64,000 bases of DNA. It comes from Sinimarinibacterium sp. NLF-5-8 (GTDB lineage: Bacteria > Pseudomonadota > Gammaproteobacteria > Nevskiales > Nevskiaceae). The position numbers and the translations under genes are program-made. How positions within the stretch are numbered: position 1 is the stretch's first letter; each line of letters opens with the position of its first letter. Below the pieces are notes generated by a model that saw only the letters and a program-made list of their open reading frames with translations, was not told the DNA's origin and ran no database searches. Positions 1 through 64,000 of the stretch are shown here, piece by piece. The stretch spans positions 1,240,001-1,304,000 of the forward strand of contig NZ_CP048030.1 in NCBI RefSeq assembly GCF_010092425.1. The letters are read 5' to 3'.

Positions 1-1287
1 CGTCTGCTGCAGCCGGGGCAGTGCAGCATCCTGGTACTCACGCAAGCGCTTTGGGCTGGGTTTAGCGCGCTCCTCAGCCGCGCGCACCAGTTGTCGCGCG
101 TATTCAAAATAGCGGCTGTCGAAGCCGCGCCCGACTTCAAGCATCTGATACGCAGCGGCCAGATCGCGATAAGCCATCTGCGCCTGCTCAATCTGCCCCC
201 AGGGATCATCTGCTTCGGCGGCGTCAGCCTGCCGTTGTTGCTGCGCATAAGCGCGCAGCTCGGCTTCCTGTTTGCGCTTGCTCTCCAGCAGCCCTGGCTG
301 CCGCAAGGCATCCAGTTGACCCCGGATCACCTTCAGGCTGTTTTCGGTCAGGGTCAGATCAGCCTGGGCATGGCGCCGCGCCGCGTCACCACTGCGGCCA
401 TACTGCCACAGCAGCGCCCGCCGCTCGGACAGATAGGCCAGGCTGTCAATGAAATTGACATCACGCAGGCGCTGCAATTGCGCCACGGTCAGTTGGCGCT
501 GGGTGCGCCCCGGATGGCCGGTCACCATCACCAACTCCCCGACTTTGGCCCCTTCAGGCTTGAGGGAGAAATGTGCGTCGGACATGGCCGGCTTGCCATC
601 CTCGTAGGCACGCAACAAAGCCATATCGAAGCTATACCGTGGAAAATTGAAATTATCGGGATCGCCCCCGAAAAAACTGCTGCGATACTCCGGCACAAAA
701 ACCAGACGCACATCCTGATAGCGGTGATAGCGATACAACTGATATTGACTGCCGCCGTAAAGCTCCACGACATCACAGCGGCGAACGGCGGCTGCCTGCC
801 CGACACACTCTGATTCGATCCGGGCTTTTTCTGCATTGCGGGCCTCGACGAACGCGCGCCCACGCAGCCCCGTCGTGGCTTTTTCGATCTGCGCGGTGAC
901 ATCGACGATCTGATCCAGTCGATTCAGTTCTTCGCTGGGACAGCGCATTTCATCTGTTGGCGCCGCCGCAATGAAACCGTCATTGATGATGTCCTGCGCA
1001 TCGTCCGATTGTTCATGCGCGCATTGCAAAACACAGTGAGCATTGGTCAGCACCAGCCCCTGCCCGGACACAAACGATCCCGAACAGCCACTGGCCAGGC
1101 GCACCGATGACTGCATGGCCTGCTGAACCCAGCGTGCGTCTGGCTCAAAACCATATTGCTGCTGTAGCGCCTCGCGCGGCAGGTGATCCAGTGTCCACAT
1201 GCCTTCAGCGGCAACAGCACCGGCCGGACACACCAGACTCCACACAATAGACCACGCCCCGATCCGCCCGCCCTTGATCCCTCTCAT
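1..1287 (-). CDS. S46-family serine peptidase (DPP7/DPP11-like), C-terminus beyond window
   Basis: The frame is open from an ATG at 1287 to the window edge, giving 429 residues of a family that is normally about 700. A signal peptide of about 27 residues (ending near AVAA) predicts periplasmic export. The S46 hallmark GCSGSFVSGQGLVLTNAHC lies at residues 67-85, with catalytic His at 84. The conserved FFGGDPDNFNFPR block follows, with the likely catalytic Asp at 221. The nucleophilic serine should lie in the unseen C-terminal third. S46 enzymes remove dipeptides from the N-termini of oligopeptides in the periplasm. The usual NHHC is NAHC here, but the second His is kept. A GAGGA-like ribosome site precedes the ATG. 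Family assignment is firm; DPP7 versus DPP11 specificity cannot be told. Confidence 0.9.
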   Translation of the reverse strand, partial: MRGIKGGRIGAWSIVWSLVCPAGAVAAEGMWTLDHLPREALQQQYGFEPDARWVQQAMQSSVRLASGCSGSFVSGQGLVLTNAHCVLQCAHEQSDDAQDIINDGFIAAAPTDEMRCPSEELNRLDQIVDVTAQIEKATTGLRGRAFVEARNAEKARIESECVGQAAAVRRCDVVELYGGSQYQLYRYHRYQDVRLVFVPEYRSSFFGGDPDNFNFPRYSFDMALLRAYEDGKPAMSDAHFSLKPEGAKVGELVMVTGHPGRTQRQLTVAQLQRLRDVNFIDSLAYLSERRALLWQYGRSGDAARRHAQADLTLTENSLKVIRGQLDALRQPGLLESKRKQEAELRAYAQQQRQADAAEADDPWGQIEQAQMAYRDLAAAYQMLEVGRGFDSRYFEYARQLVRAAEERAKPSPKRLREYQDAALPRLQQT

Positions 1288-1392
1288 CACCACATCCTCG
1301 AATTGCTGCAGTGCACACAATACCCGCAGCGAGCCAAGAACGAAAATGATCGGCTTTACATCCGGCGTCCGGCACAAGCGCTCAACGCGTGT

Positions 1393-1659
1393 TCATCCAT
1401 GCCGACCCTGTGCCATTTGCCGCATCAATCCCCAGCCCATGGCAAACAGGCCAAGGCAGCCCGCCATTCCAACCACCAGCGTTTCCTTGGCGCGCGCACT
1501 GATCGGCAACTGCATCAGCAGCCACATGCACACGCCCGTCAGCCCCAGCACCGCATAGAGCGCGCGCATGCCGAGGCTGCGCAGGCGATCCAGAACACCG
1601 GCGCGAACCGGCAGCGACAATCGGTTTTGCCCTGATGAATCTGAAGTCACCGTGTTCAT
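1393..1659 (-). CDS. Small two-helix membrane protein, unknown function
   Basis: An 88-residue ORF. The ATG at 1659 is preferred over one 14 codons upstream because AGGAG lies just before it. Two hydrophobic helices are visible, about residues 33-53 (ALYAVLGLTG...) and 61-80 (TLVVGMAGCLGLFAMGWGLM), separated by a short charged turn, so it is probably an inner-membrane hairpin protein. It lies 105 bp upstream of the S46 peptidase gene on the same strand and could be co-transcribed with it. I do not recognise the family, and the function is unknown. Confidence 0.55.
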   Translation of the reverse strand: MNTVTSDSSGQNRLSLPVRAGVLDRLRSLGMRALYAVLGLTGVCMWLLMQLPISARAKETLVVGMAGCLGLFAMGWGLMRQMAQGRHG

Positions 1660-1832
1660 GATCGCTCTCCTGCGGTTGTGCCTGTTGCGCCCTGCATTCA
1701 TTTAACGGTGCCTCCGGTACGCACAACAGGCCACTGACCCGCGCGCACAAACCGCTGGTCAGGCGCCCTCAACAGGCGGATCAGCGCAACCGATGAACGG
1801 CACTCAGCCACCAGATAACGCGCGCCTGGCGG

Positions 1833-2054
1833 TCAGGACACTTTTTCATCTGTTTCGGCCCTGTTTTTGATCGCATCCGCAATCTGTCGCTGCAAGCCCT
1901 GCATCCGCTTTTCAGCTTCGGCCTGCAACTGCGCCTCGCGCGCCTTCTGCACTTTGCTACGCCCAAACCGGATGCGGTTTTCAGCGGCCTGGACTTGTTT
2001 ATCCGCGCGCGCCTTGTTTTTACGCGCTTTATTGAAATTGATCAGCTCTGCCAT
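1833..2054 (-). CDS. DUF4169-type small basic protein
   Basis: A 73-residue, highly charged, helix-forming protein beginning MAELINFNKARKNKARA. The N-terminal pattern (MAExxNxxxARKxxARA, then AAENRxRFGRxK) matches the DUF4169 family of short Lys/Arg/Glu-rich proteins, whose function is not established. The rest is an Ala/Gln/Glu/Lys helix, probably coiled coil. The ATG at 2054 is chosen because the conserved family start begins there; the frame stays open upstream but without similarity. It is divergent from the large lipoprotein gene that starts at 2190. Confidence 0.7.
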   Translation of the reverse strand: MAELINFNKARKNKARADKQVQAAENRIRFGRSKVQKAREAQLQAEAEKRMQGLQRQIADAIKNRAETDEKVS

Positions 2055-2189
2055 CTTTGTATCCGGTGTCTCGATAGTGGCGCGATTTCGCAATCCGCAA
2101 CGGCTCACCCCGGTTACGCTGCGAACGTCTGATGCAAACGCTTGGCGCTGTGCACGCCCAATCATTGATATTGCAGGAGAGCATAAATC

Positions 2190-5009
2190 ATGCGGACCAG
2201 GATTCATCGTTTTTGGCTGCCTTGGGCGGTTATTGCAAGCCTCGCCAGTGGCTGCGGAAGTTCCAGCGAAGTCGTCAGCGGGCACTTGCCTGCTCCGGCA
2301 GACGATCTGCCGCCCCTCGCCGAGCGACCCAGCCTGGATGCACAGATCAGCCCGGCCATGGCGCAGACCCGCCTCGCCGGTTGTGATTTTCTGGAACCGG
2401 CGTATTGCCATTTTCCCTGGCCAAACGACTATTTCACCAAGGCCGATGCCGCCACCGACACCGGTCGGCAGATCGATCTGAATGTACTGGGGATGCCGAA
2501 AAACATCGCCGGCCTGCCGATTCGCCCGACCGAGTGGAATCGTAACGACGGCTTTTCTCCAGGACAGCTGATCGTGACCTACGTCGATCAACTGGACTTG
2601 CAGGCCAGCGGCATCGGGACTGTCACCGATATCGAAGCTTCGCTGCGCAGCGACGCGCCGATTGTCGTGATCGATGCCGAAACCGGCGAACGCCATCCGA
2701 TCTGGGCCGAGATCGATGCCAGCCACACGGCACAAACCCCCTGTGAAACCCCCGACAGTCTGGCCAGCACACTCGCATTACTGGCTGATCAATTCGGCCT
2801 GGGCGACGGACTGGCACAGCTCACGCCGATCACCGAAGGGCTTGAAGGCGGTTGTTCACTGACGCTGGGCCCGATTCTCGCCGCGCTGGGCAGTGGCCTG
2901 GATGCGACGCTGCTGCCAAACAATGCGCTGAAAATAGATCCTCCGGCGCTGCTGATCCGCCCGGCGCGCAACTTCAGCGACGGCCATCGCTACATCGTTG
3001 CAATGCGTCGTCTGAAAACAGCCGACGGCACTCCGATCCAGGCGCCGCCGGCCTTTCGCGTCTACCGCGACCGCCACCCCAGTGACATCGACGAAGTCAA
3101 TGCACGGCGCACCCATATGGAAACGCTGTTCACGCGCCTGACCCGTTACGGCATTGACCGCGACGATCTGTACATGGCCTGGGACTTTACGGTGGCCAGC
3201 ACCCGCAATACCGCAGGCCGGCTGCTGTCGATGCGCGATACCGCCCTGGATCAGCTCGGCGATGCAGCGCCGGTGTTCACCATCGACACCATCACCGACT
3301 TTGACCAAGGTGAATCCATTCGCCGTGTCGAAGGCCGCTTGACCGTTCCCAACTTTCTGACGGTTCCCGACGGCCTGTGCGACAACCTGATCCCGCCACT
3401 GAGCAGCGCCCTGGATTACTGCACAGGACTGGACACGCTGACCGGCGCGCTCGGCTCGGCGCAGGCCATCCCCGGCTTGGGCGATATCCTGAAAACGGTC
3501 GTCAGTCTCGGTGAGCTGGTGCAGGATATGGGGCAACTGCCGTTGTCCCGGCTGGTCTACGCCAGCGATGACCAAACACCGGCAATCAACCCGGCCTCGC
3601 CAACGCAACAATTCGGCTTTCAGTGCGAAATCCCCCGCACCGCCGTCGGCAGCCTCACCGACCCTGACACCTGGTTACGTCCCGCCACGCCAACGCTGTA
3701 CGGACACGGCCTGCTCGGCAGCAAAAGCGAAGTTGGCGGCGGCAGCACACGGCGGCTGCGCGAGCAAAACTTCATGCATTGCGCCATCGACTGGATCGGC
3801 ATGTCCACCCGCGATGTCCCTTCGGTCATCACTTTTTTGCTGGATATGAGCCTGTTCGCCACCCTGCCCGATCGCGCCCAGCAAGGCATGGTCAACTGGC
3901 ACTACCTGACCCGTCTGCTCAGTCACCCGCAGGGATTTGCCGCAAATCCGGCCTTCCAGACTGCCGATGGCCGTTCGCTGTTCGATCCCCGCGAAGTGTT
4001 TTATGACGGCAACAGCCAGGGCGGCATCATGGGCGGCGTGGTCATGGCCACTTCGACCGAAATCAAACGCGGTTCCCTTGGCGTTCCCGGTGCCAACTAC
4101 TCCACGCTGCTGCGGCGCAGCGTTGATTTTGACGGCTACGGTGGCGTGCTCTACACCGCCTACCCCAATTCATTCGATCAAAGCTTTGTGCTGTCATTGA
4201 TCCAGATGCTCTGGGATCGCGGGGAAAGCAACGGCTACATCAACCATCTACGCCGTCCCCAGGCATTTGCCGCACTGGGGCACCCCACGCCCGACCATGA
4301 AGTGATGCTCAACGTTGCCTTTGGCGACCATCAGGTTGCCGATCTCACCGCCGAGGTGATGACCCGCAGTTTCGATGGCACCATCCACATGCCCGCAACC
4401 GAACCGGGCCGTTCGAGCAACGTCAACCCACACGCCCTGATGCGCCCCGCACAAAACGGCCAAAGCGAATCCGTCACCGTGTTCTGGGATATAGGCCCGC
4501 TGAACCCGGACAATCCCGACAATCCGGGCACCGCAACGCCCCCCGCCTTCAACAGCCCGCCGTTTGATGGCCGCGACCCTCACAGCGACCCCCGCGCCGA
4601 AATTGCCGGAGGCATCCAGCGCCAGGCGTTTTTACGCGAGCATCGCTATCAGGATGTCTGCGGAGGGCGCCCCTGCTTTGCGCGCGGCTATGTTCCGGCC
4701 ACGATCGCCAGCGGGCAGGACGGCAACCGCGCACCCGTGATCAACGCACTGCAAGGCACAACGGCATCCCCCGGCAGCCAGGTCGCACTCAATGCCATTG
4801 CCGCCGACCCGGAACAGCAGACACTCCGCTACGCATGGCAAGTACAGGACGGGGCTGAATGCGTTGTCGCCATTGATGCGCCAGACAGCCCTGCAACGTC
4901 ACTGACACTGGCGCCCGCCTGCGCGCGCGACACGCTGACGCTGCGCGTGACGGTGACAGACGCCCAAGGTGCCAGCAGCAGTGCAACAACAAACATCACT
5001 CTGCGCTAG
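2190..5009 (+). CDS. Large secreted lipoprotein with alpha/beta-hydrolase-like motif and C-terminal Ig/PKD-like domain
   Basis: 939 residues with an AGGAG ribosome site before the ATG. A signal peptide ends in the lipobox LASGC (Cys about residue 22), followed by SSS, so an outer-membrane lipoprotein is likely. The central part holds FYDGNSQGGIMGG with Ser 609 in a GNSQG elbow, as in alpha/beta hydrolases, preceded by YGHGLLGSK, which could form an oxyanion loop. The last 90 or so residues (APVINALQGTTASPGSQV... to TTNITLR) look like one PKD/Ig-like beta domain. The protein is Cys-rich for its size, suggesting disulfides. A secreted esterase or lipase role is inference from the elbow motif only. 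It is monocistronic, with fbp convergent behind it. Confidence 0.75.
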   Translation: MRTRIHRFWLPWAVIASLASGCGSSSEVVSGHLPAPADDLPPLAERPSLDAQISPAMAQTRLAGCDFLEPAYCHFPWPNDYFTKADAATDTGRQIDLNVLGMPKNIAGLPIRPTEWNRNDGFSPGQLIVTYVDQLDLQASGIGTVTDIEASLRSDAPIVVIDAETGERHPIWAEIDASHTAQTPCETPDSLASTLALLADQFGLGDGLAQLTPITEGLEGGCSLTLGPILAALGSGLDATLLPNNALKIDPPALLIRPARNFSDGHRYIVAMRRLKTADGTPIQAPPAFRVYRDRHPSDIDEVNARRTHMETLFTRLTRYGIDRDDLYMAWDFTVASTRNTAGRLLSMRDTALDQLGDAAPVFTIDTITDFDQGESIRRVEGRLTVPNFLTVPDGLCDNLIPPLSSALDYCTGLDTLTGALGSAQAIPGLGDILKTVVSLGELVQDMGQLPLSRLVYASDDQTPAINPASPTQQFGFQCEIPRTAVGSLTDPDTWLRPATPTLYGHGLLGSKSEVGGGSTRRLREQNFMHCAIDWIGMSTRDVPSVITFLLDMSLFATLPDRAQQGMVNWHYLTRLLSHPQGFAANPAFQTADGRSLFDPREVFYDGNSQGGIMGGVVMATSTEIKRGSLGVPGANYSTLLRRSVDFDGYGGVLYTAYPNSFDQSFVLSLIQMLWDRGESNGYINHLRRPQAFAALGHPTPDHEVMLNVAFGDHQVADLTAEVMTRSFDGTIHMPATEPGRSSNVNPHALMRPAQNGQSESVTVFWDIGPLNPDNPDNPGTATPPAFNSPPFDGRDPHSDPRAEIAGGIQRQAFLREHRYQDVCGGRPCFARGYVPATIASGQDGNRAPVINALQGTTASPGSQVALNAIAADPEQQTLRYAWQVQDGAECVVAIDAPDSPATSLTLAPACARDTLTLRVTVTDAQGASSSATTNITLR

Positions 5010-5040
5010 AGGCTTTGCGCTGCGCGCGGTGGCTTCAACA

Positions 5041-5067
5041 AAAAAGGGCGTTGCAAGCAACGCCCTT
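5041..5067 (-). terminator. Rho-independent terminator of fbp
   Basis: An inverted repeat (AAGGGCGTTGC ... GCAACGCCCTT) 27 bp below the fbp stop. Read on the minus strand the GC-rich stem is followed directly by a run of T. A tract of A before the plus-strand copy makes it mainly a minus-strand terminator. Confidence 0.8.
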
Positions 5068-5093
5068 CCCAATCACGAAACACTCATCACGAA

Positions 5094-6098
5094 TCACATC
5101 GATTCACGGTGATAGCGTGTCACCACTTCAACCTCGTTGCGGGAGCCTAAAAACACCGCAACCCGTTGATGCAACTGGGTTGGCTGGATATCGAGAATGC
5201 GCGTATACCCATCGGTTGCCGCGCCGCCGGCCTGTTCAACGATCATGCTCATCGGGTTGGCTTCATACATCAGCCGCAATTTGCCCATTTTGCCGGGGTC
5301 TTTCTGATCACGCGGATAGATGAAGATGCCGCCACGGGTCAAAATCCGGTGCACATCGGCCACCATCGAAGCCACCCAGCGCATATTGAAGTCCTTGCCG
5401 CGCAGCCCGGTTTTACCCGCCAGCAACTCCCCGGCATAACGCTGCATCGGCGGATACCAATGCCGTTGATTGGACATGTTGATGGCAAATTCCTTGGTGT
5501 CGGCAGGAATCTGCATATTGCGCTGGGTCAGGATGAAGCTGCCCTGTTCGCGATCAAGCGTGAAGGCATGCACGCCATTGCCCACGGTCAGCACCAGCAT
5601 GGTGCTGGGCCCATAAACGGTGTACCCCGCAGCAACCTGAGCTGTCCCCGGCTGCAAAAAGTCCTGGTCTTGTGGGTCGGTCACGCCTTCGGGACATCTG
5701 AGAACCGAAAAAATAGTCCCGACGCTGATATTGACATCAATATTGCTGGATCCATCGAGCGGATCAAACAACAGCAGATAATGGCCTTTGGGGTAGCGAT
5801 TCGGGATCGCCTGGCTGTGATCCATTTCCTCAGACGCACAAGCCGCCAGATGACCACCCCACTCATTGGCTTCAAGCAGGATTTCATTTGACAGCACGTC
5901 CAGTTTTTTCTGGGCTTCGCCCTGGACGTTGTCGGTGCCGGCATCACCGAGGACGCCGCCCAGCGCGCCTTTGCTGACGGCGTGCGAAATGCTTTTGCAT
6001 GCGCGCGCCACGACTTCGATCAACTGGCGCAGATCAGCGCCAATCTCCCCGGCTCGTTGCGCTTCGATCAAAAAGCGCGATAAGGAAACCTGGCTCAT
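5094..6098 (-). CDS. fbp: Fructose-1,6-bisphosphatase class 1
   Basis: 334 residues, the usual class 1 length. It dephosphorylates fructose 1,6-bisphosphate in gluconeogenesis, in the cytoplasm. The metal and substrate motif [12 protein letters not shown] is clear, with upstream acidic ligands in ASEEMD and the later [19 protein letters not shown] block that ends the catalytic core. The ATG at 6098 (MSQVSLS) is preferred over one 15 codons upstream because GGGAGA lies upstream of it at about 10 nt. Its own terminator follows at 5041-5067. It sits downstream of the tRNA-Gln/rpsI/rplM unit but is separated from it by a terminator at 6161-6192. Confidence 0.95.
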
Positions 6099-6160
6099 GA
6101 TGGTGTTCACTCTCCCGGAATAGGCGTCCAGATGCTGACGCAAAACTGCAAACTGACAGC

Positions 6161-6192
6161 AAAAAGCCTCTACACACGGCAGAGGCTTTTTG
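6161..6192 (-). terminator. Rho-independent terminator after tRNA-Gln
   Basis: Stem AGCCTCT ... AGAGGCT flanked by AAAAA on one side and TTTTT on the other, so it could act in both directions. It begins 6 bases beyond the tRNA CCA end on the minus strand and probably ends the rplM-rpsI-tRNA transcript. Confidence 0.8.
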
Positions 6193-6197
6193 AGTAT

Positions 6198-6271
6198 TGG
6201 CTGGGGGACTAGGATTCGAACCTAGACTAGCGGAGTCAGAGTCCGCGGTCCTACCATTAGACGATCCCCCA
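6198..6271 (-). tRNA. tRNA-Gln (anticodon CUG)
   Basis: A 74-nt cloverleaf read on the minus strand. The acceptor starts TGGGGGA, the U1-A72 start typical of tRNA-Gln. The anticodon stem GCGGA/TCCGC encloses the loop CTCTGAC (anticodon CTG), and the T arm has loop TTCGAAT. CCA is encoded. It lies 63 bp after rpsI on the same strand, so it may be processed from the ribosomal-protein transcript. Confidence 0.95.
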
Positions 6272-6334
6272 TTTGTACAACTGCTTGCACTGCACGAGCC
6301 AAGCCAACACTTGCTGGCCGCAGTGCAAAAGCCA

Positions 6335-6730
6335 TTAACGCTTGGAGTACTGAGGCCCACGACGAGCCTTGTGCAAACCAATTTTCTTACGTTCGACCTC
6401 ACGCGCATCGCGCGTCACCAGGCCGGCATCGCGCAAGGGCTTGCGCAGGTTTTCATCGTAATCCATCAGCGCGCGGGTAATGCCGTGACGCACGGCACCG
6501 GCCTGACCGCTGGGGCCGCCGCCCTTGACGGTGACTTTCAGGTCGAAACGGTCAAGAGACTCCGCCACTTCGAGCGGCTGGCGAACCATCATGCGCGAGG
6601 TTTCGCGACCAAAATAGTCTTCAACGGTCTTGCCATTGATGATGATGCCGCCGTTACCGGGCTTGAGAAACACACGCGCCGTTGCAGTTTTGCGACGACC
6701 CGTGCCGTATTTGTAATCAATATTGGCCAT
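6335..6730 (-). CDS. rpsI: 30S ribosomal protein S9
   Basis: 131 residues, matching the family length. It begins [20 protein letters not shown] and ends with the conserved basic tail [11 protein letters not shown], whose last residues reach the P-site tRNA in known ribosomes. The central [21 protein letters not shown] block is diagnostic. It lies 14 bp downstream of rplM, the usual L13-S9 operon order. Confidence 0.98.
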
Positions 6731-6744
6731 GGGACAGATTCCGA

Positions 6745-7173
6745 TTAGACGTTGAGCACTTTGGGTTGTTGTGCAGTGTGCGGATGTTCGGCACCGGCAT
6801 AAACCTTCAGCTTGCGGAACTGGGCATAGCCCAGAGGCCCTTTGGGCAACATGCCCTTGACGGCTTTTTGCAGCGCGCGCTCAGGATACTTTTCCAGAAC
6901 CTCGCCCAGCGTCTGTTGACGGATGCCGCCCGGGTGGCCGGTGTGGCGATAGTAAATCTTGTCATTGAGCTTGTTGCCCGTGGCACGCACTTTTTCGGCA
7001 TTGACAACGACGATGTAATCGCCCGTGTCTGCGTTGGGTGTGTATTCGGGTTTGTGCTTGCCGCGCAGGCGCATGGCAATTTCGGTTGCCAGTCGTCCAA
7101 GAGTCTTGTCTGTTGCGTCAATCACGTACCAGTCGCGCTTGACGGTGGCAGACGTGGCGAAGATCGTCTTCAT
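6745..7173 (-). CDS. rplM: 50S ribosomal protein L13
   Basis: 142 residues, the same length as the E. coli protein when started at the ATG at 7173 ([19 protein letters not shown]). A start 15 codons further up is open but breaks the family N-terminus. The diagnostic blocks [29 protein letters not shown] and [22 protein letters not shown] are present. It is the first gene of the rplM-rpsI operon. The 196-bp gap up to iscA should carry its promoter, although no strong -35/-10 pair stands out. Confidence 0.97.
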
Positions 7174-7369
7174 CAGGTCTTGAGTCCAAAGTTTAAAAGC
7201 CCATTGCTGGGAGTCCACGATATGTGGGTGCTTATAGTTCAGTTGCCGCCCGAAACCTGCAGCAGCAACCTCGAAAGGGCGCGGATTTTACTGAACCGAT
7301 TCCAATCATGCAAGCCTGCTTTACAAGACTGTTTCTGACCGCGCCGCGCCGCCGATGGCCGCGCGTCGG

Positions 7370-7696
7370 TCAGGTGGTGAAGCTTTCACCACAGCCGCAA
7401 TGCGCTTTGGCGTTGGGATTCAGAAACTTGTACGCCTGATTCAAGCCTTGCTTCTGAAAGTCCAGGGTCAGCCCATCCAGCAACGGCAGATCGCTGCGCT
7501 GAACCACGACCTTGGCGCCAAACTGCTCAAAAACCGCATCGGCCTCGGTATTGATACTGTCGGCATAATCCATCGTGTACGCATGCCCGGAACAACCCGA
7601 GCGTTTGATGCCCACACGCAGCCCCAGGCCATGTCCACGCTGACTCAGCTGCTGCTGGATGCGCTGTGCAGCGCCTTGAGTGAGTTGAATGCTCAT
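7370..7696 (-). CDS. iscA: Iron-sulfur cluster assembly protein IscA (A-type carrier)
   Basis: 108 residues. The three cluster or iron-binding cysteines of A-type carriers are present at C35 (SGCSG), C100 and C102 (HCGCGES), almost the same numbers as in E. coli IscA. It carries or transfers Fe-S clusters to apo-enzymes. It is the last gene of cysE-iscS-iscU-like-iscA, and its ATG overlaps the preceding stop by 4 nt. ErpA is an alternative name for such proteins, but the operon context favours IscA. Confidence 0.9.
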   Translation of the reverse strand: MSIQLTQGAAQRIQQQLSQRGHGLGLRVGIKRSGCSGHAYTMDYADSINTEADAVFEQFGAKVVVQRSDLPLLDGLTLDFQKQGLNQAYKFLNPNAKAHCGCGESFTT

Positions 7697-8070
7697 GTCG
7701 GATTCTCCAAATCACGCCGTAATACCAGGACAAGATCCTCGCCCAGCAACGCACAATGGCGACGATCCTCAGGGATTTCAAGTGCCCGGATCAGATGTTC
7801 AACACTCACCTGCATCAGCATCGCGGCGCCCTGCGCGCGCCACATTTGCGCCAGATACTGCCCGACGGCGATCACCACCGGATCGCCAAAGGCAGCAAAG
7901 CGCGCATCGTGCTCACTCACCACCAGCTCCAAAACCGCCGTGGACGCCGGGGTAGTGACGCGCGCGCGCGCCAGCTCTGCGCCTTGCAAAGCGCCGCCGA
8001 TGCTGTGCGCCAGCGTGGGGTTTTCAAAGCGCGCCCACACCGGCGCGGGGTAGGCAAAAACGTTATCCAT
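7693..8070 (-). CDS. IscU/NifU-N-like protein lacking two of three cluster cysteines
   Basis: 125 residues, close to IscU length, lying exactly where iscU sits between iscS and iscA. Similarity runs throughout: ARFENP near the start, a V/L-rich strand, DARFAAFGDPVVIA aligned with DARFKTYGCGSAIA, and LEIPEDRRHCALLGED aligned with LPPVKIHCSILAED. His105 and Cys106 are kept at the same numbers as in E. coli. The first ligand Cys is replaced (PASTA) and the second is Asp63. It therefore should not assemble a classical 2Fe-2S cluster by itself. Its start overlaps the iscS stop by one base and its stop overlaps the iscA start by four, so it is translated with them. Scaffold remnant or regulatory partner of IscS are both possible. 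Confidence 0.75.
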   Translation of the reverse strand: MDNVFAYPAPVWARFENPTLAHSIGGALQGAELARARVTTPASTAVLELVVSEHDARFAAFGDPVVIAVGQYLAQMWRAQGAAMLMQVSVEHLIRALEIPEDRRHCALLGEDLVLVLRRDLENPT

Positions 8071-9233
8071 CAGCGCGCCCCGGGATGGTTGGGCGCCAGC
8101 GCGCGCAAAAACTGTACGGCGTCGATGACTTGATCCGCCGCCTGCTGGATTTGCGCCGCCGTGGTGCTGCGCCCCGGCGAAAAACGCAGCGAGGCACCGG
8201 CCAAAACATCGTCGCGCCCCAGCGCGCGCAGCACATACGAGGGTTCGCGCGTGGCCGATGAGCAGGCCGAGCCGCTGGATACGGCCAAATCCGGCAGGCG
8301 CGCGCGCAGGCTTTCACCATCCACGCCGCTAAAGCTCAAGTTCAAAACATGCGGGGCGGCGATCTCAGCTGCACCATTGCGCAGCACGCCGGGCAGCGCG
8401 CGCAGGCGTTGTTCCAGCTCGGCGCAGCGCGCGCGTAAGTGCGCGGCGTCGGCGTCCAGGCGCGTGCGCGCGATCTCGCAAGCGGTGCCCAGACCCACGA
8501 TTTGATGCGTTGCCAGCGTGCCGGAGCGCATCCCTTGCTCATGGCCGCCGCCGTGGATTTGCGCCGCCAGGCGCGCGCGCGGACGTTTGCGCACAAACAG
8601 CGCGCCAATGCCTTTGGGGCCGTAGATTTTGTGCGCGGACAGCGAGAGTAAATCCACCGGCACTTGCGCCAGATCAATCGCCAGCTTGCCCGCGGCCTGC
8701 ACCGCATCCACATGAAACAGCACGCCGCGCGCGCGCAGTTCGGGGGCGAGTTGGGCAATCGGGTTGATCGCGCCGGTTTCGTTATTCACCCACATCAGCG
8801 ACACCAGCACGGTATCGGCGCGCAGTGCGGCGAGCACGTCTTGCGCGGCCACCGCGCCGCTGGCCTGCGGCTCCAGCCATGTCACCCGCACGCCCTGGGT
8901 TTGCAGATAGCGGCAGGTATCGACCACAGCTTTGTGCTCAACTCGGCTGGTGATCAGGTGCGCGCCTTGCAGTCCGCGAAACTCCAGTGCGCCGATCAGC
9001 GCCAGGTTGTTGGATTCGGTGGCGCCGGAGGTGTAGATGATCTCTTGCGCTTGCGCGCCGATCAGCGCGGCGACCTGCGCGCGCGCCTGCTCCACCGCTG
9101 CGCGCGCCTGGCGGCCGGCGGCGTGATCGGAAGCCGGATTGCCAAAGCCCGCGTCATCGCCCATCCAGCGCAGCATTTGCGCGCGCACGTCGGCATCCAG
9201 CGGCGTGGTGGCGGCGTGATCGAGGTAGATCAT
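8070..9233 (-). CDS. iscS: Cysteine desulfurase (IscS/NifS type)
   Basis: 387 residues from the ATG at 9233 ([13 protein letters not shown], the conserved N-terminus). The frame is open further up, but that part overlaps cysE without similarity. It is a PLP enzyme that takes sulfur from L-cysteine for Fe-S clusters. The PLP lysine lies in [15 protein letters not shown] and the persulfide cysteine in [21 protein letters not shown], the long catalytic loop of group I enzymes. Its ATG overlaps the cysE stop by 4 nt, tying cysteine synthesis to desulfuration. No iscR, hscBA or fdx is seen beside it. Confidence 0.93.
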
Positions 9234-10069
9234 GGCTGCGTGGGTGATTTTGGCGCGCGCTCGTCTGCGGGATTTTCTGACGCGCTGTTGAGCACATCGT
9301 TCAGCGTTTGCTTGAGCGCGGCGGCTTCTTCGCAAAACGCCGGCAAATCCAGCGGCGGCAAGCCATTGGATTGCAGCCGCGGTTCAATGTCGTGCAGGGC
9401 CTGGCAGAGCTGCGCCACGCGCTGATCGAGCTGGTGGATGTGATCCAGCGTGGCGTTGAATGCGGTGGCGACCGGATCGGGCATGTCTTGCGAAATGCCG
9501 TAGGCGTCAAAGCCAAACTTCTGCGCCATTGCCTTGACCGATTCCGATGGCACCACCTCGCCGCTGACGATGCGCGCGGGAATACCCACGGCGGTTGCGC
9601 CCGCAGGCACCGCCTTGACCACCACCGCGTTGGAGCCGACGCGCGCGCCCGCCCCCACGGTGAACGGCCCCAGCACCTTGGCCCCGGCGCCGATGACGAC
9701 GTTGTTTTCCAGCGTGGGGTGGCGCTTGCCCTTGCTCCAACTGGTGCCGCCCAGCGTCACGCCCTGATACAGCGTCACGTCGTCGCCGATCTCGGCAGTC
9801 TCACCAATCACCACGCCAAGACCGTGATCAATGAAAAAACGCCGACCGATGCGCGCACCGGGGTGGATTTCGATGCCGGTAAACCAGCGCGCGATATTGG
9901 AGTTCAAACGCGCCAGCCAGCGCAGCCCATGCGTCCACAGCCAATGGCTGAGGCGATGCCCCCACACCGCGTGCAGCCCTGGGTAGCAGGTCAAAACCTC
10001 CCAGGTCGTGCGCGCAGCCGGGTCGCGGTCAAACACACTGGCAATGTCCTCGCGGATGCGGTCAAACAT
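9230..10069 (-). CDS. cysE: Serine O-acetyltransferase
   Basis: 279 residues. It acetylates L-serine, the first step of cysteine synthesis. The left-handed beta-helix is seen in the hexapeptide series [33 protein letters not shown] with active-site His residues, then [18 protein letters not shown]. The start MFDRIREDI at 10069 has GAGGGA about 8 nt upstream; an in-frame ATG at 10105 lacks one. After the catalytic domain is a roughly 90-residue extension predicted to be helical. It heads the cysE-iscS-iscU-like-iscA operon. Confidence 0.92.
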
Positions 10070-10134
10070 CAGGTAGTCCCTCAACTCAACAACAAAGCGC
10101 GCCATTGTAGAGCGCGCGGTCTTTTGCCTTCGGC

Positions 10135-10222
10135 GTGATTGGTGATTCGTGATTGGCAAGATGATGCGGCGGTTAATCACCAATCACATTTCACCAATCA
10201 CGCTTCATCCATCACCAATCAC
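10135..10222. repeat. Cluster of short ATCACCAATCAC/ATCACGAATCAC repeats
   Basis: Between trmJ and cysE. GTGATTGGTGATTCGTGATTGG (two and a half inverted units) is at 10135-10156, followed by ATCACCAATCAC at about 10176-10187 and further copies at 10191-10201 and 10211-10222. The arms are complementary, so the region could fold into hairpins. The 12-mer ATCACGAATCAC (minus strand, 10142-10153) also occurs at 5086-5097 on the plus strand. Units are too irregular for a CRISPR. Confidence 0.65.
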
Positions 10223-10244
10223 TTAGCGCGCGCACCGCGCGCGG

Positions 10245-11039
10245 TCACAACGGCACCCGCCGATTCTTGGGCTTTTCAAACGACGTCAAAATCCCGCGCA
10301 AAATATTCAGCTCGTTGCGATCCGGGGCGGCGCGGTTGAAGAAGGTGCGCAGGCGGCGCATCAAATGACGCGGGTTGCTGGGGTCGATAAAGCCGGTGGA
10401 CAGCAGCAGCCGTTGCAGGTGCTCATAAAAGCGTTCCACATCGTCAGCCGACGGCGGCGCATACCACGGATGGCCGTCTTTGGCGGCGGTGGTCACCTGC
10501 CCTTGCACGGTGCTGCGGCGCAGCTCGTAACACATCACCTGCACCGCTTGCGACAGGTTCAACGAGCTGAAATCGGGATTGGTGGGGATCAGCGTTGTGG
10601 CATGGCAATGATCCAGCTCATCGTTGGTCAGGCCGGTGCGTTCGCAGCCAAACACCAGCGCCACGCGCGCGCCCTGGCGCGCCAGCCCCAGGGCTTTATC
10701 GGCGCTGTCCCAGGGTTGCAGCGGCGCATCGCCCAGGTGCCGGGGGCGCGCGGACAGTGCCACCACCCAGCCGCAGTCCGAGACGGCTTCATCCAGGGTT
10801 TTGACCACGCGCGCGCGGTCGAGCACGTCGGTGGCGTGAGTGGCGTTGGCGCGCGCTTGCGGGTGTGGAAAACGGTCGGGGTTGACCAACACCAGGTCGG
10901 TCAAACCCATCGTCAACATCGCGCGCGCGGTGCTGCCAATGTTGCCGGGATGCTGGGTCGAAACCAGCACAATGCGCACCTGCGATAGCGGGTCAGCCGC
11001 TGCGCCGGTGCTGGCAGAATCAAGGGGAGAGCTGTTCAT
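10245..11039 (-). CDS. trmJ: tRNA (cytidine/uridine-2'-O-)-methyltransferase TrmJ
   Basis: 264 residues. It methylates the 2'-OH of position 32 in certain tRNAs. SPOUT-fold features are VRIVLVSTQHPGNIGSTARAMLTMGL at the N-terminus, then VALVFGCERTGLTNDELDHC and IPTNPDFSSLNLSQAVQVMCYEL, which form the knotted SAM site. The ATG at 11039 is used; the open frame running up to 12041 is antisense to suhB. It is divergent from suhB with 63 bp between, a common pairing in gammaproteobacteria. A GCGCGC-centred palindrome at 10234-10245 reaches its stop codon. Confidence 0.93.
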   Translation of the reverse strand: MNSSPLDSASTGAAADPLSQVRIVLVSTQHPGNIGSTARAMLTMGLTDLVLVNPDRFPHPQARANATHATDVLDRARVVKTLDEAVSDCGWVVALSARPRHLGDAPLQPWDSADKALGLARQGARVALVFGCERTGLTNDELDHCHATTLIPTNPDFSSLNLSQAVQVMCYELRRSTVQGQVTTAAKDGHPWYAPPSADDVERFYEHLQRLLLSTGFIDPSNPRHLMRRLRTFFNRAAPDRNELNILRGILTSFEKPKNRRVPL

Positions 11040-11102
11040 GCGTGATATTCTATTGTGCTTTGCAGCACTTGCTCTCCAACTTTTTAATTCGGGAACGGCT
11101 CC

Positions 11103-11912
11103 ATGCATCCGCTGGTCAATATCGCCGTCATGGCGGCGCGCGCCGCAGGCACTGTTATTCACCGTCACGCCGACCGCGTTGACCAACTCCAGATCGAACG
11201 TAAAGCCCGCAACGATTTTGTTTCGCAAATCGACCGCGCGGCCGAGGCCGAAATCATCCGCATCATCCGCCGCGCCTATCCCGATCACGCCATCTTGGCG
11301 GAGGAATCCGGTGAACAAAGCGCGCGCGGCAACTCCGAGGTGACGTGGATCATCGACCCGCTGGATGGCACCACCAACTTTTTGCACCGCATCCCGCAAT
11401 TTGCGGTGTCGATCGGGATCCAGGTCAAGGACAAGCTCGAACACGGCGTGATTTATGCGCCGATGAATCAAGACCTGTACACCGCCAGCCGTGGCCGTGG
11501 GGCGATGCTCAACAACCGCCGCCTGCGCACCAGCCATTGCCGCGACATCAGCCAGGCGTTGATCGCCACCGGCGTGCCGCTGCAAGAACGCTTTATGCCG
11601 CGCTACGAGCCGATGCTGCGCAGCGCCGTGGAACAAACCGCCGGGGTGCGCCGCTTTGGTTCGGCGGCGCTGGATCTGGCTGCGGTTGCCGCCGGCCACT
11701 ACGAGGGCTACTGGGAGTTCAACTTGCAGCCCTGGGACATTGCCGCCGGCATCGTGCTGGTGCAGGAAGCCGGCGGCGTGGTGCGCGAAATCGACGGCGG
11801 CGACCCGCTGCAAACCGGCAGCCTCATCGCGGGCAACGTGCATCTGATCGACACGCTGGCCGACTGGGTGCCGAAAAAGCGCGCGCAAGCCACCGAAGCC
11901 GCCGACGAGTAA
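11103..11912 (+). CDS. suhB: Inositol-1-monophosphatase SuhB
   Basis: 269 residues. It is a Mg-dependent inositol monophosphatase which in E. coli also joins rRNA antitermination complexes. Metal-site motifs are [22 protein letters not shown] and the C-terminal [15 protein letters not shown]. It is divergent from trmJ and is followed after 16 bp by rfbB on the same strand, so rhamnose genes may be read from the same transcript. Confidence 0.93.
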
Positions 11913-11928
11913 CCCCTCTGCCAAAGCC

Positions 11929-13007
11929 ATGACCGCAAAAACCTTACTGATCACCGGCGGCGCCGGTTTCATTGGCTCTGCGCTGATCCGCCTGCTACTG
12001 AAAAGCAGCGATGCCAACGTCGTCAATCTCGACAAGCTCACCTACGCCGCCAGCCCGGAGGCGCTGGAAGATGCGCCAAACCATCCGCGCTATCGCTTTG
12101 AGCAGGTGGACATCACCAACGCCGCCGAACTGGCGCGCGTGTTTGCGCAGTATCAGCCCGATGGGGTGTTGCATCTGGCGGCAGAATCGCATGTGGATCG
12201 CTCCATCGACGGCCCGGCAGCGTTCATCGACACCAACATCGTCGGCACCTTTCGCCTGCTGGAAGCAACGCTGGCGCACTGGCAAACGCTAAGCGCCGAA
12301 CAGCGTCAGGCTTTTCGCTTTCACCACATTTCCACCGATGAGGTGTACGGCACGCTGGGCAGCGAGGGTTACTTTTTAGAAACCACGGCTTATGCGCCCA
12401 ATTCGCCGTATTCGGCCAGCAAGGCGGCCTCCGATCATCTGGTGCGCGCCTGGCATCACACCTACGGCCTGCCGGTGGTGATGACCAACTGCTCCAACAA
12501 CTACGGCCCTTATCAGTTCCCTGAAAAACTGATCCCGCTGATGATTCTGAACGCGCTGGAAGGCAAGCCTCTGCCGGTGTATGGCAACGGCCAAAACGTG
12601 CGCGACTGGCTGTATGTGGACGACCACGCGCGCGCGCTGCAACGGGTGTTTGAGCACGGCCAAGTCGGTGAGACGTACAACATTGGCGGTCACAACGAAA
12701 AGCGCAATTTAGAGTTGGTGGAACTGCTGTGCGCGCTGCTCGACGAGCGCCTGCCCGGCAGCGCCCACGCGCCACATCGCCAGCTCATCACCTTTGTGGA
12801 AGATCGCAAGGGACATGACCTGCGCTACGCCATCGACGCCCGCAAGATCGAACGCGAACTGGGCTGGACGCCGACGGAGACCTTTGACAGCGGCATCCGC
12901 AAAACCGTGGACTGGTATTTGAACAACCGCAGTTGGTGCAACACCGTGCAAGCGCGCGGCTACCAGCGTCAGCGGCTTGGCCTGGGCAAACCGCCGGGGC
13001 AAAAATC

Positions 13008-13011
<4 letters not shown>
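11929..13011 (+). CDS. rfbB: dTDP-glucose 4,6-dehydratase
   Basis: 360 residues, extended-SDR fold. It converts dTDP-glucose to dTDP-4-keto-6-deoxyglucose, step 2 of dTDP-L-rhamnose synthesis. The NAD site is [12 protein letters not shown] near residue 10. The catalytic [13 protein letters not shown] (Thr-Asp-Glu) and the [15 protein letters not shown] Tyr-x3-Lys pair are present, as is [17 protein letters not shown]. It is the first of four contiguous rhamnose genes, and its stop overlaps the rfbA start (ATGA). Confidence 0.97.
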
Positions 13012-13883
<872 letters not shown>

Positions 13884-13923
13884 CCGCGCACTGCCGCCTT
13901 TTTTGAATCACGGCTGTAAAACC

Positions 13924-14472
13924 ATGAAAACGATTCCCACCGCCCTGCCCGACGTTCTCATTTTTGAACCCAAAGTCTTTGGCGACGACCGTGGCTTTTT
14001 CATGGAAAGCTTTCATGCCGCGCGCTTTGCCGAAGCCACTGGCTGCCACGATCCGATTGTGCAAGACAATCACTCGCGTTCACGGCGCGGCGTGCTGCGC
14101 GGCCTGCATTACCAGCTACCGCCCTGCGCCCAAGGCAAACTGGTGCGCGTGATTCAGGGCGAGGTGCTGGATGTTGCCGTCGACATCCGCCGCAGCTCGG
14201 CCACATTCGGGCAATGGGTGGGCGTGCTGCTCTCCGCAGAAAACAAGCGCCAGCTGTGGATTCCTCCCGGCTTTGCCCACGCTTTTTACACCGTCAGTGA
14301 CAGCGCCGACGTGCTCTACAAAGTCACCGGCCCCTATTCTCCCGAACACGAGCGCAGCATCCGCTGGGATGACCCCGATCTGGCGATTGACTGGCCGCTG
14401 AACGGACAAGCGCCGCTGCTCTCCGGCAAAGACGCCATCGCCCCGCTGCTGCGCGACGCCCAAACCTTTTAA
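13924..14472 (+). CDS. rfbC: dTDP-4-dehydrorhamnose 3,5-epimerase
   Basis: 182 residues, cupin fold. It epimerises dTDP-4-keto-6-deoxyglucose, step 3. The catalytic His is in RGLHYQ, and the substrate-binding DNHSRSRRGVLRG and WIPPGFAHAFYTVSD with its Tyr are present. The ATG at 13924 begins the conserved N-terminus (MKTIPTALPDVLIFEPKVFGDDRGFF) 40 bp after rfbA. Confidence 0.96.
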   Translation: MKTIPTALPDVLIFEPKVFGDDRGFFMESFHAARFAEATGCHDPIVQDNHSRSRRGVLRGLHYQLPPCAQGKLVRVIQGEVLDVAVDIRRSSATFGQWVGVLLSAENKRQLWIPPGFAHAFYTVSDSADVLYKVTGPYSPEHERSIRWDDPDLAIDWPLNGQAPLLSGKDAIAPLLRDAQTF

Positions 14473-14475
14473 GCC

Positions 14476-15339
14476 ATGCGCATTCTCATCACCGGCGCAA
14501 ACGGCCAACTGGGACACGAGCTCCAGCGCAACGCCCCTCAAAACGTTGAACTGCACGCGCTCGACCGGCGCGCGCTTGATATCAGCGATGGCGACGCCGT
14601 GGCGAAAACCGTTGCCCGGATCGCGCCGCACATCATCATCAATGCCGCCGCCTACACCGCCGTAGACAAAGCCGAGACCGATCACGACGCCGCCTGCGCC
14701 ATCAACCGCGACGGCGCTGCGCACCTTGCGCGCGCCGCCCAAGCCCAGCGCGCGCGCTTGTTGCATGTATCCACCGACTTTGTATTTGACGGCCAAGGCT
14801 GCACGCCTTACCTGCCCGGCCAAACGCCGTCACCGCTGGGGGTTTACGGCGCCAGCAAACTCGCGGGTGAGCAGGCGGTGCAGCACAGCGGCGCCGATGC
14901 GCTGATCATCCGCACCGCCTGGGTTTACGCCGCGCACGGTCACAATTTTGTCAAAACCATGCTGCGGCTGATGCGCGAACGCCCCGAAGTGCGTGTGGTG
15001 GCCGACCAGATCGGCAGCCCCACCGCTGCCGCCAGTCTGGCGCGCGCGCTGTGGGCGTTGATTGCAAAAAACGCGGCTGCCGGCATCTATCACTATACCG
15101 ACGCCGGTGTTGCCAGCTGGTACGACCTCGCCCATGCCGTGCGCGAGATCACCCAAACTCTCAGCGGCGAAACCCTCGCTCCGATCTACCCGATCCGCAC
15201 CGAGGATTACCCCACCCCGGCCCGGCGCCCGGCCTACAGCGTGCTCGACAAAACCGCCACCACCGCCTTGATCGGCCCGGCACCCCACTGGCGCGAGGCG
15301 CTCAGCGAAGTGCTTCGGGAACTGCTGCAAGAGGAGTGA
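14476..15339 (+). CDS. rfbD: dTDP-4-dehydrorhamnose reductase
   Basis: 287 residues, SDR fold. It gives dTDP-L-rhamnose with NADPH, step 4. MRILITGANGQLGHEL binds the cofactor, followed by NAAAYTAVDKAE, HVSTDFVFDG and YGASKLAGE (Tyr-x3-Lys). It starts 3 bp after the rfbC stop and ends the rfbBACD unit. Rhamnose made here probably enters LPS core or O-antigen; no O-antigen polymerase or flippase is in the window. Confidence 0.96.
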   Translation: MRILITGANGQLGHELQRNAPQNVELHALDRRALDISDGDAVAKTVARIAPHIIINAAAYTAVDKAETDHDAACAINRDGAAHLARAAQAQRARLLHVSTDFVFDGQGCTPYLPGQTPSPLGVYGASKLAGEQAVQHSGADALIIRTAWVYAAHGHNFVKTMLRLMRERPEVRVVADQIGSPTAAASLARALWALIAKNAAAGIYHYTDAGVASWYDLAHAVREITQTLSGETLAPIYPIRTEDYPTPARRPAYSVLDKTATTALIGPAPHWREALSEVLRELLQEE

Positions 15340-15435
15340 GCGGCGCTATCGCGCTCATCGCAGCGAAACCCATCCGCGCGCGCTTTTGCCGCACTCACGA
15401 TCTTCTGCCCCCCAAGGCTGGCTCTCGCCCGCGCG

Positions 15436-16710
<1,275 letters not shown>

Positions 16711-16750
16711 TTATTCTGGGCAGCAACGAAAGGGCGGCTATTGTAGGCGC

Positions 16751-18040
16751 TCACTTCAAGCCTTGATCCATTTTGCCGCCGTAAATACGCGTGCCACCGC
16801 CTTGCAGTGGCATTGCCAACCCCAGTTCGATTTCAAAATTGATCAGCCGACGCGGACGCCAGCGCAAACCGATATTGGCCGAAACATGCAGCGCCTGCCC
16901 CAAATCGCGCGCGCTTTGACTGGCATTGCCCGCTTCCAGCCCCACCGTCCAGCGCAGACTGTCCCACCGCAGCGGGCGCATAAAATCAATGTGCGCAAGA
17001 TAAAAGCTGTTGCCCTCAAACGAGCGCCGCTCATAGCCTTTGAGCCCGTCGGTACTACCCAACGCAAACGCCGGGCGAATATCCCTGCTGTGATCTGCCC
17101 AGCCCAGCGAAATGCCATAGCCCCACTGTTGATGCAGACGTTGACCGATTGGCTGAGCTTGCTCCCAGTTGGCAACAAACGAGGCGGCGCTGTAATCAGA
17201 AAAAACATGTTCATCTGCCCACTCAAGCCGCGTGCCGAGCGCGCGCCCGTCGATACTGAAAATCCTGTCACGCACATTGCGATAGTCATTCTCAAACACC
17301 ACTGCGTAGCTGTTGCCAAAACTCATCGCCGCCGCATGATCCGAGACCCGATGACGCCGCCCGGCCAGACCATAGCCCGTACTCCAGCCCTGGCTGGGAC
17401 GGTTAGGAAGTCCGTAGTTGTGGATCACCACGGCCTCCACCGCATCAACGGTTTCTTCGTAGACTGCCGGCAGTTCAAATGGCGTGACATTGTGCTCCGC
17501 CGACAAACGCAAGCTGTCTTTGCTGCTCAACAAGTACGGCGCCAGATAACTGGCTCGAATGCTGACGTCACGCCCCCGATCGTCGCGGCGTGAATCACGG
17601 CTGCGCCCGACCAGCTTGAAGGTGTGATTCAAACCCCAGAGGTTATTCACCTTGCTCTCCAGGCCAATGCTGTTCTGTCCATCAGAATTGGCAGACAGGC
17701 GCGGATACGCCTGCCAAAACCATTTTTCATGCACCTTGAACACCACGCGGACAGCAGCCTGGCTTTCGCCCACCGATTCCACGCGCGCTTCAACACTGCG
17801 AAACAGTCCCAGACTCTGGATTTCCTGGCGTGAACGCGCCAACGCATCGGCGTCGAATTGCATCCCTTCGTGAATGCTCATCTCATGACGCATGACCGAT
17901 TCGCGCGTGACCGTGTTGCCCTCAAAAACGATCTCGGCGATCCGTGGCGCAGAATCATTGATCAGTACCGCCTGCGCGCCCTCACAGGTGCCCGGCAATA
18001 GCAGCAACGTGCCCAGCAACAACACCCAACGCAGGCTCAT
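16751..18040 (-). CDS. Outer-membrane beta-barrel protein with one POTRA domain (Omp85-like)
   Basis: 429 residues. A signal peptide (MSLRWVLLLGTLLLLPGTCEGAQA) is followed by one POTRA-like domain at about residues 31-105 (RIAEIVFEGNTVTRESVMRHEM ... VRVVFKVHE). The rest alternates beta strands of an outer-membrane barrel, with LRWRPRRLINFEIELGLAMPL near the end. BamA has five POTRAs and TamA three, so this is a short relative. A final Phe is not present. The start at 18040 has AGAGGG upstream and overlaps the stop of the preceding small ORF by one base, so it is coupled to the eptA-like operon. A role in assembling or exporting an envelope component is inference. Confidence 0.75.
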   Translation of the reverse strand: MSLRWVLLLGTLLLLPGTCEGAQAVLINDSAPRIAEIVFEGNTVTRESVMRHEMSIHEGMQFDADALARSRQEIQSLGLFRSVEARVESVGESQAAVRVVFKVHEKWFWQAYPRLSANSDGQNSIGLESKVNNLWGLNHTFKLVGRSRDSRRDDRGRDVSIRASYLAPYLLSSKDSLRLSAEHNVTPFELPAVYEETVDAVEAVVIHNYGLPNRPSQGWSTGYGLAGRRHRVSDHAAAMSFGNSYAVVFENDYRNVRDRIFSIDGRALGTRLEWADEHVFSDYSAASFVANWEQAQPIGQRLHQQWGYGISLGWADHSRDIRPAFALGSTDGLKGYERRSFEGNSFYLAHIDFMRPLRWDSLRWTVGLEAGNASQSARDLGQALHVSANIGLRWRPRRLINFEIELGLAMPLQGGGTRIYGGKMDQGLK

Positions 18041-18252
18041 CACGCCCTCTGACACAGGTGCAAGTCCCCACCCTGACCCCAAACAGCGTTCCTGCGGGCA
18101 AATCCAGTTCGATCCAGCTCATGGCCTGACAACATGATCCGAGTGATAGACAACGCCTCTGAACTGTCAGCTTTGGCTGTTTCACAGGAAGGCGGGCCGA
18201 TCAGCAATATCAAAACGATCAGGCTCCATCCCAGCCTTCTGCCCCATTTCAT
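18040..18252 (-). CDS. Small secreted or lipoprotein-like ORF, unknown
   Basis: 70 residues. Basic start MKWGRRLG, a hydrophobic stretch SLIVLILLIGPPSC and then a polar tail predict a signal peptide; PPSC is a poor lipobox. Support for it being real is translational: its ATG overlaps the eptA-like stop (ATGA) and its TGA overlaps the ATG of the barrel protein (TGATG). The tail resembles nothing I know. An alternative reading frame over the second half is also open, so a frameshifted longer protein cannot be excluded. Confidence 0.5.
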   Translation of the reverse strand: MKWGRRLGWSLIVLILLIGPPSCETAKADSSEALSITRIMLSGHELDRTGFARRNAVWGQGGDLHLCQRA

Positions 18253-19931
18253 GGTTGACTCCGGCAGGCGCGCAACCGATCGTTGCCGGCCTGATAAACA
18301 TCGGTTTGCACGTCAAGCAAGCCCAGCAACAAATCAAACACCTGATCATGGCTGATGGCCGTTTGCATGGCTTTTTCGGCACATGGCCAGTCCAGCCCCA
18401 GCTGCTGCTTCATCGATGATCCCAGCCATACCAGCATCGGCACGCGGGTTTGCTCGTCTGGTGCCAGCGCATAGGGAAAGCCATGCAGATACAGCCCGTT
18501 TTCGCCCAGGCTTTCGCCGTGATCGGAGACATAGACCAGCGCGGTATCGACACCCTCGCCCATGTCAGCCAGAACCGCGTGAACCTGCGCCAGCACATGA
18601 TCGGTATAGACAATGGTGTTGTCGTAAGCATTGATCAGCGCCGCACTGTCACAGCGGTAGGCCTCATCCCGCACACAGGCCGGTTGAAAGTTGGCAAACC
18701 GATCGGGATAGCGGCGGTAATACGATGGTCCATGACTGCCAAGCTGATGCAGCACGATCAGCTGATCACCACTATGCGCCCGAAGGCGTGCAGGCAGATC
18801 GCGCAACAAAATCTCATCAAAGCATTCCCCATCACGGCACAGCGCGGGGTCTTTGTCGCTGGCCAGGTCTTCAAGGCCAACGCGCGCGCAGACGCCTTGA
18901 CAGCCAACGTTGTTATCACGCCACAGCACATCGACACCGGCACGCCTGATGACGTCCAGCAGGTTCTCCTCGTAGTCCGCCTTCTGTCGATCAAAGTCGC
19001 TGCGATCGTGGCGTGAAAACATGCAGGGCACCGAGACCGCTGTTGCCGTGCCGCAAGATCGCACTTCGGCAAAGCGTAATAAATCCGGAATTTTTGACAG
19101 CTGAGGATTGGTCGGCTGCGGATAGCCATAGAGAGAAAAATGATCCGCGCGCGCGGTTTCGCCCACCACCATCACCACGACCCGGCGACGCCCCTGCGCT
19201 GGGCGCGGGGCAATGGATTGAGCGATCGGTTGAACGCTCGTAGCATGCGCACTGCCCACCACACTGCGATAAGCCAGCTTGATCGCTGAGCCGATCGGAT
19301 ACACCGGATTGGGATATTTGTAGATTTGCGAGTGCTCACGCCCCCACAGGGCATTGGCCTTGTAGTTACCCAGCACCAGTCCCAGTGCTACACCCCAAAA
19401 CGCCAGCGCCAGCCCCGTACGCACTGCGCCACTGCACCAACCCTGACGGGCTTTGAAACGGATCTGCCACAGCACCAGGCTCGGCAACCCGGCAAACAAC
19501 AGCAGTTGCCCAAGCAAATCCAGCGAGAGCAGCTCACGGGTTTCACGCCAGTTGGTGCGGGTGGCGTTAACGATCATCTGCTGATCAATCACGGCGCCGT
19601 AACGGCTCATGTAGTAGTTGACGATGACCGCAATCACCAGCAAAGCCGTCAATCCCCCCCGCACCATGCGGCCGACGCACAGCAGCGCCAGCAAGCTGAA
19701 CGTGCCCGCCAGATAAATCGCCACCAGTGTCAGCACGATCAACGCGCCCGATAAATCCAGCGCCGTGCTGCCGTTATCGGTCAGCGCGCGAAACGTGGTG
19801 CGCCACAGCACGGTGTTCTGGGTCAATCCCAGATAGGCGGTGACGAGCAGCAAAACTGTGGTGATCGATAGCGGATGCCGCGCCCAAAAAGTGCGCACGC
19901 GCGCCGTCAGGGATTTCAGGTTTGCGTTCAT
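18249..19931 (-). CDS. eptA: Lipid A phosphoethanolamine transferase (EptA-like)
   Basis: 560 residues. Several N-terminal membrane helices (about residues 20-170) precede a periplasmic alkaline-phosphatase-superfamily domain. The nucleophile Thr is in VMVVGETARADHFSLYGY, followed by CGTATAVSVPCMFS and the metal-binding YVSDHGESLGENGLYLHG. Cysteines in pairs (CQGVC, CRDGEC) match the disulfides of EptA enzymes. It adds phosphoethanolamine to lipid A phosphate at the outer face of the inner membrane, which in known cases lowers polymyxin binding. The ATG overlaps the preceding LtaS-like stop by 4 nt. Confidence 0.88.
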   Translation of the reverse strand: MNANLKSLTARVRTFWARHPLSITTVLLLVTAYLGLTQNTVLWRTTFRALTDNGSTALDLSGALIVLTLVAIYLAGTFSLLALLCVGRMVRGGLTALLVIAVIVNYYMSRYGAVIDQQMIVNATRTNWRETRELLSLDLLGQLLLFAGLPSLVLWQIRFKARQGWCSGAVRTGLALAFWGVALGLVLGNYKANALWGREHSQIYKYPNPVYPIGSAIKLAYRSVVGSAHATSVQPIAQSIAPRPAQGRRRVVVMVVGETARADHFSLYGYPQPTNPQLSKIPDLLRFAEVRSCGTATAVSVPCMFSRHDRSDFDRQKADYEENLLDVIRRAGVDVLWRDNNVGCQGVCARVGLEDLASDKDPALCRDGECFDEILLRDLPARLRAHSGDQLIVLHQLGSHGPSYYRRYPDRFANFQPACVRDEAYRCDSAALINAYDNTIVYTDHVLAQVHAVLADMGEGVDTALVYVSDHGESLGENGLYLHGFPYALAPDEQTRVPMLVWLGSSMKQQLGLDWPCAEKAMQTAISHDQVFDLLLGLLDVQTDVYQAGNDRLRACRSQP

Positions 19932-21919
19932 TGCAGCACCTTCGCCTGGCTCACCGCGACGGCTTTGGGCGCAAGCTGATAAGCGCGGTTTTGGTACAGC
20001 CAGTCCCCCAGCAGGGCTTGTGCGAGCAAGTCCTCGCGCGCTTCGCCCTGCAACGGCTGCGGATTGGACAAACGCTGCTGTTGCACCTGCCAGCGCTGCG
20101 CATCGGCGCCGGGCAGCAGCACATCCAGCTGTCCCTGAGTGAGCCAGGCAAAACGATCTTCAAACTGCATCAACGCGCGCGGTGCTTGCGGCTGGCTGCC
20201 GCCCAGCTCGGCCAGGCTGGTGGTCAAGTCACGGCCCGGAAATGGAATCTCGGCACTGATGCCCATCATCGACAGCAGCGTGGGCGCCAGATCAATTTGC
20301 GAGGCAAGGCTTTGGATCGCGCGCGCGCCGGTGCCTGCCCCAACGATCAGTCCGGGAATCTGGAAGCGCCGCAGCGGCACCACATCATCGCCATACACGC
20401 GCACATCATGATCGGCAACGACCAGAATCAAGGTGTTGGCAAACCAGGGTTTTTGTGCAGCGGCATCCAAAAATTGACCCACGGCCATATCGGCATAGCG
20501 CACGGCGGCGTCGGCGCTGCCGGGGTGATCAAACTCGGGCGGCAGTCGCCCTGCGGGGATGTCAAACGGTTCGTGATGCGAGGAGCTGAACACCAGATGA
20601 AAACTGCGCTCGCCGCGCAGATAGGCCGCATCGGCTTCATCCAGCGCGCGCGCAAACAGGTCTTCATCCGATACCCCCCAACTGCTGACGTGGCGCGGAT
20701 CGGCAAAGTCGCGTTGCTCGATCACCGCATCAAAGCCATTGCCCAGAAAGAAGCCGCGCATGTTGTCAAAGTGCGCGGCGCCGCCGTAGATAAAACGGCT
20801 TTTGTAGCCTTGCGCGCGCAAGACGCTGGCCAGCGTTGCAAAGTTTTCTTGTGCGCCGTCGCGCTTGAGCACTGCAGGCGCCGGAGACGGCGGAAAACCG
20901 GCGACGATGGCCTCCAGCCCGCGCGCGCTGCGGGTGCCGGTGGCGTAGAGCTGTTCAAACCACAGCCCCTGATCGGCCCAGCGATCCAGTTGCGGCGTCA
21001 GGCCGCGCCCGCCCAGGCGCGCAGAAAAGTCGGCGCCCAGGCTTTCTTCCACAACGATGATCAAATTGACCGGGGCGGCGCGCACCGCTGCGGCGCTTTG
21101 CCAGCGCAGCGTTGGCGTGGCCGCAGGCGCGCGCGCAAAGCGCACATCTTCGTGCCACTGGCTGCGCAGAGCCTCGTCACTGCGGATTTGATAGACCTGC
21201 ATCGCTGAGCGCTCATGGCGCTGCGCGTAAACGGCATAGCCAAAGCTGTAGCTGCTGTTGAGCGCCAGATTGTTGAGCAGTTGATCGCTCCAGCGTGCAA
21301 ACATCGCAGGGTTGGCGGGGCGGTGATCAAAGCTGTTGCGAATCACATAAACATTGATCAGCACCAGCAACGGCCACAGCGCCAGCACCGCCCATTGGTT
21401 GCGCGTGCCGGGTGCGCGCCGGGCAACCCAGACGATGCCACTGGCCAGGCCGATGGTCAGCACGGCAACACCGAGTAGCAGCGGCGCGCGAAAGCCGTTC
21501 CATAGCATCGGCAGCGTCACCGGCAGTTCTTTCAAATACTCCACGGCCAGATGGTTGGGGCGCGCTTCGTATTGCGCCATAAAGGTCGGCGTTGCCACTT
21601 CGAGCACCATCGCCAGCACAAAAATGACGCCAATCCACAAGCGGCTGGCATACCACCACAGCGGCGCACTGCGCGCGCGCGCCAAAAGCGGCCACAACAC
21701 GATCGGCAGACTCAGCAAAATGCCAACGCTGATGCTGTCCACGCGCGCACCCGTGCCCAGCAGCAGCGGCAGATCAGTCACGCTCCAGCGCTCATGGCGC
21801 CACATCAACAGACCCAGGCGGCTCAGGCTCCAGCCCAGCCAGGCCAGAGCAGCCAGCTTGAGCAGCCACGGCAGTGCGCGCGCAATCGGAGCGGGGTTTT
21901 GAACTTGAGGGGTCATCAT
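19928..21919 (-). CDS. LtaS/OpgB-like membrane sulfatase-family protein
   Basis: 663 residues. Five or so transmembrane helices fill the first 200 residues, followed by a large extracytoplasmic sulfatase-fold domain. Metal and nucleophile motifs are IIVVEESLGADF, YATGTRSARGLEAIVAGFP (Thr nucleophile) and LVVADHDVRVYG. Such proteins transfer glycerol phosphate from phosphatidylglycerol to lipoteichoic acid (LtaS) or to periplasmic glucans (OpgB); the acceptor here is unknown. It is first in a four-gene overlapping operon with eptA, a small secreted ORF and the POTRA barrel. Either of two adjacent ATG codons (21919 or 21916) may start it. Confidence 0.8.
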   Translation of the reverse strand: MMTPQVQNPAPIARALPWLLKLAALAWLGWSLSRLGLLMWRHERWSVTDLPLLLGTGARVDSISVGILLSLPIVLWPLLARARSAPLWWYASRLWIGVIFVLAMVLEVATPTFMAQYEARPNHLAVEYLKELPVTLPMLWNGFRAPLLLGVAVLTIGLASGIVWVARRAPGTRNQWAVLALWPLLVLINVYVIRNSFDHRPANPAMFARWSDQLLNNLALNSSYSFGYAVYAQRHERSAMQVYQIRSDEALRSQWHEDVRFARAPAATPTLRWQSAAAVRAAPVNLIIVVEESLGADFSARLGGRGLTPQLDRWADQGLWFEQLYATGTRSARGLEAIVAGFPPSPAPAVLKRDGAQENFATLASVLRAQGYKSRFIYGGAAHFDNMRGFFLGNGFDAVIEQRDFADPRHVSSWGVSDEDLFARALDEADAAYLRGERSFHLVFSSSHHEPFDIPAGRLPPEFDHPGSADAAVRYADMAVGQFLDAAAQKPWFANTLILVVADHDVRVYGDDVVPLRRFQIPGLIVGAGTGARAIQSLASQIDLAPTLLSMMGISAEIPFPGRDLTTSLAELGGSQPQAPRALMQFEDRFAWLTQGQLDVLLPGADAQRWQVQQQRLSNPQPLQGEAREDLLAQALLGDWLYQNRAYQLAPKAVAVSQAKVLQ

Positions 21920-22003
21920 CGCAAAAAGGCTTGTCGGCAGATCACGTCCAAAGGCGGACGCAGCCCTTCAAGCAAGCCTGATGCCAGACTTCAAATTCAA
22001 TTT

Positions 22004-22031
22004 AACATATTGTTTTTATTTGATTATTCAA
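22004..22031 (-). promoter_or_regulatory. Candidate sigma-70 promoter for the LtaS-like/eptA operon
   Basis: In an AT-rich patch unlike its surroundings. On the minus strand TTGAAT (22031-22026) is followed after 16 bp by TATGTT (22009-22004), about 85 bp before the start of the operon. The -35 matches 4 of 6 and the -10 4 of 6 consensus bases. Position and composition support it; it is unproven. Confidence 0.4.
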
Positions 22032-22101
22032 AAACACCCAGGACGCCTTGGCCTGCACGAGCCTGCAGTGACTGCAACAAATGTCGACAATTTTTGCAGG
22101 G

Positions 22102-22596
22102 TCAGGGACATATCCGCTGCGCGCGCTCAGGGCTTTGCAACTGCCCTTGTACCGTGATGACCCACAGCACCCGCAGGCTGGCATCCACCTCGCAGTAGGG
22201 CAAATAACCCACTGCGCCTTCGGTCTGCGCCACAAAACGCGCCATGGCCGCGGTGGATTGGACGACATGCGGAGGCAGCACGCCGTGAAAATATTGCTCG
22301 TTCCAATAATCTTCCAATGCCTGCGTGGTTTGTCTGAGAACCGCGCGCGAAAACGACTGGCGCAAAGGATGCCCGGCCGGCAAATTGACCGGCAGCAGCC
22401 TGCGGCCATCATCCCAGCGTTGTTTTTTGCGCAAGTACGCGCGCGCCAGCGCATCGGTACCGAGCGGCTCGGCCCAATCTGCAGCGACCACGACCGCCAG
22501 CATCGGTGACGGTGGCGCCGTGGCCGGCGCGCCGTGGCTCGGCAGCCCCCACAAAAGCCCCAGCAACCACACTGCAACAATGCGCGCGCGGATCAA
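22102..22596 (-). CDS. Small periplasmic phosphate-binding-like (PBP-like) protein
   Basis: 164 residues if started at the TTG at 22596, which overlaps the porin stop (TTGA). An ATG at 22665 is possible but would put 23 charged residues before the signal peptide ARIVAVWLLGLLWGLPSHGA. The mature part (LAVVVAADWAEPLG ... LARAYLRKKQRWDDGRRLLPVNLPAGHPLRQSFSRAVL ... GAVGYLPYCEVD) has the pattern of short PstS-like periplasmic binding domains found in many proteobacteria. The ligand is unknown. It probably works with the upstream porin-like protein and the divergent kinase. Confidence 0.7.
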   Translation of the reverse strand: MIRARIVAVWLLGLLWGLPSHGAPATAPPSPMLAVVVAADWAEPLGTDALARAYLRKKQRWDDGRRLLPVNLPAGHPLRQSFSRAVLRQTTQALEDYWNEQYFHGVLPPHVVQSTAAMARFVAQTEGAVGYLPYCEVDASLRVLWVITVQGQLQSPERAQRICP

Positions 22597-23702
22597 AACA
22601 GCACTGCCACAGACGCACGCCAGCCTTGCGCTGCACCGACGTTGTTGGGACGCGCGCCACTCCATTCACCCTTGATCGCCAGCGCCGCGCGATAGCGCCA
22701 GGTCAGCCCCAGCACATAGAGATTGAGATCACGATCCACGCCGGTCTGGTCAAAGCGTTCATAGCGGGTGATGCCATACCAACGCTCGCTCAGCGGCACC
22801 ACCAGCTGTAAATAGCCGCCGCGTTCATCAGACCGCTCCAGGTCAACGCGATTGACCCGAAACGCAAACTCGCCACTGACCTCAAAACGCCGATACAACC
22901 ACTGTGCATCGACGCCATAGAGCTTGCGCCGCTGGTCTTGCTGGTCGGCCAGTTCAAAATCGGCAAACGACAGCCCCAGCCGTACGGCGGGATGCGGGGA
23001 GAGTGTCAGATGGGCGCCATAGGCTTCCTTGAAGGTGGCGCGGTCATGCGGCCTCAGCAGTTCGGCTCCGGGCGAAGCCCACAGTGAATATTCGACATCA
23101 CCCCACGGTGAGTCGAGCGCGCCATAGGCCATGGCGCCGGTGGCATTGCCGGGAAAGGTGTTTTCGGTGATCAGCGGGCGCGAGCTGGTCCACACCAGTG
23201 GCGCGGCGTGAATCAGGTTCCAGCGTCCGATCGGCGTTAAAAACTTGCCCAGCCGGAAATTGATCGCATCACGCCATGCATAGTCCACATAAAACCGCTC
23301 CAGCAAAGGCTTGAGGTCGCGCGCGGTGGTGACTTCTCCGGGGCGCGCGGTGAGGACGTTTTCAACCGCCACTTCAGAAAAAAAGCGCCAGGCACTCTCG
23401 CCTTGCCACCACAAAAAACCGCTCAGGGCTTCAATCGCCGATTGCCAGCGAGCCGGCGGGGCCGGTGCGGCATCGCCGCGATCCAGTTCGCCAATGCCAA
23501 CCACGCCATAACCGCCCAGACGAAACCCGCTATCCCCAAACGCCAGCCCATGTCCGAGCTGGTAGTGGCGCGCCATCGGATCCAAAGTGATCTGATTGGT
23601 CGGCGCGGGCGCCGCTGCATGGCCGACAGCCGACGTGCACAGCATCAGCATCAGCAGGGCGCGCACGCCGCGACGGGCGCTCGCTATGATGGGGACTTGC
23701 AT
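22593..23702 (-). CDS. Porin-like outer-membrane beta-barrel protein
   Basis: 369 residues with a signal peptide (RRGVRALLMLMLCTSAVGHAAA). The mature protein alternates polar and aromatic residues in strands (FRLGGYGVVGIGEL, NFRLGKFLTPIGRWNLIHAAPLVW, YLQLVVPLSERWYGITRYERF) and ends in Phe (ASVAVLF), the outer-membrane insertion signature. The KFLTPIGRW block is like that of phosphate- or general-porin-like families; the solute is unknown. An ATG nine codons upstream is also open. It is divergent from the sensor kinase across 62 bp, so the two-component system may control it. Confidence 0.75.
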   Translation of the reverse strand: MQVPIIASARRGVRALLMLMLCTSAVGHAAAPAPTNQITLDPMARHYQLGHGLAFGDSGFRLGGYGVVGIGELDRGDAAPAPPARWQSAIEALSGFLWWQGESAWRFFSEVAVENVLTARPGEVTTARDLKPLLERFYVDYAWRDAINFRLGKFLTPIGRWNLIHAAPLVWTSSRPLITENTFPGNATGAMAYGALDSPWGDVEYSLWASPGAELLRPHDRATFKEAYGAHLTLSPHPAVRLGLSFADFELADQQDQRRKLYGVDAQWLYRRFEVSGEFAFRVNRVDLERSDERGGYLQLVVPLSERWYGITRYERFDQTGVDRDLNLYVLGLTWRYRAALAIKGEWSGARPNNVGAAQGWRASVAVLF

Positions 23703-23764
23703 CTGTATTGCATCATGGGTATCGCCCAAGCCGGGCTTTTGCAGTTTAGCCGACCTTTTTTCGC

Positions 23765-25549
23765 GTGAGCCTTCGCCGTCTTCTTGCCATTGCCTTTTTG
23801 CTGGTCAGCCTGGTACCGGCGCTGGCACTGACACTGCTGGCATTTGTCAGCAGCCGCAGCGCACTGCTGGCCGAAATCGGCCACAACCTGAGCCTGTCGG
23901 CCAGCGCCGCTGCCTCCGACATCGACAAGCAGTTGTTCGAACGCCTGCTCAACGCCACCACCTGGAACCATCTGGAGGTGATGGAAGACCTGCGCCTGGG
24001 CGATGTGGACAAGCGCCTGTCCCGTTTTTTGATGGAAACCCGCCTGCATCACCAGGGGATTTATCTGGCACTGCACGCACTGGATCACGACGGGCGAGTG
24101 GTGGCCTCGACGCAGCCCGCAGCCCTGGGCAAGCCCCTGACGCTGCCGCCCGAGTGGATCACGGTCACCATCAGTGATGAGCCGGTGACACTATTTCACC
24201 CACAGCCGATCAGTGCCGCCTCCCCCAGCCTGGCACTGGCCAGCCGGATTCATTCGCAACTGACCCAGACTCAAATCGGCACGCTGGTACTGGAAGTGGA
24301 CTGGCAACACCTGCAAAACGCGCTGGATCGACTCACCACACCCAGCCGCCAATTGCTGGCGATCGACCACCAGGCACGGATTGCAGCCGTCTCTGCTGGC
24401 CTGCGCGCGCAAGGCATTGATCATGGCCAATCGGCCACGCCCTGGCTGCCGATCAGCCACGATGCCCGCGTTGAGGTTCGCACTGTGCTGCCGGGCTTTG
24501 CAGGCACGACGCTGGCCGGCTACGCCCGCAGCAGCGATCAGGCGCGCCGCGCCGGCACCGGCTGGACCTTTGTGCTGTTGCAACCCGAACGCGACGCCAC
24601 GGCGCCGGTGCGCAAAATGGCCTGGGTTTTTGTTGCGCTGATGGCCGCGCTGGCACTGATCGTGCTGGCGGTTTCGCTGTGGATTGCCGGCGCCATCTCG
24701 CGCCCGATCCGGGCACTGACCGAACTGACCCAGCGCCTGACCCAACCCGGCCCGGCACCCGTCTCACCGCCGGTGGGCGGCCCTGGCGAAATCAGTGAAC
24801 TGACGCGCAGCTTTACCCGGATGGTGGACGATGTCCAAACCGCGCAGCGAGCCCTGTTGCAAGCCTCGCGTCTGGCGGCGCTGGGGGAGGTCACGGCGCT
24901 GCTGGCACATGAAATCCGCACGCCGCTGGGCATCCTGCGCTCGTCGGCACAACTGCTCGGCACCGATGCCGACACCAGCAGCGAAAACCGGGAATTGCTG
25001 ACGATCATCAACAGTGAAACCCAGCGCCTGAATCGGCTGGTGGAAACCCTGCTCGACACCACCCGCGCGCGCCCCCTGGCCTGCACCCAAACCGATCTGC
25101 ATGCCCTGATCAACCACGCCATCCAGTTGCTGTTTGCACAATTGCGCGATCGCCAGATCCAGATCAAAACCCGATTCTCAGCAGTGAACCCGTCTATTTT
25201 TGCCGATCCCGAACAGCTCACCCAGGTTCTGCTCAACCTGCTGATCAACGCCATTCAGGTGTTGCCGCAGCAAGGGCAGATCCACATCACCACCGCCGAT
25301 GACCCTGCCGCCTTGACGATCCAAATCGCCGACAGTGGTCGCGGTATCGCCGAGCCGTTGCGCAGCCAGATTTTTGAGCCGTTTGTGTTTCACCGCGAAG
25401 GCGGGCTGGGACTGGGGCTGGCGGTGGTGCGCAGCATCGTGCAAGCCCATCACGGCAACATTCAGCTCAAACACTGCCCGACCCTTGGCGGTGCACTGTT
25501 TCAAATCACCCTGCCGCGCACGCAACCCACTGCCCCGATGTCGCCATGA
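23765..25549 (+). CDS. Membrane sensor histidine kinase
   Basis: 594 residues, GTG start at 23765. TM helix 1 is about residues 6-29, an extracytoplasmic sensor domain of about 250 residues follows, TM helix 2 is near 285-308, then a HAMP linker and HisKA with the phospho-accepting His382 in LLAHEIRTPLGIL. The ATPase has the N box LLNLLINAIQVLP, G1 ADSGRGIAEPL and G2 GGLGLGLAVV. Its stop overlaps the response regulator start by 4 nt. The ligand is not known; neighbours suggest an envelope or solute signal. Confidence 0.92.
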   Translation: MSLRRLLAIAFLLVSLVPALALTLLAFVSSRSALLAEIGHNLSLSASAAASDIDKQLFERLLNATTWNHLEVMEDLRLGDVDKRLSRFLMETRLHHQGIYLALHALDHDGRVVASTQPAALGKPLTLPPEWITVTISDEPVTLFHPQPISAASPSLALASRIHSQLTQTQIGTLVLEVDWQHLQNALDRLTTPSRQLLAIDHQARIAAVSAGLRAQGIDHGQSATPWLPISHDARVEVRTVLPGFAGTTLAGYARSSDQARRAGTGWTFVLLQPERDATAPVRKMAWVFVALMAALALIVLAVSLWIAGAISRPIRALTELTQRLTQPGPAPVSPPVGGPGEISELTRSFTRMVDDVQTAQRALLQASRLAALGEVTALLAHEIRTPLGILRSSAQLLGTDADTSSENRELLTIINSETQRLNRLVETLLDTTRARPLACTQTDLHALINHAIQLLFAQLRDRQIQIKTRFSAVNPSIFADPEQLTQVLLNLLINAIQVLPQQGQIHITTADDPAALTIQIADSGRGIAEPLRSQIFEPFVFHREGGLGLGLAVVRSIVQAHHGNIQLKHCPTLGGALFQITLPRTQPTAPMSP

Positions 25550-26949
25550 CCGCACCCCTGCATTTGCTGCACAACCGCCACGTTCTGATCGTTGATGACG
25601 AGCCCAACATGCGGCGCGTTCTGGAAATCATGCTGACCCGCCAGGGCGCGCGCGTGCACAGCGCCGCCAATGGCCGCGAAGCACTGCAATGCGCCAGCGA
25701 ACACGACATCGAGTTGATCATCAGCGATCTGCGCATGCCCGATCTCAATGGCATCGAACTGCTGCGCGCGCTGCGTCAGCGCCAGCAAACCATGCCGTTG
25801 ATCATGGTCACCGCCCAGGGCAGCATCGAATCGGCGGTTGAAGCCATGCGCCTGGGCGCCTGCGACTATCTGCTGCGTCCGTTCGATGTAGAGGCGCTAA
25901 ACCTGGCCATCAGCCGCGTCTTTGCCACGCAAACGCTGATCCGCCAAAAAGCATTTTTAAACGATGCGGCCGCGCGCGGTCTGTCCGATCTGGTGGGCAG
26001 CAGTGCCGTCATGCAGCAGGTGCGCGCGCGCATCGGCCAGGTCGCCCCGACCCATGCCAGTGTGCTGCTCACCGGCGAAACCGGCACCGGCAAAGAAGTC
26101 GCCGCGCGCGCGATCCACCAGGCGTCCACGCGCGCCGAGCAATTGTTCGTGCCGGTCAACTGCGCAGCGATTCCGGCCGATCTGCTGGAAAGCGAACTGT
26201 TTGGTCACGAAAAAGGCGCGTTTACCGGCGCCCTGAAAACCCGTATCGGCAAATTTGAACTGGCTCACGGCGGCACTCTGTTCCTGGATGAAATCACCGA
26301 AATGCCGATCGCCCTGCAAGCCAAACTGCTGCGGGTGCTGCAAGAAGGCCAGTTGCAGCGGCTGGGCAGCAACCTGACCCTGACGGTGGATGTGCGCATC
26401 ATCGCCGCCAGCAATCGCCCTCCACAGCAAGCCGTGCAAGAGGGTCTGCTGCGCGAGGATCTGTTTTACCGGCTCAATGTTTTTGGTATTGACATGCCGC
26501 CGCTGCGCGAACGATTGGCCGACATCCCCGAACTGATCCAGGCCTGGCTGCGCCGCCAGCCGCGCCCGTACCCGAGCCTCGCCACAGCCGCCGCGGAATA
26601 CCTGCAACTGCACCATTGGCCCGGCAATGTGCGCGAGTTGCACAACACCCTTGAACGCGCCCTGATCCTCAGCGGCGGTCAGCGCATCGAACTGGCGCAC
26701 GTTGCCATTGAGCCGGAAACCGTGCCCGCAGCCCCGTCACCGTTGGCCGACGGCGGCGTCACCGATCTGGGACTCGATGACGCCGTGCAGGCACTGGAAA
26801 TCCGGCTGATCCGCGAGGCGCTGCAACGTGCCGCCGGCAACAAGACCCGGGCAGCCCAGTTGCTGCGGATCAGCGAGCGCTCGATCTTCTACAAAATCCG
26901 AAAATATGGGCTTCAGGAACCTGCATCACCCACCCAAATCACGCATTGA
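25546..26949 (+). CDS. Sigma-54-dependent response regulator (NtrC family)
   Basis: 467 residues in the order REC, AAA+, Fis-type HTH. The receiver has DD17-18 and the phospho-acceptor Asp61, but the usually invariant Lys is Arg111 (YLLRPFD). The AAA+ domain has Walker A GETGTGKE, the sigma-54 contact GAFTGA, Walker [10 protein letters not shown], and the R-finger region [10 protein letters not shown]. The C-terminal helix-turn-helix is in [24 protein letters not shown]. Phosphorylation by the co-encoded kinase should let it activate sigma-54 promoters. I found no clear -24/-12 element upstream of the divergent porin gene. Confidence 0.93.
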
Positions 26950-27044
26950 GCAGAATTTTTATAAATTTTTGCATCCCACACACAATTTTCAGGCTAGGAT
27001 ACGGCACCCGCTATGGGGGCACCGATCACTGGGAGACATTTGAC

Positions 27045-27380
27045 ATGGCAACTGCCAAAAAAGCCGCTGCAACCAAACCCGCCGCCAAAAAGGCCGCAAC
27101 CAAAACCGCTGCGGTCAAGAAAGCCGCACGCAAAGCCAGCCCTGCGCTGATGAAGCCGATGACCCCCAGCGCCGAGCTGGCGGCCGTCGTCGGCAGCAAA
27201 CCGCAACCGCGCGGCCAGATCACCAAGGCGCTGTGGGATTACATCAAAAAGCACAACCTGCAAGATCCGGCAAACAAGCGCCAGATCAATGCCGATGACA
27301 AACTCAAGGTCATCTTCGGCGGTAAAAAGAGCGTCAGCATGTTTGAAATGACCTCGCTGGTCAGCAAGCACATCAAATAA
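27045..27380 (+). CDS. SWIB/MDM2-domain protein with Lys/Ala-rich N-terminal tail
   Basis: 111 residues from the ATG at 27045 (GGGAGA 8 nt upstream). The first 30 residues are almost only Ala, Lys and Thr (AAATKPAAKKAATKTAAVKKAARK), like the tail of bacterial histone H1-like proteins. The SWIB fold follows: PSAELAAVVGSKPQPRGQITKALWDYIKKHNLQDP, then INADDKLKVIFGGKKSVSMFEMTSLVSKHIK. SWIB domains in eukaryotes occur in chromatin remodelling; bacterial ones are probably nucleoid or DNA-associated, but the role is not settled. A terminator follows at 27399. Confidence 0.9.
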   Translation: MATAKKAAATKPAAKKAATKTAAVKKAARKASPALMKPMTPSAELAAVVGSKPQPRGQITKALWDYIKKHNLQDPANKRQINADDKLKVIFGGKKSVSMFEMTSLVSKHIK

Positions 27381-27398
27381 GCCCTGCGCCTTGCCAAC

Positions 27399-27439
27399 GA
27401 GGCGGCTGCTCCTTTCGGACAGTCGCCTCTTTCAGTTTT
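27399..27439 (+). terminator. Rho-independent terminator after SWIB gene
   Basis: Stem GAGGCGgCTG ... CAGtCGCCTC (one mismatch) with an 11-nt loop, followed by TTTCAGTTTT, 18 bp after the stop. Confidence 0.65.
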
Positions 27440-27589
27440 ACGACACCCGCAGCGTCCCCGCAGATTGACCCTGCACCCGTTGCCGTGTATAAACGCGCGG
27501 CTTCGTGTTAGGCCGCGTGTTAGACTGCATCCGCCTTCTCATAAGGCCGCTTGCAGACACTCCATATTCACCTGAAAACCGTCAGAACC

Positions 27590-28252
27590 ATGACCAGAAC
27601 GACCAAGGATGCGAAGGCAGACGCACCGGCGACGGGTTTGATCAGTCGCATCAAGGGAGCGTTATCCAAAAAAGCTGAGAGCCCGAAACCAACCGTGACT
27701 ACCCCCAGCCCTACCCAGACCACCCCATCTGCTGCTGCCAAAAAGGCGGCTGCTCCCAAGTCCGCCGCCCCCAAAACGGCGGCCAAAAGTGCGGCCAAGC
27801 CTGTTGCCAAGCCGCCCGTTGCCAAGCCGCCGAAGGCTGGCGCACCGCTGACCGCCGAGAACATCGTGCTGATGTCGGAAGACGACTACATGAACGAGGC
27901 GCAGCTGCAGTTTTTCCGCGAGCGCCTGCTGCAGATGCGCGAGGAAGTCGTGCAACGCGAGCTGGATGTCAAGGAACGTCTGCACGATCGTGAAGTGTTT
28001 GCCGACCCCGCAGACCGCGCCTCCGCCGAAGAAGAACACTGGCTGGATCTGCGCCTGCGTGAGCGTGAATCGCTGCTGATCCGCAAGGTTGATGAAGCCC
28101 TGCGCCGGATTGACGCGCGCGAATATGGCTACTGCGAAAAAACCGGCGACCCGATCGGTATTCCGCGTCTGCTGGCACGGCCGACGGCCACCACCTGCAT
28201 CGACGTGAAAAGCCAGGACGAGCGGATCGAAGCCCAGTATCGCGACCGCTGA
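27590..28252 (+). CDS. dksA: DksA-type RNA polymerase-binding transcription factor with long N-terminal tail
   Basis: 220 residues against about 150 in E. coli. The additional 85 N-terminal residues are Lys/Ala/Pro/Thr-rich (KKAAAPKSAAPKTAAKSAAKPVAKPP). The DksA core has MSEDDYMNEAQLQFFRERLLQMREE, then a coiled coil whose tip holds DPADRASAEEE, the DxxDxA acidic tip that enters the polymerase channel. The C-terminal finger YGYCEKTGDPIG ... TATTCIDVKSQDE has only two of the four zinc cysteines (the others are Thr and Val), as in zinc-independent DksA forms. With ppGpp it would adjust rRNA and amino-acid promoters. The ATG at 27590 is preferred over a TTG at 27551. Confidence 0.9.
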   Translation: MTRTTKDAKADAPATGLISRIKGALSKKAESPKPTVTTPSPTQTTPSAAAKKAAAPKSAAPKTAAKSAAKPVAKPPVAKPPKAGAPLTAENIVLMSEDDYMNEAQLQFFRERLLQMREEVVQRELDVKERLHDREVFADPADRASAEEEHWLDLRLRERESLLIRKVDEALRRIDAREYGYCEKTGDPIGIPRLLARPTATTCIDVKSQDERIEAQYRDR

Positions 28253-28279
28253 AAATCGCGCATTTTTTGGTTTGTAGCG

Positions 28280-28338
28280 GCTGACCCGCTTTTCAAAACG
28301 CCCTTCAGCCTTGGGGTGCTTTGGAAAAGCGGGTCAGC
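28280..28338. terminator. 15-bp perfect inverted repeat between dksA and LysR genes
   Basis: GCTGACCCGCTTTTC at 28280-28294 and its exact complement at 28324-28338, with a 29-nt loop. TAGC before and GGCTA after extend the symmetry. Lying between convergent genes, it may end transcription from both sides, though it lacks a long T-run on the plus strand. It could also be one copy of a dispersed repeat. Confidence 0.5.
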
Positions 28339-28351
28339 TTTTGGCTACGCT

Positions 28352-29248
28352 TTACGCCTGATCCGCGCGCGCCGCAGTTTTCAGTATCTCAGCCAGTTTT
28401 TGTGCGCCCGGCCCGCTGGCGTCCTGGTGGGTCAAAATCAAAAACAGCTCAGCCCAGCGCTCACCGCCCTCGATCAGTGGCAGGGGCTTGAGCGCACCGC
28501 TGGCCAGTTCTTCGCGCACCGTGTTTTCGGCAAACCAGGCAAATCCCAGCCCCATCACCGCCGCGCGGATCGAGGTGGCTTTGGCAGTGACCGTCCAGCG
28601 TTGATCGGCGCCGAGCCAGCCCACATCCCGATTGCGCTGGCTGCCGCTATCACGCAGCACCAGTTGCCGATGCGCGCGCAAATCTTCCCGCGTCAGCACG
28701 CGCCCCAGACGATGCAGCGGATGATGCGGCGCAGCGGCGCAGACAAAGCGCAGTTTCATCAGCGGATCGTGCATAAATCCTGGGGGAATGCGCGAGGCAA
28801 TGGCCAAATCCACCCGCCGCTCCAAAATCGCCTCATCGGTGCCACCAAGGACGGTCTCAAACAGCTCGATGCGCGTCTGTGGATGCGCGCGCGCAAACTG
28901 ATCCAGACAATCCAGCAGCAACCACGTCGGAAACACCACCTCCACGGCCAGCTTGAGCTCGGCTTCCCAGCCCTGCGCCAGTTGTACGGCTGCGCGCTCG
29001 ATGCGCTGCGCCTCATCCAGCAAGGCGCGCGCGCGCCGCAATAAAACCTGCCCGGTGGGCGTGAGCTGTGCACGCCGCCCCTGAATCTCAAACACGCTGA
29101 CGCCCAGCAGGCTTTCCAGCTTTTGCACGGCATAGGTAATGCTGGACTGGGTTTTGTGCAGTCCCTCAGCGGCTTGGGCGTAGCCCCCGGCATCGACCAC
29201 CGCCACAAACGCGCGCCATTGGTCGAGGCTGATTTTAGGAGCATTCAT
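28352..29248 (-). CDS. LysR-family transcriptional regulator
   Basis: 298 residues. The N-terminal winged HTH is at about residues 5-64 (LDQWRAFVAVVDAGGYAQAAEGLHKTQSSITYAVQKLESLLGVSVF), followed by a periplasmic-binding-like effector domain from about 90. The effector is unknown. It is divergent from doxX/pirin/pirin/osmC across a 239-bp gap holding an inverted repeat, so it probably controls that redox cluster and itself. Confidence 0.92.
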   Translation of the reverse strand: MNAPKISLDQWRAFVAVVDAGGYAQAAEGLHKTQSSITYAVQKLESLLGVSVFEIQGRRAQLTPTGQVLLRRARALLDEAQRIERAAVQLAQGWEAELKLAVEVVFPTWLLLDCLDQFARAHPQTRIELFETVLGGTDEAILERRVDLAIASRIPPGFMHDPLMKLRFVCAAAPHHPLHRLGRVLTREDLRAHRQLVLRDSGSQRNRDVGWLGADQRWTVTAKATSIRAAVMGLGFAWFAENTVREELASGALKPLPLIEGGERWAELFLILTHQDASGPGAQKLAEILKTAARADQA

Positions 29249-29251
29249 ATC

Positions 29252-29282
29252 TAATTATTCGATCAAATAAACCGGATAATTA
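29252..29282. promoter_or_regulatory. Candidate LysR-type operator
   Basis: TAATTAT (29252-29258) and ATAATTA (29276-29282) are perfect inverted 7-mers separated by 17 bp, starting 4 bp upstream of the LysR start codon in an AT-rich region. The position suits autoregulation. The rest of the gap to 29487 is AT-rich and should hold the doxX promoter, but I see no clear one. Confidence 0.4.
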
Positions 29283-29487
29283 CGCTTTTTTATCTGTTTA
29301 TGCAATGTTTCAATAGCGCCATTGGATTTTTCAACCGGCACTTATCGATGGCTCACGGACTGCAAGGCAACACCCCACCCGAAGGCTTGTTGCGACTGAC
29401 ACCGCCTTTGCACCTCACGCCAAAATCACGGCTTTCTTGATTTTTTGATTCGCTTTGTCTTTAGACCTCACAACAGGAAACATCACC

Positions 29488-29892
29488 ATGAACACTTTTC
29501 TCGAACCGCTGCGCCCTCACCTCTTGCTGATCGGCCGCGTGCTGCTGGCCGCCATGTTTATTCAAGCCGGCTGGGGCAAGATCAGCGCTTACGAAGCCAC
29601 CCAAGGCTATATGGCGGCGATGGGGGTGCCCGGCGGGTTGCTGCCGCTGGTGATTTTGGCTGAGCTGGGCGGCGGGCTGGCGATTTTGCTGGGCTTTCTG
29701 ACGCCCGTGGCGGCGTTAGGGCTGGCGGTATTCAGCGTGATCGCAGCGGTGCTGTTTCACGGCGGCGATGATCCCGCACAGCAGATCCACTTCATGAAAA
29801 ACCTCAGCATTGCCGGTGGACTGGTTGTTTTGGCGGCTGCGGGTGGCGGACGCGCCAGCATCGATGCGCTGATACAGCGCAATCGCCGCTAA
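29488..29892 (+). CDS. DoxX-family membrane protein
   Basis: 134 residues from the ATG at 29488 with AGGAAA upstream. Four hydrophobic helices occupy most of the protein (LLLIGRVLLAAMFIQAGWGKI, GGLLPLVILAELGGGLAILLGF, VAALGLAVFSVIAAVLFHG and a C-terminal one). The first helix with the G-WGK pattern and the second with ELGGGL are typical of DoxX/YphA-type inner-membrane oxidoreductase subunits. It is the first gene of the cluster with two pirins and OsmC, 37 bp before the first pirin. Confidence 0.88.
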   Translation: MNTFLEPLRPHLLLIGRVLLAAMFIQAGWGKISAYEATQGYMAAMGVPGGLLPLVILAELGGGLAILLGFLTPVAALGLAVFSVIAAVLFHGGDDPAQQIHFMKNLSIAGGLVVLAAAGGGRASIDALIQRNRR

Positions 29893-29929
29893 CCCTTTTT
29901 TCAATCCTTAGAAACCAAGGAGATCGATC

Positions 29930-30790
29930 ATGCGCTTACGCACATTGACTCACCAAATCGACGGGGCTGTCACCTCCGATGGCGCGGGCGTCAAACTGCG
30001 TCGCAGCCTGGGCGCCCGTCCCGACTTGCGGCTGGATCCGTTTTTGATGCTGGACGAGTTTGGCACCGACAATCCCAACGACTACATCGCCGGTTTTCCG
30101 TCGCACCCGCACCGGGGCTTTGAAACCGTCACCTATATGATCGACGGTCACATGCAGCACCGCGATCACCTCGGCAACGTGGGTGAGCTCAAAAGCGGCG
30201 GCGTGCAGTGGATGACGGCCGGTCGCGGGGTGATTCACTCGGAAATGCCGCAGCAGGAATCAGGCCGGATGCGTGGTTTTCAGTTGTGGATCAACCTGCC
30301 GGCCCGCGAAAAAATGAAGCCTGCGTCGTACCAGGATATTCCGGCGGAGCAAATCCCAACGGTTGAACTGCCGCAGGGCGGTACGCTCAAGGTGATTGCC
30401 GGACAAGCCACGGCGGGCGATCAAACCATTCACGGGGCGATCAACCCCGTGCCGAACAGCATGAGCACCGATCCGCTGTTCCTGGACTTCGATCTGCCCG
30501 CCAACGGCAGCGCGGCAACGCCGGTGACGCCCGGCCATAACGCGATGATTTATGTCTATGAAGGCAGCGTGACGGTGGGCGCGCATCGCTTGCAAGCCGG
30601 TTCCGGCGGCATTTTGTCCGACGGGGATACACTGGAACTCAAAGCAGGCGCGCAAGGCCTGCGGATGATTTTGATCGCCGGCAAGCCGCTCAACGAGCCG
30701 GTGGCACAATACGGGCCGTTTGTGATGAACACCCGTGAAGAAATCGAGCAGGCGATTGACGATTACCAAAATGGGCGTTTGGTGGCCTGA
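29930..30790 (+). CDS. Pirin-family protein (first copy)
   Basis: 286 residues, bicupin. Cupin 1 has the metal-site SHPHRGFETVTYMIDG and GELKSGGVQWMTAGRGVIHSE, which together supply three His and one Glu. Cupin 2 is at the C-terminus and lacks metal ligands, as in known pirins. Members are quercetin-dioxygenase-like or redox sensors; the substrate here is unknown. AAGGAG lies upstream. It is followed by a 30-bp palindrome and a second pirin. Confidence 0.93.
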   Translation: MRLRTLTHQIDGAVTSDGAGVKLRRSLGARPDLRLDPFLMLDEFGTDNPNDYIAGFPSHPHRGFETVTYMIDGHMQHRDHLGNVGELKSGGVQWMTAGRGVIHSEMPQQESGRMRGFQLWINLPAREKMKPASYQDIPAEQIPTVELPQGGTLKVIAGQATAGDQTIHGAINPVPNSMSTDPLFLDFDLPANGSAATPVTPGHNAMIYVYEGSVTVGAHRLQAGSGGILSDGDTLELKAGAQGLRMILIAGKPLNEPVAQYGPFVMNTREEIEQAIDDYQNGRLVA

Positions 30791-30810
30791 GTCCCTTTAC
30801 CCTTGCTGCC

Positions 30811-30840
30811 TTGCCCATGACCGCGCGCGGTCATGGGCAA
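30811..30840. repeat. 30-bp perfect palindrome between two pirin genes
   Basis: TTGCCCATGACCGCG followed directly by its own reverse complement, so no loop. It lies 20 bp after the first pirin stop and 28 bp before the second start. No T-run follows, so it is not a typical terminator. It contains ACCGCGCGCGGT, which also occurs in other intergenic regions here. Confidence 0.85.
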
Positions 30841-30868
30841 AGCAACTCAAATAACACAGGAGAACCCG

Positions 30869-31804
30869 ATGAGCGCCACCGATCCCAGTGCCAACCCCAA
30901 CGACTGTCAACGCTGCGCAGGCAGCGCGCTCGAACGCATTCCCGGCCGCGAAAGCATTCTGGGCGAGGACATGAAAATCCGCCGGGTACTGCCCTCACGC
31001 CAGCGCCGCACCGTTGGCGCCTGGTGTTTTCTTGATCACTTTGGCCCGGTCAGCGTCGAAAAAAGTACCGGAATGCGCGTCGGCCCCCACCCGCACACGG
31101 GCTTGCAGACTTTCACCTGGCCGATTTCCGGCGAAATCTTGCACCGTGACAGCCTCGGCTATACCCAGGTGATTCGCGGCGGTCAGGTCAACCTGATGAC
31201 GGCAGGCCGGGGGATTTCACACTCTGAGGAATCCCCAGTGCCGCGCTCGCCGGTATTGCATGGGGCGCAGTTGTGGATTGCCCTGCCCGATGCGCACCGC
31301 CACATCGAGCCGGATTTTGCGCACTATGCCGACATCCCCGCCATTGACAAAGACGGCTTCAAAATCACCGTCATGGCCGGCGAAATGCTGGGGCTGACCA
31401 GCCCGGCCAAGATGTACAGCCCGATCGTCGGCGTTGAACTGCTCACCGCAGGCGGTGGCAACACCACCCTGCCGCTGCGCGCCGATTTTGAATACGGCCT
31501 GCTGGTGCTCGAAGGGGAATTGCATTTTTGCGGCCAGCGCGCGATCCCCGGCGAAATGCTGTATCTGCCGCCCGGCACTACGCTGGCGCAAGCAGACAGC
31601 GCCAGCGCCTCGCGCGCACTGCTGCTTGGCGGCACCCCGTTTGAAGAAGAAATTCTCATCTGGTGGAACTTCATTGGCCGCACCAAAGCAGAGATTGAAA
31701 CCTGGTGTGCGCAGTGGAATGCCGGTGAGGGCTTTGGCACCGTCAGCGGTTACGATGGCAAGCCTTTGGTCGCGCCCGCGCCGCCGTGGGCACCCAGCGC
31801 CTGA
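30869..31804 (+). CDS. Pirin-family protein (second copy, divergent)
   Basis: 311 residues from the ATG at 30869 (ACAGGAG upstream); the ORF is open 12 codons further up without support. Metal-site motifs are VGPHPHTGLQTFTWPISGEI and VNLMTAGRGISHSEES. It has an N-terminal extension with CQRCAGSALERIPGRESILGEDMKIRRVLPSRQRRTVGAWCFLDHFGP, so it is a different subfamily from the gene before it. Two unlike pirins in one operon suggest related but separate substrates or partners. OsmC follows 30 bp later. Confidence 0.92.
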   Translation: MSATDPSANPNDCQRCAGSALERIPGRESILGEDMKIRRVLPSRQRRTVGAWCFLDHFGPVSVEKSTGMRVGPHPHTGLQTFTWPISGEILHRDSLGYTQVIRGGQVNLMTAGRGISHSEESPVPRSPVLHGAQLWIALPDAHRHIEPDFAHYADIPAIDKDGFKITVMAGEMLGLTSPAKMYSPIVGVELLTAGGGNTTLPLRADFEYGLLVLEGELHFCGQRAIPGEMLYLPPGTTLAQADSASASRALLLGGTPFEEEILIWWNFIGRTKAEIETWCAQWNAGEGFGTVSGYDGKPLVAPAPPWAPSA

Positions 31805-31834
31805 CCCCTTGCCAACTTCACAGGATCGCTTCAC

Positions 31835-32233
31835 ATGAAAGAAATCACCCGCGCGCACGTCACCTCGGCTGACACCCCTTATCGTCAAAACATTCAGGCC
31901 GGCCGTCACTCACTGGTCTGCGATGAACCTGAAAGCCTCGGCGGTCGCGATGCCGGCGCCTCGCCTTACGACTTCATCCTCGCCGGGCTGGGCGCGTGTA
32001 CCGCCATCACGCTGCGCATGTATGCCGAGCGCAAGCAATGGGCGATTGGCCACGTCACCGTCGATCTGCAATTGCTCAAAAACAAGGAAGGCGAAACCCG
32101 GATTGACCGACAGATCAGCTGCGATGGCACGGTGGATGATGCGCAGTGGACGCGCCTGCTGCAAATTGCCGAAAAAACCCCGGTCACGCTGACGCTCAAG
32201 GCCGGCGCCACCATTCAAACGCGCAAAGCCTGA
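31835..32233 (+). CDS. OsmC-family protein
   Basis: 132 residues. It resembles the short OsmC/YhfA type. ASPYDFILAGLGACTAITLRMYAERK carries one of the family Cys, but the second redox Cys (ISCDGTV region) is offset, and whether it acts as a peroxidase is uncertain. It is the last gene of the doxX-pirin-pirin-osmC group, followed by a GC-rich hairpin and T5. A response to organic peroxides or electrophiles is inference from family and neighbours. Confidence 0.85.
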   Translation: MKEITRAHVTSADTPYRQNIQAGRHSLVCDEPESLGGRDAGASPYDFILAGLGACTAITLRMYAERKQWAIGHVTVDLQLLKNKEGETRIDRQISCDGTVDDAQWTRLLQIAEKTPVTLTLKAGATIQTRKA

Positions 32234-32255
32234 AGCCCGCCTGGGGCACAACTCC

Positions 32256-32285
32256 GCGCGCGCCTCGATCGCGCGCGCGCTTTTT
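32256..32285 (+). terminator. Rho-independent terminator made of GCGCGC repeats
   Basis: GCGCGCGC (32256-32263), a short CTCGATC spacer, GCGCGCGCGC (32271-32280) and then TTTTT. It lies 23 bp after the osmC stop. Confidence 0.7.
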
Positions 32286-32367
32286 GTTGGGTAGGGGCAA
32301 AAACGGCCAACACGCCTATACTGCCTGGCATGACCTGCTACTGCCTTGATTACACAGGAGTCCTTTG

Positions 32368-33810
32368 ATGAACACCGTCGTTTCATATCTGCCCGGTGCG
32401 GCCGCCGCCCCTTCCGAGATCCAGCGTGTTTTTGAACGCCAGCGCGAAACCGCAATCCGCCTGCGCACCTCGACCGCACAAGAACGGATCATGCGCATCC
32501 AGCGCCTGTATGACGCGGTGATGGCGCATCGCACCCAAATCCACGAAGCCGCGTATCAGGATTTTAAAAAGCCGCCCGCTGAAGTCGATCTGGCCGAAAT
32601 CATGCCGGTGCTCAGCGAGGCCAAACAGGCCATGCGCAAGCTCAAAAAATGGATGAAACCGCAGCGGGTGATGCCCACGCAACTGACACTGGGCACTTCT
32701 TCCTGGATTCAGCGCGAGCCCAAAGGCCGCTGCCTGATCATTTCCCCGTGGAATTACAACGTCAATCTGTGTTTCAGCCCCTTGGTGTCGTGCATTGCCG
32801 CAGGCAACACCGCGATTCTGAAACCCTCGGAAATGACGCCGCATCTGTCGGCACTGATGGGCAAGATCGTGCGCGATCTGTATCCCGAGGATGAAGTGGC
32901 GCTGTTTGAAGGGGATATGAGCACGTCCACCGCGCTGCTGGAGCTGCCGTTTGATCACATTTTTTTCACCGGCTCGCCAGCCGTCGGCAAGATCGTCATG
33001 GCCGCAGCGGCCAAACATCTGACCTCGGTGACCCTGGAGCTGGGCGGCAAGTCTCCGACCATCATCGACGAAACCGCCAACATCCGCGAAGCCGCACAAA
33101 CATTGATGTGGGGCAAATACACCAACAACGGCCAAACCTGCATTGCCCCGGACTACATCTACGTTCATGCCTCCAAAAAGGAGGAATTTGTTGCCGAATG
33201 CATCAAGGTTCTGGAAACCTGCTACGGAAAAACCATGCAGGAACAGCTCAGCACCCCGGCGCTGGCGCGCGTGGTCAATCAGCGCCATGCCAAGCGCGTC
33301 AACGGCCTGCTGACCGATGCCAAAGAGCGCGGCGCGCGCGTATTGTTTGGCGGTGAGGCCGCAGAAGATCAATGCTTTGTGCAGCCCACCCTGCTCGACA
33401 ACATCCCCGACGATGCGCGCATCCAGTCCGAAGAAATCTTTGGCCCGCTGCTGCCGATCATCGCCTACACCAACCTCGACAAAATCCTGGCCGACATCAA
33501 CGCCGAAGCCAAGCCGCTGGCGCTGTATATCTGGAGCAAGCACGAGCCGACCATCCAAAAAATCCTCAAGCAAACCAGCGCCGGCGGCACCTGCATCAAT
33601 CACTGCGTGGTGCAGTACGTTCATGGCAACCTGCCGTTTGGCGGGGTCAACAACTCCGGCATCGGCAGTGCCCATGGTCTGCACGGTTTTCTGTCGTTCT
33701 CCCACGAGCGCGCGGTGGTTCGGACTCGCTTCAACTCGGCCAAGATCCTGTATCCGCCGCATAACGGCTTCAAACGCAAGGTGCTGGAATTGATGCTGAA
33801 AATGACCTGA
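32368..33810 (+). CDS. Aldehyde dehydrogenase family protein (coniferyl-aldehyde/class 3 type)
   Basis: 480 residues, NAD(P)-dependent oxidation of an aldehyde to the acid. The catalytic Glu is E224 in VTLELGGKSPTII and the nucleophile is C258 in NNGQTCIAPDY. Short N-terminus and no C-terminal extension place it with the class 3/coniferyl-aldehyde group, often active on aromatic or long-chain aldehydes. ACAGGAG precedes the ATG at 32368. It ends in a strong terminator shared with the convergent second aldehyde dehydrogenase. Confidence 0.92.
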   Translation: MNTVVSYLPGAAAAPSEIQRVFERQRETAIRLRTSTAQERIMRIQRLYDAVMAHRTQIHEAAYQDFKKPPAEVDLAEIMPVLSEAKQAMRKLKKWMKPQRVMPTQLTLGTSSWIQREPKGRCLIISPWNYNVNLCFSPLVSCIAAGNTAILKPSEMTPHLSALMGKIVRDLYPEDEVALFEGDMSTSTALLELPFDHIFFTGSPAVGKIVMAAAAKHLTSVTLELGGKSPTIIDETANIREAAQTLMWGKYTNNGQTCIAPDYIYVHASKKEEFVAECIKVLETCYGKTMQEQLSTPALARVVNQRHAKRVNGLLTDAKERGARVLFGGEAAEDQCFVQPTLLDNIPDDARIQSEEIFGPLLPIIAYTNLDKILADINAEAKPLALYIWSKHEPTIQKILKQTSAGGTCINHCVVQYVHGNLPFGGVNNSGIGSAHGLHGFLSFSHERAVVRTRFNSAKILYPPHNGFKRKVLELMLKMT

Positions 33811-33820
33811 TGGCTTGCCC

Positions 33821-33865
33821 CATCAAAAAAGCCGCTTCGCAGGGTGCGAAGCGGCTTTTTTGATG
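33821..33865. terminator. Bidirectional Rho-independent terminator, 20-bp perfect stem
   Basis: Arms at 33821-33840 and 33846-33865 are exact complements, including AAAAAA/TTTTTT at the outer end and the GCCGCTTCGC/GCGAAGCGGC core. Loop AGGGT. It lies between two convergent aldehyde dehydrogenase genes and fits both. Confidence 0.95.
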
Positions 33866-33888
33866 CGCTTGTGCGCGCGATCGGGCGC

Positions 33889-35385
33889 TTACTTGCCCTT
33901 GATCTTGCCGGTGATCTTGATGATGCCGTTGATGGCATTAATCATCGCATCCGGCACCTTGATCTCTTTGGCCAGCATCTTGGCGATCATGTCCTTGTAC
34001 TTGTCGGAGTACGGCGGGAACATGATGTTAGGATCGCCCGCCGGATATTGATCCTCCACCACCGCGCGGGTGTTGGAGCATTCAATAAACGTGTATTTGC
34101 CGCCCAGACGGCCTTGGCCGCTGTGATTGACGCCGCCAAACGGCAGATACGGGTTGGTGCCCGATTGAATCAGGTTGTGATTGACCACCAGGCTGCCGGA
34201 GCTGGTGCGCGCGATGAACCAGTCGATCGCCTCACGGTTTTTGGCAAAGATGTACGAACCCAGCGGCTTGGGGCGGCGGCGAATGGTGTCAATCGCCTGA
34301 TCGCGCGCGCCAAACGGCACGATGCAGATGATCGGGCCAAAAATCTCCTCCTGCATGATGCGCATGTCTTCGCTGACATTGCTCAAAATGGTGGGCGAGA
34401 TGAACAGATCATCGGCGTCGGTTTCACCGCCAAACTCCAGCTTGGCGCCTTTTGCCAAAGCGTCGTCGAGCAATCCCTTGATGCGATCAAAGTGACGGCG
34501 GTTGACGATGCGCGGCACGTCGGCGGATTGCTGAAAGCCTTTGCCGTCGGCGTTGTACATCAGCGTCATGCTCTTGCCGAGCTCGCGGGTAAAGTCCTTG
34601 GCGATGCTGTCATGCACCAGCGCGTAGTCCGGTGCCAGGCACACTTGTCCGGCGTTGGCAACCCGTCCCCAGGCGATTTTGCGCCCGGCTTCTTCCACGT
34701 CCGCGCTTTGATCGACGATGACCGGGTTCTTGCCGCCCATTTCCAGCGTCACCGTTGCAAAGTGCTCGGCTGCCGCGCGCAGGATGATGCGCCCCACGGC
34801 GTGACCACCGATGTAGAAGATATGGTTGAACGGCAATTTGAGCAGATCGCTGGAGACTTCAGGCCCGCCGATCATCACCGCAAACTCATCCTCGGCAAAC
34901 ACTTTGCCGATGATCTCATGCAGCACCTGCGCCGAATGCGGCGCCAGTTCCGACGGCTTGAGCACAAACGGACAGCCTGCGGCAATCGCCCCGAAACCCA
35001 CCACAAACGCCTCGGCAATCGGCGCGTTCCAGGTGGAAACGTGCAGCACCAGGCCCTTGGGCTCGTATCGCACATAGCTGGCCTTGCCCAGCGTCATCAG
35101 CGAGCCCTGGATCGGCTGCGGTGCCATCCACGAGGCCAGATGTTTGCAAATAAACTCCGCTTCGCCTTTGACCATCAAAAGCTGCGCATCGATATCGGTG
35201 GGCGACAGGCGCAGTTCGGCATGCCCGGCTTCCAATATTTTCTCGCGCGATTCCAGAATCACCTTGAGCAGCTTGCGCAGTTTTTCAATGCGCTGTGCGG
35301 CACTGGTCAATGCCAGCTCATGCGATTTGGCTTTCCAGGCATCAAATTGCGCCTGATAGGGATTGATTTGTTCTGCTGCACCCAT
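33889..35385 (-). CDS. Aldehyde dehydrogenase family protein (second)
   Basis: 498 residues. Motifs are LVLHVSTWNAPIAE, VTLEMGGKNPVIV (catalytic Glu) and ANAGQVCLAPDYALVH (catalytic Cys), then the C-terminal LPFGGVNHSGQGRLGG. It is distant from the aldehyde dehydrogenase on the other side of the terminator, so the two are not a recent duplication. It is the last gene of the Rieske cluster on the minus strand, after a terminator at 35412-35447, so it may have its own promoter or rely on read-through. It likely oxidises the aldehyde product of the pathway. Confidence 0.92.
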   Translation of the reverse strand: MGAAEQINPYQAQFDAWKAKSHELALTSAAQRIEKLRKLLKVILESREKILEAGHAELRLSPTDIDAQLLMVKGEAEFICKHLASWMAPQPIQGSLMTLGKASYVRYEPKGLVLHVSTWNAPIAEAFVVGFGAIAAGCPFVLKPSELAPHSAQVLHEIIGKVFAEDEFAVMIGGPEVSSDLLKLPFNHIFYIGGHAVGRIILRAAAEHFATVTLEMGGKNPVIVDQSADVEEAGRKIAWGRVANAGQVCLAPDYALVHDSIAKDFTRELGKSMTLMYNADGKGFQQSADVPRIVNRRHFDRIKGLLDDALAKGAKLEFGGETDADDLFISPTILSNVSEDMRIMQEEIFGPIICIVPFGARDQAIDTIRRRPKPLGSYIFAKNREAIDWFIARTSSGSLVVNHNLIQSGTNPYLPFGGVNHSGQGRLGGKYTFIECSNTRAVVEDQYPAGDPNIMFPPYSDKYKDMIAKMLAKEIKVPDAMINAINGIIKITGKIKGK

Positions 35386-35411
35386 GGCCTTACCTCGTCA
35401 CCACATTCATC

Positions 35412-35447
35412 AAAAAACGCTGTTGCACACCACCGCATGCAACAGCG
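35412..35447 (-). terminator. Rho-independent terminator between SDR and aldehyde dehydrogenase genes
   Basis: Arms CGCTGTTGCA (35418-35427) and TGCAACAGCG (35438-35447) with a 10-nt loop. On the minus strand the stem is followed at once by TTTTTT. It lies 14 bp after the SDR stop. Confidence 0.8.
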
Positions 35448-35460
35448 CCCAAAACACGCT

Positions 35461-36327
35461 TCAGCCTTTGTAAGCGGGAATCTTGAAGGTCTTGCGCATG
35501 ATCGCTTCCAACTGACTGTCGGAGAGCAAGCGACGCATGATGCCCATGGGCTTGACATCCTTACCGAGAAGCTCCATCGGCTGCCATTTTTTCTTGTCCA
35601 GAATCGCCAGCGTGCCTTCCAGCGCCTGCTCCGGCGTGCTGCCGGTTTTCTCCAGCATGTCGGGCAACACTTTGCACATCACCGGCTCGATGGTCGGGCC
35701 GTAAACCTGACGCACCGCTTCAGGCTGCATGTTCCAGGTTTTTTTGGTGTTTTCGTGGGAGTTGGCCGACATTGCCGTCAGCACCCCGCCAGGAATGATC
35801 GAGGTCACCTGAATGCCAAACGGCGCCAGCTCGTGACGCAGCGTCAGCGTCATGCCGTGAATGGCGTGCTTGGTCATGTTGTAGATGCCCGCACCGACCG
35901 GGTTGGCAATGATCGCACCGGAGCTGTAGTTGACGATGCGCGAGCCGGGCGCATTCTTGCGCACCAGCGGCAGGAATGCCTGGATGACGCGCAACTGGCC
36001 GAACATGTTGATATTGAACAGGCGCTGTGCCTGTTCAAGGTCTGCACCCTCGATCACACCGACGGCGATATTGGCCACGCCCGCGATATTCATCAGCAGA
36101 TCCAGACCCTGGCCACCGAGTTGTTCGGTGACAAACTCGGCACTGGCTTTGACCGATTCGTCTTTGGAGACATCCTGATCGACAACAACGATGTTGCCTT
36201 CAGTCTTCAGATCTGTAGGCGCACCGGGCAGCACGCCAGCAAACACTTTCCAGCCGCGCTGTGCCAGTGCTTTGGTCAGAAGATTGGCCTGGCCGATATT
36301 GGCGCCGGTAATAAATGCAGTTTTCAT
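35461..36327 (-). CDS. Short-chain dehydrogenase/reductase
   Basis: 288 residues from the ATG at 36327 (GGGGAGG upstream). The cofactor site is TGANIGQ at residues 7-13; the classic third glycine of TGxxxGxG is Ala or absent (TGANIGQA), an unusual variant. NIAG is at about 80-83. The catalytic Ser is in VNYSSG (135-136), and Tyr149 and Lys153 form YNMTK. It most likely oxidises or reduces an alcohol/ketone step of the Rieske pathway. The C-terminal 60 residues form a helical cap with KKKWQPMELLGKD. Confidence 0.9.
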   Translation of the reverse strand: MKTAFITGANIGQANLLTKALAQRGWKVFAGVLPGAPTDLKTEGNIVVVDQDVSKDESVKASAEFVTEQLGGQGLDLLMNIAGVANIAVGVIEGADLEQAQRLFNINMFGQLRVIQAFLPLVRKNAPGSRIVNYSSGAIIANPVGAGIYNMTKHAIHGMTLTLRHELAPFGIQVTSIIPGGVLTAMSANSHENTKKTWNMQPEAVRQVYGPTIEPVMCKVLPDMLEKTGSTPEQALEGTLAILDKKKWQPMELLGKDVKPMGIMRRLLSDSQLEAIMRKTFKIPAYKG

Positions 36328-36350
36328 CTTGCTAAAACCTCCCCGAAAGA

Positions 36351-36376
36351 AACGGGGCGGATCAAGCCGCCCCGTT
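36351..36376. other. Intercistronic hairpin between DUF1329 and SDR genes
   Basis: AACGGGGCGG and CCGCCCCGTT are perfect 10-bp arms around ATCAAG. It lies 28 bp after the DUF1329 stop and 24 bp before the SDR start. The T-run after it on the minus strand is short and broken, so it may be an attenuator or mRNA-stability element. Confidence 0.7.
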
Positions 36377-36403
36377 GCGAACAGCACTTGATGTGCCAGA
36401 TTC

Positions 36404-37771
36404 TCAGTGACCACCACGCGCAGCGGCCTGCGGGCTGAACTCCGCCGGCTTGAGCGGAAGATTGATCTGCCACCAGTCATTACCGCGCTCGTTGACCATG
36501 TACCAGGCTTCATACGCGCGCGCGGTGAGGTCGTGATAAACCGACACGCCGCGATGGAATGCCGAGGATTGCGGCGAGTAGAAGAAGTTGACGTAGCTGA
36601 CACGATACAGCTGGCCGCGCGCGTCGTAGTTATCGGCCCACAGCGTCAGCCAGGTATCTTCATCTGCATACAGGCGGCGTTTGCTGTAAACGTGGCGCAT
36701 GCCTTGCCTGAGTTCGCCTTCCACCACCCAGACGCGGTGCAATTCATAACGCACGATTTCGGGGTTCAGGGTGTTGGGCGTCAGCATGTCCTTGTACTTG
36801 AGCGCAGGATCGTTGACCTTGAAGTTGTGATACGGCACCAGCATCTCTTTTTTGCCGACCAGTTTCCAGGTGTAGCGCTCGGGCGAGCCGTTGAAGCCAT
36901 AGTCATCATCGACGGTACGGCCATTGAACGGCGGGACCGGGTAATCGCAGCACACTTCAGGCGCCTGGCGGACACGGCGAATGCCCGGCTGGTACTGCCA
37001 CGACTGGGTCGCGTCGTTGCTGAAGTTGTTGGGCTGATACCCCACCGCCACAAAGCCCTTGTCGCGCTCCGGCAACTGATAGCCGGTATAAAAATATGCG
37101 GCAATCTTGTCGGTATACGAAGCCCGCTCGGTTGGATTCATGCCGGTATTGAGCGTTTTGAACACGTTACGTCCGTAGGACACCGTACCGTTGGCCAGCA
37201 CCTGGGCAATATCGGTCACCGCTTTTTCTGACCACGCGCGCGGCGGGTTGATGATGTTCCAGACCGCTTCCTGGCCGTTCTGCGGGAATGCAAACGGAAT
37301 GCTGCCGGTGGTGCCGGTGATGCCCAGACCGCCGTCGATCACTTCCGAGGTGGTCGCATTCTTTTTGGTGGTATCACAGACGAACTGCGGAAAGCCAAAA
37401 TCGCGATGGCTCTGGTAAACGTTCATCTTGTAGGAATCCGGGTACTGCTTGAACAGCGCCTTCTGACCTTCGGTCAATTTGTCGGCGTGTTCGGCCATAT
37501 TGGCGGCCGTGATCGTGAACAGCGGCTTTTCGTCGGCATACGGCCCCGGATCGTAGCCGGATTTTGCCTTCATGCCCGGCCACTGGCCGACCCATTTGCC
37601 GGAATACTCAGGGATCCCCGATGCGGTGCCTGCTTTTTCGGCGCCCATGCAGGTGTATTTGTCGCCGCCGAGTTCAGCCGCTTTTGCGGCATCGACCTTG
37701 GCCGTTGCGGTTTGGGACAGCCCCGCCAGCAAAACTGCGGCACAACTGGCCGCCATGACATTCAACTTCAT
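36404..37771 (-). CDS. DUF1329 domain secreted protein
   Basis: 455 residues. The signal peptide (MKLNVMAASCAAVLLAGLSQTATA) ends at residue 24 or so, so it is periplasmic. The DUF1329 pattern is RRVRQAPEVCCDYPVPPFNGRTVDDDYGFNGSPERYTWKLVGKKEMLVPYHN with later YELHRVWVVEGELRQGMRHVYSKRRLYADEDTW. Such proteins share the LolA/LppX-like lipid-binding fold and are often found in catabolic gene clusters of hydrophobic compounds; a role in moving the substrate through the periplasm is inference. It lies between ferredoxin and SDR, on the same strand. Confidence 0.88.
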   Translation of the reverse strand: MKLNVMAASCAAVLLAGLSQTATAKVDAAKAAELGGDKYTCMGAEKAGTASGIPEYSGKWVGQWPGMKAKSGYDPGPYADEKPLFTITAANMAEHADKLTEGQKALFKQYPDSYKMNVYQSHRDFGFPQFVCDTTKKNATTSEVIDGGLGITGTTGSIPFAFPQNGQEAVWNIINPPRAWSEKAVTDIAQVLANGTVSYGRNVFKTLNTGMNPTERASYTDKIAAYFYTGYQLPERDKGFVAVGYQPNNFSNDATQSWQYQPGIRRVRQAPEVCCDYPVPPFNGRTVDDDYGFNGSPERYTWKLVGKKEMLVPYHNFKVNDPALKYKDMLTPNTLNPEIVRYELHRVWVVEGELRQGMRHVYSKRRLYADEDTWLTLWADNYDARGQLYRVSYVNFFYSPQSSAFHRGVSVYHDLTARAYEAWYMVNERGNDWWQINLPLKPAEFSPQAAARGGH

Positions 37772-37913
37772 GACATCTCCTCAATGATGAAAAATACTGC
37801 AAAACCAGAATATATCGACGAACCCAAAATGACAGCCCCGCCACTCAACCTGATCCGTGGCGCGCTGTCCAGATCGTTCAGGATTGCAACACCCGCTGCA
37901 TCATCCAAAACAA

Positions 37914-37946
37914 TGACCTGTGCAATTCGATTTGCGCACAGGGTCA
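37914..37946. other. Imperfect hairpin between ferredoxin and DUF1329 genes
   Basis: TGACCTGTGC and GCACAGGGTCA pair with one bulged G around AATTCGATTTGC. The 183-bp gap between the ferredoxin stop and the DUF1329 start otherwise shows nothing recognisable. Confidence 0.5.
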
Positions 37947-37954
37947 CGCTGACC

Positions 37955-38278
37955 TCATACCGGAGGCGCAATCTCGACGGCCAATCCCTGCAGGGCTGCA
38001 TGCATGCCAATCTGGCAGGACAGCCGCGAAGTGGGACGCAGCGGCACCAGATCGCCGATGGCCTCCAACATGGCGGCTTCATCCTCGCTCTTGGGCGGCA
38101 ACTTGTCGGCCCAGGCCGGATCGACATACACATGGCAGGTTCCGCACGACATCATGCCGCCACAGGTGCCTTGTACGCTGGTGCCTTCATCACGCAGCGT
38201 TTCCATCAGCTGGGTGCCTTCTTCGGCTTCCACGGTCGAAACCGCGCCGGCTTCACTCGTCACTGTTACCGCAACCAT
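37955..38278 (-). CDS. 2Fe-2S ferredoxin (adrenodoxin/putidaredoxin type)
   Basis: 107 residues from the ATG at 38278, with GGAGAGGG close upstream. Cluster ligands are C39, C45, C48 and C88 (TCGGMMSCGTCHVYV and LSCQIG), the vertebrate-type spacing C-x5-C-x2-C. It likely passes electrons to the Rieske oxygenase encoded just upstream. No reductase gene is in the window, so one must be supplied from elsewhere. Confidence 0.93.
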   Translation of the reverse strand: MVAVTVTSEAGAVSTVEAEEGTQLMETLRDEGTSVQGTCGGMMSCGTCHVYVDPAWADKLPPKSEDEAAMLEAIGDLVPLRPTSRLSCQIGMHAALQGLAVEIAPPV

Positions 38279-38301
38279 CAATCCCTCTCCAGAAAACAAA
38301 G

Positions 38302-38353
38302 CGGCTGCGCCGCGCATCCGGCGTTTTTCACGCCAGATGCGCGAACGCAGCCG
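38302..38353. other. Large hairpin between Rieske oxygenase and ferredoxin genes
   Basis: CGGCTGCG ... GCGCATC ... GGCGT in the first half pairs with ACGCC ... GATGCGC ... CGCAGCCG in the second around a TTTTTC loop. On the minus strand the transcript passes through it from oxygenase to ferredoxin. It lacks a terminal T-run. Confidence 0.65.
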
Positions 38354-38368
38354 TCACCACGAGATGCC

Positions 38369-39382
38369 TCAGGCTTTCGGCTGCGCGCCTTCAAAGCCGG
38401 GATAAAACTGCCGGAACCAGCGACGGAACGTCACGATCGGGCCGTCGCCATCACACAGCAGCGGGTTCGGACGATATTTTTTGTGGTTCCAGACGATGAA
38501 GTCCACGCTTTCAAAGCCGGCACTGTCCTCACCTTCGGCCGCACCGATCATGTGATCGATCATGCCCTTGGAGATCGCCAGTTCCTTGGTGCCTTCGGCG
38601 TAATCCACGTGACGGAACTTCATGTTCATCGTGGTTTTTTCCTTGGTCACCGGCACCGAATACGAAATCATCGTGCAGGTGATGCCGTCCTTGGTGAAAC
38701 GCATGACGTTCAGCCCCGGGCCGTAGATATCGCCAACGATGTAGCCATTGCCAATATTCAACTTCATCAGCGGGCCATCATATTTGGCTTCGACCGGCGG
38801 AATGATCGGCGCCTTGTGCAAAAACTTCAGATGCGCAACGTCAACGCCGTTTTCGGCAATTTCCTGGATGCAGGTATCGGCCGTCCACGAACCTGCACGA
38901 GCACCGGCGTAGCCGGTGGCGTCTTCCAGTTCGGGGATATATGGCAGCTCATAGGTCGGCTCATCGCACTGCGGGTGATACCACGCCCACAACATGCCGT
39001 ATTTTTCGACCATCGGCAGCGTGCGCAGGATCGCCTGTTTTTTGACGATCGGCGGCGTCAGCTTGGCGTAGGGAATCACCTTGCACCAGCCTTCGGTATC
39101 GTATTCCCAGTGGTGGAACGGGCAGCGCAGGTGCTCACCGCAAACCTCACCGCCGTGACCCATGTGCGCACCCAGATGCGGACAGTAAGGATCGGACATT
39201 CCGGGCTTGCCGGACTCGGTGCGGAACAGCACCCATTCCTGCCCAAACAGAAAAACGTTGCGCAGCTCGCCTGCCTTCAGATTTTCTGATTCGTCAACAT
39301 AAAACCAGCCCACCGGGATCGGGAACGGTGAACGCTCCAAGTGTTGAGATTCCAGAAGTTGGTTGAGATCGATGGCACCCAT
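38369..39382 (-). CDS. Rieske [2Fe-2S] oxygenase, KshA/Neverland-like
   Basis: 337 residues. The Rieske cluster ligands are C67, H69 (YCPHLGAHMGHGG) and C87, H90 (CPFHHWEYD). The catalytic domain has the mononuclear iron site N178-x2-D181-x2-H184-x4-H189 in ENGVDVAHLKFLHK. Size and layout fit single-component-type oxygenases such as 3-ketosteroid 9-alpha-hydroxylase or cholesterol 7-desaturase, rather than two-subunit aromatic dioxygenases. It inserts O2 into, or desaturates, a hydrophobic ring substrate; which one is unknown. It heads the ferredoxin-DUF1329-SDR series on the minus strand. Confidence 0.9.
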   Translation of the reverse strand: MGAIDLNQLLESQHLERSPFPIPVGWFYVDESENLKAGELRNVFLFGQEWVLFRTESGKPGMSDPYCPHLGAHMGHGGEVCGEHLRCPFHHWEYDTEGWCKVIPYAKLTPPIVKKQAILRTLPMVEKYGMLWAWYHPQCDEPTYELPYIPELEDATGYAGARAGSWTADTCIQEIAENGVDVAHLKFLHKAPIIPPVEAKYDGPLMKLNIGNGYIVGDIYGPGLNVMRFTKDGITCTMISYSVPVTKEKTTMNMKFRHVDYAEGTKELAISKGMIDHMIGAAEGEDSAGFESVDFIVWNHKKYRPNPLLCDGDGPIVTFRRWFRQFYPGFEGAQPKA

Positions 39383-39401
39383 GATGGTCAGCCCTCCATT
39401 A

Positions 39402-39421
39402 ATTGCACGTCAATTGCACGA
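39402..39421. promoter_or_regulatory. Direct repeat of AATTGCACG upstream of Rieske gene
   Basis: Two exact copies, 39402-39410 and 39413-39421, 11 bp apart centre to centre, one helical turn. They lie 20-39 bp before the ATG in the gap that must contain the promoter, and could be a regulator site (for instance of the nearby TetR protein). Confidence 0.4.
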
Positions 39422-39537
39422 TTTGAAACAACGCGATGTAGACCCAAAGATTGCAAGAACCCTGGCAAGAATGGTGCACTTGCAAGCGGTTCGGCGTCTT
39501 AGTCCGTTCAGGTGAAACTCAAAATACCCTGCGCAAA

Positions 39538-39702
39538 TCACTCCTCGTAGGGTTCAAACGATGACTTCGGCGACGCACATTCCGGACACATCCAATCGTC
39601 CGGAATATCTTCGAACCGGGTTCCCGGTGCGATGTCATGGTCGGGTAACCCCGCCGCCTCGTCGTACACAAAACCACAAATCACACAAATCCACTTTTTC
39701 AT
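39538..39702 (-). CDS. Rubredoxin
   Basis: A 54-residue gene. It begins MKKWICVICGFVYDEAAG. The four iron ligands are C6, C9, C39 and C42 (CPECASPK, where the usual residues after the second pair are CG). GAGGAG precedes the ATG at 39702, only 12 bp after the TetR stop, so it is in the TetR transcript. Rubredoxins carry electrons to alkane hydroxylases or similar oxygenases. It may serve the adjacent oxidative cluster, but its partner is unknown. Confidence 0.92.
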   Translation of the reverse strand: MKKWICVICGFVYDEAAGLPDHDIAPGTRFEDIPDDWMCPECASPKSSFEPYEE

Positions 39703-39714
39703 CGTCACCGCTCC

Positions 39715-40428
39715 TCAAATTTTTTCGGCAGCATCCGGCAATGACTCACCGCGCGCCTGGGCAATGCCGCGCAGCAAATCCATCAGCCCGCGCATCCACA
39801 GCGCAGGATCACTGTTCAGATACACCTGGCTGACGCGGCGCACCCGTGTCAGCTCATGCGGCGCCCGGCTGCTGAGCACCCGTCGCATCGCCATATCCTG
39901 CGGCAGCCCCGACTGCGCCGCCGCCGCAACCGAACTGGCGCCCACCGCTGCGCCGATCACCAGCATCGCCACCGAATGATGCAGATGCACACCTTCGGCC
40001 GGGGTAAACCCATGCGGTTCCAGTGCCGCCAGAAATTGCTCCAGAAAATCAACCTCGACCTCGGGCCCGAGCCGCCCTTTCATCAACTCGTAAACCAGTT
40101 GCGGCTCACGCACAAACGACTCAAACAGCGCCTCGGCATAACCCATCGCAATTTGCGACCAATGCGTGGCCCGAGCCGCTTCCTGCAATGGCAGGCGGCC
40201 GCTCAGTGCAACCTTGAACGCCGCAAGCCGCACCAGCTCATCGCGATTGCGCACATGCCGGTAAAGCGTGGCCACGCCCACCCCAAGCCGGTCGGCCACC
40301 TGTTTGAGCGTGACGCCTTCAAGTCCGATTTCTATGGCGGCTGCAACGATATCCGGCGCCTGGACACGCGGTGGGCGCCCCACCCGTGGCGAGCTGCCAG
40401 ACATCGTTTTGAGCACCGTATTGGCCAT
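39715..40428 (-). CDS. TetR-family transcriptional regulator
   Basis: 237 residues from the ATG at 40428 (a TTG eight codons up coincides with the GGAGG). The HTH is at about residues 25-70 (IVAAAIEIGLEGVTLKQVADRLGVGVATLYRHVRNRDELVRLAA). A ligand domain follows. It is the first gene of a two-gene unit with rubredoxin and is the likely controller of the adjacent catabolic genes. Confidence 0.9.
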   Translation of the reverse strand: MANTVLKTMSGSSPRVGRPPRVQAPDIVAAAIEIGLEGVTLKQVADRLGVGVATLYRHVRNRDELVRLAAFKVALSGRLPLQEAARATHWSQIAMGYAEALFESFVREPQLVYELMKGRLGPEVEVDFLEQFLAALEPHGFTPAEGVHLHHSVAMLVIGAAVGASSVAAAAQSGLPQDMAMRRVLSSRAPHELTRVRRVSQVYLNSDPALWMRGLMDLLRGIAQARGESLPDAAEKI

Positions 40429-40473
40429 TGCGCGGGTGCGCCTCCGAGGCAATTCTTCGATGGCCTAAGTTTT

Positions 40474-40487
40474 GAGAATGAGTTCTC
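40474..40487. promoter_or_regulatory. Candidate TetR operator
   Basis: GAGAA-TGAG-TTCTC inverted repeat about 50 bp upstream of the TetR start codon, in a short AT-rich patch. Arms extend weakly (TTT/AAA). A possible autoregulatory site. Confidence 0.35.
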
Positions 40488-40527
40488 GAAATGCTTACCC
40501 CAGATGGATGAGCCACGGTCACCGCAT

Positions 40528-40765
40528 TCACGCCAGCGCCTCCAGCAGCGCCATCACCCGCGCGGTGGCACCCTGATGCGCGCCCAGTGCGGCCACCACG
40601 TCGAGGGCGGCAACGGTGTGCGGATCAGCGCACCACCAAAGCGCGCAAACCGCTGGCTGGACCGCGGCGACATGTGCGCATTCGCCAGCACAAGGGAATG
40701 CCGCGCGCACGGGTTACGGCAAACAAATGCGACCAGCAGGGTTGCGGCCTGCACTTCGCCGACCA
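40528..40765 (-). pseudogene. Decayed fragment of waaA (Kdo transferase)
   Basis: Not a working gene: about 240 bp whose translations in two frames match separate parts of the intact waaA at 41453-42712. From its 5' side: VGEVQAATLL (intact SVGEVQAATPLV), then LVLANAHMSPRSSQRFARFGGALIR (intact LLLANARMSPRSSQRFVRFGGALIR), a frame change, then ALDVVAA directly joined to LGAHQGATARVMALLEALA (intact AIDVVAA, and much later LGAHEGATARVMALLWSLRG). At least two internal deletions and one frameshift separate it from the functional copy, which lies on the same strand about 700 bp away. Confidence 0.85.
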
Positions 40766-40881
40766 TGCCGTGGCCATGTTCACGCAGGAACTTGCCCGGC
40801 AACGCACGCCCCAACGTGTCCCCGGACACGCGTAAACATCGATCGCTACACTGCGCAACAGACCTCTCGACAACACCTGCC

Positions 40882-41418
40882 ATGCCTTCTCGCCACGGCC
40901 TGCAACCCCGGCACGACAACCCCGACTGGCGCATTGCCTATCGCCCCCACACCGCGTTTGGTGGGCCAGGCTACGCGCGCGCCTACGGCTGGGGCTGGCT
41001 TTCCGTCCCCGGCGCACTGCTGGTCATCGTCGGGGTCGCCGGATTACTGATCGCCAAGTCCACTGCGTTCTGGACTCTGCTCGGCCTCGGCGCAGCACTG
41101 GTCATCGCCAGCATTCCGCTCAATGCCTACAGCGAGAGACGTTCCATGCGCCTGTTGCCCGCACAGTTCATCGATGCCGAAATCCGCCACCTGCGCCATA
41201 CGCCGATGATGAAAGGTGGCTGGGCGGTGCGTGCGCTGGTGCGCTTCACACTGGACGGCAGCAACATTGAAACCACGCCCGGACAGTTTGGCTACGACTA
41301 TCTGCCCGGGGAAGCGGCAGCCCGGCGGTTCGTCGAAAAACTGCAAAAGGAGCCGATCCTGCTCTGGGTCGATCCGCAGCACCCGCAACGCAGCTATTTC
41401 AAGCATCTGCGCGGGTGA
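40882..41418 (+). CDS. DUF3592-like membrane protein
   Basis: 178 residues from the ATG at 40882; the frame is open far upstream but that part is antisense to TetR. Two hydrophobic helices (WGWLSVPGALLVIVGVAGLLIAKS and FWTLLGLGAALVIASIPLNAYS) are followed by a soluble part with AVRALVRFTLDGSNIETTPGQFGYDYLPGEAAARRFVEKLQKEPILLWVDPQHPQRSYF, which fits DUF3592-type proteins. Function unknown. It sits between the waaA relic and the intact waaA, on the other strand. Confidence 0.65.
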   Translation: MPSRHGLQPRHDNPDWRIAYRPHTAFGGPGYARAYGWGWLSVPGALLVIVGVAGLLIAKSTAFWTLLGLGAALVIASIPLNAYSERRSMRLLPAQFIDAEIRHLRHTPMMKGGWAVRALVRFTLDGSNIETTPGQFGYDYLPGEAAARRFVEKLQKEPILLWVDPQHPQRSYFKHLRG

Positions 41419-41452
41419 TGACCGCGCAATGGGCTGAACAAACGGAGCGGCT

Positions 41453-42712
41453 TCAGCCGCGAAGCGACCACAACAACGCCATCACCCGTGCCGTAGCTCC
41501 CTCATGTGCGCCAAGCGCGGCGTGGGCGCGGGTGCCCATTTGGCGGGCACGGGCAGGGTCGGACAACAGGGCGTGCAATGCGTTACCCAGTCCTTGCGCG
41601 TCTGCGATTTGTTGCGCGCCGCCTGCGCCGAGCAGCAGGTCACGCGCGGGGCGTTGGTTGTCCATGTGGGGGCCGAACAGAACGGGCAGATGGACGGCTG
41701 CCGGTTCCAGCACGTTGTGGCCGCCAATCGGGATCAGGCTGCCGCCGACGAATGCGGCGTCGGCAGCGGACAGATAAGTGAACACTTCGCCCATGCTGTC
41801 GCCCAGCAAGACTTGCGTGGTTTCGCGCGCGCCCTCGCCGCTGCTGCGGCGTTGCGCGGTCAAACCTGTGGCCTCCTGGACTTCTTTCCACACGGCGTCA
41901 AAGCGTTGCGGATGGCGCGGGACGAGGATCAGCGCGGCGTCGGGGATGTGCTCAAGCAATTGCTGGTGTGCGGCAAGTGCAGCGGTTTCTTCGCCCTGAT
42001 GGGTGCTGACCGCAGCCCACACGGGGCGCTGGGTGCCGAGTGCGGCGCGCAAGGCTTGTCCAGCCTCGATCTGCGCGGGCGGTGCGGCGCATTCAAATTT
42101 GAGATTGCCGACGACTTCAACGCGGCGCGCGCCCAAGGTGCGATACGCCTGCGCGTCGTGTTCGGCCTGCGCGGCCACCACGTCGATGGCGGCGACGGTG
42201 TTGCGGATCAGCGCGCCGCCAAAACGCACGAATCTCTGGCTGGAACGCGGCGACATGCGCGCGTTGGCGAGTAGCAAGGGAATGCCGCGCGCGTGAAGGG
42301 CGGCAAACAGGTGCGGCCACAGTTCGGCTTCCATGACCACCGCGCGCTGCGGTTGCCAGCGATCCAGAAAGCGCGCGACCAGCGGCGGCAAGTCCATCGG
42401 GATGAAGGCGTGTTGCACGCGCGTGTTCCAGCGGCTGCGCACCAGCGCGGCGCCGGTGGCGGTCATGGTGGTGAGGGCAATCGCGCCGTCACCATGCTGC
42501 GCCAGCAGGGCATCCACCAGCGGGGTTGCGGCCTGCACTTCACCGACTGACGCGGCGTGTACCCAGACCTGAATCGGCTGCGTGGGTGCGGGCGCTGCAC
42601 CCAAGCGTTCACGCCAGCGCGCGCGCGCGTCGGCATCACCGCGCCGTTGCAGCAGCCACAACCCCGGCACCAGCGCCAGCCCCATCAATGCGGTGTAGAT
42701 CATGCGCAGCAT
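41453..42712 (-). CDS. waaA: 3-deoxy-D-manno-octulosonic acid (Kdo) transferase
   Basis: 419 residues. It transfers Kdo from CMP-Kdo to the lipid A precursor at the inner membrane. An N-terminal hydrophobic anchor (MIYTALMGLALVPGLWLL) precedes the GT-B fold. Conserved blocks are WVHAASVGEVQAATPLV, LANARMSPRSSQRF, LVPRHPQRF and GGHNVLEPAA. Its ATG overlaps the kdkA stop by one base (TGATG), making kdkA and waaA a coupled pair. A decayed partial copy lies at 40528-40765. Confidence 0.95.
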   Translation of the reverse strand: MLRMIYTALMGLALVPGLWLLQRRGDADARARWRERLGAAPAPTQPIQVWVHAASVGEVQAATPLVDALLAQHGDGAIALTTMTATGAALVRSRWNTRVQHAFIPMDLPPLVARFLDRWQPQRAVVMEAELWPHLFAALHARGIPLLLANARMSPRSSQRFVRFGGALIRNTVAAIDVVAAQAEHDAQAYRTLGARRVEVVGNLKFECAAPPAQIEAGQALRAALGTQRPVWAAVSTHQGEETAALAAHQQLLEHIPDAALILVPRHPQRFDAVWKEVQEATGLTAQRRSSGEGARETTQVLLGDSMGEVFTYLSAADAAFVGGSLIPIGGHNVLEPAAVHLPVLFGPHMDNQRPARDLLLGAGGAQQIADAQGLGNALHALLSDPARARQMGTRAHAALGAHEGATARVMALLWSLRG

Positions 42713-43422
42713 CAGGCGTTTACAACGTCGAGCAAGGTTTGCCAATCGGCCTCACGCACGCATGGCGTGGGTTGTTTGGCATTGAATTTATCGATGGAGC
42801 GTTTGAAGCGCGCGAGGTCTTTTGCAAATTGTGCGGCGGTGGTGCCGAAGCGCGCCTTGTCAAAGTCGATGACCTGCACCTGATCCTGCGCGTCGATCAA
42901 GACGTTGCGCACGTTGAGGTCAGGGTGATGCACGTCAGCCTCGCGCAACTGGCGCAGCACGCTGCCGATGCGCTGCCAGTGCGCGGGTGTGGCCTGCCCT
43001 GCGGCGAGCAGATCGCAAAACGGTTGCGTGCCGGGCAGATATTCGGTGAGCAAATCGCCGCGATACCACGCGCCTTGCCTGACCACATGTGCAGCCACCG
43101 GGCGCGGCACCGGCAAGCCCTGCGCGCGCAGCGCGGCGGTCAGGTGCCATTCCTGCCACGCGCGGGTGTTGTCCAGCCCCGTCCACACATAGGTTTGATT
43201 GGAAACCTTGGCGACCAGCCCGCCGCGCAGGTAGCGCCGCAGCACCCAGCGCGCGCCGTCATGCGCCACCAGCAACGCCTGCCCGCGCCCGCTGAAACGC
43301 GCCTGCACGGCGTTGCGCGCCTGCCACCAGTCCGGGTCAAAAAAATCGGTGGCCGGCTGCGGCATCAACATTGCGTCATACAAAACATGGTGCGCGCCGC
43401 TGTGCCAAATCTGCGAGGTCAT
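42712..43422 (-). CDS. kdkA: 3-deoxy-D-manno-octulosonic acid kinase
   Basis: 236 residues. It phosphorylates Kdo in the inner core of LPS using ATP. It has a protein-kinase-like fold: VHHPDLNVRNVLIDAQDQVQVIDFDKARFG holds the catalytic Asp-x4-Asn and DFD motifs. Its ATG at 43422 overlaps the stop of the preceding glycosyltransferase by 4 nt. Kinase and transferase adjacency implies a core with a single phosphorylated Kdo, as in Haemophilus; that is inference. Confidence 0.9.
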   Translation of the reverse strand: MTSQIWHSGAHHVLYDAMLMPQPATDFFDPDWWQARNAVQARFSGRGQALLVAHDGARWVLRRYLRGGLVAKVSNQTYVWTGLDNTRAWQEWHLTAALRAQGLPVPRPVAAHVVRQGAWYRGDLLTEYLPGTQPFCDLLAAGQATPAHWQRIGSVLRQLREADVHHPDLNVRNVLIDAQDQVQVIDFDKARFGTTAAQFAKDLARFKRSIDKFNAKQPTPCVREADWQTLLDVVNA

Positions 43423-44174
43423 GGCTTTTGCGTATCCGCCTGCAGATACGCCGCCAGCCACGGCGCGGGACGCATGGGGCGATACCACTTGGCACCGATG
43501 CCTTCCACGGCTTCTTCCGGTTTGGGGCGGCCATGAAACACCAGCACCTTGGCCTGCGCGGGCGCTTGCGGGGTTTGCCACAGCGATTGCGGCAAGGCGG
43601 GCACGCAGTCGTACTTCCAGCTTGCGCACCAGCCGCGCGGCCAGTATTTGAGCAAGCCCTGCCCACGCATCACGTCGCACAGAAATTCCTGTTCGTTGCG
43701 ATAGCGTTGTTGCACTTCTGCGCCGAGTTCCAGCAGGCGCGGATAGACGCCGTAATCGCGGCTGGCGTCGTAGTAAAACGTGGAGGTGTTGCCCGTCCAG
43801 CGGTTGCGGTAGCGAACCCATTTGTAGTCTTTGATGACGGCAAACGACGGATCAAAGATGAAAAAATTATCCAGCGGCTTGAGCAACACCACGTCGAGAT
43901 CGAGATACACCGTCGGCCCGCTGACCACGCCGCGCAGTTCTGGCGCAAACAACGTCAGCTTGCGCCAGCCGCGATTCATCACATGGTTGCCGATCACCGG
44001 CAAATCGGGAATCTGCACCACGCGCACTTCGGGAATGATGCCCTCGGGGTAGTCGGTGACACAGATCAGCTCAAACGGCGACTTTTGTACTCTCTTGAGC
44101 GCGCGGTACAGACGATTGACTTCATCTGCGGGATATTTGATGCCCCATTTGGCACAGATAAATTGGTGGCTCAT
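43419..44174 (-). CDS. GT-A-type glycosyltransferase, paralogue A
   Basis: 251 residues from the ATG at 44174; an upstream TTG at 44192 is less likely. Features are an N-terminal FICAKWGIKYPADEVNRLYRAL, a DxD-type motif VYLDLDVVLLKPLDNF (metal and nucleotide-sugar), RNEQEFLCDVM, then YWPRGWCASWKYDCVP. It is homologous to the proteins at 47941 and 48730. It is coupled to kdkA, so it likely adds a sugar to the LPS core. Sugar and acceptor are unknown. Confidence 0.8.
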   Translation of the reverse strand: MSHQFICAKWGIKYPADEVNRLYRALKRVQKSPFELICVTDYPEGIIPEVRVVQIPDLPVIGNHVMNRGWRKLTLFAPELRGVVSGPTVYLDLDVVLLKPLDNFFIFDPSFAVIKDYKWVRYRNRWTGNTSTFYYDASRDYGVYPRLLELGAEVQQRYRNEQEFLCDVMRGQGLLKYWPRGWCASWKYDCVPALPQSLWQTPQAPAQAKVLVFHGRPKPEEAVEGIGAKWYRPMRPAPWLAAYLQADTQKP

Positions 44175-44248
44175 GGTTCGGGTGGTCAACAAAGGTTTAA
44201 AAGACGGACATCAGTGTAAAGGCTCATCCACAACGGGTGCCGCCACAA

Positions 44249-45379
44249 TCAGGATGCGCGCGCCAGACTCACGCACAGCGATTCATAGTCGGCATTCATC
44301 CGCTCCAGACTGTAATGCGCCATCGCCTCGCTCCGCGCGGTGCGGCCAAGGCGCGCGGCCAGCACATCATCGCGCAGCAGGCGCTCCAGCGCATCAGCCA
44401 GCGATGCGGCGTCTCCCGGCGCGTGCAACAGGCCGTTGACGCCGTCGTCGATCATCTCGCGCACGCCGGGGACGCGGCTGCCGACCACGGCGCAACCTGC
44501 GGCCATCGCTTCTACCAGCGCCAGCGGCATGCCTTCGTAATGGGTGATGAGTACGGCGATCCGGCTGGCCATCAGCCGTTGCGGCACGTCGCGCACCACG
44601 CCGAGAAACTGCACCTGATCGTCGAGCTTGAGTTGCGCGGTGAGCTGCTGCGCAGCGCGGCGATGGCGTGCCTTGCCGCCGCCCGCAAGTTGCAGCACCG
44701 GACGCAACCCGCGCTCACGCAGCAAGGCCAGCGCGCGAATCAGCGTCAGATGATCTTTTTGCCGTGCAAACCGCGCCACCATGAGGATTTGCGCCGTGCG
44801 CTGGGCAAACGGGATGGCATCGGCATTGGCAAAGGGCGCGAGTTTGACGCCGTTGTTGATCGCCACCGTCTGCGCCGGATCAAACCCCATCTCCAGCAAG
44901 CGCGCACGCACGCCTTGGCTACAGCCGACGATACGCGCGGTGCGCCGTGCCAACCAATGCGCCTGCCAGCGGCTCCACCAGGTGTAGCGTTCGCGCGAGT
45001 TGTGTTCGACGTGTACCAGCGCCGGCACGCCCGCGATGATTCCGGCGATGCGCCCAATCAGGTGTTCAGGAAAACCATGCGCCACCAGCACGTCGGGTTT
45101 GAACTGACGGCAAATGCGCACCACCTGCCAGATCGTCCACCCGCGCAGCCCACCGCTGACGACGCGAACCGGCATGCTCGCAGCCTGCAACTCAGCAATC
45201 CGCGCAGGGTCGGTATGGCGTTTGCGTCGCAGCACCAGCAACGGCTCGATTGCTGCGGACTGCATCGCGGCGGCGGTCAGCTGCACCGCAACTTGCGTAG
45301 CGCCTCCGGTAAACCCGCCAGTCACCAAATGCAGCACACGCACTGCGTGCGCACCGTCTCCAGACGTGCCTTCATTCAT
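44249..45379 (-). CDS. GT4-family glycosyltransferase
   Basis: 376 residues. It has a GT-B fold with N-terminal LHLVTGGFTGGATQVAVQL and C-terminal LMVARFARQKDHLTLIRAL, HYEGMPLALVEAMAAGCAVVGSRVPGVREMI, the EX7E nucleotide-sugar site. The start ATG at 45379 has GGGGGA at a suitable distance; another at 45385 is too close to it. It is probably part of the same core-sugar group as paralogue A, 74 bp downstream. Confidence 0.9.
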   Translation of the reverse strand: MNEGTSGDGAHAVRVLHLVTGGFTGGATQVAVQLTAAAMQSAAIEPLLVLRRKRHTDPARIAELQAASMPVRVVSGGLRGWTIWQVVRICRQFKPDVLVAHGFPEHLIGRIAGIIAGVPALVHVEHNSRERYTWWSRWQAHWLARRTARIVGCSQGVRARLLEMGFDPAQTVAINNGVKLAPFANADAIPFAQRTAQILMVARFARQKDHLTLIRALALLRERGLRPVLQLAGGGKARHRRAAQQLTAQLKLDDQVQFLGVVRDVPQRLMASRIAVLITHYEGMPLALVEAMAAGCAVVGSRVPGVREMIDDGVNGLLHAPGDAASLADALERLLRDDVLAARLGRTARSEAMAHYSLERMNADYESLCVSLARAS

Positions 45380-45673
45380 CCACATTCCCCCAGTTTGCTT
45401 GCTACCCAGGCCATTCAGGGCCGCTTCAATACGAACTCAATAATTTTATTTTGCGATAACGTCGCGCGCGCACGGCGGGTGTCATCGCCATGCCTGCCTC
45501 ACGCCAAACCACTGTTGCGCGAATGCCATGCCACGCCCATCGCAGTGAGCACTTTGATCCCAGCCCCGGATTGCGATGGTCATGGTCAAACGGGTAGCGC
45601 AGCCGGACGCATCGCACCCTATAGTTGCATCCACAACAAAGCAATACGCCACAAACCATACCGGAGAGCCCTT
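45380..45673. other. Divergent intergenic region (294 bp)
   Basis: Between the GT4 gene and the Tat lipoprotein gene. An AT-rich stretch AATAATTTTATTTTG is at about 45437-45451, the likeliest place for promoters of one or both genes. I see no repeat, terminator or additional ORF in it. Confidence 0.5.
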
Positions 45674-46258
45674 ATGGAAAATCCTTTATCGGAGCCCGTG
45701 CTGGCCGATCCTGGCCGTCGCGGATTCCTCAAGCTGGGCGTGATCGGCGGCCTTGCCCTCGGCACCGTTGGAATGGGCGCTGGACTCGCAGGCTGTCATC
45801 GCAACGAACAGGCCAGCGCCGAGGGCTATCAGTTTTTCCGCGATGGCGACATCGCCCTGTTCACGGCCCTGATTCCCGCCATTGTCGCCAACACGCTGAC
45901 GCCCGAACCCGACGCCCGCCGTGCAGGCGTGAGTGAAATCCTGCTGCGCATGGATCAGGCCTGCCTGCGTCTGGGCGCCCCCGCACAAAAAGAGCTGCGC
46001 CAACTGTTTGATCTGCTCAATTTTGGCCTGACCCGACGCCTTGCCGCCGGGGTTGCCAAGCCCTGGGATCAGGTTTCCGAAGACGATGCCGCAGCCTTTC
46101 TGGATCGCTGGCGCAACAGTTCCATTGGCCTGTTCAACGCCGGCTATCGCGTGCTCATCAAACTCCCCACCGTCACCTATTTCACGATGCCGCAAAGCTG
46201 GGCGGCAGTCGGCTATCCCGGCCCGCTGAAGTGGATGTTCGACGCCATCAACCGTTAA
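45674..46258 (+). CDS. Tat-exported lipoprotein, gluconate 2-dehydrogenase subunit 3-like
   Basis: 194 residues; GGAGAG precedes the ATG at 45674. The twin-arginine motif DPGRRGFLKLGV (R15 R16) and a lipobox LAGC (C41) predict a folded, lipid-anchored periplasmic protein. The mature domain (FFRDGDIALFTALIPAIVANTLTPEPDARRAGVSEILLRMD ...) fits the small subunit family of gluconate 2-dehydrogenase. The GMC flavoprotein follows 10 bp later and presumably is carried across the membrane with it. No cytochrome c subunit is seen next to them. Confidence 0.85.
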   Translation: MENPLSEPVLADPGRRGFLKLGVIGGLALGTVGMGAGLAGCHRNEQASAEGYQFFRDGDIALFTALIPAIVANTLTPEPDARRAGVSEILLRMDQACLRLGAPAQKELRQLFDLLNFGLTRRLAAGVAKPWDQVSEDDAAAFLDRWRNSSIGLFNAGYRVLIKLPTVTYFTMPQSWAAVGYPGPLKWMFDAINR

Positions 46259-46268
46259 AAGGGCTCCC

Positions 46269-47864
46269 ATGATCAACGATATTTATACCCAGGGCATCGC
46301 CTCCGGCTGGAACGTCGTGGATGCCTCCACGCTCAGCAGCGATCAAACCATCGAAGCCGACATCGCCATCGTCGGCAGCGGTGCAGGAGGCGGCACCACG
46401 GCCGAAATCCTCAGCCAGGCCGGTTTCAAAGTGCTGTTGATCGAAGAAGGCCCGCTCAAAACCGCCAGCAGTTTCAAGGATATGGACGAAGCGCGCGCCT
46501 ACGCCGACCTCTACCAGGAAGCCGGTGGACGCACCACCTCCGACGGTGCGGTTGCCGTGCTGCAAGGCCGCTCTGTCGGCGGCACCACCACCGTCAACTG
46601 GACATCCAGTTTTCGCACGCCGCCGCAAACGCTCAAACACTGGGCCGAGGTTCACGGCGTCATCGGTGCCAGCGAAACCGAAATGGCTCCGTGGTTTGAA
46701 AAAATGGAAGCGCGTCTGGGCATTGCCCCGTGGACACAAGCCCCCAATGCCAACAACTCGGTGCTCAAACGCGCCTGCGACAAGCTCGGCTGGGAAGTGC
46801 ATGTGATTCCGCGCAACGTGCGCGGCTGCTGGGACAGCGGCTACTGCGGTTACGGCTGCCCGGTCAACGCCAAGCAATCCATGCTGGTCAGCACCATTCC
46901 CGAGGCGCTGAAAAAACACGCACAACTGATCCATCACCTGCGCGTTGAACGGGTCGAGCACAAAAACGGACGGGTGACCGGCCTTGCCGCGCGCGCCATG
47001 GATGCCCAGTGCATCCACGCCAGCGGCGCGCGCCTGAGCATCCGCGCGCGTCATTACGTTCTTTCCGGCGGCGCCATCAACACCCCGGCGCTGCTGCTGC
47101 GCTCCCAAGCGCCCGATCCGCACCGGCAGCTCGGCAAACACACCTGCATTCACCCGGTCAATCTCACCCTGGCGGAAATGCCCGAAGCCATCAATGGCTT
47201 TTACGGCGCACCGCAATCCATTGCCAGCGATCAGTTCCAGTGGGACAACGTCGAGGCCGACGTTCCCGGCTTCAAGCTGGAAATTCCGCCGATCTATCCG
47301 GGGCTGTCGGCCAGCATCTACAGCCAGCACGGCCAGCCGCTGGCCGACGGGCTCAAGGCACTGCCGCACGCCACCGCCCTGCTCGCGCTGCTGCGCGACG
47401 GGTTTCACGCCGAAAGCCGTGGCGGCCAGGTGCGCATCGACGATCACGGCAATCCATTGCTGGATTACGACTTCAGTGACTACCTCTGGCGTGGCTTCAA
47501 AAAAGCCTATCTGCGCATGGCCGAAGCCCAGTTTGCCGCTGGCGCCAGGCGGGTGATGCCGTCGCATCTGGATGGCCGCTGGACACAAGGCTGGAATGAG
47601 GCCAAGGCTCACATCGAAACCCTGGCTTACAAAAAATTCCGGGTCTCGGTTTTTACCGCCCACCTGATGGGCGGCTGCGCCATGGGCGAAGACCCCAAGC
47701 GCGCGGTCACCAACAGCCTCGGACGCCACCACCAGCTTGAAAATCTCTCGGTGTTTGACGGCTCCCTGTTTCCCACCAGCATCGGTGCCAACCCACAGTT
47801 GTCGATCTACGGCATGGTCGCCAAAAACGCAACGGCACTGGGTCAGGCGCTCAAACCGGCCTGA
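46269..47864 (+). CDS. GMC-family FAD-dependent oxidoreductase
   Basis: 531 residues with no signal peptide of its own. The FAD-binding site IVGSGAGGGTTAEILSQAG is at 35-53. Active-site His is in FTAHLMGGCAMGEDP and Asn in TSIGANPQLSIYGMVAKNAT. It oxidises an alcohol to an aldehyde or ketone. The family includes long-chain alcohol oxidases, choline and glucose enzymes; CGYGCPVNAKQSM resembles the alcohol-oxidase side. Export may be by hitchhiking on the Tat-signal partner. A weak terminator follows. Confidence 0.9.
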   Translation: MINDIYTQGIASGWNVVDASTLSSDQTIEADIAIVGSGAGGGTTAEILSQAGFKVLLIEEGPLKTASSFKDMDEARAYADLYQEAGGRTTSDGAVAVLQGRSVGGTTTVNWTSSFRTPPQTLKHWAEVHGVIGASETEMAPWFEKMEARLGIAPWTQAPNANNSVLKRACDKLGWEVHVIPRNVRGCWDSGYCGYGCPVNAKQSMLVSTIPEALKKHAQLIHHLRVERVEHKNGRVTGLAARAMDAQCIHASGARLSIRARHYVLSGGAINTPALLLRSQAPDPHRQLGKHTCIHPVNLTLAEMPEAINGFYGAPQSIASDQFQWDNVEADVPGFKLEIPPIYPGLSASIYSQHGQPLADGLKALPHATALLALLRDGFHAESRGGQVRIDDHGNPLLDYDFSDYLWRGFKKAYLRMAEAQFAAGARRVMPSHLDGRWTQGWNEAKAHIETLAYKKFRVSVFTAHLMGGCAMGEDPKRAVTNSLGRHHQLENLSVFDGSLFPTSIGANPQLSIYGMVAKNATALGQALKPA

Positions 47865-47889
47865 CTCACCCCGCCACTGAATACAGAAC

Positions 47890-47926
47890 AGGCGGCGGAA
47901 TCGGGTATCCTCGCCGCCTTCATTTG
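47890..47926 (+). terminator. Possible terminator after GMC gene
   Basis: AGGCGGCG (47890-47897) and CGCCGCCT (47912-47919) form an 8-bp stem followed by TCATTTG. Weak T-run, so read-through into the glycosyltransferase genes is possible. Confidence 0.4.
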
Positions 47927-47940
47927 TCGCTGGATCACGC

Positions 47941-48723
47941 ATGACCTCCCGATTCGTTTTCTGCATGAAATGGGGCACCCGCTACGGCCCGGAATACGTC
48001 AACGGCCTGTACCGCTCGGTGATGCGCCACACGCCAAAGCCCCCGCGCTTTGTCTGCTTTACCGACAACAGCGATGGATTTGACGCCGGCATCGAAGTAT
48101 TCCCTCTGCCGCTGCAAGACATTCCCGGCACCGAAGACCTGCGCTGGCGCAAGCTCGGCGTGTTTCAAAGCGATCTGTTTGGCCTCAAGGGGCGCGCGAT
48201 TTTTCTGGATTTGGACACGGTGGTCACCGGCGACCTGACCCCGCTGTTTGAATACGACAAACCGTTTGCCGTGCTCCATGAGCAAACCCTATTTCCCGAC
48301 GCCAGACTCAAGATGCTGCGTCGCCGCCTGTTCAAACCCCTGCGTTATCGCTGGGCACAGCGTGAATGCAACACTTCGGTTTTTGCATTCAACATTGGTG
48401 AATGTGGCTTTATCCTGGATCGTTATCTCACCAATCCGCTGCACTTCAACACCCAATATCGCCGTGAACAAGAGTTTGTTGCGCGCGAACTGGCACTGCG
48501 CAACATGCTGCATTACTGGCCGGCATCGTGGTGCGTGAGCTTTTTGGAAAACTGCCTGCAACCGGGTGAGCATGGCCGCATGGGCAAGCGCCATCTACCC
48601 GCCGATGCGCGTGTCGTGGTGTTTGTCTCTGGCATGGACATGGAATGGGCGCAAGCCAACAGCAGCAAAATTTCACGCACGCCGGCGGATCTGGCCTGGC
48701 TGGCCGAATACTGGAACGGCTGA
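47941..48723 (+). CDS. GT-A-type glycosyltransferase, paralogue B
   Basis: 260 residues. It shares with paralogues A and C the N-terminal FCMKWGTRYGPEYVNGLYRSV, the LRWRKLGVFQSDLFGLKGRAIFLDLDTVVTGDL region with DxD, RREQEFVARELA, and YWPASWCVSFLENCLQ. The gene 6 bp downstream is another paralogue. Substrate unknown; probably a cell-envelope sugar. Confidence 0.8.
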   Translation: MTSRFVFCMKWGTRYGPEYVNGLYRSVMRHTPKPPRFVCFTDNSDGFDAGIEVFPLPLQDIPGTEDLRWRKLGVFQSDLFGLKGRAIFLDLDTVVTGDLTPLFEYDKPFAVLHEQTLFPDARLKMLRRRLFKPLRYRWAQRECNTSVFAFNIGECGFILDRYLTNPLHFNTQYRREQEFVARELALRNMLHYWPASWCVSFLENCLQPGEHGRMGKRHLPADARVVVFVSGMDMEWAQANSSKISRTPADLAWLAEYWNG

Positions 48724-48729
48724 TTTGCA

Positions 48730-49524
48730 ATGAACACGACACCACCGATCAACATCCTGTGCATGCGCTGGGGCAGCAAATTTGGCCCCGAGTACGTCCA
48801 CAACCTTTACGCGGGGGTCAAAAAGCACTTGTCGCTGCCGTTTCGGTTTATTTGCATGACCGATGATCCCGCCTCGGTTCCGGCAGGTGCCGAGGCTTAT
48901 CCCCTGCCCCAGTTTGATATCCCGCAGGGCGAGCAAGACCTGGTCTGGCGCAAACTTGCGCTCTTTAATAAAGAGCTGTTTGACCTCAAAGGCACGGCGC
49001 TGTTTCTGGATCTGGATCTCGTCATCGTCGGCAGCCTTGACCCGTTCGTAACCCGCCCCGGCCCTTTTCATATCATCCGCGACGATCATCTGGGACCACC
49101 CAAGCCCGGACGCTGGATCAACCCCGCGCGCGCGCGCCGTCTGGCGCCGATTGGCAACTCCTCGGTGATGCGCTTTGAGATCGGCGCCAACCCTGATATT
49201 TCAGAAAAATATCAGGCTGATCCCTGGGGCGTGATGGCCAACACGCCCAATCGCCGTGAACAGGAGTTTGTTACCGAGCAAATGATCGCGCGCGGTCAAT
49301 TCCAGCACTGGCCCAAAAACTGGTGTGTGGGTTTCAAGCATCAGTGCGTGCCCAGATTCCCGTTCAGTTATTGGCAAAACCCACAGCCGCCCAAAGGCGC
49401 ACGCATCGTGATTTTTGCCGGCAACCTCAAAATCCCCGATGCCATTGCCGGCACCAGCGATCGCTGGTATCGCCGGATCGGCCCCGCACCGTGGCTGGCC
49501 AAAGCCTGGTCTGAAACCCCATAA
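48730..49524 (+). CDS. GT-A-type glycosyltransferase, paralogue C
   Basis: 264 residues. Like paralogues A and B it has ILCMRWGSKFGPEYVHNLYAGV, LVWRKLALFNKELFDLKGTALFLDLDLVIVGSL, RREQEFVTEQM and HWPKNWCVGFKHQCVP. It is closer in its C-terminus to A (APWLAK/APWLAA) than to B. It ends 8 bp before the convergent stop of the thioinosine phosphorylase. Confidence 0.8.
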   Translation: MNTTPPINILCMRWGSKFGPEYVHNLYAGVKKHLSLPFRFICMTDDPASVPAGAEAYPLPQFDIPQGEQDLVWRKLALFNKELFDLKGTALFLDLDLVIVGSLDPFVTRPGPFHIIRDDHLGPPKPGRWINPARARRLAPIGNSSVMRFEIGANPDISEKYQADPWGVMANTPNRREQEFVTEQMIARGQFQHWPKNWCVGFKHQCVPRFPFSYWQNPQPPKGARIVIFAGNLKIPDAIAGTSDRWYRRIGPAPWLAKAWSETP

Positions 49525-49532
49525 AACCGGCT

Positions 49533-50285
49533 TTACAACTTCGCCAGCGCCGCCAGAACCGCGCGCACTTTAGCCATGCCTTTGTTGATCGACTGCTCGA
49601 TTTCGGCGTGGATATCGCCGAGGCCTTTGACACCGGCACCCCAGTTCACCGAAACCGCGAGGCTGGCGTATTGCAGGCCGAGTTCGGCGGCGAGGCTGGC
49701 TTCGGGCATGCCGGTCATGCCGACCATATCGGCACCGTCGCGTTTGAGGCGGCGGATTTCGGCGGCGGTTTCCAGACGGGGCCCTTGGGTGACGGCCATG
49801 ACGCCGTTACCGGCAAACGGCACCCCGGCCTGGGCGGCGGCCTGAATCAGGCGCGCGCGCAGTTCGGGGTGGTAGGGCTGGGTCATTTCCACATGCTGCA
49901 CCCCGGCCTCCGGGCGGCCATCGGCGTAGCTGTGCGCGCGCCCCCAGGTGTAGTCAATCAAATCATCGGGCAGTGCGATCTCGCCCGGTACAAACCAGTC
50001 GGCGATGGCGCCGACGGCGGCAACGCCGATGACGGCGCTAACGCCCGCTTGCTTGAGCGCATCAAGATTGGCGCGGTAGTTGATCAAATGCGGCGGCAGT
50101 TTGTGGCCTTGGCCGTGGCGCGGCAAAAACACCACGCGCGCGCCGTGCAGCGTGCCATGCGCCAGCGGCGCGCTCGGCTCGCCAAAAGGCGTGGTCACGG
50201 TTTGATAACGCTCAATATTGAGATCGGCCCAGGTGTTGAGGCCCGTGCCGCCGATGACGGCAAAGCGGGGTGCGGAGTTTTGCAT
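49533..50285 (-). CDS. S-methyl-5'-thioinosine phosphorylase (MTAP/PNP family)
   Basis: 250 residues. It cleaves methylthioinosine (or methylthioadenosine) to methylthioribose 1-phosphate and base. Motifs are VIGGTGL, LPRHGQGHKLPPHLINYRAN (phosphate and substrate site), TQGPRLETAAEI and DMVGMTGMPEASLAAELGL. In Pseudomonas the MTI-specific enzyme lies beside nagZ, as here, which favours that specificity. It follows hpt by 8 bp, fitting purine salvage of its product hypoxanthine. Confidence 0.85.
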   Translation of the reverse strand: MQNSAPRFAVIGGTGLNTWADLNIERYQTVTTPFGEPSAPLAHGTLHGARVVFLPRHGQGHKLPPHLINYRANLDALKQAGVSAVIGVAAVGAIADWFVPGEIALPDDLIDYTWGRAHSYADGRPEAGVQHVEMTQPYHPELRARLIQAAAQAGVPFAGNGVMAVTQGPRLETAAEIRRLKRDGADMVGMTGMPEASLAAELGLQYASLAVSVNWGAGVKGLGDIHAEIEQSINKGMAKVRAVLAALAKL

Positions 50286-50293
50286 GGCTGATC

Positions 50294-50851
50294 TCACAAG
50301 CCTTTGACGGCGTAAATGGCGGGCAGTTGCCGCCAGTATTCGTGGTAATCCATGCCGCAGCCAAAAACGTAGCGATCGGCAACGGTCAAGCCAATGTATT
50401 CGGCATGGGCACCGGCGGCGCGGCGGTTGTGTTGCTTGTCGGCCAGCACGGCGACGGCGAGTGAGGCGGGATTGAGCGCGCGCAGAGCCTCACGAATCGC
50501 CACCAGCGTATGCCCTTCGTCGAGGATGTCGTCAATCACCAGCACATGCCGCCCTTGCACGCGCGCGGCGTCAATTTGCCGCAGCCAGTGCAGGCCACTG
50601 CCCTGGGTATCACCGCGATAGCGGCTGGCGTGGAGGTAGTCGATGGTCAGCGCAAAGTTGAGTCGCTGGCTGATTTCCGAGGTGGCGTGCAGCCCGCCGG
50701 TCATCACGCACAGCAGCAGCGGGTTTTTGTCGTGGTAATCGCGGCTGATGGCGGCGGCGAGCTGGTCGTAGGCGGCGCGCACGCGCGCGGCGTCGTGCAG
50801 GCAATCGGCCTCATCCAAAACGGCCTGGGCATGTTCGGGCGTGCGGTTCAT
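50294..50851 (-). CDS. hpt: Hypoxanthine-guanine phosphoribosyltransferase
   Basis: 185 residues. The PRPP-binding loop is VLVIDDILDEGHTLVAI. It makes IMP or GMP from hypoxanthine or guanine. Its start overlaps the nagZ stop by 4 nt and the phosphorylase gene follows, so it can salvage the hypoxanthine released from methylthioinosine. Confidence 0.9.
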   Translation of the reverse strand: MNRTPEHAQAVLDEADCLHDAARVRAAYDQLAAAISRDYHDKNPLLLCVMTGGLHATSEISQRLNFALTIDYLHASRYRGDTQGSGLHWLRQIDAARVQGRHVLVIDDILDEGHTLVAIREALRALNPASLAVAVLADKQHNRRAAGAHAEYIGLTVADRYVFGCGMDYHEYWRQLPAIYAVKGL

Positions 50852-51834
50852 GGCGCTTGGGCGTAGAGCTTGCGAAGGCGGCTATCGATGGTGGGGCTGG
50901 GCTTGAGGTCTTTGAGTTGGTCCAGCAGTTCGATCACGCCAGCGCGGTCGTTACACACCGGCAGCATGTCGCAGCCAGCGGCCAGTGCCAGGCGCGCGCG
51001 ATCAGCCAGCGTACCCACAACGGCGGCACCGCCCATCGACAGGTCGTCGCAAAAAATCGTGCCTTTGAAGCCGAGTTCGCGGCGCAAAATCTGCCGAATC
51101 CATTTGCGTGACAGCGAGGCCGGGGTTTCGTCCACGCTGGTGTAACGCACATGCGCCATCATCAGCGACTCGATGCCGTCGTCAATCAAAGCCTGGAACG
51201 GCTTGAGTTCCGTGCGGCGGATGTCTTCTTCGCTGCGCCGGTCGATCGGCAGCTCGATGTGCGAATCCGCCGTCACCGCGCCGTGGCCGGGAAAATGCTT
51301 GCCGGTGGCGGCCAGCCCAACACTGTTCAGCCCAGCACGAAACGCGCGCGTCAGCGCAATCACGGTGTCGGTTTGATCGGAAAACGCGCGGTCGCCAATG
51401 ACGCTGCTGACGCCGTGATCGATGTCCAGCACCGGCGCAAAGCACAGGTCGATGCCCATTGCCGCAATTTCGCGGCCAATGGTGGCGCCAGCCTCGCGTG
51501 CATCACTCAGCGCCTGGGTCTGGCTGAGCAAAAAGCGCTCACCAAACGTGCGCATCGACGGAATGCGTGAAAAGCCAACACGAAACCGCTGCACCCGCCC
51601 ACCTTCGTGATCCACCGCCAGCAGCAGGCGCGAACGGCGCAGCGCGCGGATTTGATCGCACAGGGCTTTGACCTGCTCCGGATCGCAGTAATTGCGGGTG
51701 AACAAAATCACCCCGCCCACCAACGGGTGCAGGAGGATTTCACGGTCTTCGGCGGTCAGCTCCTGGCCAACCACATCGACCATCAACGGTCCCAACAGCG
51801 CGCGCGCGCGCTTGGCTTCAAGCGTGGAGTTCAA
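50848..51834 (-). CDS. nagZ: Beta-N-acetylhexosaminidase NagZ
   Basis: 328 residues as a TTG start at 51834; a second TTG at 51795 would give MGPLMVDVVGQEL, matching the E. coli N-terminus. It is a GH3 enzyme that trims GlcNAc from anhydro-muropeptides in the cytoplasm during cell-wall recycling. KHFPGHGAVTADSHIELP carries the His-Asp of the acid-base loop, and FCDDLSMGGA the catalytic nucleophile Asp. The L,D-transpeptidase gene overlaps its start by 17 nt if the TTG at 51834 is used. Confidence 0.92.
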   Translation of the reverse strand: MNSTLEAKRARALLGPLMVDVVGQELTAEDREILLHPLVGGVILFTRNYCDPEQVKALCDQIRALRRSRLLLAVDHEGGRVQRFRVGFSRIPSMRTFGERFLLSQTQALSDAREAGATIGREIAAMGIDLCFAPVLDIDHGVSSVIGDRAFSDQTDTVIALTRAFRAGLNSVGLAATGKHFPGHGAVTADSHIELPIDRRSEEDIRRTELKPFQALIDDGIESLMMAHVRYTSVDETPASLSRKWIRQILRRELGFKGTIFCDDLSMGGAAVVGTLADRARLALAAGCDMLPVCNDRAGVIELLDQLKDLKPSPTIDSRLRKLYAQAP

Positions 51835-52306
51835 CTTGGGTTCTCGAGTTAACTAAATCAAACAATTCAATGATGTCGGCGCAACGCATGCGGATACAGC
51901 CATGCGAGGCCGGTGTGCCCAGCGCCGCCACATCCGGCGTGCCGTGCAGGTAAATGTAGCGCCGAAAAGTATCAACACAACCCAGCCGGTTGCGGCCGAT
52001 TTCGGTGCCAGACAGCCACAAAATCCGCGACAAAATCCAGTCACGCCCCGGCTGCGCGGCGGCCAGTGCGGGCGACCACAGCTCGCCCGTCCAGCGGCGC
52101 GCACGCAGCACCGCGCCCTGCGGCAAACCGCTGCCGATGCGCGCGCGGATGATGTGCGCCCCGCGCGGGGTTTTGCCGGAGCCGCCAATCTCGCCCAGGC
52201 CATTGGCGGCGCTGGAAATCAAATACTCGCGCGCGCGCGCCCCGCCCTGCCACAGCGTGAGCCGCTGGGCAGACAGGTCAATCTCAATGCGCGCGCGCGC
52301 GCTCAC
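51818..52306 (-). CDS. YkuD-family L,D-transpeptidase without signal peptide
   Basis: 162 residues if started at the GTG at 52306, which overlaps the CYTH stop (GTGA). Catalytic residues are in YLHGTP (H121) and SHGCIRMRCADIIELFDLV (H135, C137, R139), the YkuD nucleophile motif. No hydrophobic leader is seen, nor a LysM or PG-binding domain, so the product would stay in the cytoplasm. Known members cross-link or modify peptidoglycan stem peptides. It sits between a triphosphatase-like gene and nagZ. Confidence 0.85.
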   Translation of the reverse strand: MSARARIEIDLSAQRLTLWQGGARAREYLISSAANGLGEIGGSGKTPRGAHIIRARIGSGLPQGAVLRARRWTGELWSPALAAAQPGRDWILSRILWLSGTEIGRNRLGCVDTFRRYIYLHGTPDVAALGTPASHGCIRMRCADIIELFDLVNSRTQVELHA

Positions 52307-52779
52307 GCCTGCGCGCTCCAGCTTTGGTAGGGATGCAGCGCAAGGTATTGGTTGTAATAGCGCTGATCGTCGGTGACCTCGGCCCCGATCCACTCGGGCA
52401 GGACGATGGCTTGATCGACGTGACCCAGTTCCACCTCGGCGACGATCAAACCGGCGTTATCGGCCCAAAACTCGTCGATTTCCCACAGCAGGCCGTCGCG
52501 CTCGATGAAGTGGCGGGTTTTAGACAGCCCGCCCACGCACAGGGTATCGAGAATCTGCCGACATTCGTCCAGCGCAATGGGGTAATCAAACTCGGCGCGC
52601 GCGGCGCCCACCACTGCGGCCTTGATGTTGAGCCGCGCTTCATCGCCTTGCAGCCGCACCCGCACCGAGGCGCGGCCTTCGCCGGTCAGATAGCCCTGGC
52701 GCATTTCCAAGGATCGACTCACCTGCACGCGCCAGGCATCTGATTTCAATAAAAACTTTCGTTCAATTTCCAAGCCCAT
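52303..52779 (-). CDS. CYTH-domain (triphosphate tunnel metalloenzyme) protein
   Basis: 158 residues. The N-terminal ExExK motif is LEIERKFLLKSD. Further charged strands (RVRLQGDEARLNIK, LLWEIDEFW) line the tunnel in this family, which includes inorganic triphosphatase YgiF-like and adenylate cyclase CyaB-like enzymes. The substrate is likely tripolyphosphate, not certain. AGGAGA precedes the ATG at 52779. Its stop overlaps the transpeptidase start. Confidence 0.9.
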   Translation of the reverse strand: MGLEIERKFLLKSDAWRVQVSRSLEMRQGYLTGEGRASVRVRLQGDEARLNIKAAVVGAARAEFDYPIALDECRQILDTLCVGGLSKTRHFIERDGLLWEIDEFWADNAGLIVAEVELGHVDQAIVLPEWIGAEVTDDQRYYNQYLALHPYQSWSAQA

Positions 52780-52822
52780 CGCAGGGATTCTCCTGTTGTA
52801 ATGATGCGCCGCTGACCGGCGC

Positions 52823-54154
52823 TCATGCGCGCACAAACAGCGCCATCGACTCCACATGGCCGGTGTGCGGGAACATATCCATCACCCCCGCGCGCGCCAG
52901 TTGGTAGCCGTGCTCATGCACCAACGTGCCGGCATCGCGCGCCAGTGTGCCGGGGTGGCACGACACATACACAATCCGCTGCGGTTTGCGCGCGGCAACA
53001 ATCGGCAAAATCTCGCGCGCACCCGCGCGCGGCGGGTCGAGCAGCACCTTGTCAAACTCAGGCGTCAGCCAGTCCACGCCGGCCTCGGTGCGGAACAAAT
53101 CGGCCTTTTCAAAGCGCGCGCCGGTGATGCCATTGCGCTGCGCATTTTCGCGCGCGCGATCCACCAGAGCTTGCTCGCCTTCCACCGCAATCACCTCGGC
53201 ACCGCGCTGCGCCAATGGCAGCGAAAAATTGCCCAGCCCGCAAAACAGTTCCAGCACGCGATCACCGGCTTGCAGTTCCAGCCAGTCCAGCGCCTGATTC
53301 ACCGTTTGCTGGCTGATAAAGCCGTTGACCTGAATAAAGTCGGTGGGCTCAAACCGCAGCCGCAAATCAGAACCATCCGGCGAATAGGTCAGCGGCTGCG
53401 GATCGGCAGACAAGGGCCGAATCGTGGCCGGGCCGCCGGTTTGCAAATACACATCCACGCCTTCGCGCGCGCCAAATGCGGTGAGCTTGGCGAGGTCTTC
53501 ATCAGTGGCCGGATCAATCAGGCGAAACACCATCGCCACCCGATCGGCACAGGCAATTTCCACCTGCGGCACGCGGTCGGGGATCGACAGGCTGTCAATC
53601 AGCGCGCGGATTTGCATGATTTTTTGCCCCACGCGCGGATCAATCACCGGGCATTGGGTCAGCGGCGTCACAAAATGCGTGTTGCGCTCACGAAACCCCA
53701 CCACTGCGCCGCCTTTGGACGGCAGGCGTTTGGCGCCCAAGCGCGCGCGGCGGCGATAGCCCCAAACATCATCGGCGTTAGCCGCCGTGATCGGCGGGGC
53801 AATCTGCTGCGGGGCGACCTTGCCAATGCGTTGCAACTGATCGAGCAACTGCTTTTGCTTGAACGCGATTTGCTGATCGGGGTGCAAATGCTGCATCGAG
53901 CAGCCGCCGCAAACGCCAAAATGCGGACAGCCCGGCTCAACCCGATGGGCGCTGGCCTGCTCAACGCTGACGCATTGGCCTTCGTCAAAGTCCTTGCCCA
54001 CGGCCAGGTATTTGAAGCGCACGCGCTCACCGGGCAGGGCATCGGCAATAAAAGTGGCCTTGCCGTCCACACGCGCAAAGCCGCGCCCGTTTTGGTCAAA
54101 GTCGAGAATCTCGGCGGGGTAATCGCCGGGGGGTAAGGGTTTACGCCGTGCCAT
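52823..54154 (-). CDS. rlmD: 23S rRNA (uracil-1939-C5)-methyltransferase RlmD
   Basis: 443 residues. A TRAM domain at about residues 8-70 (ILDFDQNGRGFARVDGKATFIADALPGERV) is followed by the Fe-S cysteines CPHFGVCGGCSMQHL and a SAM methyltransferase with LELFCGLGNFSLPLAQ, DKVLLDPPRAGA and the catalytic Cys in VYVSCHPGTLARD. It lies near cysM and the BarA-like kinase, the order known from Pseudomonas. Confidence 0.95.
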   Translation of the reverse strand: MARRKPLPPGDYPAEILDFDQNGRGFARVDGKATFIADALPGERVRFKYLAVGKDFDEGQCVSVEQASAHRVEPGCPHFGVCGGCSMQHLHPDQQIAFKQKQLLDQLQRIGKVAPQQIAPPITAANADDVWGYRRRARLGAKRLPSKGGAVVGFRERNTHFVTPLTQCPVIDPRVGQKIMQIRALIDSLSIPDRVPQVEIACADRVAMVFRLIDPATDEDLAKLTAFGAREGVDVYLQTGGPATIRPLSADPQPLTYSPDGSDLRLRFEPTDFIQVNGFISQQTVNQALDWLELQAGDRVLELFCGLGNFSLPLAQRGAEVIAVEGEQALVDRARENAQRNGITGARFEKADLFRTEAGVDWLTPEFDKVLLDPPRAGAREILPIVAARKPQRIVYVSCHPGTLARDAGTLVHEHGYQLARAGVMDMFPHTGHVESMALFVRA

Positions 54155-54238
54155 TGAATCAATAAACGTCTGATTTTCAAGAATGATCCGCGCGCAAAAA
54201 CATCAAGTCCCGCGCGCGCAAAAAACGCCTGGCGGTAC

Positions 54239-55018
54239 TCAGCCGATCCAGTGCTCTAAAAACTCTTGCCAGTGCGGTGCATCCGCAGCTTCCAGCGTCT
54301 CGCGCACCAGCAATTCTTCCTGTTCACACTGCGCCGGGGTGATGCGCCCGCGCATTTGCTCAAAGCGCAAATACACCAGATAGGTATTGACCACATCGGT
54401 TTCGCAGTACGCGCGAATATCGGCCAGCCGCCCTTGGTTGAAGGCTTCAAACACCTTGGAGCCGTCCATGCCAACCTTGCCGGGAAAGCCGAGCATTTGC
54501 GCAATCTCGGTCAGCGGCGCGTTGTTGCGGCCGCTGTACAGCGCCAGCACATCCATTAAATCCAGATGGCGATTTTGGTAGCGGCTGAGGTAGTTGTCCC
54601 ATTTTTTGCCAGGGTCAAAATAGCCGGTGTCCCAGTATTTGGGCGCAATACAGCCGTGTAGCAGCGCGCGATAGTGCAGCACCGGCAGATCAAAGCCGCC
54701 ACCGTTCCACGACACCAGCACCGGGCTGTAGGCATCAATGCCCTTGAAAAACTTTTGCACGATTTCGCCTTCGCTGGCGTCCTCGTCACCAATGGTGAGC
54801 ACCTTGAGGTCTTTGGCCGTGCGCACGACGACCGAAATCGCCACCACCCGCTGCAAGTGCGCGGGCATGAAGTCCGTGCCCTTGGTCGCCAGCCGCTGCG
54901 CGCGCAAAGCCTCATAAACGGCGGCATCGTCTGAATCATCCAGACCCAGCAGCCTGCGCGCGCTGTCGATATCGGGGATGGTTTCAATGTCAAAAACAAT
55001 GACCGGCTCTTTGAACAT
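54239..55018 (-). CDS. DnaQ-like 3'-5' exonuclease (PolB-associated type)
   Basis: 259 residues. DEDD-type active-site residues are seen in VIVFDIETIPD (motif 1), SWNGGGFDLPVLHYR (motif 2) and RAYCETDVVNTYLVYLRFE (motif 3). It is a family of predicted exonucleases related to DNA polymerase B proofreading domains, without a polymerase attached. It starts 6 bp after the cysM stop. Biological role unknown; DNA or RNA processing is likely. Confidence 0.9.
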   Translation of the reverse strand: MFKEPVIVFDIETIPDIDSARRLLGLDDSDDAAVYEALRAQRLATKGTDFMPAHLQRVVAISVVVRTAKDLKVLTIGDEDASEGEIVQKFFKGIDAYSPVLVSWNGGGFDLPVLHYRALLHGCIAPKYWDTGYFDPGKKWDNYLSRYQNRHLDLMDVLALYSGRNNAPLTEIAQMLGFPGKVGMDGSKVFEAFNQGRLADIRAYCETDVVNTYLVYLRFEQMRGRITPAQCEQEELLVRETLEAADAPHWQEFLEHWIG

Positions 55019-55024
55019 GATGAT

Positions 55025-55918
55025 TCAGGCCGGAAACACGCCGCTGGAGATGTAGCGATCGCCGCGATCGCAGGCAATCGTCACGATCGTCGCGTTTTCA
55101 AGTTGCTTGCACAGTTGCAGCGCCGCAAACAGCGCGCCGCCGGAGCTGGGGCCGCAAAAAAGCCCTTCGATTCTGCCGACCTGGCGCATGGTGTCCTCGG
55201 CATCTTGTGATTTGACCTCAATGATTTTATCCAGGGCGCTGGCATCAAAAATCTTGGGCAGATACGCCTGCGGCCACTTGCGGATGCCGGGAATCGACGA
55301 CTCGCCATCGGGCTGCACGCCGACGATCTGCACCTCGGGGTTTTGCTCTTTCAAATAGCGCGAGCAGCCCATGATGGTGCCGGTGGTGCCCATGGCCGAA
55401 ACAAAATGGGTGATGCGCCCCTTGGTGGTTTTCCAGATTTCGGGGCCGGTGGTTTCATAGTGCGCGCGCGGGTTGTCGGGGTTGGAAAACTGATCGAGTA
55501 AAAACCCCTGGCCTTCTTCGCTCATTTTCTGCGCCAGATCGCGCGCGCCTTCCATGCCACCTTCGGCCTCACTGACCAATCGCACCTCGGCGCCGTAGGC
55601 TTTCATCACCGCAATGCGTTCCTCGGTGGATTTTTCCGGCATCAGCAAGATCATCTTGTAACCCTTGATCGCCGCCGCCATCGCCAGCGCAATGCCGGTG
55701 TTACCGCTGGTCGCCTCGATCAGCACGTCACCCGGCTTGATCTGCCCACGCTCTTCGGCGCGACGGATCATCGAATAGGCCGGCCGATCCTTGACCGAAC
55801 CGGCAGGATTGTTGCCTTCGAGTTTGACCAATAAGGTGTTGCTGCCAATACCGGGCAAGCGGCGCAACTGAACAAGCGGGTTGTTGCCGATAAAATCGGC
55901 CATCGTTGGATATGTCAT
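55025..55918 (-). CDS. cysM: Cysteine synthase B
   Basis: 297 residues, PLP-dependent. It forms cysteine from O-acetylserine and sulfide or thiosulfate. The PLP lysine is in LEGNNPAGSVKDRPAYSM, the substrate loop EATSGNTGIALAMAAA and the phosphate-binding SAMGTTGTIMGCSRYL follow. The NNPAGSVKDR variant is typical of CysM rather than CysK. The ATG at 55918 gives the family-like MTYPTMADFIGNNPLV. It uses the acetylserine from CysE. Confidence 0.92.
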   Translation of the reverse strand: MTYPTMADFIGNNPLVQLRRLPGIGSNTLLVKLEGNNPAGSVKDRPAYSMIRRAEERGQIKPGDVLIEATSGNTGIALAMAAAIKGYKMILLMPEKSTEERIAVMKAYGAEVRLVSEAEGGMEGARDLAQKMSEEGQGFLLDQFSNPDNPRAHYETTGPEIWKTTKGRITHFVSAMGTTGTIMGCSRYLKEQNPEVQIVGVQPDGESSIPGIRKWPQAYLPKIFDASALDKIIEVKSQDAEDTMRQVGRIEGLFCGPSSGGALFAALQLCKQLENATIVTIACDRGDRYISSGVFPA

Positions 55919-56029
55919 TTGAGGGATTTTAACGGGCATGAGCCGACAAGGGGCACATTGTGACGCACATCGCGGCTCGGCCGCACGGGCGCGATCTGCC
56001 GGCGATTGCGCGACCCCGGATGAGGCGCC

Positions 56030-58189
56030 GTGATGGTGCTGGCCGCAGCCATGGCCGTGGTGCTGGCTGCGGCGCTGGCACTGGTGTGGGCGCAGCGCCG
56101 CCAGCGCCAGCGTCTGCGCGCGCTGCATCGCTATTTATCCGCGCTCAATCAGGGACGTACCGAACATCGCCTGAGCGATGATCTGGGTCAGGCCTTGCGC
56201 CCCATCGTCGAGCAATGCAACCGGCTGGCTCAGCATCTGGACGCGCTGCACAGCGATTTTGACAATCGGGTTGCCGCACACACCCAGCGCCTGAATCAGG
56301 AACGTCAGGCGCTGGGCGAGCAAAATCAGACCCTGCGCAGCGCCGCTGCGCGCGCGCAGGACGAGGCGCGCGCGCAAAGCGATCTGCTGGCCAGCCTTTC
56401 GCACGAGCTGCGCACGCCGCTGACCGGGATTCTCGGCTATGCCGATCTGCTGCAACGCACCCACCCCACGCGCGAACAGGCGCAGCACCTGCAGACGCTG
56501 CAAGTCAGCGCGCGCGCGCTGCTGTCGATGATCAACGATCTGCTCGACTTCAGCCGGATCGAGGCCGGCCGCCTGCATCTGAATGAGGAGCCACTGGATC
56601 TGATCGACGCCATCGACAGCACCTGTGCCCTGCTGGCACCGCTGGCCTATGACAAGCAACTGGAACTGGTGCGCATCGTCTACCACGACGTGCCGCGACA
56701 AATCCATGCCGATGGTCAGCGCATCCGCCAGATTCTCACCAACCTGCTCTCCAACGCGATCAAGTTCACCGCGCGCGGCGAAGTGGTGCTGCGGGTGATG
56801 CGCGAGCAGGAACACAATGGCCGCACGCTGCTGCGCTTTTCGATCAGTGATACCGGCATCGGTCTGTCCGCAGACGCGCAGGCGCGGCTGTTCCAGCCTT
56901 TTCGTCAATTCAGCCGCAACACCCAGAACGGCAGCGGGCTGGGGCTGTCGATCGTGCACAAGCTCACCGAATTGATGGGCGGTGAAGTCACCCTTGAAAG
57001 CACCCCCGGCAAAGGCTCGACCTTCAGCGTGATCCTGCCCTGCAAGCTGATGGCCGCCGCCGAGTCCAGCGCGCGCGACGGCACCGACCTGGCCCAGCGC
57101 AGCGTCTGGCTGCTCGAACCGCATCCCACCTCGCGGCTGGCGCTGGAGCACTGGCTGCAATTCTGGGGACTGCGAATCAAGGGCTTTGAACGCCCCGAAG
57201 ATCTGGAAACCGCACTGCTGGAAACCCGCAACACGCCTGCGGCATTGCCCGATCTGGTCATTGCCTGCCTCAAGCCGCGCGAGGTTGACGATCCCGGCGT
57301 GCAGGAAATCCTCGGCAGCTGCGCCAACGGCACACCGCCGCTGCTGGCCTTGCTGGCCTCAGCCTCGCCGCAACTGCACCAGCGCGTCATCGACAGTGGC
57401 GCGCGCGCCTGCGCGGCCAAGGTCATCGGCCGCCGGGCGCTTTATGAGCAACTGCTGAGTCTGATCCAGGGCCAGCCTGCCGCCGCCAGCAACGCCCCGC
57501 TCCACGGCCAGCGCGCGCTGGTGGTGGATAACAACATCATCAGCCGTCGCTACATGGTCAGCCTGTGTCAGCAACTGGGCTTGCGCGCCGATCAGGCCGA
57601 AGACGGGCTGGATGCGCTCAGGCAATGGCAGCACAGACGCCACGACATCGTCATTCTCGATGCCCGCATGCCCGGACTCGACGGTGCCGGTTGTGCGCAG
57701 CAAATCCGCAGGCTCGAACACGGCAGCGGCCAGCGCTGCACCCTGATTGCCGCCAGCGCACATCTGGAGCCGGAACAACGCCAGCGTTTTTTACGCGCCG
57801 GTGCCGACGCCATCCTGATCAAGCCTTTCGACGCGCGCGCGCTGCTGGCCAAAATCCAGCCCGACGGCGCATTACCTGCCGCCGCCAAACTCACCACCGA
57901 TCCCGAACTGCTCGCGCTGCTGCTCGAAGAACTGCCGCTGCAATGGCAGGCGCTGGATGCGGCACTGCGCGAAAAATCCCTCACCGATGCCCGCGACGCC
58001 GTTCACACCCTGCGCGGCACTGCGGCGTTTTATCACCTCGCCGCACTGCGCCAAGCCAGCCAGGCCCTGGAGCGCTGGCTGCTCGATAGCAGCGAAATCA
58101 GCGAAGGCATCCACATCCGCCGCGAAGTCATCAATGTTCGCCGCGCGGTCGATCAGACCCTGGATGCGCTGCAAGGCGGTGCCGATTGA
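56030..58189 (+). CDS. BarA/GacS-type hybrid sensor histidine kinase
   Basis: 719 residues. One N-terminal TM helix (VLAAAMAVVLAAALALVWA) with no clear sensor loop is followed by a coiled coil, HisKA with H125 (LASLSHELRTPLTG), HATPase (DTGIGL, GSGLGLSIVHKL), a receiver-like domain at about 345-480 lacking the phospho-Asp, a second receiver with D544 (IVILDARMPGLDG), and a C-terminal HPt with H659 (AVHTLRGTAAFYHL). The cysM neighbour and domain order match GacS/BarA, the sensor of the Csr/Rsm system, but the periplasmic part is missing, so the signal may differ. Start GTG 56030 or ATG 56033. Confidence 0.88.
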   Translation: MMVLAAAMAVVLAAALALVWAQRRQRQRLRALHRYLSALNQGRTEHRLSDDLGQALRPIVEQCNRLAQHLDALHSDFDNRVAAHTQRLNQERQALGEQNQTLRSAAARAQDEARAQSDLLASLSHELRTPLTGILGYADLLQRTHPTREQAQHLQTLQVSARALLSMINDLLDFSRIEAGRLHLNEEPLDLIDAIDSTCALLAPLAYDKQLELVRIVYHDVPRQIHADGQRIRQILTNLLSNAIKFTARGEVVLRVMREQEHNGRTLLRFSISDTGIGLSADAQARLFQPFRQFSRNTQNGSGLGLSIVHKLTELMGGEVTLESTPGKGSTFSVILPCKLMAAAESSARDGTDLAQRSVWLLEPHPTSRLALEHWLQFWGLRIKGFERPEDLETALLETRNTPAALPDLVIACLKPREVDDPGVQEILGSCANGTPPLLALLASASPQLHQRVIDSGARACAAKVIGRRALYEQLLSLIQGQPAAASNAPLHGQRALVVDNNIISRRYMVSLCQQLGLRADQAEDGLDALRQWQHRRHDIVILDARMPGLDGAGCAQQIRRLEHGSGQRCTLIAASAHLEPEQRQRFLRAGADAILIKPFDARALLAKIQPDGALPAAAKLTTDPELLALLLEELPLQWQALDAALREKSLTDARDAVHTLRGTAAFYHLAALRQASQALERWLLDSSEISEGIHIRREVINVRRAVDQTLDALQGGAD

Positions 58190-58205
58190 AACGCGCGCGC
58201 CAGCC

Positions 58206-58589
58206 CTACGGCGCGCGCTCCAGAACCACATAAGCACAGACCATGCCGTCGTCATCGGTCAGCGACACATGCGCAGCAACAATGCCTTTTTCGCTCAATC
58301 GGGCTTGCATCGCGGCGCTGAAAATCAGCTGTGGCCGACCGCCGGGCGCGCGAACCACGCCCACATCGTGATAGCGGATGCCATCGGCAAAGCCGGTGCC
58401 CAAGGCTTTGACAAAGGCTTCCTTGGCCGCAAAGCACATGGTGACGGCGCGCGCGCGGTGATTTTTTTGTGCAACTTCGTCGCGTTCGGCCTGACACAGC
58501 AGCTTGTTCAGCACGCGCGCGCCGCGACGGGCAAGAACGCCTTCAACGCGGTCAATGCGCAGCAAATCAACGCCGATGCCGTAGATCAT
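58206..58589 (-). CDS. acpS: Holo-[acyl-carrier-protein] synthase
   Basis: 127 residues. It attaches 4'-phosphopantetheine from CoA to ACP. Motifs are IYGIGVDLLRIDRVE (Mg ligand Asp) and FAAKEAFVKALGTG (Glu and Lys of the active site). It is the last gene of the pdxJ-side operon, convergent with the BarA-like gene. Confidence 0.95.
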   Translation of the reverse strand: MIYGIGVDLLRIDRVEGVLARRGARVLNKLLCQAERDEVAQKNHRARAVTMCFAAKEAFVKALGTGFADGIRYHDVGVVRAPGGRPQLIFSAAMQARLSEKGIVAAHVSLTDDDGMVCAYVVLERAP

Positions 58590-58597
58590 GCGAAACG

Positions 58598-59350
58598 TCA
58601 GCGGCTGTGGCGGGCGTGGAGCATGGCGTCACGCATTTCGGCAACGGCGGCGGCAAAACCAACCAACAGCGCGCGCGCGATGATGCTGTGACCAATGTTC
58701 AGCTCAACCACGGGGGCGATCCGGGCAATCGGGGCAACGTTTTCCAGCGTCAGCCCGTGACCGGCATGGACTTCAAGCCCGGCCGCGTGCGCGCGCGCAG
58801 CAAAGGCGGCGATACGCGCAAGCTCTTGGGTTTGCGCGTCCCCACTGGCATCGGCGTAGTGGCCGGTGTGGATTTCAATATGAGGGGCGCCGGTATCTTG
58901 CGTGGCGGCAAGCTGTTCATCGTCGGCATCAATAAACAGTGCCACTTCGATCCCCGCACTTTTTAGCGTTTTGCAGGCGCTGGTGATGGCGTTGACGTGG
59001 GCGGCGACGTTGAGCCCACCTTCGGTGGTGAGTTCGGCACGGCGTTCGGGCACCAGGCAGACGTAGCGCGGTTTAACGGCGCAGGCAATGGCGATCATTT
59101 CCGGGGTGACGGCCATTTCCAGATTGACCGGCACCCGGCTTTGCGCGCACATGCGCTGCACGTCGTGATCCTGGATATGCCGACGGTCTTCGCGCAGGTG
59201 GATGGTGATGCTGTCAGCACCAGCGCTGGCGGCAATGCGCGCAGCGGCAACGGGATCGGGGTATGCGGTGCCGCGCGCCTGCCGCAGCGTGGCAACGTGA
59301 TCCACATTCACACCCAAACGAATGTTTTTTGATTCAGTGGCTTGCAACAC
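58598..59350 (-). CDS. pdxJ: Pyridoxine 5'-phosphate synthase
   Basis: 250 residues. It condenses 1-deoxyxylulose 5-phosphate with 3-amino-2-oxopropyl phosphate in vitamin B6 synthesis. NIRLGVNVDHVATLRQARGTAYPDPV is the family start, with active-site IHLREDRRHIQDHDV and EVHAGHGLTLENV. There is no ATG near the conserved part; the GTG at 59350 is used with GGAG about 11 nt upstream, though a TTG next to it is possible. AcpS follows after 8 bp. Confidence 0.93.
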   Translation of the reverse strand: MLQATESKNIRLGVNVDHVATLRQARGTAYPDPVAAARIAASAGADSITIHLREDRRHIQDHDVQRMCAQSRVPVNLEMAVTPEMIAIACAVKPRYVCLVPERRAELTTEGGLNVAAHVNAITSACKTLKSAGIEVALFIDADDEQLAATQDTGAPHIEIHTGHYADASGDAQTQELARIAAFAARAHAAGLEVHAGHGLTLENVAPIARIAPVVELNIGHSIIARALLVGFAAAVAEMRDAMLHARHSR

Positions 59351-59373
59351 GAAAAAATGCTCCGGTGATGAAA

Positions 59374-59416
59374 ACCGCGCGCGCGGTGCGCCGCTTGAGC
59401 GCCAACCGCGCGCGGT
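59374..59416. repeat. Two GCGCGC-centred palindromes in the pdxJ-recO gap
   Basis: ACCGCGCGCGCGGT at 59374-59387 and ACCGCGCGCGGT at 59405-59416. Each reads the same on both strands. The same 12-mer occurs at 10234-10245 and inside the 30-bp palindrome at 30811-30840. Their job is unknown. Confidence 0.7.
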
Positions 59417-59445
59417 CAATAAGGGGCGCCATGATACGGCGCGCG

Positions 59446-60135
59446 CTAGTTGCGCGCGGTTTTGAGCTGGCGCAGCAGTTCAACGCTGCGCAGCGGCGCT
59501 TCCCCCAATTGTCGCCGCAGCGCCTGTTGCAACAAATGGCGGGCATCGCTGCGCGCGCGCGCGTCACTCAAATGCTCATCCCGCAAGGCCATCAGGCTGC
59601 TGCCCAGATAGCCGCGCACGGCGGGCAGCGGCCCGCGCTCCCAGTCGTAGAGATAGCGCTGTTCGGGCTGCAAGTCGGCGGGCAGCGTCAGTGCATAGCC
59701 CAGCTCGGTCAGCAGGCGCTTTTCAAAGATGCGCAGCGTGGCGTGGGCGGTGTCGCTGGCCTCGGTGAGCTGCGGCAGCAGGGTGTCGTAGAGCGCATAA
59801 ATCCGTGGCTGCGGATCGTCGCGGGTGAGCAGGCGCAGCAGCAGTTCGTTGCAATACCAGCCGTAAAACACGCGATCGCCCGCCAGCGCAACGGGGGCGG
59901 CACGCGCTTCGGCACTGCGCAGGCTGCCGAGTTCGCCGCGCCGCTGCCAATCCAGCCACAGCGGGGTGAAGGTTTGCAGCACGCCGCGCAGTCTGGATTT
60001 GGGGCTGCGAATGCCGCGCGCCACCAGTCCCACACGACCATATTCGGGGGTCAGCGCCTCCAGCAAAACGCTGCTGTCACGATACGGGCGCAAAGACAGC
60101 AGGTAGGCGGGCTGTAACTCGACGCGCGCGCTCAT
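59446..60135 (-). CDS. recO: DNA repair protein RecO
   Basis: 229 residues. It has an OB fold at the N-terminus (AYLLSLRPYRDSSVLLEALTPEYGRVGLVARGIRSPKSRLRGVLQTFTPLWLDWQRRGELGSL). It loads RecA on gapped DNA with RecR. The Cys zinc site of some RecO proteins is not seen here. It lies after era in the conserved rnc-era-recO order. Confidence 0.92.
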   Translation of the reverse strand: MSARVELQPAYLLSLRPYRDSSVLLEALTPEYGRVGLVARGIRSPKSRLRGVLQTFTPLWLDWQRRGELGSLRSAEARAAPVALAGDRVFYGWYCNELLLRLLTRDDPQPRIYALYDTLLPQLTEASDTAHATLRIFEKRLLTELGYALTLPADLQPEQRYLYDWERGPLPAVRGYLGSSLMALRDEHLSDARARSDARHLLQQALRRQLGEAPLRSVELLRQLKTARN

Positions 60136-60154
60136 GGTGGCGTCTGGTAGGCAA

Positions 60155-61042
60155 TCAATCCTGCCCGCTCAGGCCAAAGCGACGCAGCGCCTTGATGTCA
60201 TCGCTCCAGTTTTCGCGCACCTTGCACCAGAGCTTGAGAAACACCTTGTGACCGAACATGCGCTCCAGTTCCTGGCGCGCGGCACTGCCGACTTTTTTGA
60301 TGGTTTCGCCGCCATCGCCAATGACGATTTTTTTCTGGCCGTCGCGCTCCACCCAGATCACCGCGCTGATCCGATCCAGGCCTTGCTCGCGCTCGAACAG
60401 TTCGACTTCAACGGTCAGCGAATACGGCAATTCCTGATGCAGATTGCGGATCAGCTTTTCGCGCACCACCTCGGCCACGGTGAAGTCGTCGCCATGCGCC
60501 ACCACCTGCCCTTGCGGGTACAGCGGCGGGCCTTCGGGGATGTGCGCCAGAATCTCATCGCGTAACGGATTGAGGTTGCTGCGGCGCAAGGCAGACACCG
60601 GGACGATGAAGGCGTAGTCACGCATCGCCGCCAGTTTTTGCAGCTCCGGCAGCAGGCGTTCACGGTCGGCAAAACGGTCGATCTTGTTGACGATCAGTGC
60701 CACCGGCACGTCTTTGCCTTTGAGCCGATCCAGCACCGCCTGATCCTCGTCGGTCCAGCGCCCGGCTTCGACGACGAACAGCACCAGATCGACATCATGC
60801 AAAGCCCCGGCAGCGGCCTGGTTCATCGCGCGGTTGAGCGCGCGCCTGGCAATCAGATGCAGCCCCGGCGTGTCCACAAAGACAATCTGATCCTCGCCGT
60901 GATGCAGCGCACCCTGAATCCGGTGGCGCGTGGTTTGCGGCTTGTGTGAAACGATGCTGACCTTGCGCCCGATCAGGGCGTTGAGCAGCGACGATTTGCC
61001 GACGTTGGGACGGCCGGCAATGGTGACAATTCCGCTACGCAT
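60155..61042 (-). CDS. era: GTPase Era
   Basis: 295 residues. GTPase motifs are GRPNVGKSSLLN (P-loop), DTPGLH and NKIDRF; a C-terminal KH domain is seen (VIWVERDGQKKIVIGDGGETIKKVGSAARQELERMFGHKVFLKLWCKVRENW). It aids 16S rRNA maturation and 30S assembly. The ATG at 61042 overlaps the rnc stop by 8 nt. Confidence 0.96.
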   Translation of the reverse strand: MRSGIVTIAGRPNVGKSSLLNALIGRKVSIVSHKPQTTRHRIQGALHHGEDQIVFVDTPGLHLIARRALNRAMNQAAAGALHDVDLVLFVVEAGRWTDEDQAVLDRLKGKDVPVALIVNKIDRFADRERLLPELQKLAAMRDYAFIVPVSALRRSNLNPLRDEILAHIPEGPPLYPQGQVVAHGDDFTVAEVVREKLIRNLHQELPYSLTVEVELFEREQGLDRISAVIWVERDGQKKIVIGDGGETIKKVGSAARQELERMFGHKVFLKLWCKVRENWSDDIKALRRFGLSGQD

Positions 61043-61718
61043 GAACGGGGTTCTCAAGTTGGTGTAACAGATCGGCGGCGGCTTGCTGTTCGGCACCCCG
61101 GCGGCTGCTGGCAATGGCCTCGGTACTGGCCGGCTCATCGGCCAGCTCACAGCGCACATGAAAGCGGCGCGCGTGAGCCGGGCCTTGTTCCGATAAAACG
61201 GTGTAATGCGGCAGCGGCCGCGCGCGCGCCTGCAACCATTCCTGCAAGCGGGTCTTGGGGTCTTTGAGGGTTTCGGCGTCGGGCAGATTGCTCAACATGG
61301 CCGCAAACTGCTGGCGTGCTGCGGCACTGGCGGCGGCAAAGCCGCCATCAAGCAGGATGGCGCCCATGACGGCTTCAAAGGCATCGGCAAGGATCGAGTC
61401 GCGCCTGAAGCCGCCGGATTTGAGCTCGCTTTCGCCCAGAGTGAGCACGTCGCTGAGCTTGAGTTCGCGCGCGAGGAAGGCCAGTGATTCTTCGCGCACC
61501 AGGCTGGCGCGCAGGCGTGACAGCGCGCCTTCCTCGGCCTTGGGACGACACTCATAGAGTGCGGCAGCGGCGACAAAATTGATCAGGGCATCGCCGAGAA
61601 ATTCGAGCCGCTCATTGTTGCGGCCACTGGCGCTGCGATGCGTCAGCGCCAGTTGCAGCAGCGCCGGGTCGCCAAACCGATACCCAAGCTGCTTTTGCAA
61701 TCGCGTCAGATCAGCCAA
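61035..61718 (-). CDS. rnc: Ribonuclease III
   Basis: 227 residues. The catalytic signature NERLEFLGDALI is followed by ESELKSGGFRRDSILADAFEAVMGAILLDGG (second acidic cluster). The C-terminal dsRNA-binding domain is about 155-225 (DPKTRLQEWLQARARPLPHYTV ... GAEQQAAADLLHQLE). It cuts double-stranded RNA such as rRNA precursors. Confidence 0.96.
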   Translation of the reverse strand: MADLTRLQKQLGYRFGDPALLQLALTHRSASGRNNERLEFLGDALINFVAAAALYECRPKAEEGALSRLRASLVREESLAFLARELKLSDVLTLGESELKSGGFRRDSILADAFEAVMGAILLDGGFAAASAAARQQFAAMLSNLPDAETLKDPKTRLQEWLQARARPLPHYTVLSEQGPAHARRFHVRCELADEPASTEAIASSRRGAEQQAAADLLHQLENPVHA

Positions 61719-61727
61719 GACAAACCA

Positions 61728-62096
61728 TCACTGCCCGCTCAGCGGTACGTCATCTTGAAAATGAATGACCACGGCGATGTTGTAAAACAGATGCTCGTAG
61801 GCTTCGTAGTCGTAGCTCAGATAGCGGCCTTCCGGCGTACGCTTGATCTTGACATCGCGGGGTTGCAGATAGTCGATGCTTTCGATGTCCCAGAAACGCT
61901 GCAACATCGTGCGGATTGTCGCCGCTTCGGCGCGCGCGCTTTCGGGGTCGGCGGCAACCTTGGCAACGGAACTGGCCACCTTCATGTGATTGAGGTAGAT
62001 CGGCACACACTTGACGGTGATCACTGCAAAAAAAGCAATGATGCCGAGCACGAAAACCAGCCCGAGCAGGCTCAGTCCGCGTTGTGATTGGCGCAT
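61728..62096 (-). CDS. DUF4845 single-pass membrane protein
   Basis: 122 residues from the ATG at 62096 (a GTG two codons up is also open). An N-terminal TM helix (RGLSLLGLVFVLGIIAFFAVITVKCVPIYLNHMKV) resembles a prepilin-like leader, followed by a soluble domain. Members of this family lie between lepB and rnc in many gammaproteobacteria, as here; function unknown. Confidence 0.88.
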   Translation of the reverse strand: MRQSQRGLSLLGLVFVLGIIAFFAVITVKCVPIYLNHMKVASSVAKVAADPESARAEAATIRTMLQRFWDIESIDYLQPRDVKIKRTPEGRYLSYDYEAYEHLFYNIAVVIHFQDDVPLSGQ

Positions 62097-62135
62097 GTTC
62101 ACAGCAGGCTCCCGATGGATTGCGATGACTCGATA

Positions 62136-62903
62136 TTAACGAATCGCCTGGCCGACCCGGCTCAAAACGACACGATTTTGGTCGGCATCCCACGACATCC
62201 AGATGAAAAACGCCTTGCCGACGAGGTTTTTCTCCGGCACGGTGCCCCAGCGGCGGCTGTCGTCCGAGCCGTCACGGTTATCGCCCATTGCAAAGTATTC
62301 GCCGGGCGGTACGGTGAACTCGAAATCGAGCGTCGGACGATCGGGATTGATCAGGATGTTGTGTTCGACGCCGGTGAGATTTTCGGCCAGCCGGTACACC
62401 ACGCCGCCACCGCTGGTTGCAAATGCACCGGCGTCCTTGAGATCAGCAGATTCGCCATTGACCCACAGCTGCTTGTCACGGTAGACGATATGGTCGCCGG
62501 GCAAGCCGACGATGCGCTTGATGAAATCCTTGCTCGGATCCACCGGCCAGCGAAACACCGCAACATCGCCCCGCTGTGGCGCCTGGGTCTTGATGAACTT
62601 CTGGTGAAAAACCGGATCGCGCACGCCGTAGGCAAACTTGTTGACGAGGATGAAATCCCCGACCAGCAGCGTCGGGATCATCGAACCCGACGGGATCCGG
62701 AACGGCTCGACAAGAAACGAGCGCACGAACAGCACGACGAAGATGACCGGGAAAAAGGATCGACAGAAATCAACGAAGGCGCCGGGCTTGTCATCCACCC
62801 CGCGCCGCGCCGACAGCAGCCATTTGTCGAGCGCCCAGAACACGCCGGTGATCAGCGTCAGCACGCTGAGCACGACGGCAAAATCCACATGAAAATCTTC
62901 CAT
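62136..62903 (-). CDS. lepB: Signal peptidase I
   Basis: 255 residues from the ATG at 62903 with GAGGT upstream; the open frame before it overlaps lepA. N-terminal TM segments (VVLSVLTLITGVFWAL and FFPVIFVVLFVRSFLV) precede the catalytic domain in the periplasm. The nucleophile is in RIPSGSMIPTLLVGD and the general-base Lys in KRIVGLPGD, with MGDNRDGSDDSRRWG near the end. It removes signal peptides from exported proteins. Confidence 0.95.
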   Translation of the reverse strand: MEDFHVDFAVVLSVLTLITGVFWALDKWLLSARRGVDDKPGAFVDFCRSFFPVIFVVLFVRSFLVEPFRIPSGSMIPTLLVGDFILVNKFAYGVRDPVFHQKFIKTQAPQRGDVAVFRWPVDPSKDFIKRIVGLPGDHIVYRDKQLWVNGESADLKDAGAFATSGGGVVYRLAENLTGVEHNILINPDRPTLDFEFTVPPGEYFAMGDNRDGSDDSRRWGTVPEKNLVGKAFFIWMSWDADQNRVVLSRVGQAIR

Positions 62904-62923
62904 CCGATACCTCGCAGTTGCCT

Positions 62924-64000
62924 TTACTTCTTGCGATCCACGCCGAGAACGGCGAGAAATGCTTCTTGTGGTATTTCGACGTTGCCGACGGATTTCATCC
63001 GCTTTTTGCCTTCTTTTTGTTTTTCCAGCAGCTTGCGCTTGCGGCTGATGTCGCCGCCGTAGCATTTTGCCGTGACATCCTTGCGCAGGGCCTTGACGGT
63101 GGTGCGCGCAATGATCTTGGCGCCGATGGCGGCTTGAATGGCAATGTCGAACATCTGCCGGTGAATCACGTCCTGCATCCGTTCACAGAGGTCGCGCCCG
63201 CGCGGATAGGCCGCATCCCGATGAACGATGGTGGCCAGCGCATCAACGCGGTCGCCGTTGACCAGCACGTCGAGCTTGACCAGATCGCCAGCCTGAAAGC
63301 GCACAAACTCATATTCAAACGAGGCAAACCCGCGCGAGACACTCTTGAGCCGGTCAAAAAAGTCCAGAACCACCTCGGCCATCGGCATTTCCACTTCCAT
63401 CTGCACCTGGCTGCCGAGGTAGCGCAGGTTTTTCTGCACGCCGCGTTTTTCCATGCACAGCTGCATGACCGCGCCGACATAGTCCTGCGGCATCAGAATG
63501 CGCGCGCTGATGATCGGCTCGCGCACCTCGGCCACCGCGCCGGGTTCGGGCAGTTCGGCGGGGTTGTCCACGCTGATGACGCTGCCGTCGGTTTTCAGCA
63601 CTTCGTACACCACCGAGGGCGCGGTGGTGATCAGGTTCAGGTTGTATTCGCGCTCCAGCCGCTCCTGGACGATGTCCATGTGCAGCATGCCCAGAAAGCC
63701 GATGCGAAAACCAAAGCCCAGGGCGGTGGAGTTTTCGGGTTCGAACTGCAGGGCGGAGTCATTCAGGCGCAGCTTTTGCAGCGATTCGCGGAAGGTTTCA
63801 AAGTCGTCGGCATCGACCGGGAACATGCCGGCAAACACGCGCGGCTGCACCTGGCGAAAACCCGGCACGGCCTCGCTGCATGGCTTGTGTGCCAACGTCA
63901 GCGTATCGCCGACCGGCGCGCCGAAGATGTCCTTGATGCCGCAGACGACAAAGCCAACTTCGCCACATTCCAGCCGTTCCTTGAACAGGCGCTTGGGACT
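62924..64000 (-). CDS. lepA: Elongation factor 4 (LepA), N-terminal part beyond window
   Basis: 359 residues visible of about 600, in frame to the window end. The G domain is not in view. The visible part runs from domain II ([27 protein letters not shown]) through [27 protein letters not shown] to the LepA-specific C-terminal domain ([42 protein letters not shown]). It is a ribosome-binding GTPase that promotes back-translocation or initiation. LepB follows 20 bp later. Confidence 0.96.

Follow-up and report, generated by a model that had tools for sequence, protein, structure and literature searches.

A KshA-like Rieske oxygenase of a separate clade shares its distribution with HsaA and probably belongs to a satellite operon of steroid catabolism

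The window, the whole stretch of 64 000 nucleotides analysed here, carries a set of seven intact genes on the minus strand. The set had been proposed from the sequence and its open reading frames, and the positions were confirmed. The genes and the associated features are as follows.

32365..33810, plus strand: ALDH_A, a second aldehyde dehydrogenase and possible part of the cluster, just outside the interval first delimited (33889–40428)
33889..35385, minus strand: ALDH_B, a class-3-like aldehyde dehydrogenase (PF00171, 288 bits)
35461..36327, minus strand: SDR, a short-chain dehydrogenase/reductase of 288 aa (PF00106, 97.9 bits for the 265-residue piece scanned)
36404..37771, minus strand: DUF1329 protein (PF07044, 378 bits)
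37955..38278, minus strand: small [2Fe-2S] ferredoxin (Fer2, PF00111, 34.1 bits; longest open frame from 38317)
38369..39382, minus strand: Rieske non-heme iron oxygenase of the KshA_C type, 337 aa (PF00355, 66.8 bits; KshA_C, PF19298, 85.9 bits)
39496..39514, minus strand: conserved 19-base upstream element CACCTGAACGGACTAAGAC, about 115–130 bp before the Rieske gene
39538..39702, minus strand: rubredoxin (PF00301, 79.4 bits; NF045768, 90.4 bits against a cut-off of 90)
39715..40428, minus strand: TetR-family regulator (TetR_N, PF00440, 30.8 bits, and TetR_C_1)
40470..40491, no strand: candidate TetR operator upstream of tetR, palindrome TTTCGAGAA-N4-TTCTCGAAA with one mismatch

The Pfam assignments of all seven genes exceed the Pfam cut-offs. 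Start codons were picked by us for the SDR (ATG 36327), the rubredoxin (ATG 39702) and TetR (ATG 40428); the longest open frame of the SDR extends back into the DUF1329 gene. The ferredoxin probably starts at 38278, because related ferredoxins of 107–108 residues in two other loci (L084, L059) start there. A gene 77% identical to ALDH_A adjoins the cassette in Sinimarinibacterium flocculans (L041). As noted earlier, the window has no gene for a ferredoxin reductase, a CoA ligase or beta-oxidation next to the cluster. The same cassette in Fontimonas (L042), unlike that of the window, does have genes for a ligase, a CoA-transferase and an aldolase beside it. Some relatives have a P450 gene between tetR and the rubredoxin gene, which the window genome lacks; none of its three P450s is an orthologue of the P450 from L041, L042 and L064 (best match 30%, half length). 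A different P450 adjoins the Rieske gene in Hellea and has a 50% relative in this genome (L141), far from the cluster. In the linked set, the protein C3 (105 residues) gave no Pfam match.

The Rieske protein combines a Rieske domain with a KshA_C catalytic domain, and its putative metal ligands (C67, H69, C87 and H90; H184, H189 and D294) are invariant among 42 aligned sequences. Its closest solved structure is KshA, both by sequence (2.9e-33) and by fold (5.7e-24, TM 0.74 by query), which bears out the oxygenase type originally predicted. Identity to the KshA of the same genome is 26%. The suggested phylogeny against KshA gave a divided answer: the protein is KshA-like, but it lies outside the clade of characterised KshA. 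In our tree, a quick one computed without bootstrap and with the solved KshA represented by partial sequences, the two solved KshA and 24 other sequences form one clade, and the window-type proteins form a separate clade of 29 (SH-aLRT 100 for each). Rieske copies adjacent to hsaA fall in the characterised-KshA clade, apart from the window type. The latter apparently represents a branch of a steroid enzyme family without a characterised member. The scan of named genomes took in 80 of 81 relatives. Among 393 plasmid records, all relatives were below 60% identity, the best among the matches listed being 36%.

A small ferredoxin gene adjoins the Rieske gene, and no reductase of the KshB type, with a plant-type ferredoxin domain of its own, is adjacent. 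In 31 of 48 orthologous loci, compared with one of 20 control loci, a relative of the ferredoxin lies no more than 10 kb from the Rieske gene. The oxygenase may draw its electrons from the adjacent ferredoxin, which would in turn be reduced by a reductase encoded elsewhere; a candidate lies at G000:C1:1,580,334-1,581,566. One protein of this genome (L217) has a reductase-then-Fer2 layout and might serve the Rieske protein.

Of 61 genomes, 35 have both the window-type Rieske protein and HsaA, and the other 26 have neither. In the 35, E values are at most 2e-147 for the Rieske protein (allowing for rounding; the remaining genomes reach 1.4e-37 at best) and at most 5e-131 for HsaA. Fisher's test, which ignores kinship, gives 8e-18 for this co-occurrence. 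The contrast within genera is safer: in the six genera with variable presence, both proteins are missing from the same genomes. Incomplete genomes are among those counted as ‘absent’ (G027, 76%; G031, 91%; G035, 90% in 480 contigs). An HsaA match at 1e-30 was seen in all of 15 genomes, five of them picked for other Rieske types; HsaA is therefore not confined to the window-type clade. Taken as a group, KshA-like proteins follow the HsaA genomes almost as closely (34 of 35).

Gene neighbourhoods were read by conservation-based gene calls and tblastn. A steroid-pathway marker was found within 10 kb in 24 of 48 orthologous loci and in none of 20 control loci; some of the marker queries came from loci under test, and the markers HsaE, HsaF and HsaG are members of general meta-cleavage families. 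A stricter count gives 17 of the 48 loci; it uses only markers from the separate steroid locus of this genome and excludes two labelled by eye, an ‘isomerase’ (SnoaL-like, L121:10710-11090) and ‘KstD2’ (L124:16665-18209). In several lineages the Rieske locus is physically linked to HsaA, KstD, KshA or an Ltp-type aldolase. Hydrocarboniphaga effusa (L066) has the order hsaD-, hsaE-, hsaG- and hsaF-like genes, Rieske, ferredoxin, and a Hyphomonadaceae metagenome-assembled genome (L071) contains genes for Rieske, ferredoxin, SDR, ALDH, KshA and P450 together with hsaEGF-like genes in 21 kb. The 22 loci with no marker within 10 kb are nearly all from Nevskiales and include S. flocculans (L041). 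The window genome, itself from Nevskiales, has its KstD/HsaA/KshA-like genes at another steroid locus, about 665 kb from the cluster, without linkage. Co-occurrence with HsaA and marker linkage support the catabolic role first proposed and, within its ‘terpenoid or sterol’, the steroid side.

The SDR is present in 31 of the 61 genomes, all within the 35 that have HsaA. Only seven of these 31 genomes have the SDR gene at most 6 kb from the Rieske gene, which does not support the seven genes as one obligate pathway; in the other 24, the DUF1329-SDR module is apart from the Rieske gene. Orthologues placed in unrelated operons had been named as counter-evidence to the original prediction. The two modules are indeed often apart, but both stay in HsaA genomes. 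For DUF1329, a possible substrate-binding protein as first proposed, structure prediction from six sequences gave a model of no use (mean pLDDT 46).

The related TetR proteins of L041, L042 and L064 are 76, 66 and 47% identical to that of the window. The operator palindrome recurs as a perfect copy before tetR in L041, as a copy with three mismatches in L188 and as a half site in L042; at three mismatches, no match was found in L042 or L064, both of which have tetR. The only other site in this genome (C1:411728, three mismatches) was rejected as a regulon site: it immediately precedes a short open frame that has no apparent connection to steroids, and seems to be a chance match. By binding the palindrome, TetR would repress tetR and the genes behind it, and a steroid intermediate would lift this repression. 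The 19-base element is at the same place in 17 of 48 related loci, from three of which the pattern was read; its matrix was built from 11 sites and is hence partly circular. In a search for a shared regulon, the element matched once in the genome at up to three mismatches (two matches for the reversed control pattern), and therefore does not mark other steroid genes.

The gene identities, the separate clade, the co-occurrence with HsaA, the linkage and the conserved upstream elements, all computed, together suggest that the cluster is probably a satellite operon, built around a KshA-like Rieske clade, for aerobic steroid catabolism by the 9,10-seco route. The Rieske protein would be a steroid C-H monooxygenase which acts outside the range of KshA, either at another step or on another substrate, and hydroxylates a 3-ketosteroid or an intermediate of the side chain. 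An alcohol and an aldehyde would next be oxidised by SDR and ALDH, in an order of steps that we infer, and the aldehyde might be supplied by the Ltp-type side-chain aldolase of the genome. As to the hydroxylation itself, we judge 9-alpha attack on another substrate and attack at another ring position to be equally serious possibilities, neither of them expected outright; attack on the side chain seems distinctly less probable, and any other reaction has a slight chance.

The Rieske protein could alternatively be a KshA isozyme performing 9-alpha-hydroxylation, which we consider rather unlikely although KshA is its nearest solved relative. Isozymes as such have precedents: one study reports five KshA of distinct substrate ranges in R. 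rhodochrous (PMC6153880), and another reports that, when expressed in a foreign host, three of five Sphingobium Chol11 homologues formed the seco-steroid that was expected, although their activity was very low (PMC8540908). The window-type clade may already be contained in the five KshA clusters of a further study (PMC5790920) or among the Sphingobium KshA homologues. However, besides the position in the tree and the lack of an adjoining KshB-type partner, the protein is kept in all 35 HsaA genomes although 34 of them (all but G049) have one or more additional Rieske proteins matched by the same query, and this retention speaks against redundancy. The KshA type of this genome was found in 23 of the 35. 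Most of the remaining 12 have other KshA-like proteins, one type of which was recognised in six of them.

According to another explanation, the operon degrades a non-steroid cyclic terpenoid or an alkyl hydrocarbon, and its link to steroid genes reflects a shared lifestyle. DUF1329 proteins, rubredoxins and P450s are found in hydrocarbon pathways, and this genome has 17 DUF1329 matches. ALDH_B is more similar to the fatty aldehyde dehydrogenase 4qgk (3.6e-91) than to the Sad-type steroid aldehyde dehydrogenase 9nxl (3.4e-69); for ALDH_A (3.3e-81 against 9nxl), too, other aldehyde dehydrogenases score higher. Such a role is nevertheless improbable in view of the agreement with HsaA in all 61 genomes, with joint absences in six genera, and of the physical linkage in several lineages. 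A weak match to the NCBIfam SdmA profile (NF052579; 56.9 bits against a cut-off of 600) would point to a biosynthetic or modifying role on sterols, like that of SdmA or Neverland, but such a role is very improbable, since the SdmA proteins form a distant clade in the tree and the gene surroundings are degradative.

Within the proposed role in steroid catabolism, we tentatively suggest, at somewhat less than even chances, that Rieske protein and ferredoxin perform a non-textbook steroid oxygenation (not 9-alpha) on which Nevskiales and several lineages of alpha- and gammaproteobacteria depend. Together with SDR and ALDH they may replace the actinobacterial P450 side-chain route or open another ring position. 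Proteobacterial steroid degraders clear hormones, bile salts and perhaps sterols, and some of their enzymes and electron partners are without assignment. A Rieske clade with its own ferredoxin, present in every HsaA genome of the 61 sampled, offers a candidate, open to testing, for an additional step, and might provide a new catalyst for steroid hydroxylation. A 2016 survey lists Hydrocarboniphaga among putative steroid degraders and reports no evidence that Proteobacteria degrade cholesterol through the seco route (PMC4810484), Sphingobium Chol11 is listed as lacking KshB in a 2021 review (PMC8399759), and a bile-salt cluster of Caenibius tardaugens is described with a TetR regulator, an amidohydrolase and a monooxygenase without assigned role (PMC12882949). 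Our literature search, which covered few subscription papers, returned no paper combining Rieske, Solimonas and steroid, none combining DUF1329 and Rieske, and one combining DUF1329 and steroid, which is on another subject.

Compared with known systems, the steroid aldehyde dehydrogenase 9nxl is homologous to both ALDH_A and ALDH_B but is the closest solved relative of neither. SdmA (4beta-methylsterol monooxygenase) is likewise a Rieske oxygenase acting on sterols, but belongs to a distant clade, with the window protein far under its family cut-off. The 3-ketosteroid 9-alpha-hydroxylase KSH (KshA and KshB) shares with the window protein the Rieske and KshA_C domains, the conserved metal ligands, the fold and the steroid-pathway setting; the window protein differs by its separate clade and by the small ferredoxin which adjoins it in place of KshB. 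The proteobacterial 9,10-seco clusters of Comamonas, Pseudomonas Chol1 and Sphingobium Chol11 have their counterpart elsewhere in this genome in KstD-, HsaA- and KshA-like genes and a side-chain aldolase, whereas this genome adds the Rieske-ferredoxin and DUF1329-SDR-ALDH modules and has its genes split over distant loci.

All seven genes of the set named in the original prediction (Rieske oxygenase, ferredoxin, DUF1329, SDR, ALDH, rubredoxin and TetR) are present and intact on the minus strand, faced by a second ALDH gene:

39715-40428, minus strand, TetR, intact
39538-39702, minus strand, rubredoxin, intact
38369-39382, minus strand, Rieske oxygenase, intact
37955-38278, minus strand, ferredoxin, intact
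36404-37771, minus strand, DUF1329 protein, intact
35461-36327, minus strand, SDR, intact
33889-35385, minus strand, ALDH, intact
32365-33810, second ALDH, facing the seven genes

Intergenic gaps of about 12 to 183 bp (155 bp ahead of the Rieske gene) are consistent with an operon. The set is a real catabolic cluster of ordinary size, and its role is most likely steroid breakdown. Two other gene groups of the window were named by eye. A LysR-like gene (28352-29248) lies beside a plus-strand row (29488-32233) of DoxX-like, two pirin-like and OsmC-like proteins. The other group, at about 45700-47864 on the plus strand, pairs a GMC-oxidoreductase-like FAD protein (46269-47864) with a preceding protein whose start is signal-like; this pair could be relevant to sterol or alcohol oxidation.

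Co-occurrence was analysed in 61 genomes, the window's own and 60 relatives. The window Rieske query found some match at 1e-3 in 47 of them, with a clean split: 35 genomes carry an orthologue (E no worse than about 2e-147), and in the remaining 26 the best match is 1.4e-37. HsaA was found in exactly the same 35 genomes, and both the KshA type of the window's genome (23 genomes) and the window SDR (31 genomes) occur only inside this set. A further Rieske match is present in 34 of the 35, G049 being the sole exception, and KshA-like proteins, whatever their type, track these genomes almost as closely as the window type does. Rieske and HsaA are found in all sampled members of nine genera and in none of six; in six genera of mixed presence, the genomes that lack one also lack the other. 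Of the 13 wider-clade carriers outside Nevskiales, the 10 tested all have an HsaA homologue with 43-57% identity. HsaA matches were also obtained in five further genomes picked for other Rieske types, one at only 30%.

The window's genome (3.2 Mb, one contig, of the Nevskiaceae in Nevskiales), in which the window occupies 1,240,001-1,304,000, is equipped for steroids apart from the cluster. A separate steroid locus about 665 kb away contains homologues of KstD (3-ketosteroid dehydrogenase; 593 bits against NF005882, under the cut-off of 788) and HsaA (389 bits, under the family cut-off of 450), and a KshA matching solved KshA at 4.9e-51. About 25 kb beyond lie an Ltp-type aldolase with its OB-fold partner and a second KstD-like protein, the latter named by eye; the Fontimonas aldolase, 84% identical to this aldolase, scores above the NF005892 cut-off. 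Among four Rieske-domain matches in the genome, only the window protein and the locus KshA are KshA-like by size and similarity, and these two are 26% identical. The genome has 17 DUF1329 matches, one directly ahead of a P450 at 1.618-1.620 Mb.

Neighbourhoods were taken from a named-genome scan that yielded 80 loci (80 of 81 relatives kept); the first 48 of these loci (L041-L088, at least 52% identity) were tested against 20 control loci from relatives, with positions picked blind to content. A steroid-pathway marker lies within 10 kb in 24 of the 48 loci and in none of the controls. The count is 21 without hsaE, hsaF and hsaG, genes that also take part in other meta-cleavage routes, and 17 with markers only from the separate steroid locus, minus two labelled by eye. 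No marker of either set was seen in 22 of the 48. A ferredoxin relative is nearby in 31 loci versus one control. The order in Hydrocarboniphaga effusa is hsaD-, hsaE-, hsaG- and hsaF-like genes, Rieske, ferredoxin; in Fontimonas it is aldolase, OB protein, ligase, CoA-transferase, Rieske, ferredoxin, TetR, P450, rubredoxin, DUF1329, SDR, ALDH. Six of the 48 loci (L052, 18380-19252; L059, 2691-3560; L051, L054, L058 and L084) have a DUF1295 membrane protein no more than 10 kb from the Rieske gene, against 0 of 20 controls. Sphingomonas laterariae has two tandem copies of the window-type oxygenase (L072, 9962-12073).

The cassette is made of two units. One is Rieske-ferredoxin; the other combines TetR, rubredoxin, DUF1329 and SDR and may also include ALDH. 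At each of the 16 SDR loci inspected (14 genomes, the window's own included), DUF1329 is a direct neighbour of the SDR, and the units are at most 6 kb apart in seven of 31 SDR-bearing genomes. Between tetR and rubredoxin, a P450 is found in L041 (Sinimarinibacterium flocculans), L042 (Fontimonas) and L064. The corresponding gap in the window is about 12 bp and no orthologue of this P450 was found in the genome, which is thus without it; the gene has perhaps been lost.

In the window, a 19-base box, CACCTGAAYGGACTARGAC, precedes the Rieske gene by about 100-130 bp. Allowing up to three mismatches, it has this same placement in 17 of 48 loci, including the three from which the pattern was read. 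The window's genome contains one copy (the reversed control pattern scored two hits there), and 400 kb of control DNA likewise contains one. The palindrome TTTCGAGAA-N4-TTCTCGAAA ahead of tetR, read as a putative TetR operator, has a perfect copy ahead of tetR in L041 and a 3-mismatch copy in L188; none was found in the controls. Ahead of the L064 and L042 tetR genes a search at three mismatches found no copy, L042 having just a half site.

Ligands of the Rieske cluster and of the iron, assigned by analogy with KshA, do not vary across an alignment of 42 sequences. Structure prediction gave a good model (pLDDT 91.9), which among solved structures matches KshA chains best. In a quick tree of 77 rows, which includes the Rhodococcus rows as partial sequences and does not give the sister order of the groups, one clade unites the two solved Rhodococcus KshA with the hsaA-adjacent KshA and Pseudomonas-type copies. 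A second comprises the window type and its distant orthologues (SH-aLRT 100 each); SdmA, the 4beta-methylsterol monooxygenase, falls far off. The resemblance to KshA originally predicted thus holds for the fold but does not extend to membership in the tree. No description of the window-type clade was found in the literature searched, though the five KshA clusters of PMC5790920 or the KshA homologues of Sphingobium may include it.

A candidate partner for the window Rieske-ferredoxin pair is a ferredoxin reductase of the phenylpropionate- or anthranilate-dioxygenase type at 1.58 Mb, whose best scores are under the family cut-offs and whose neighbours are a P450 and a further ferredoxin. That region (L142, G000:C1:1574000-1593999) holds at 6335-11100 one cluster of ferredoxin reductase, GMC-like oxidoreductase, P450 and ferredoxin-like protein, the GMC and ferredoxin being named by eye. 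The window oxygenase is similar to KshA in fold, and its chemistry is likely to be similar as well. The characterised KSH, as described in PMC6153880, works as KshA plus KshB, whereas the oxygenase of the window is adjoined by a small ferredoxin.
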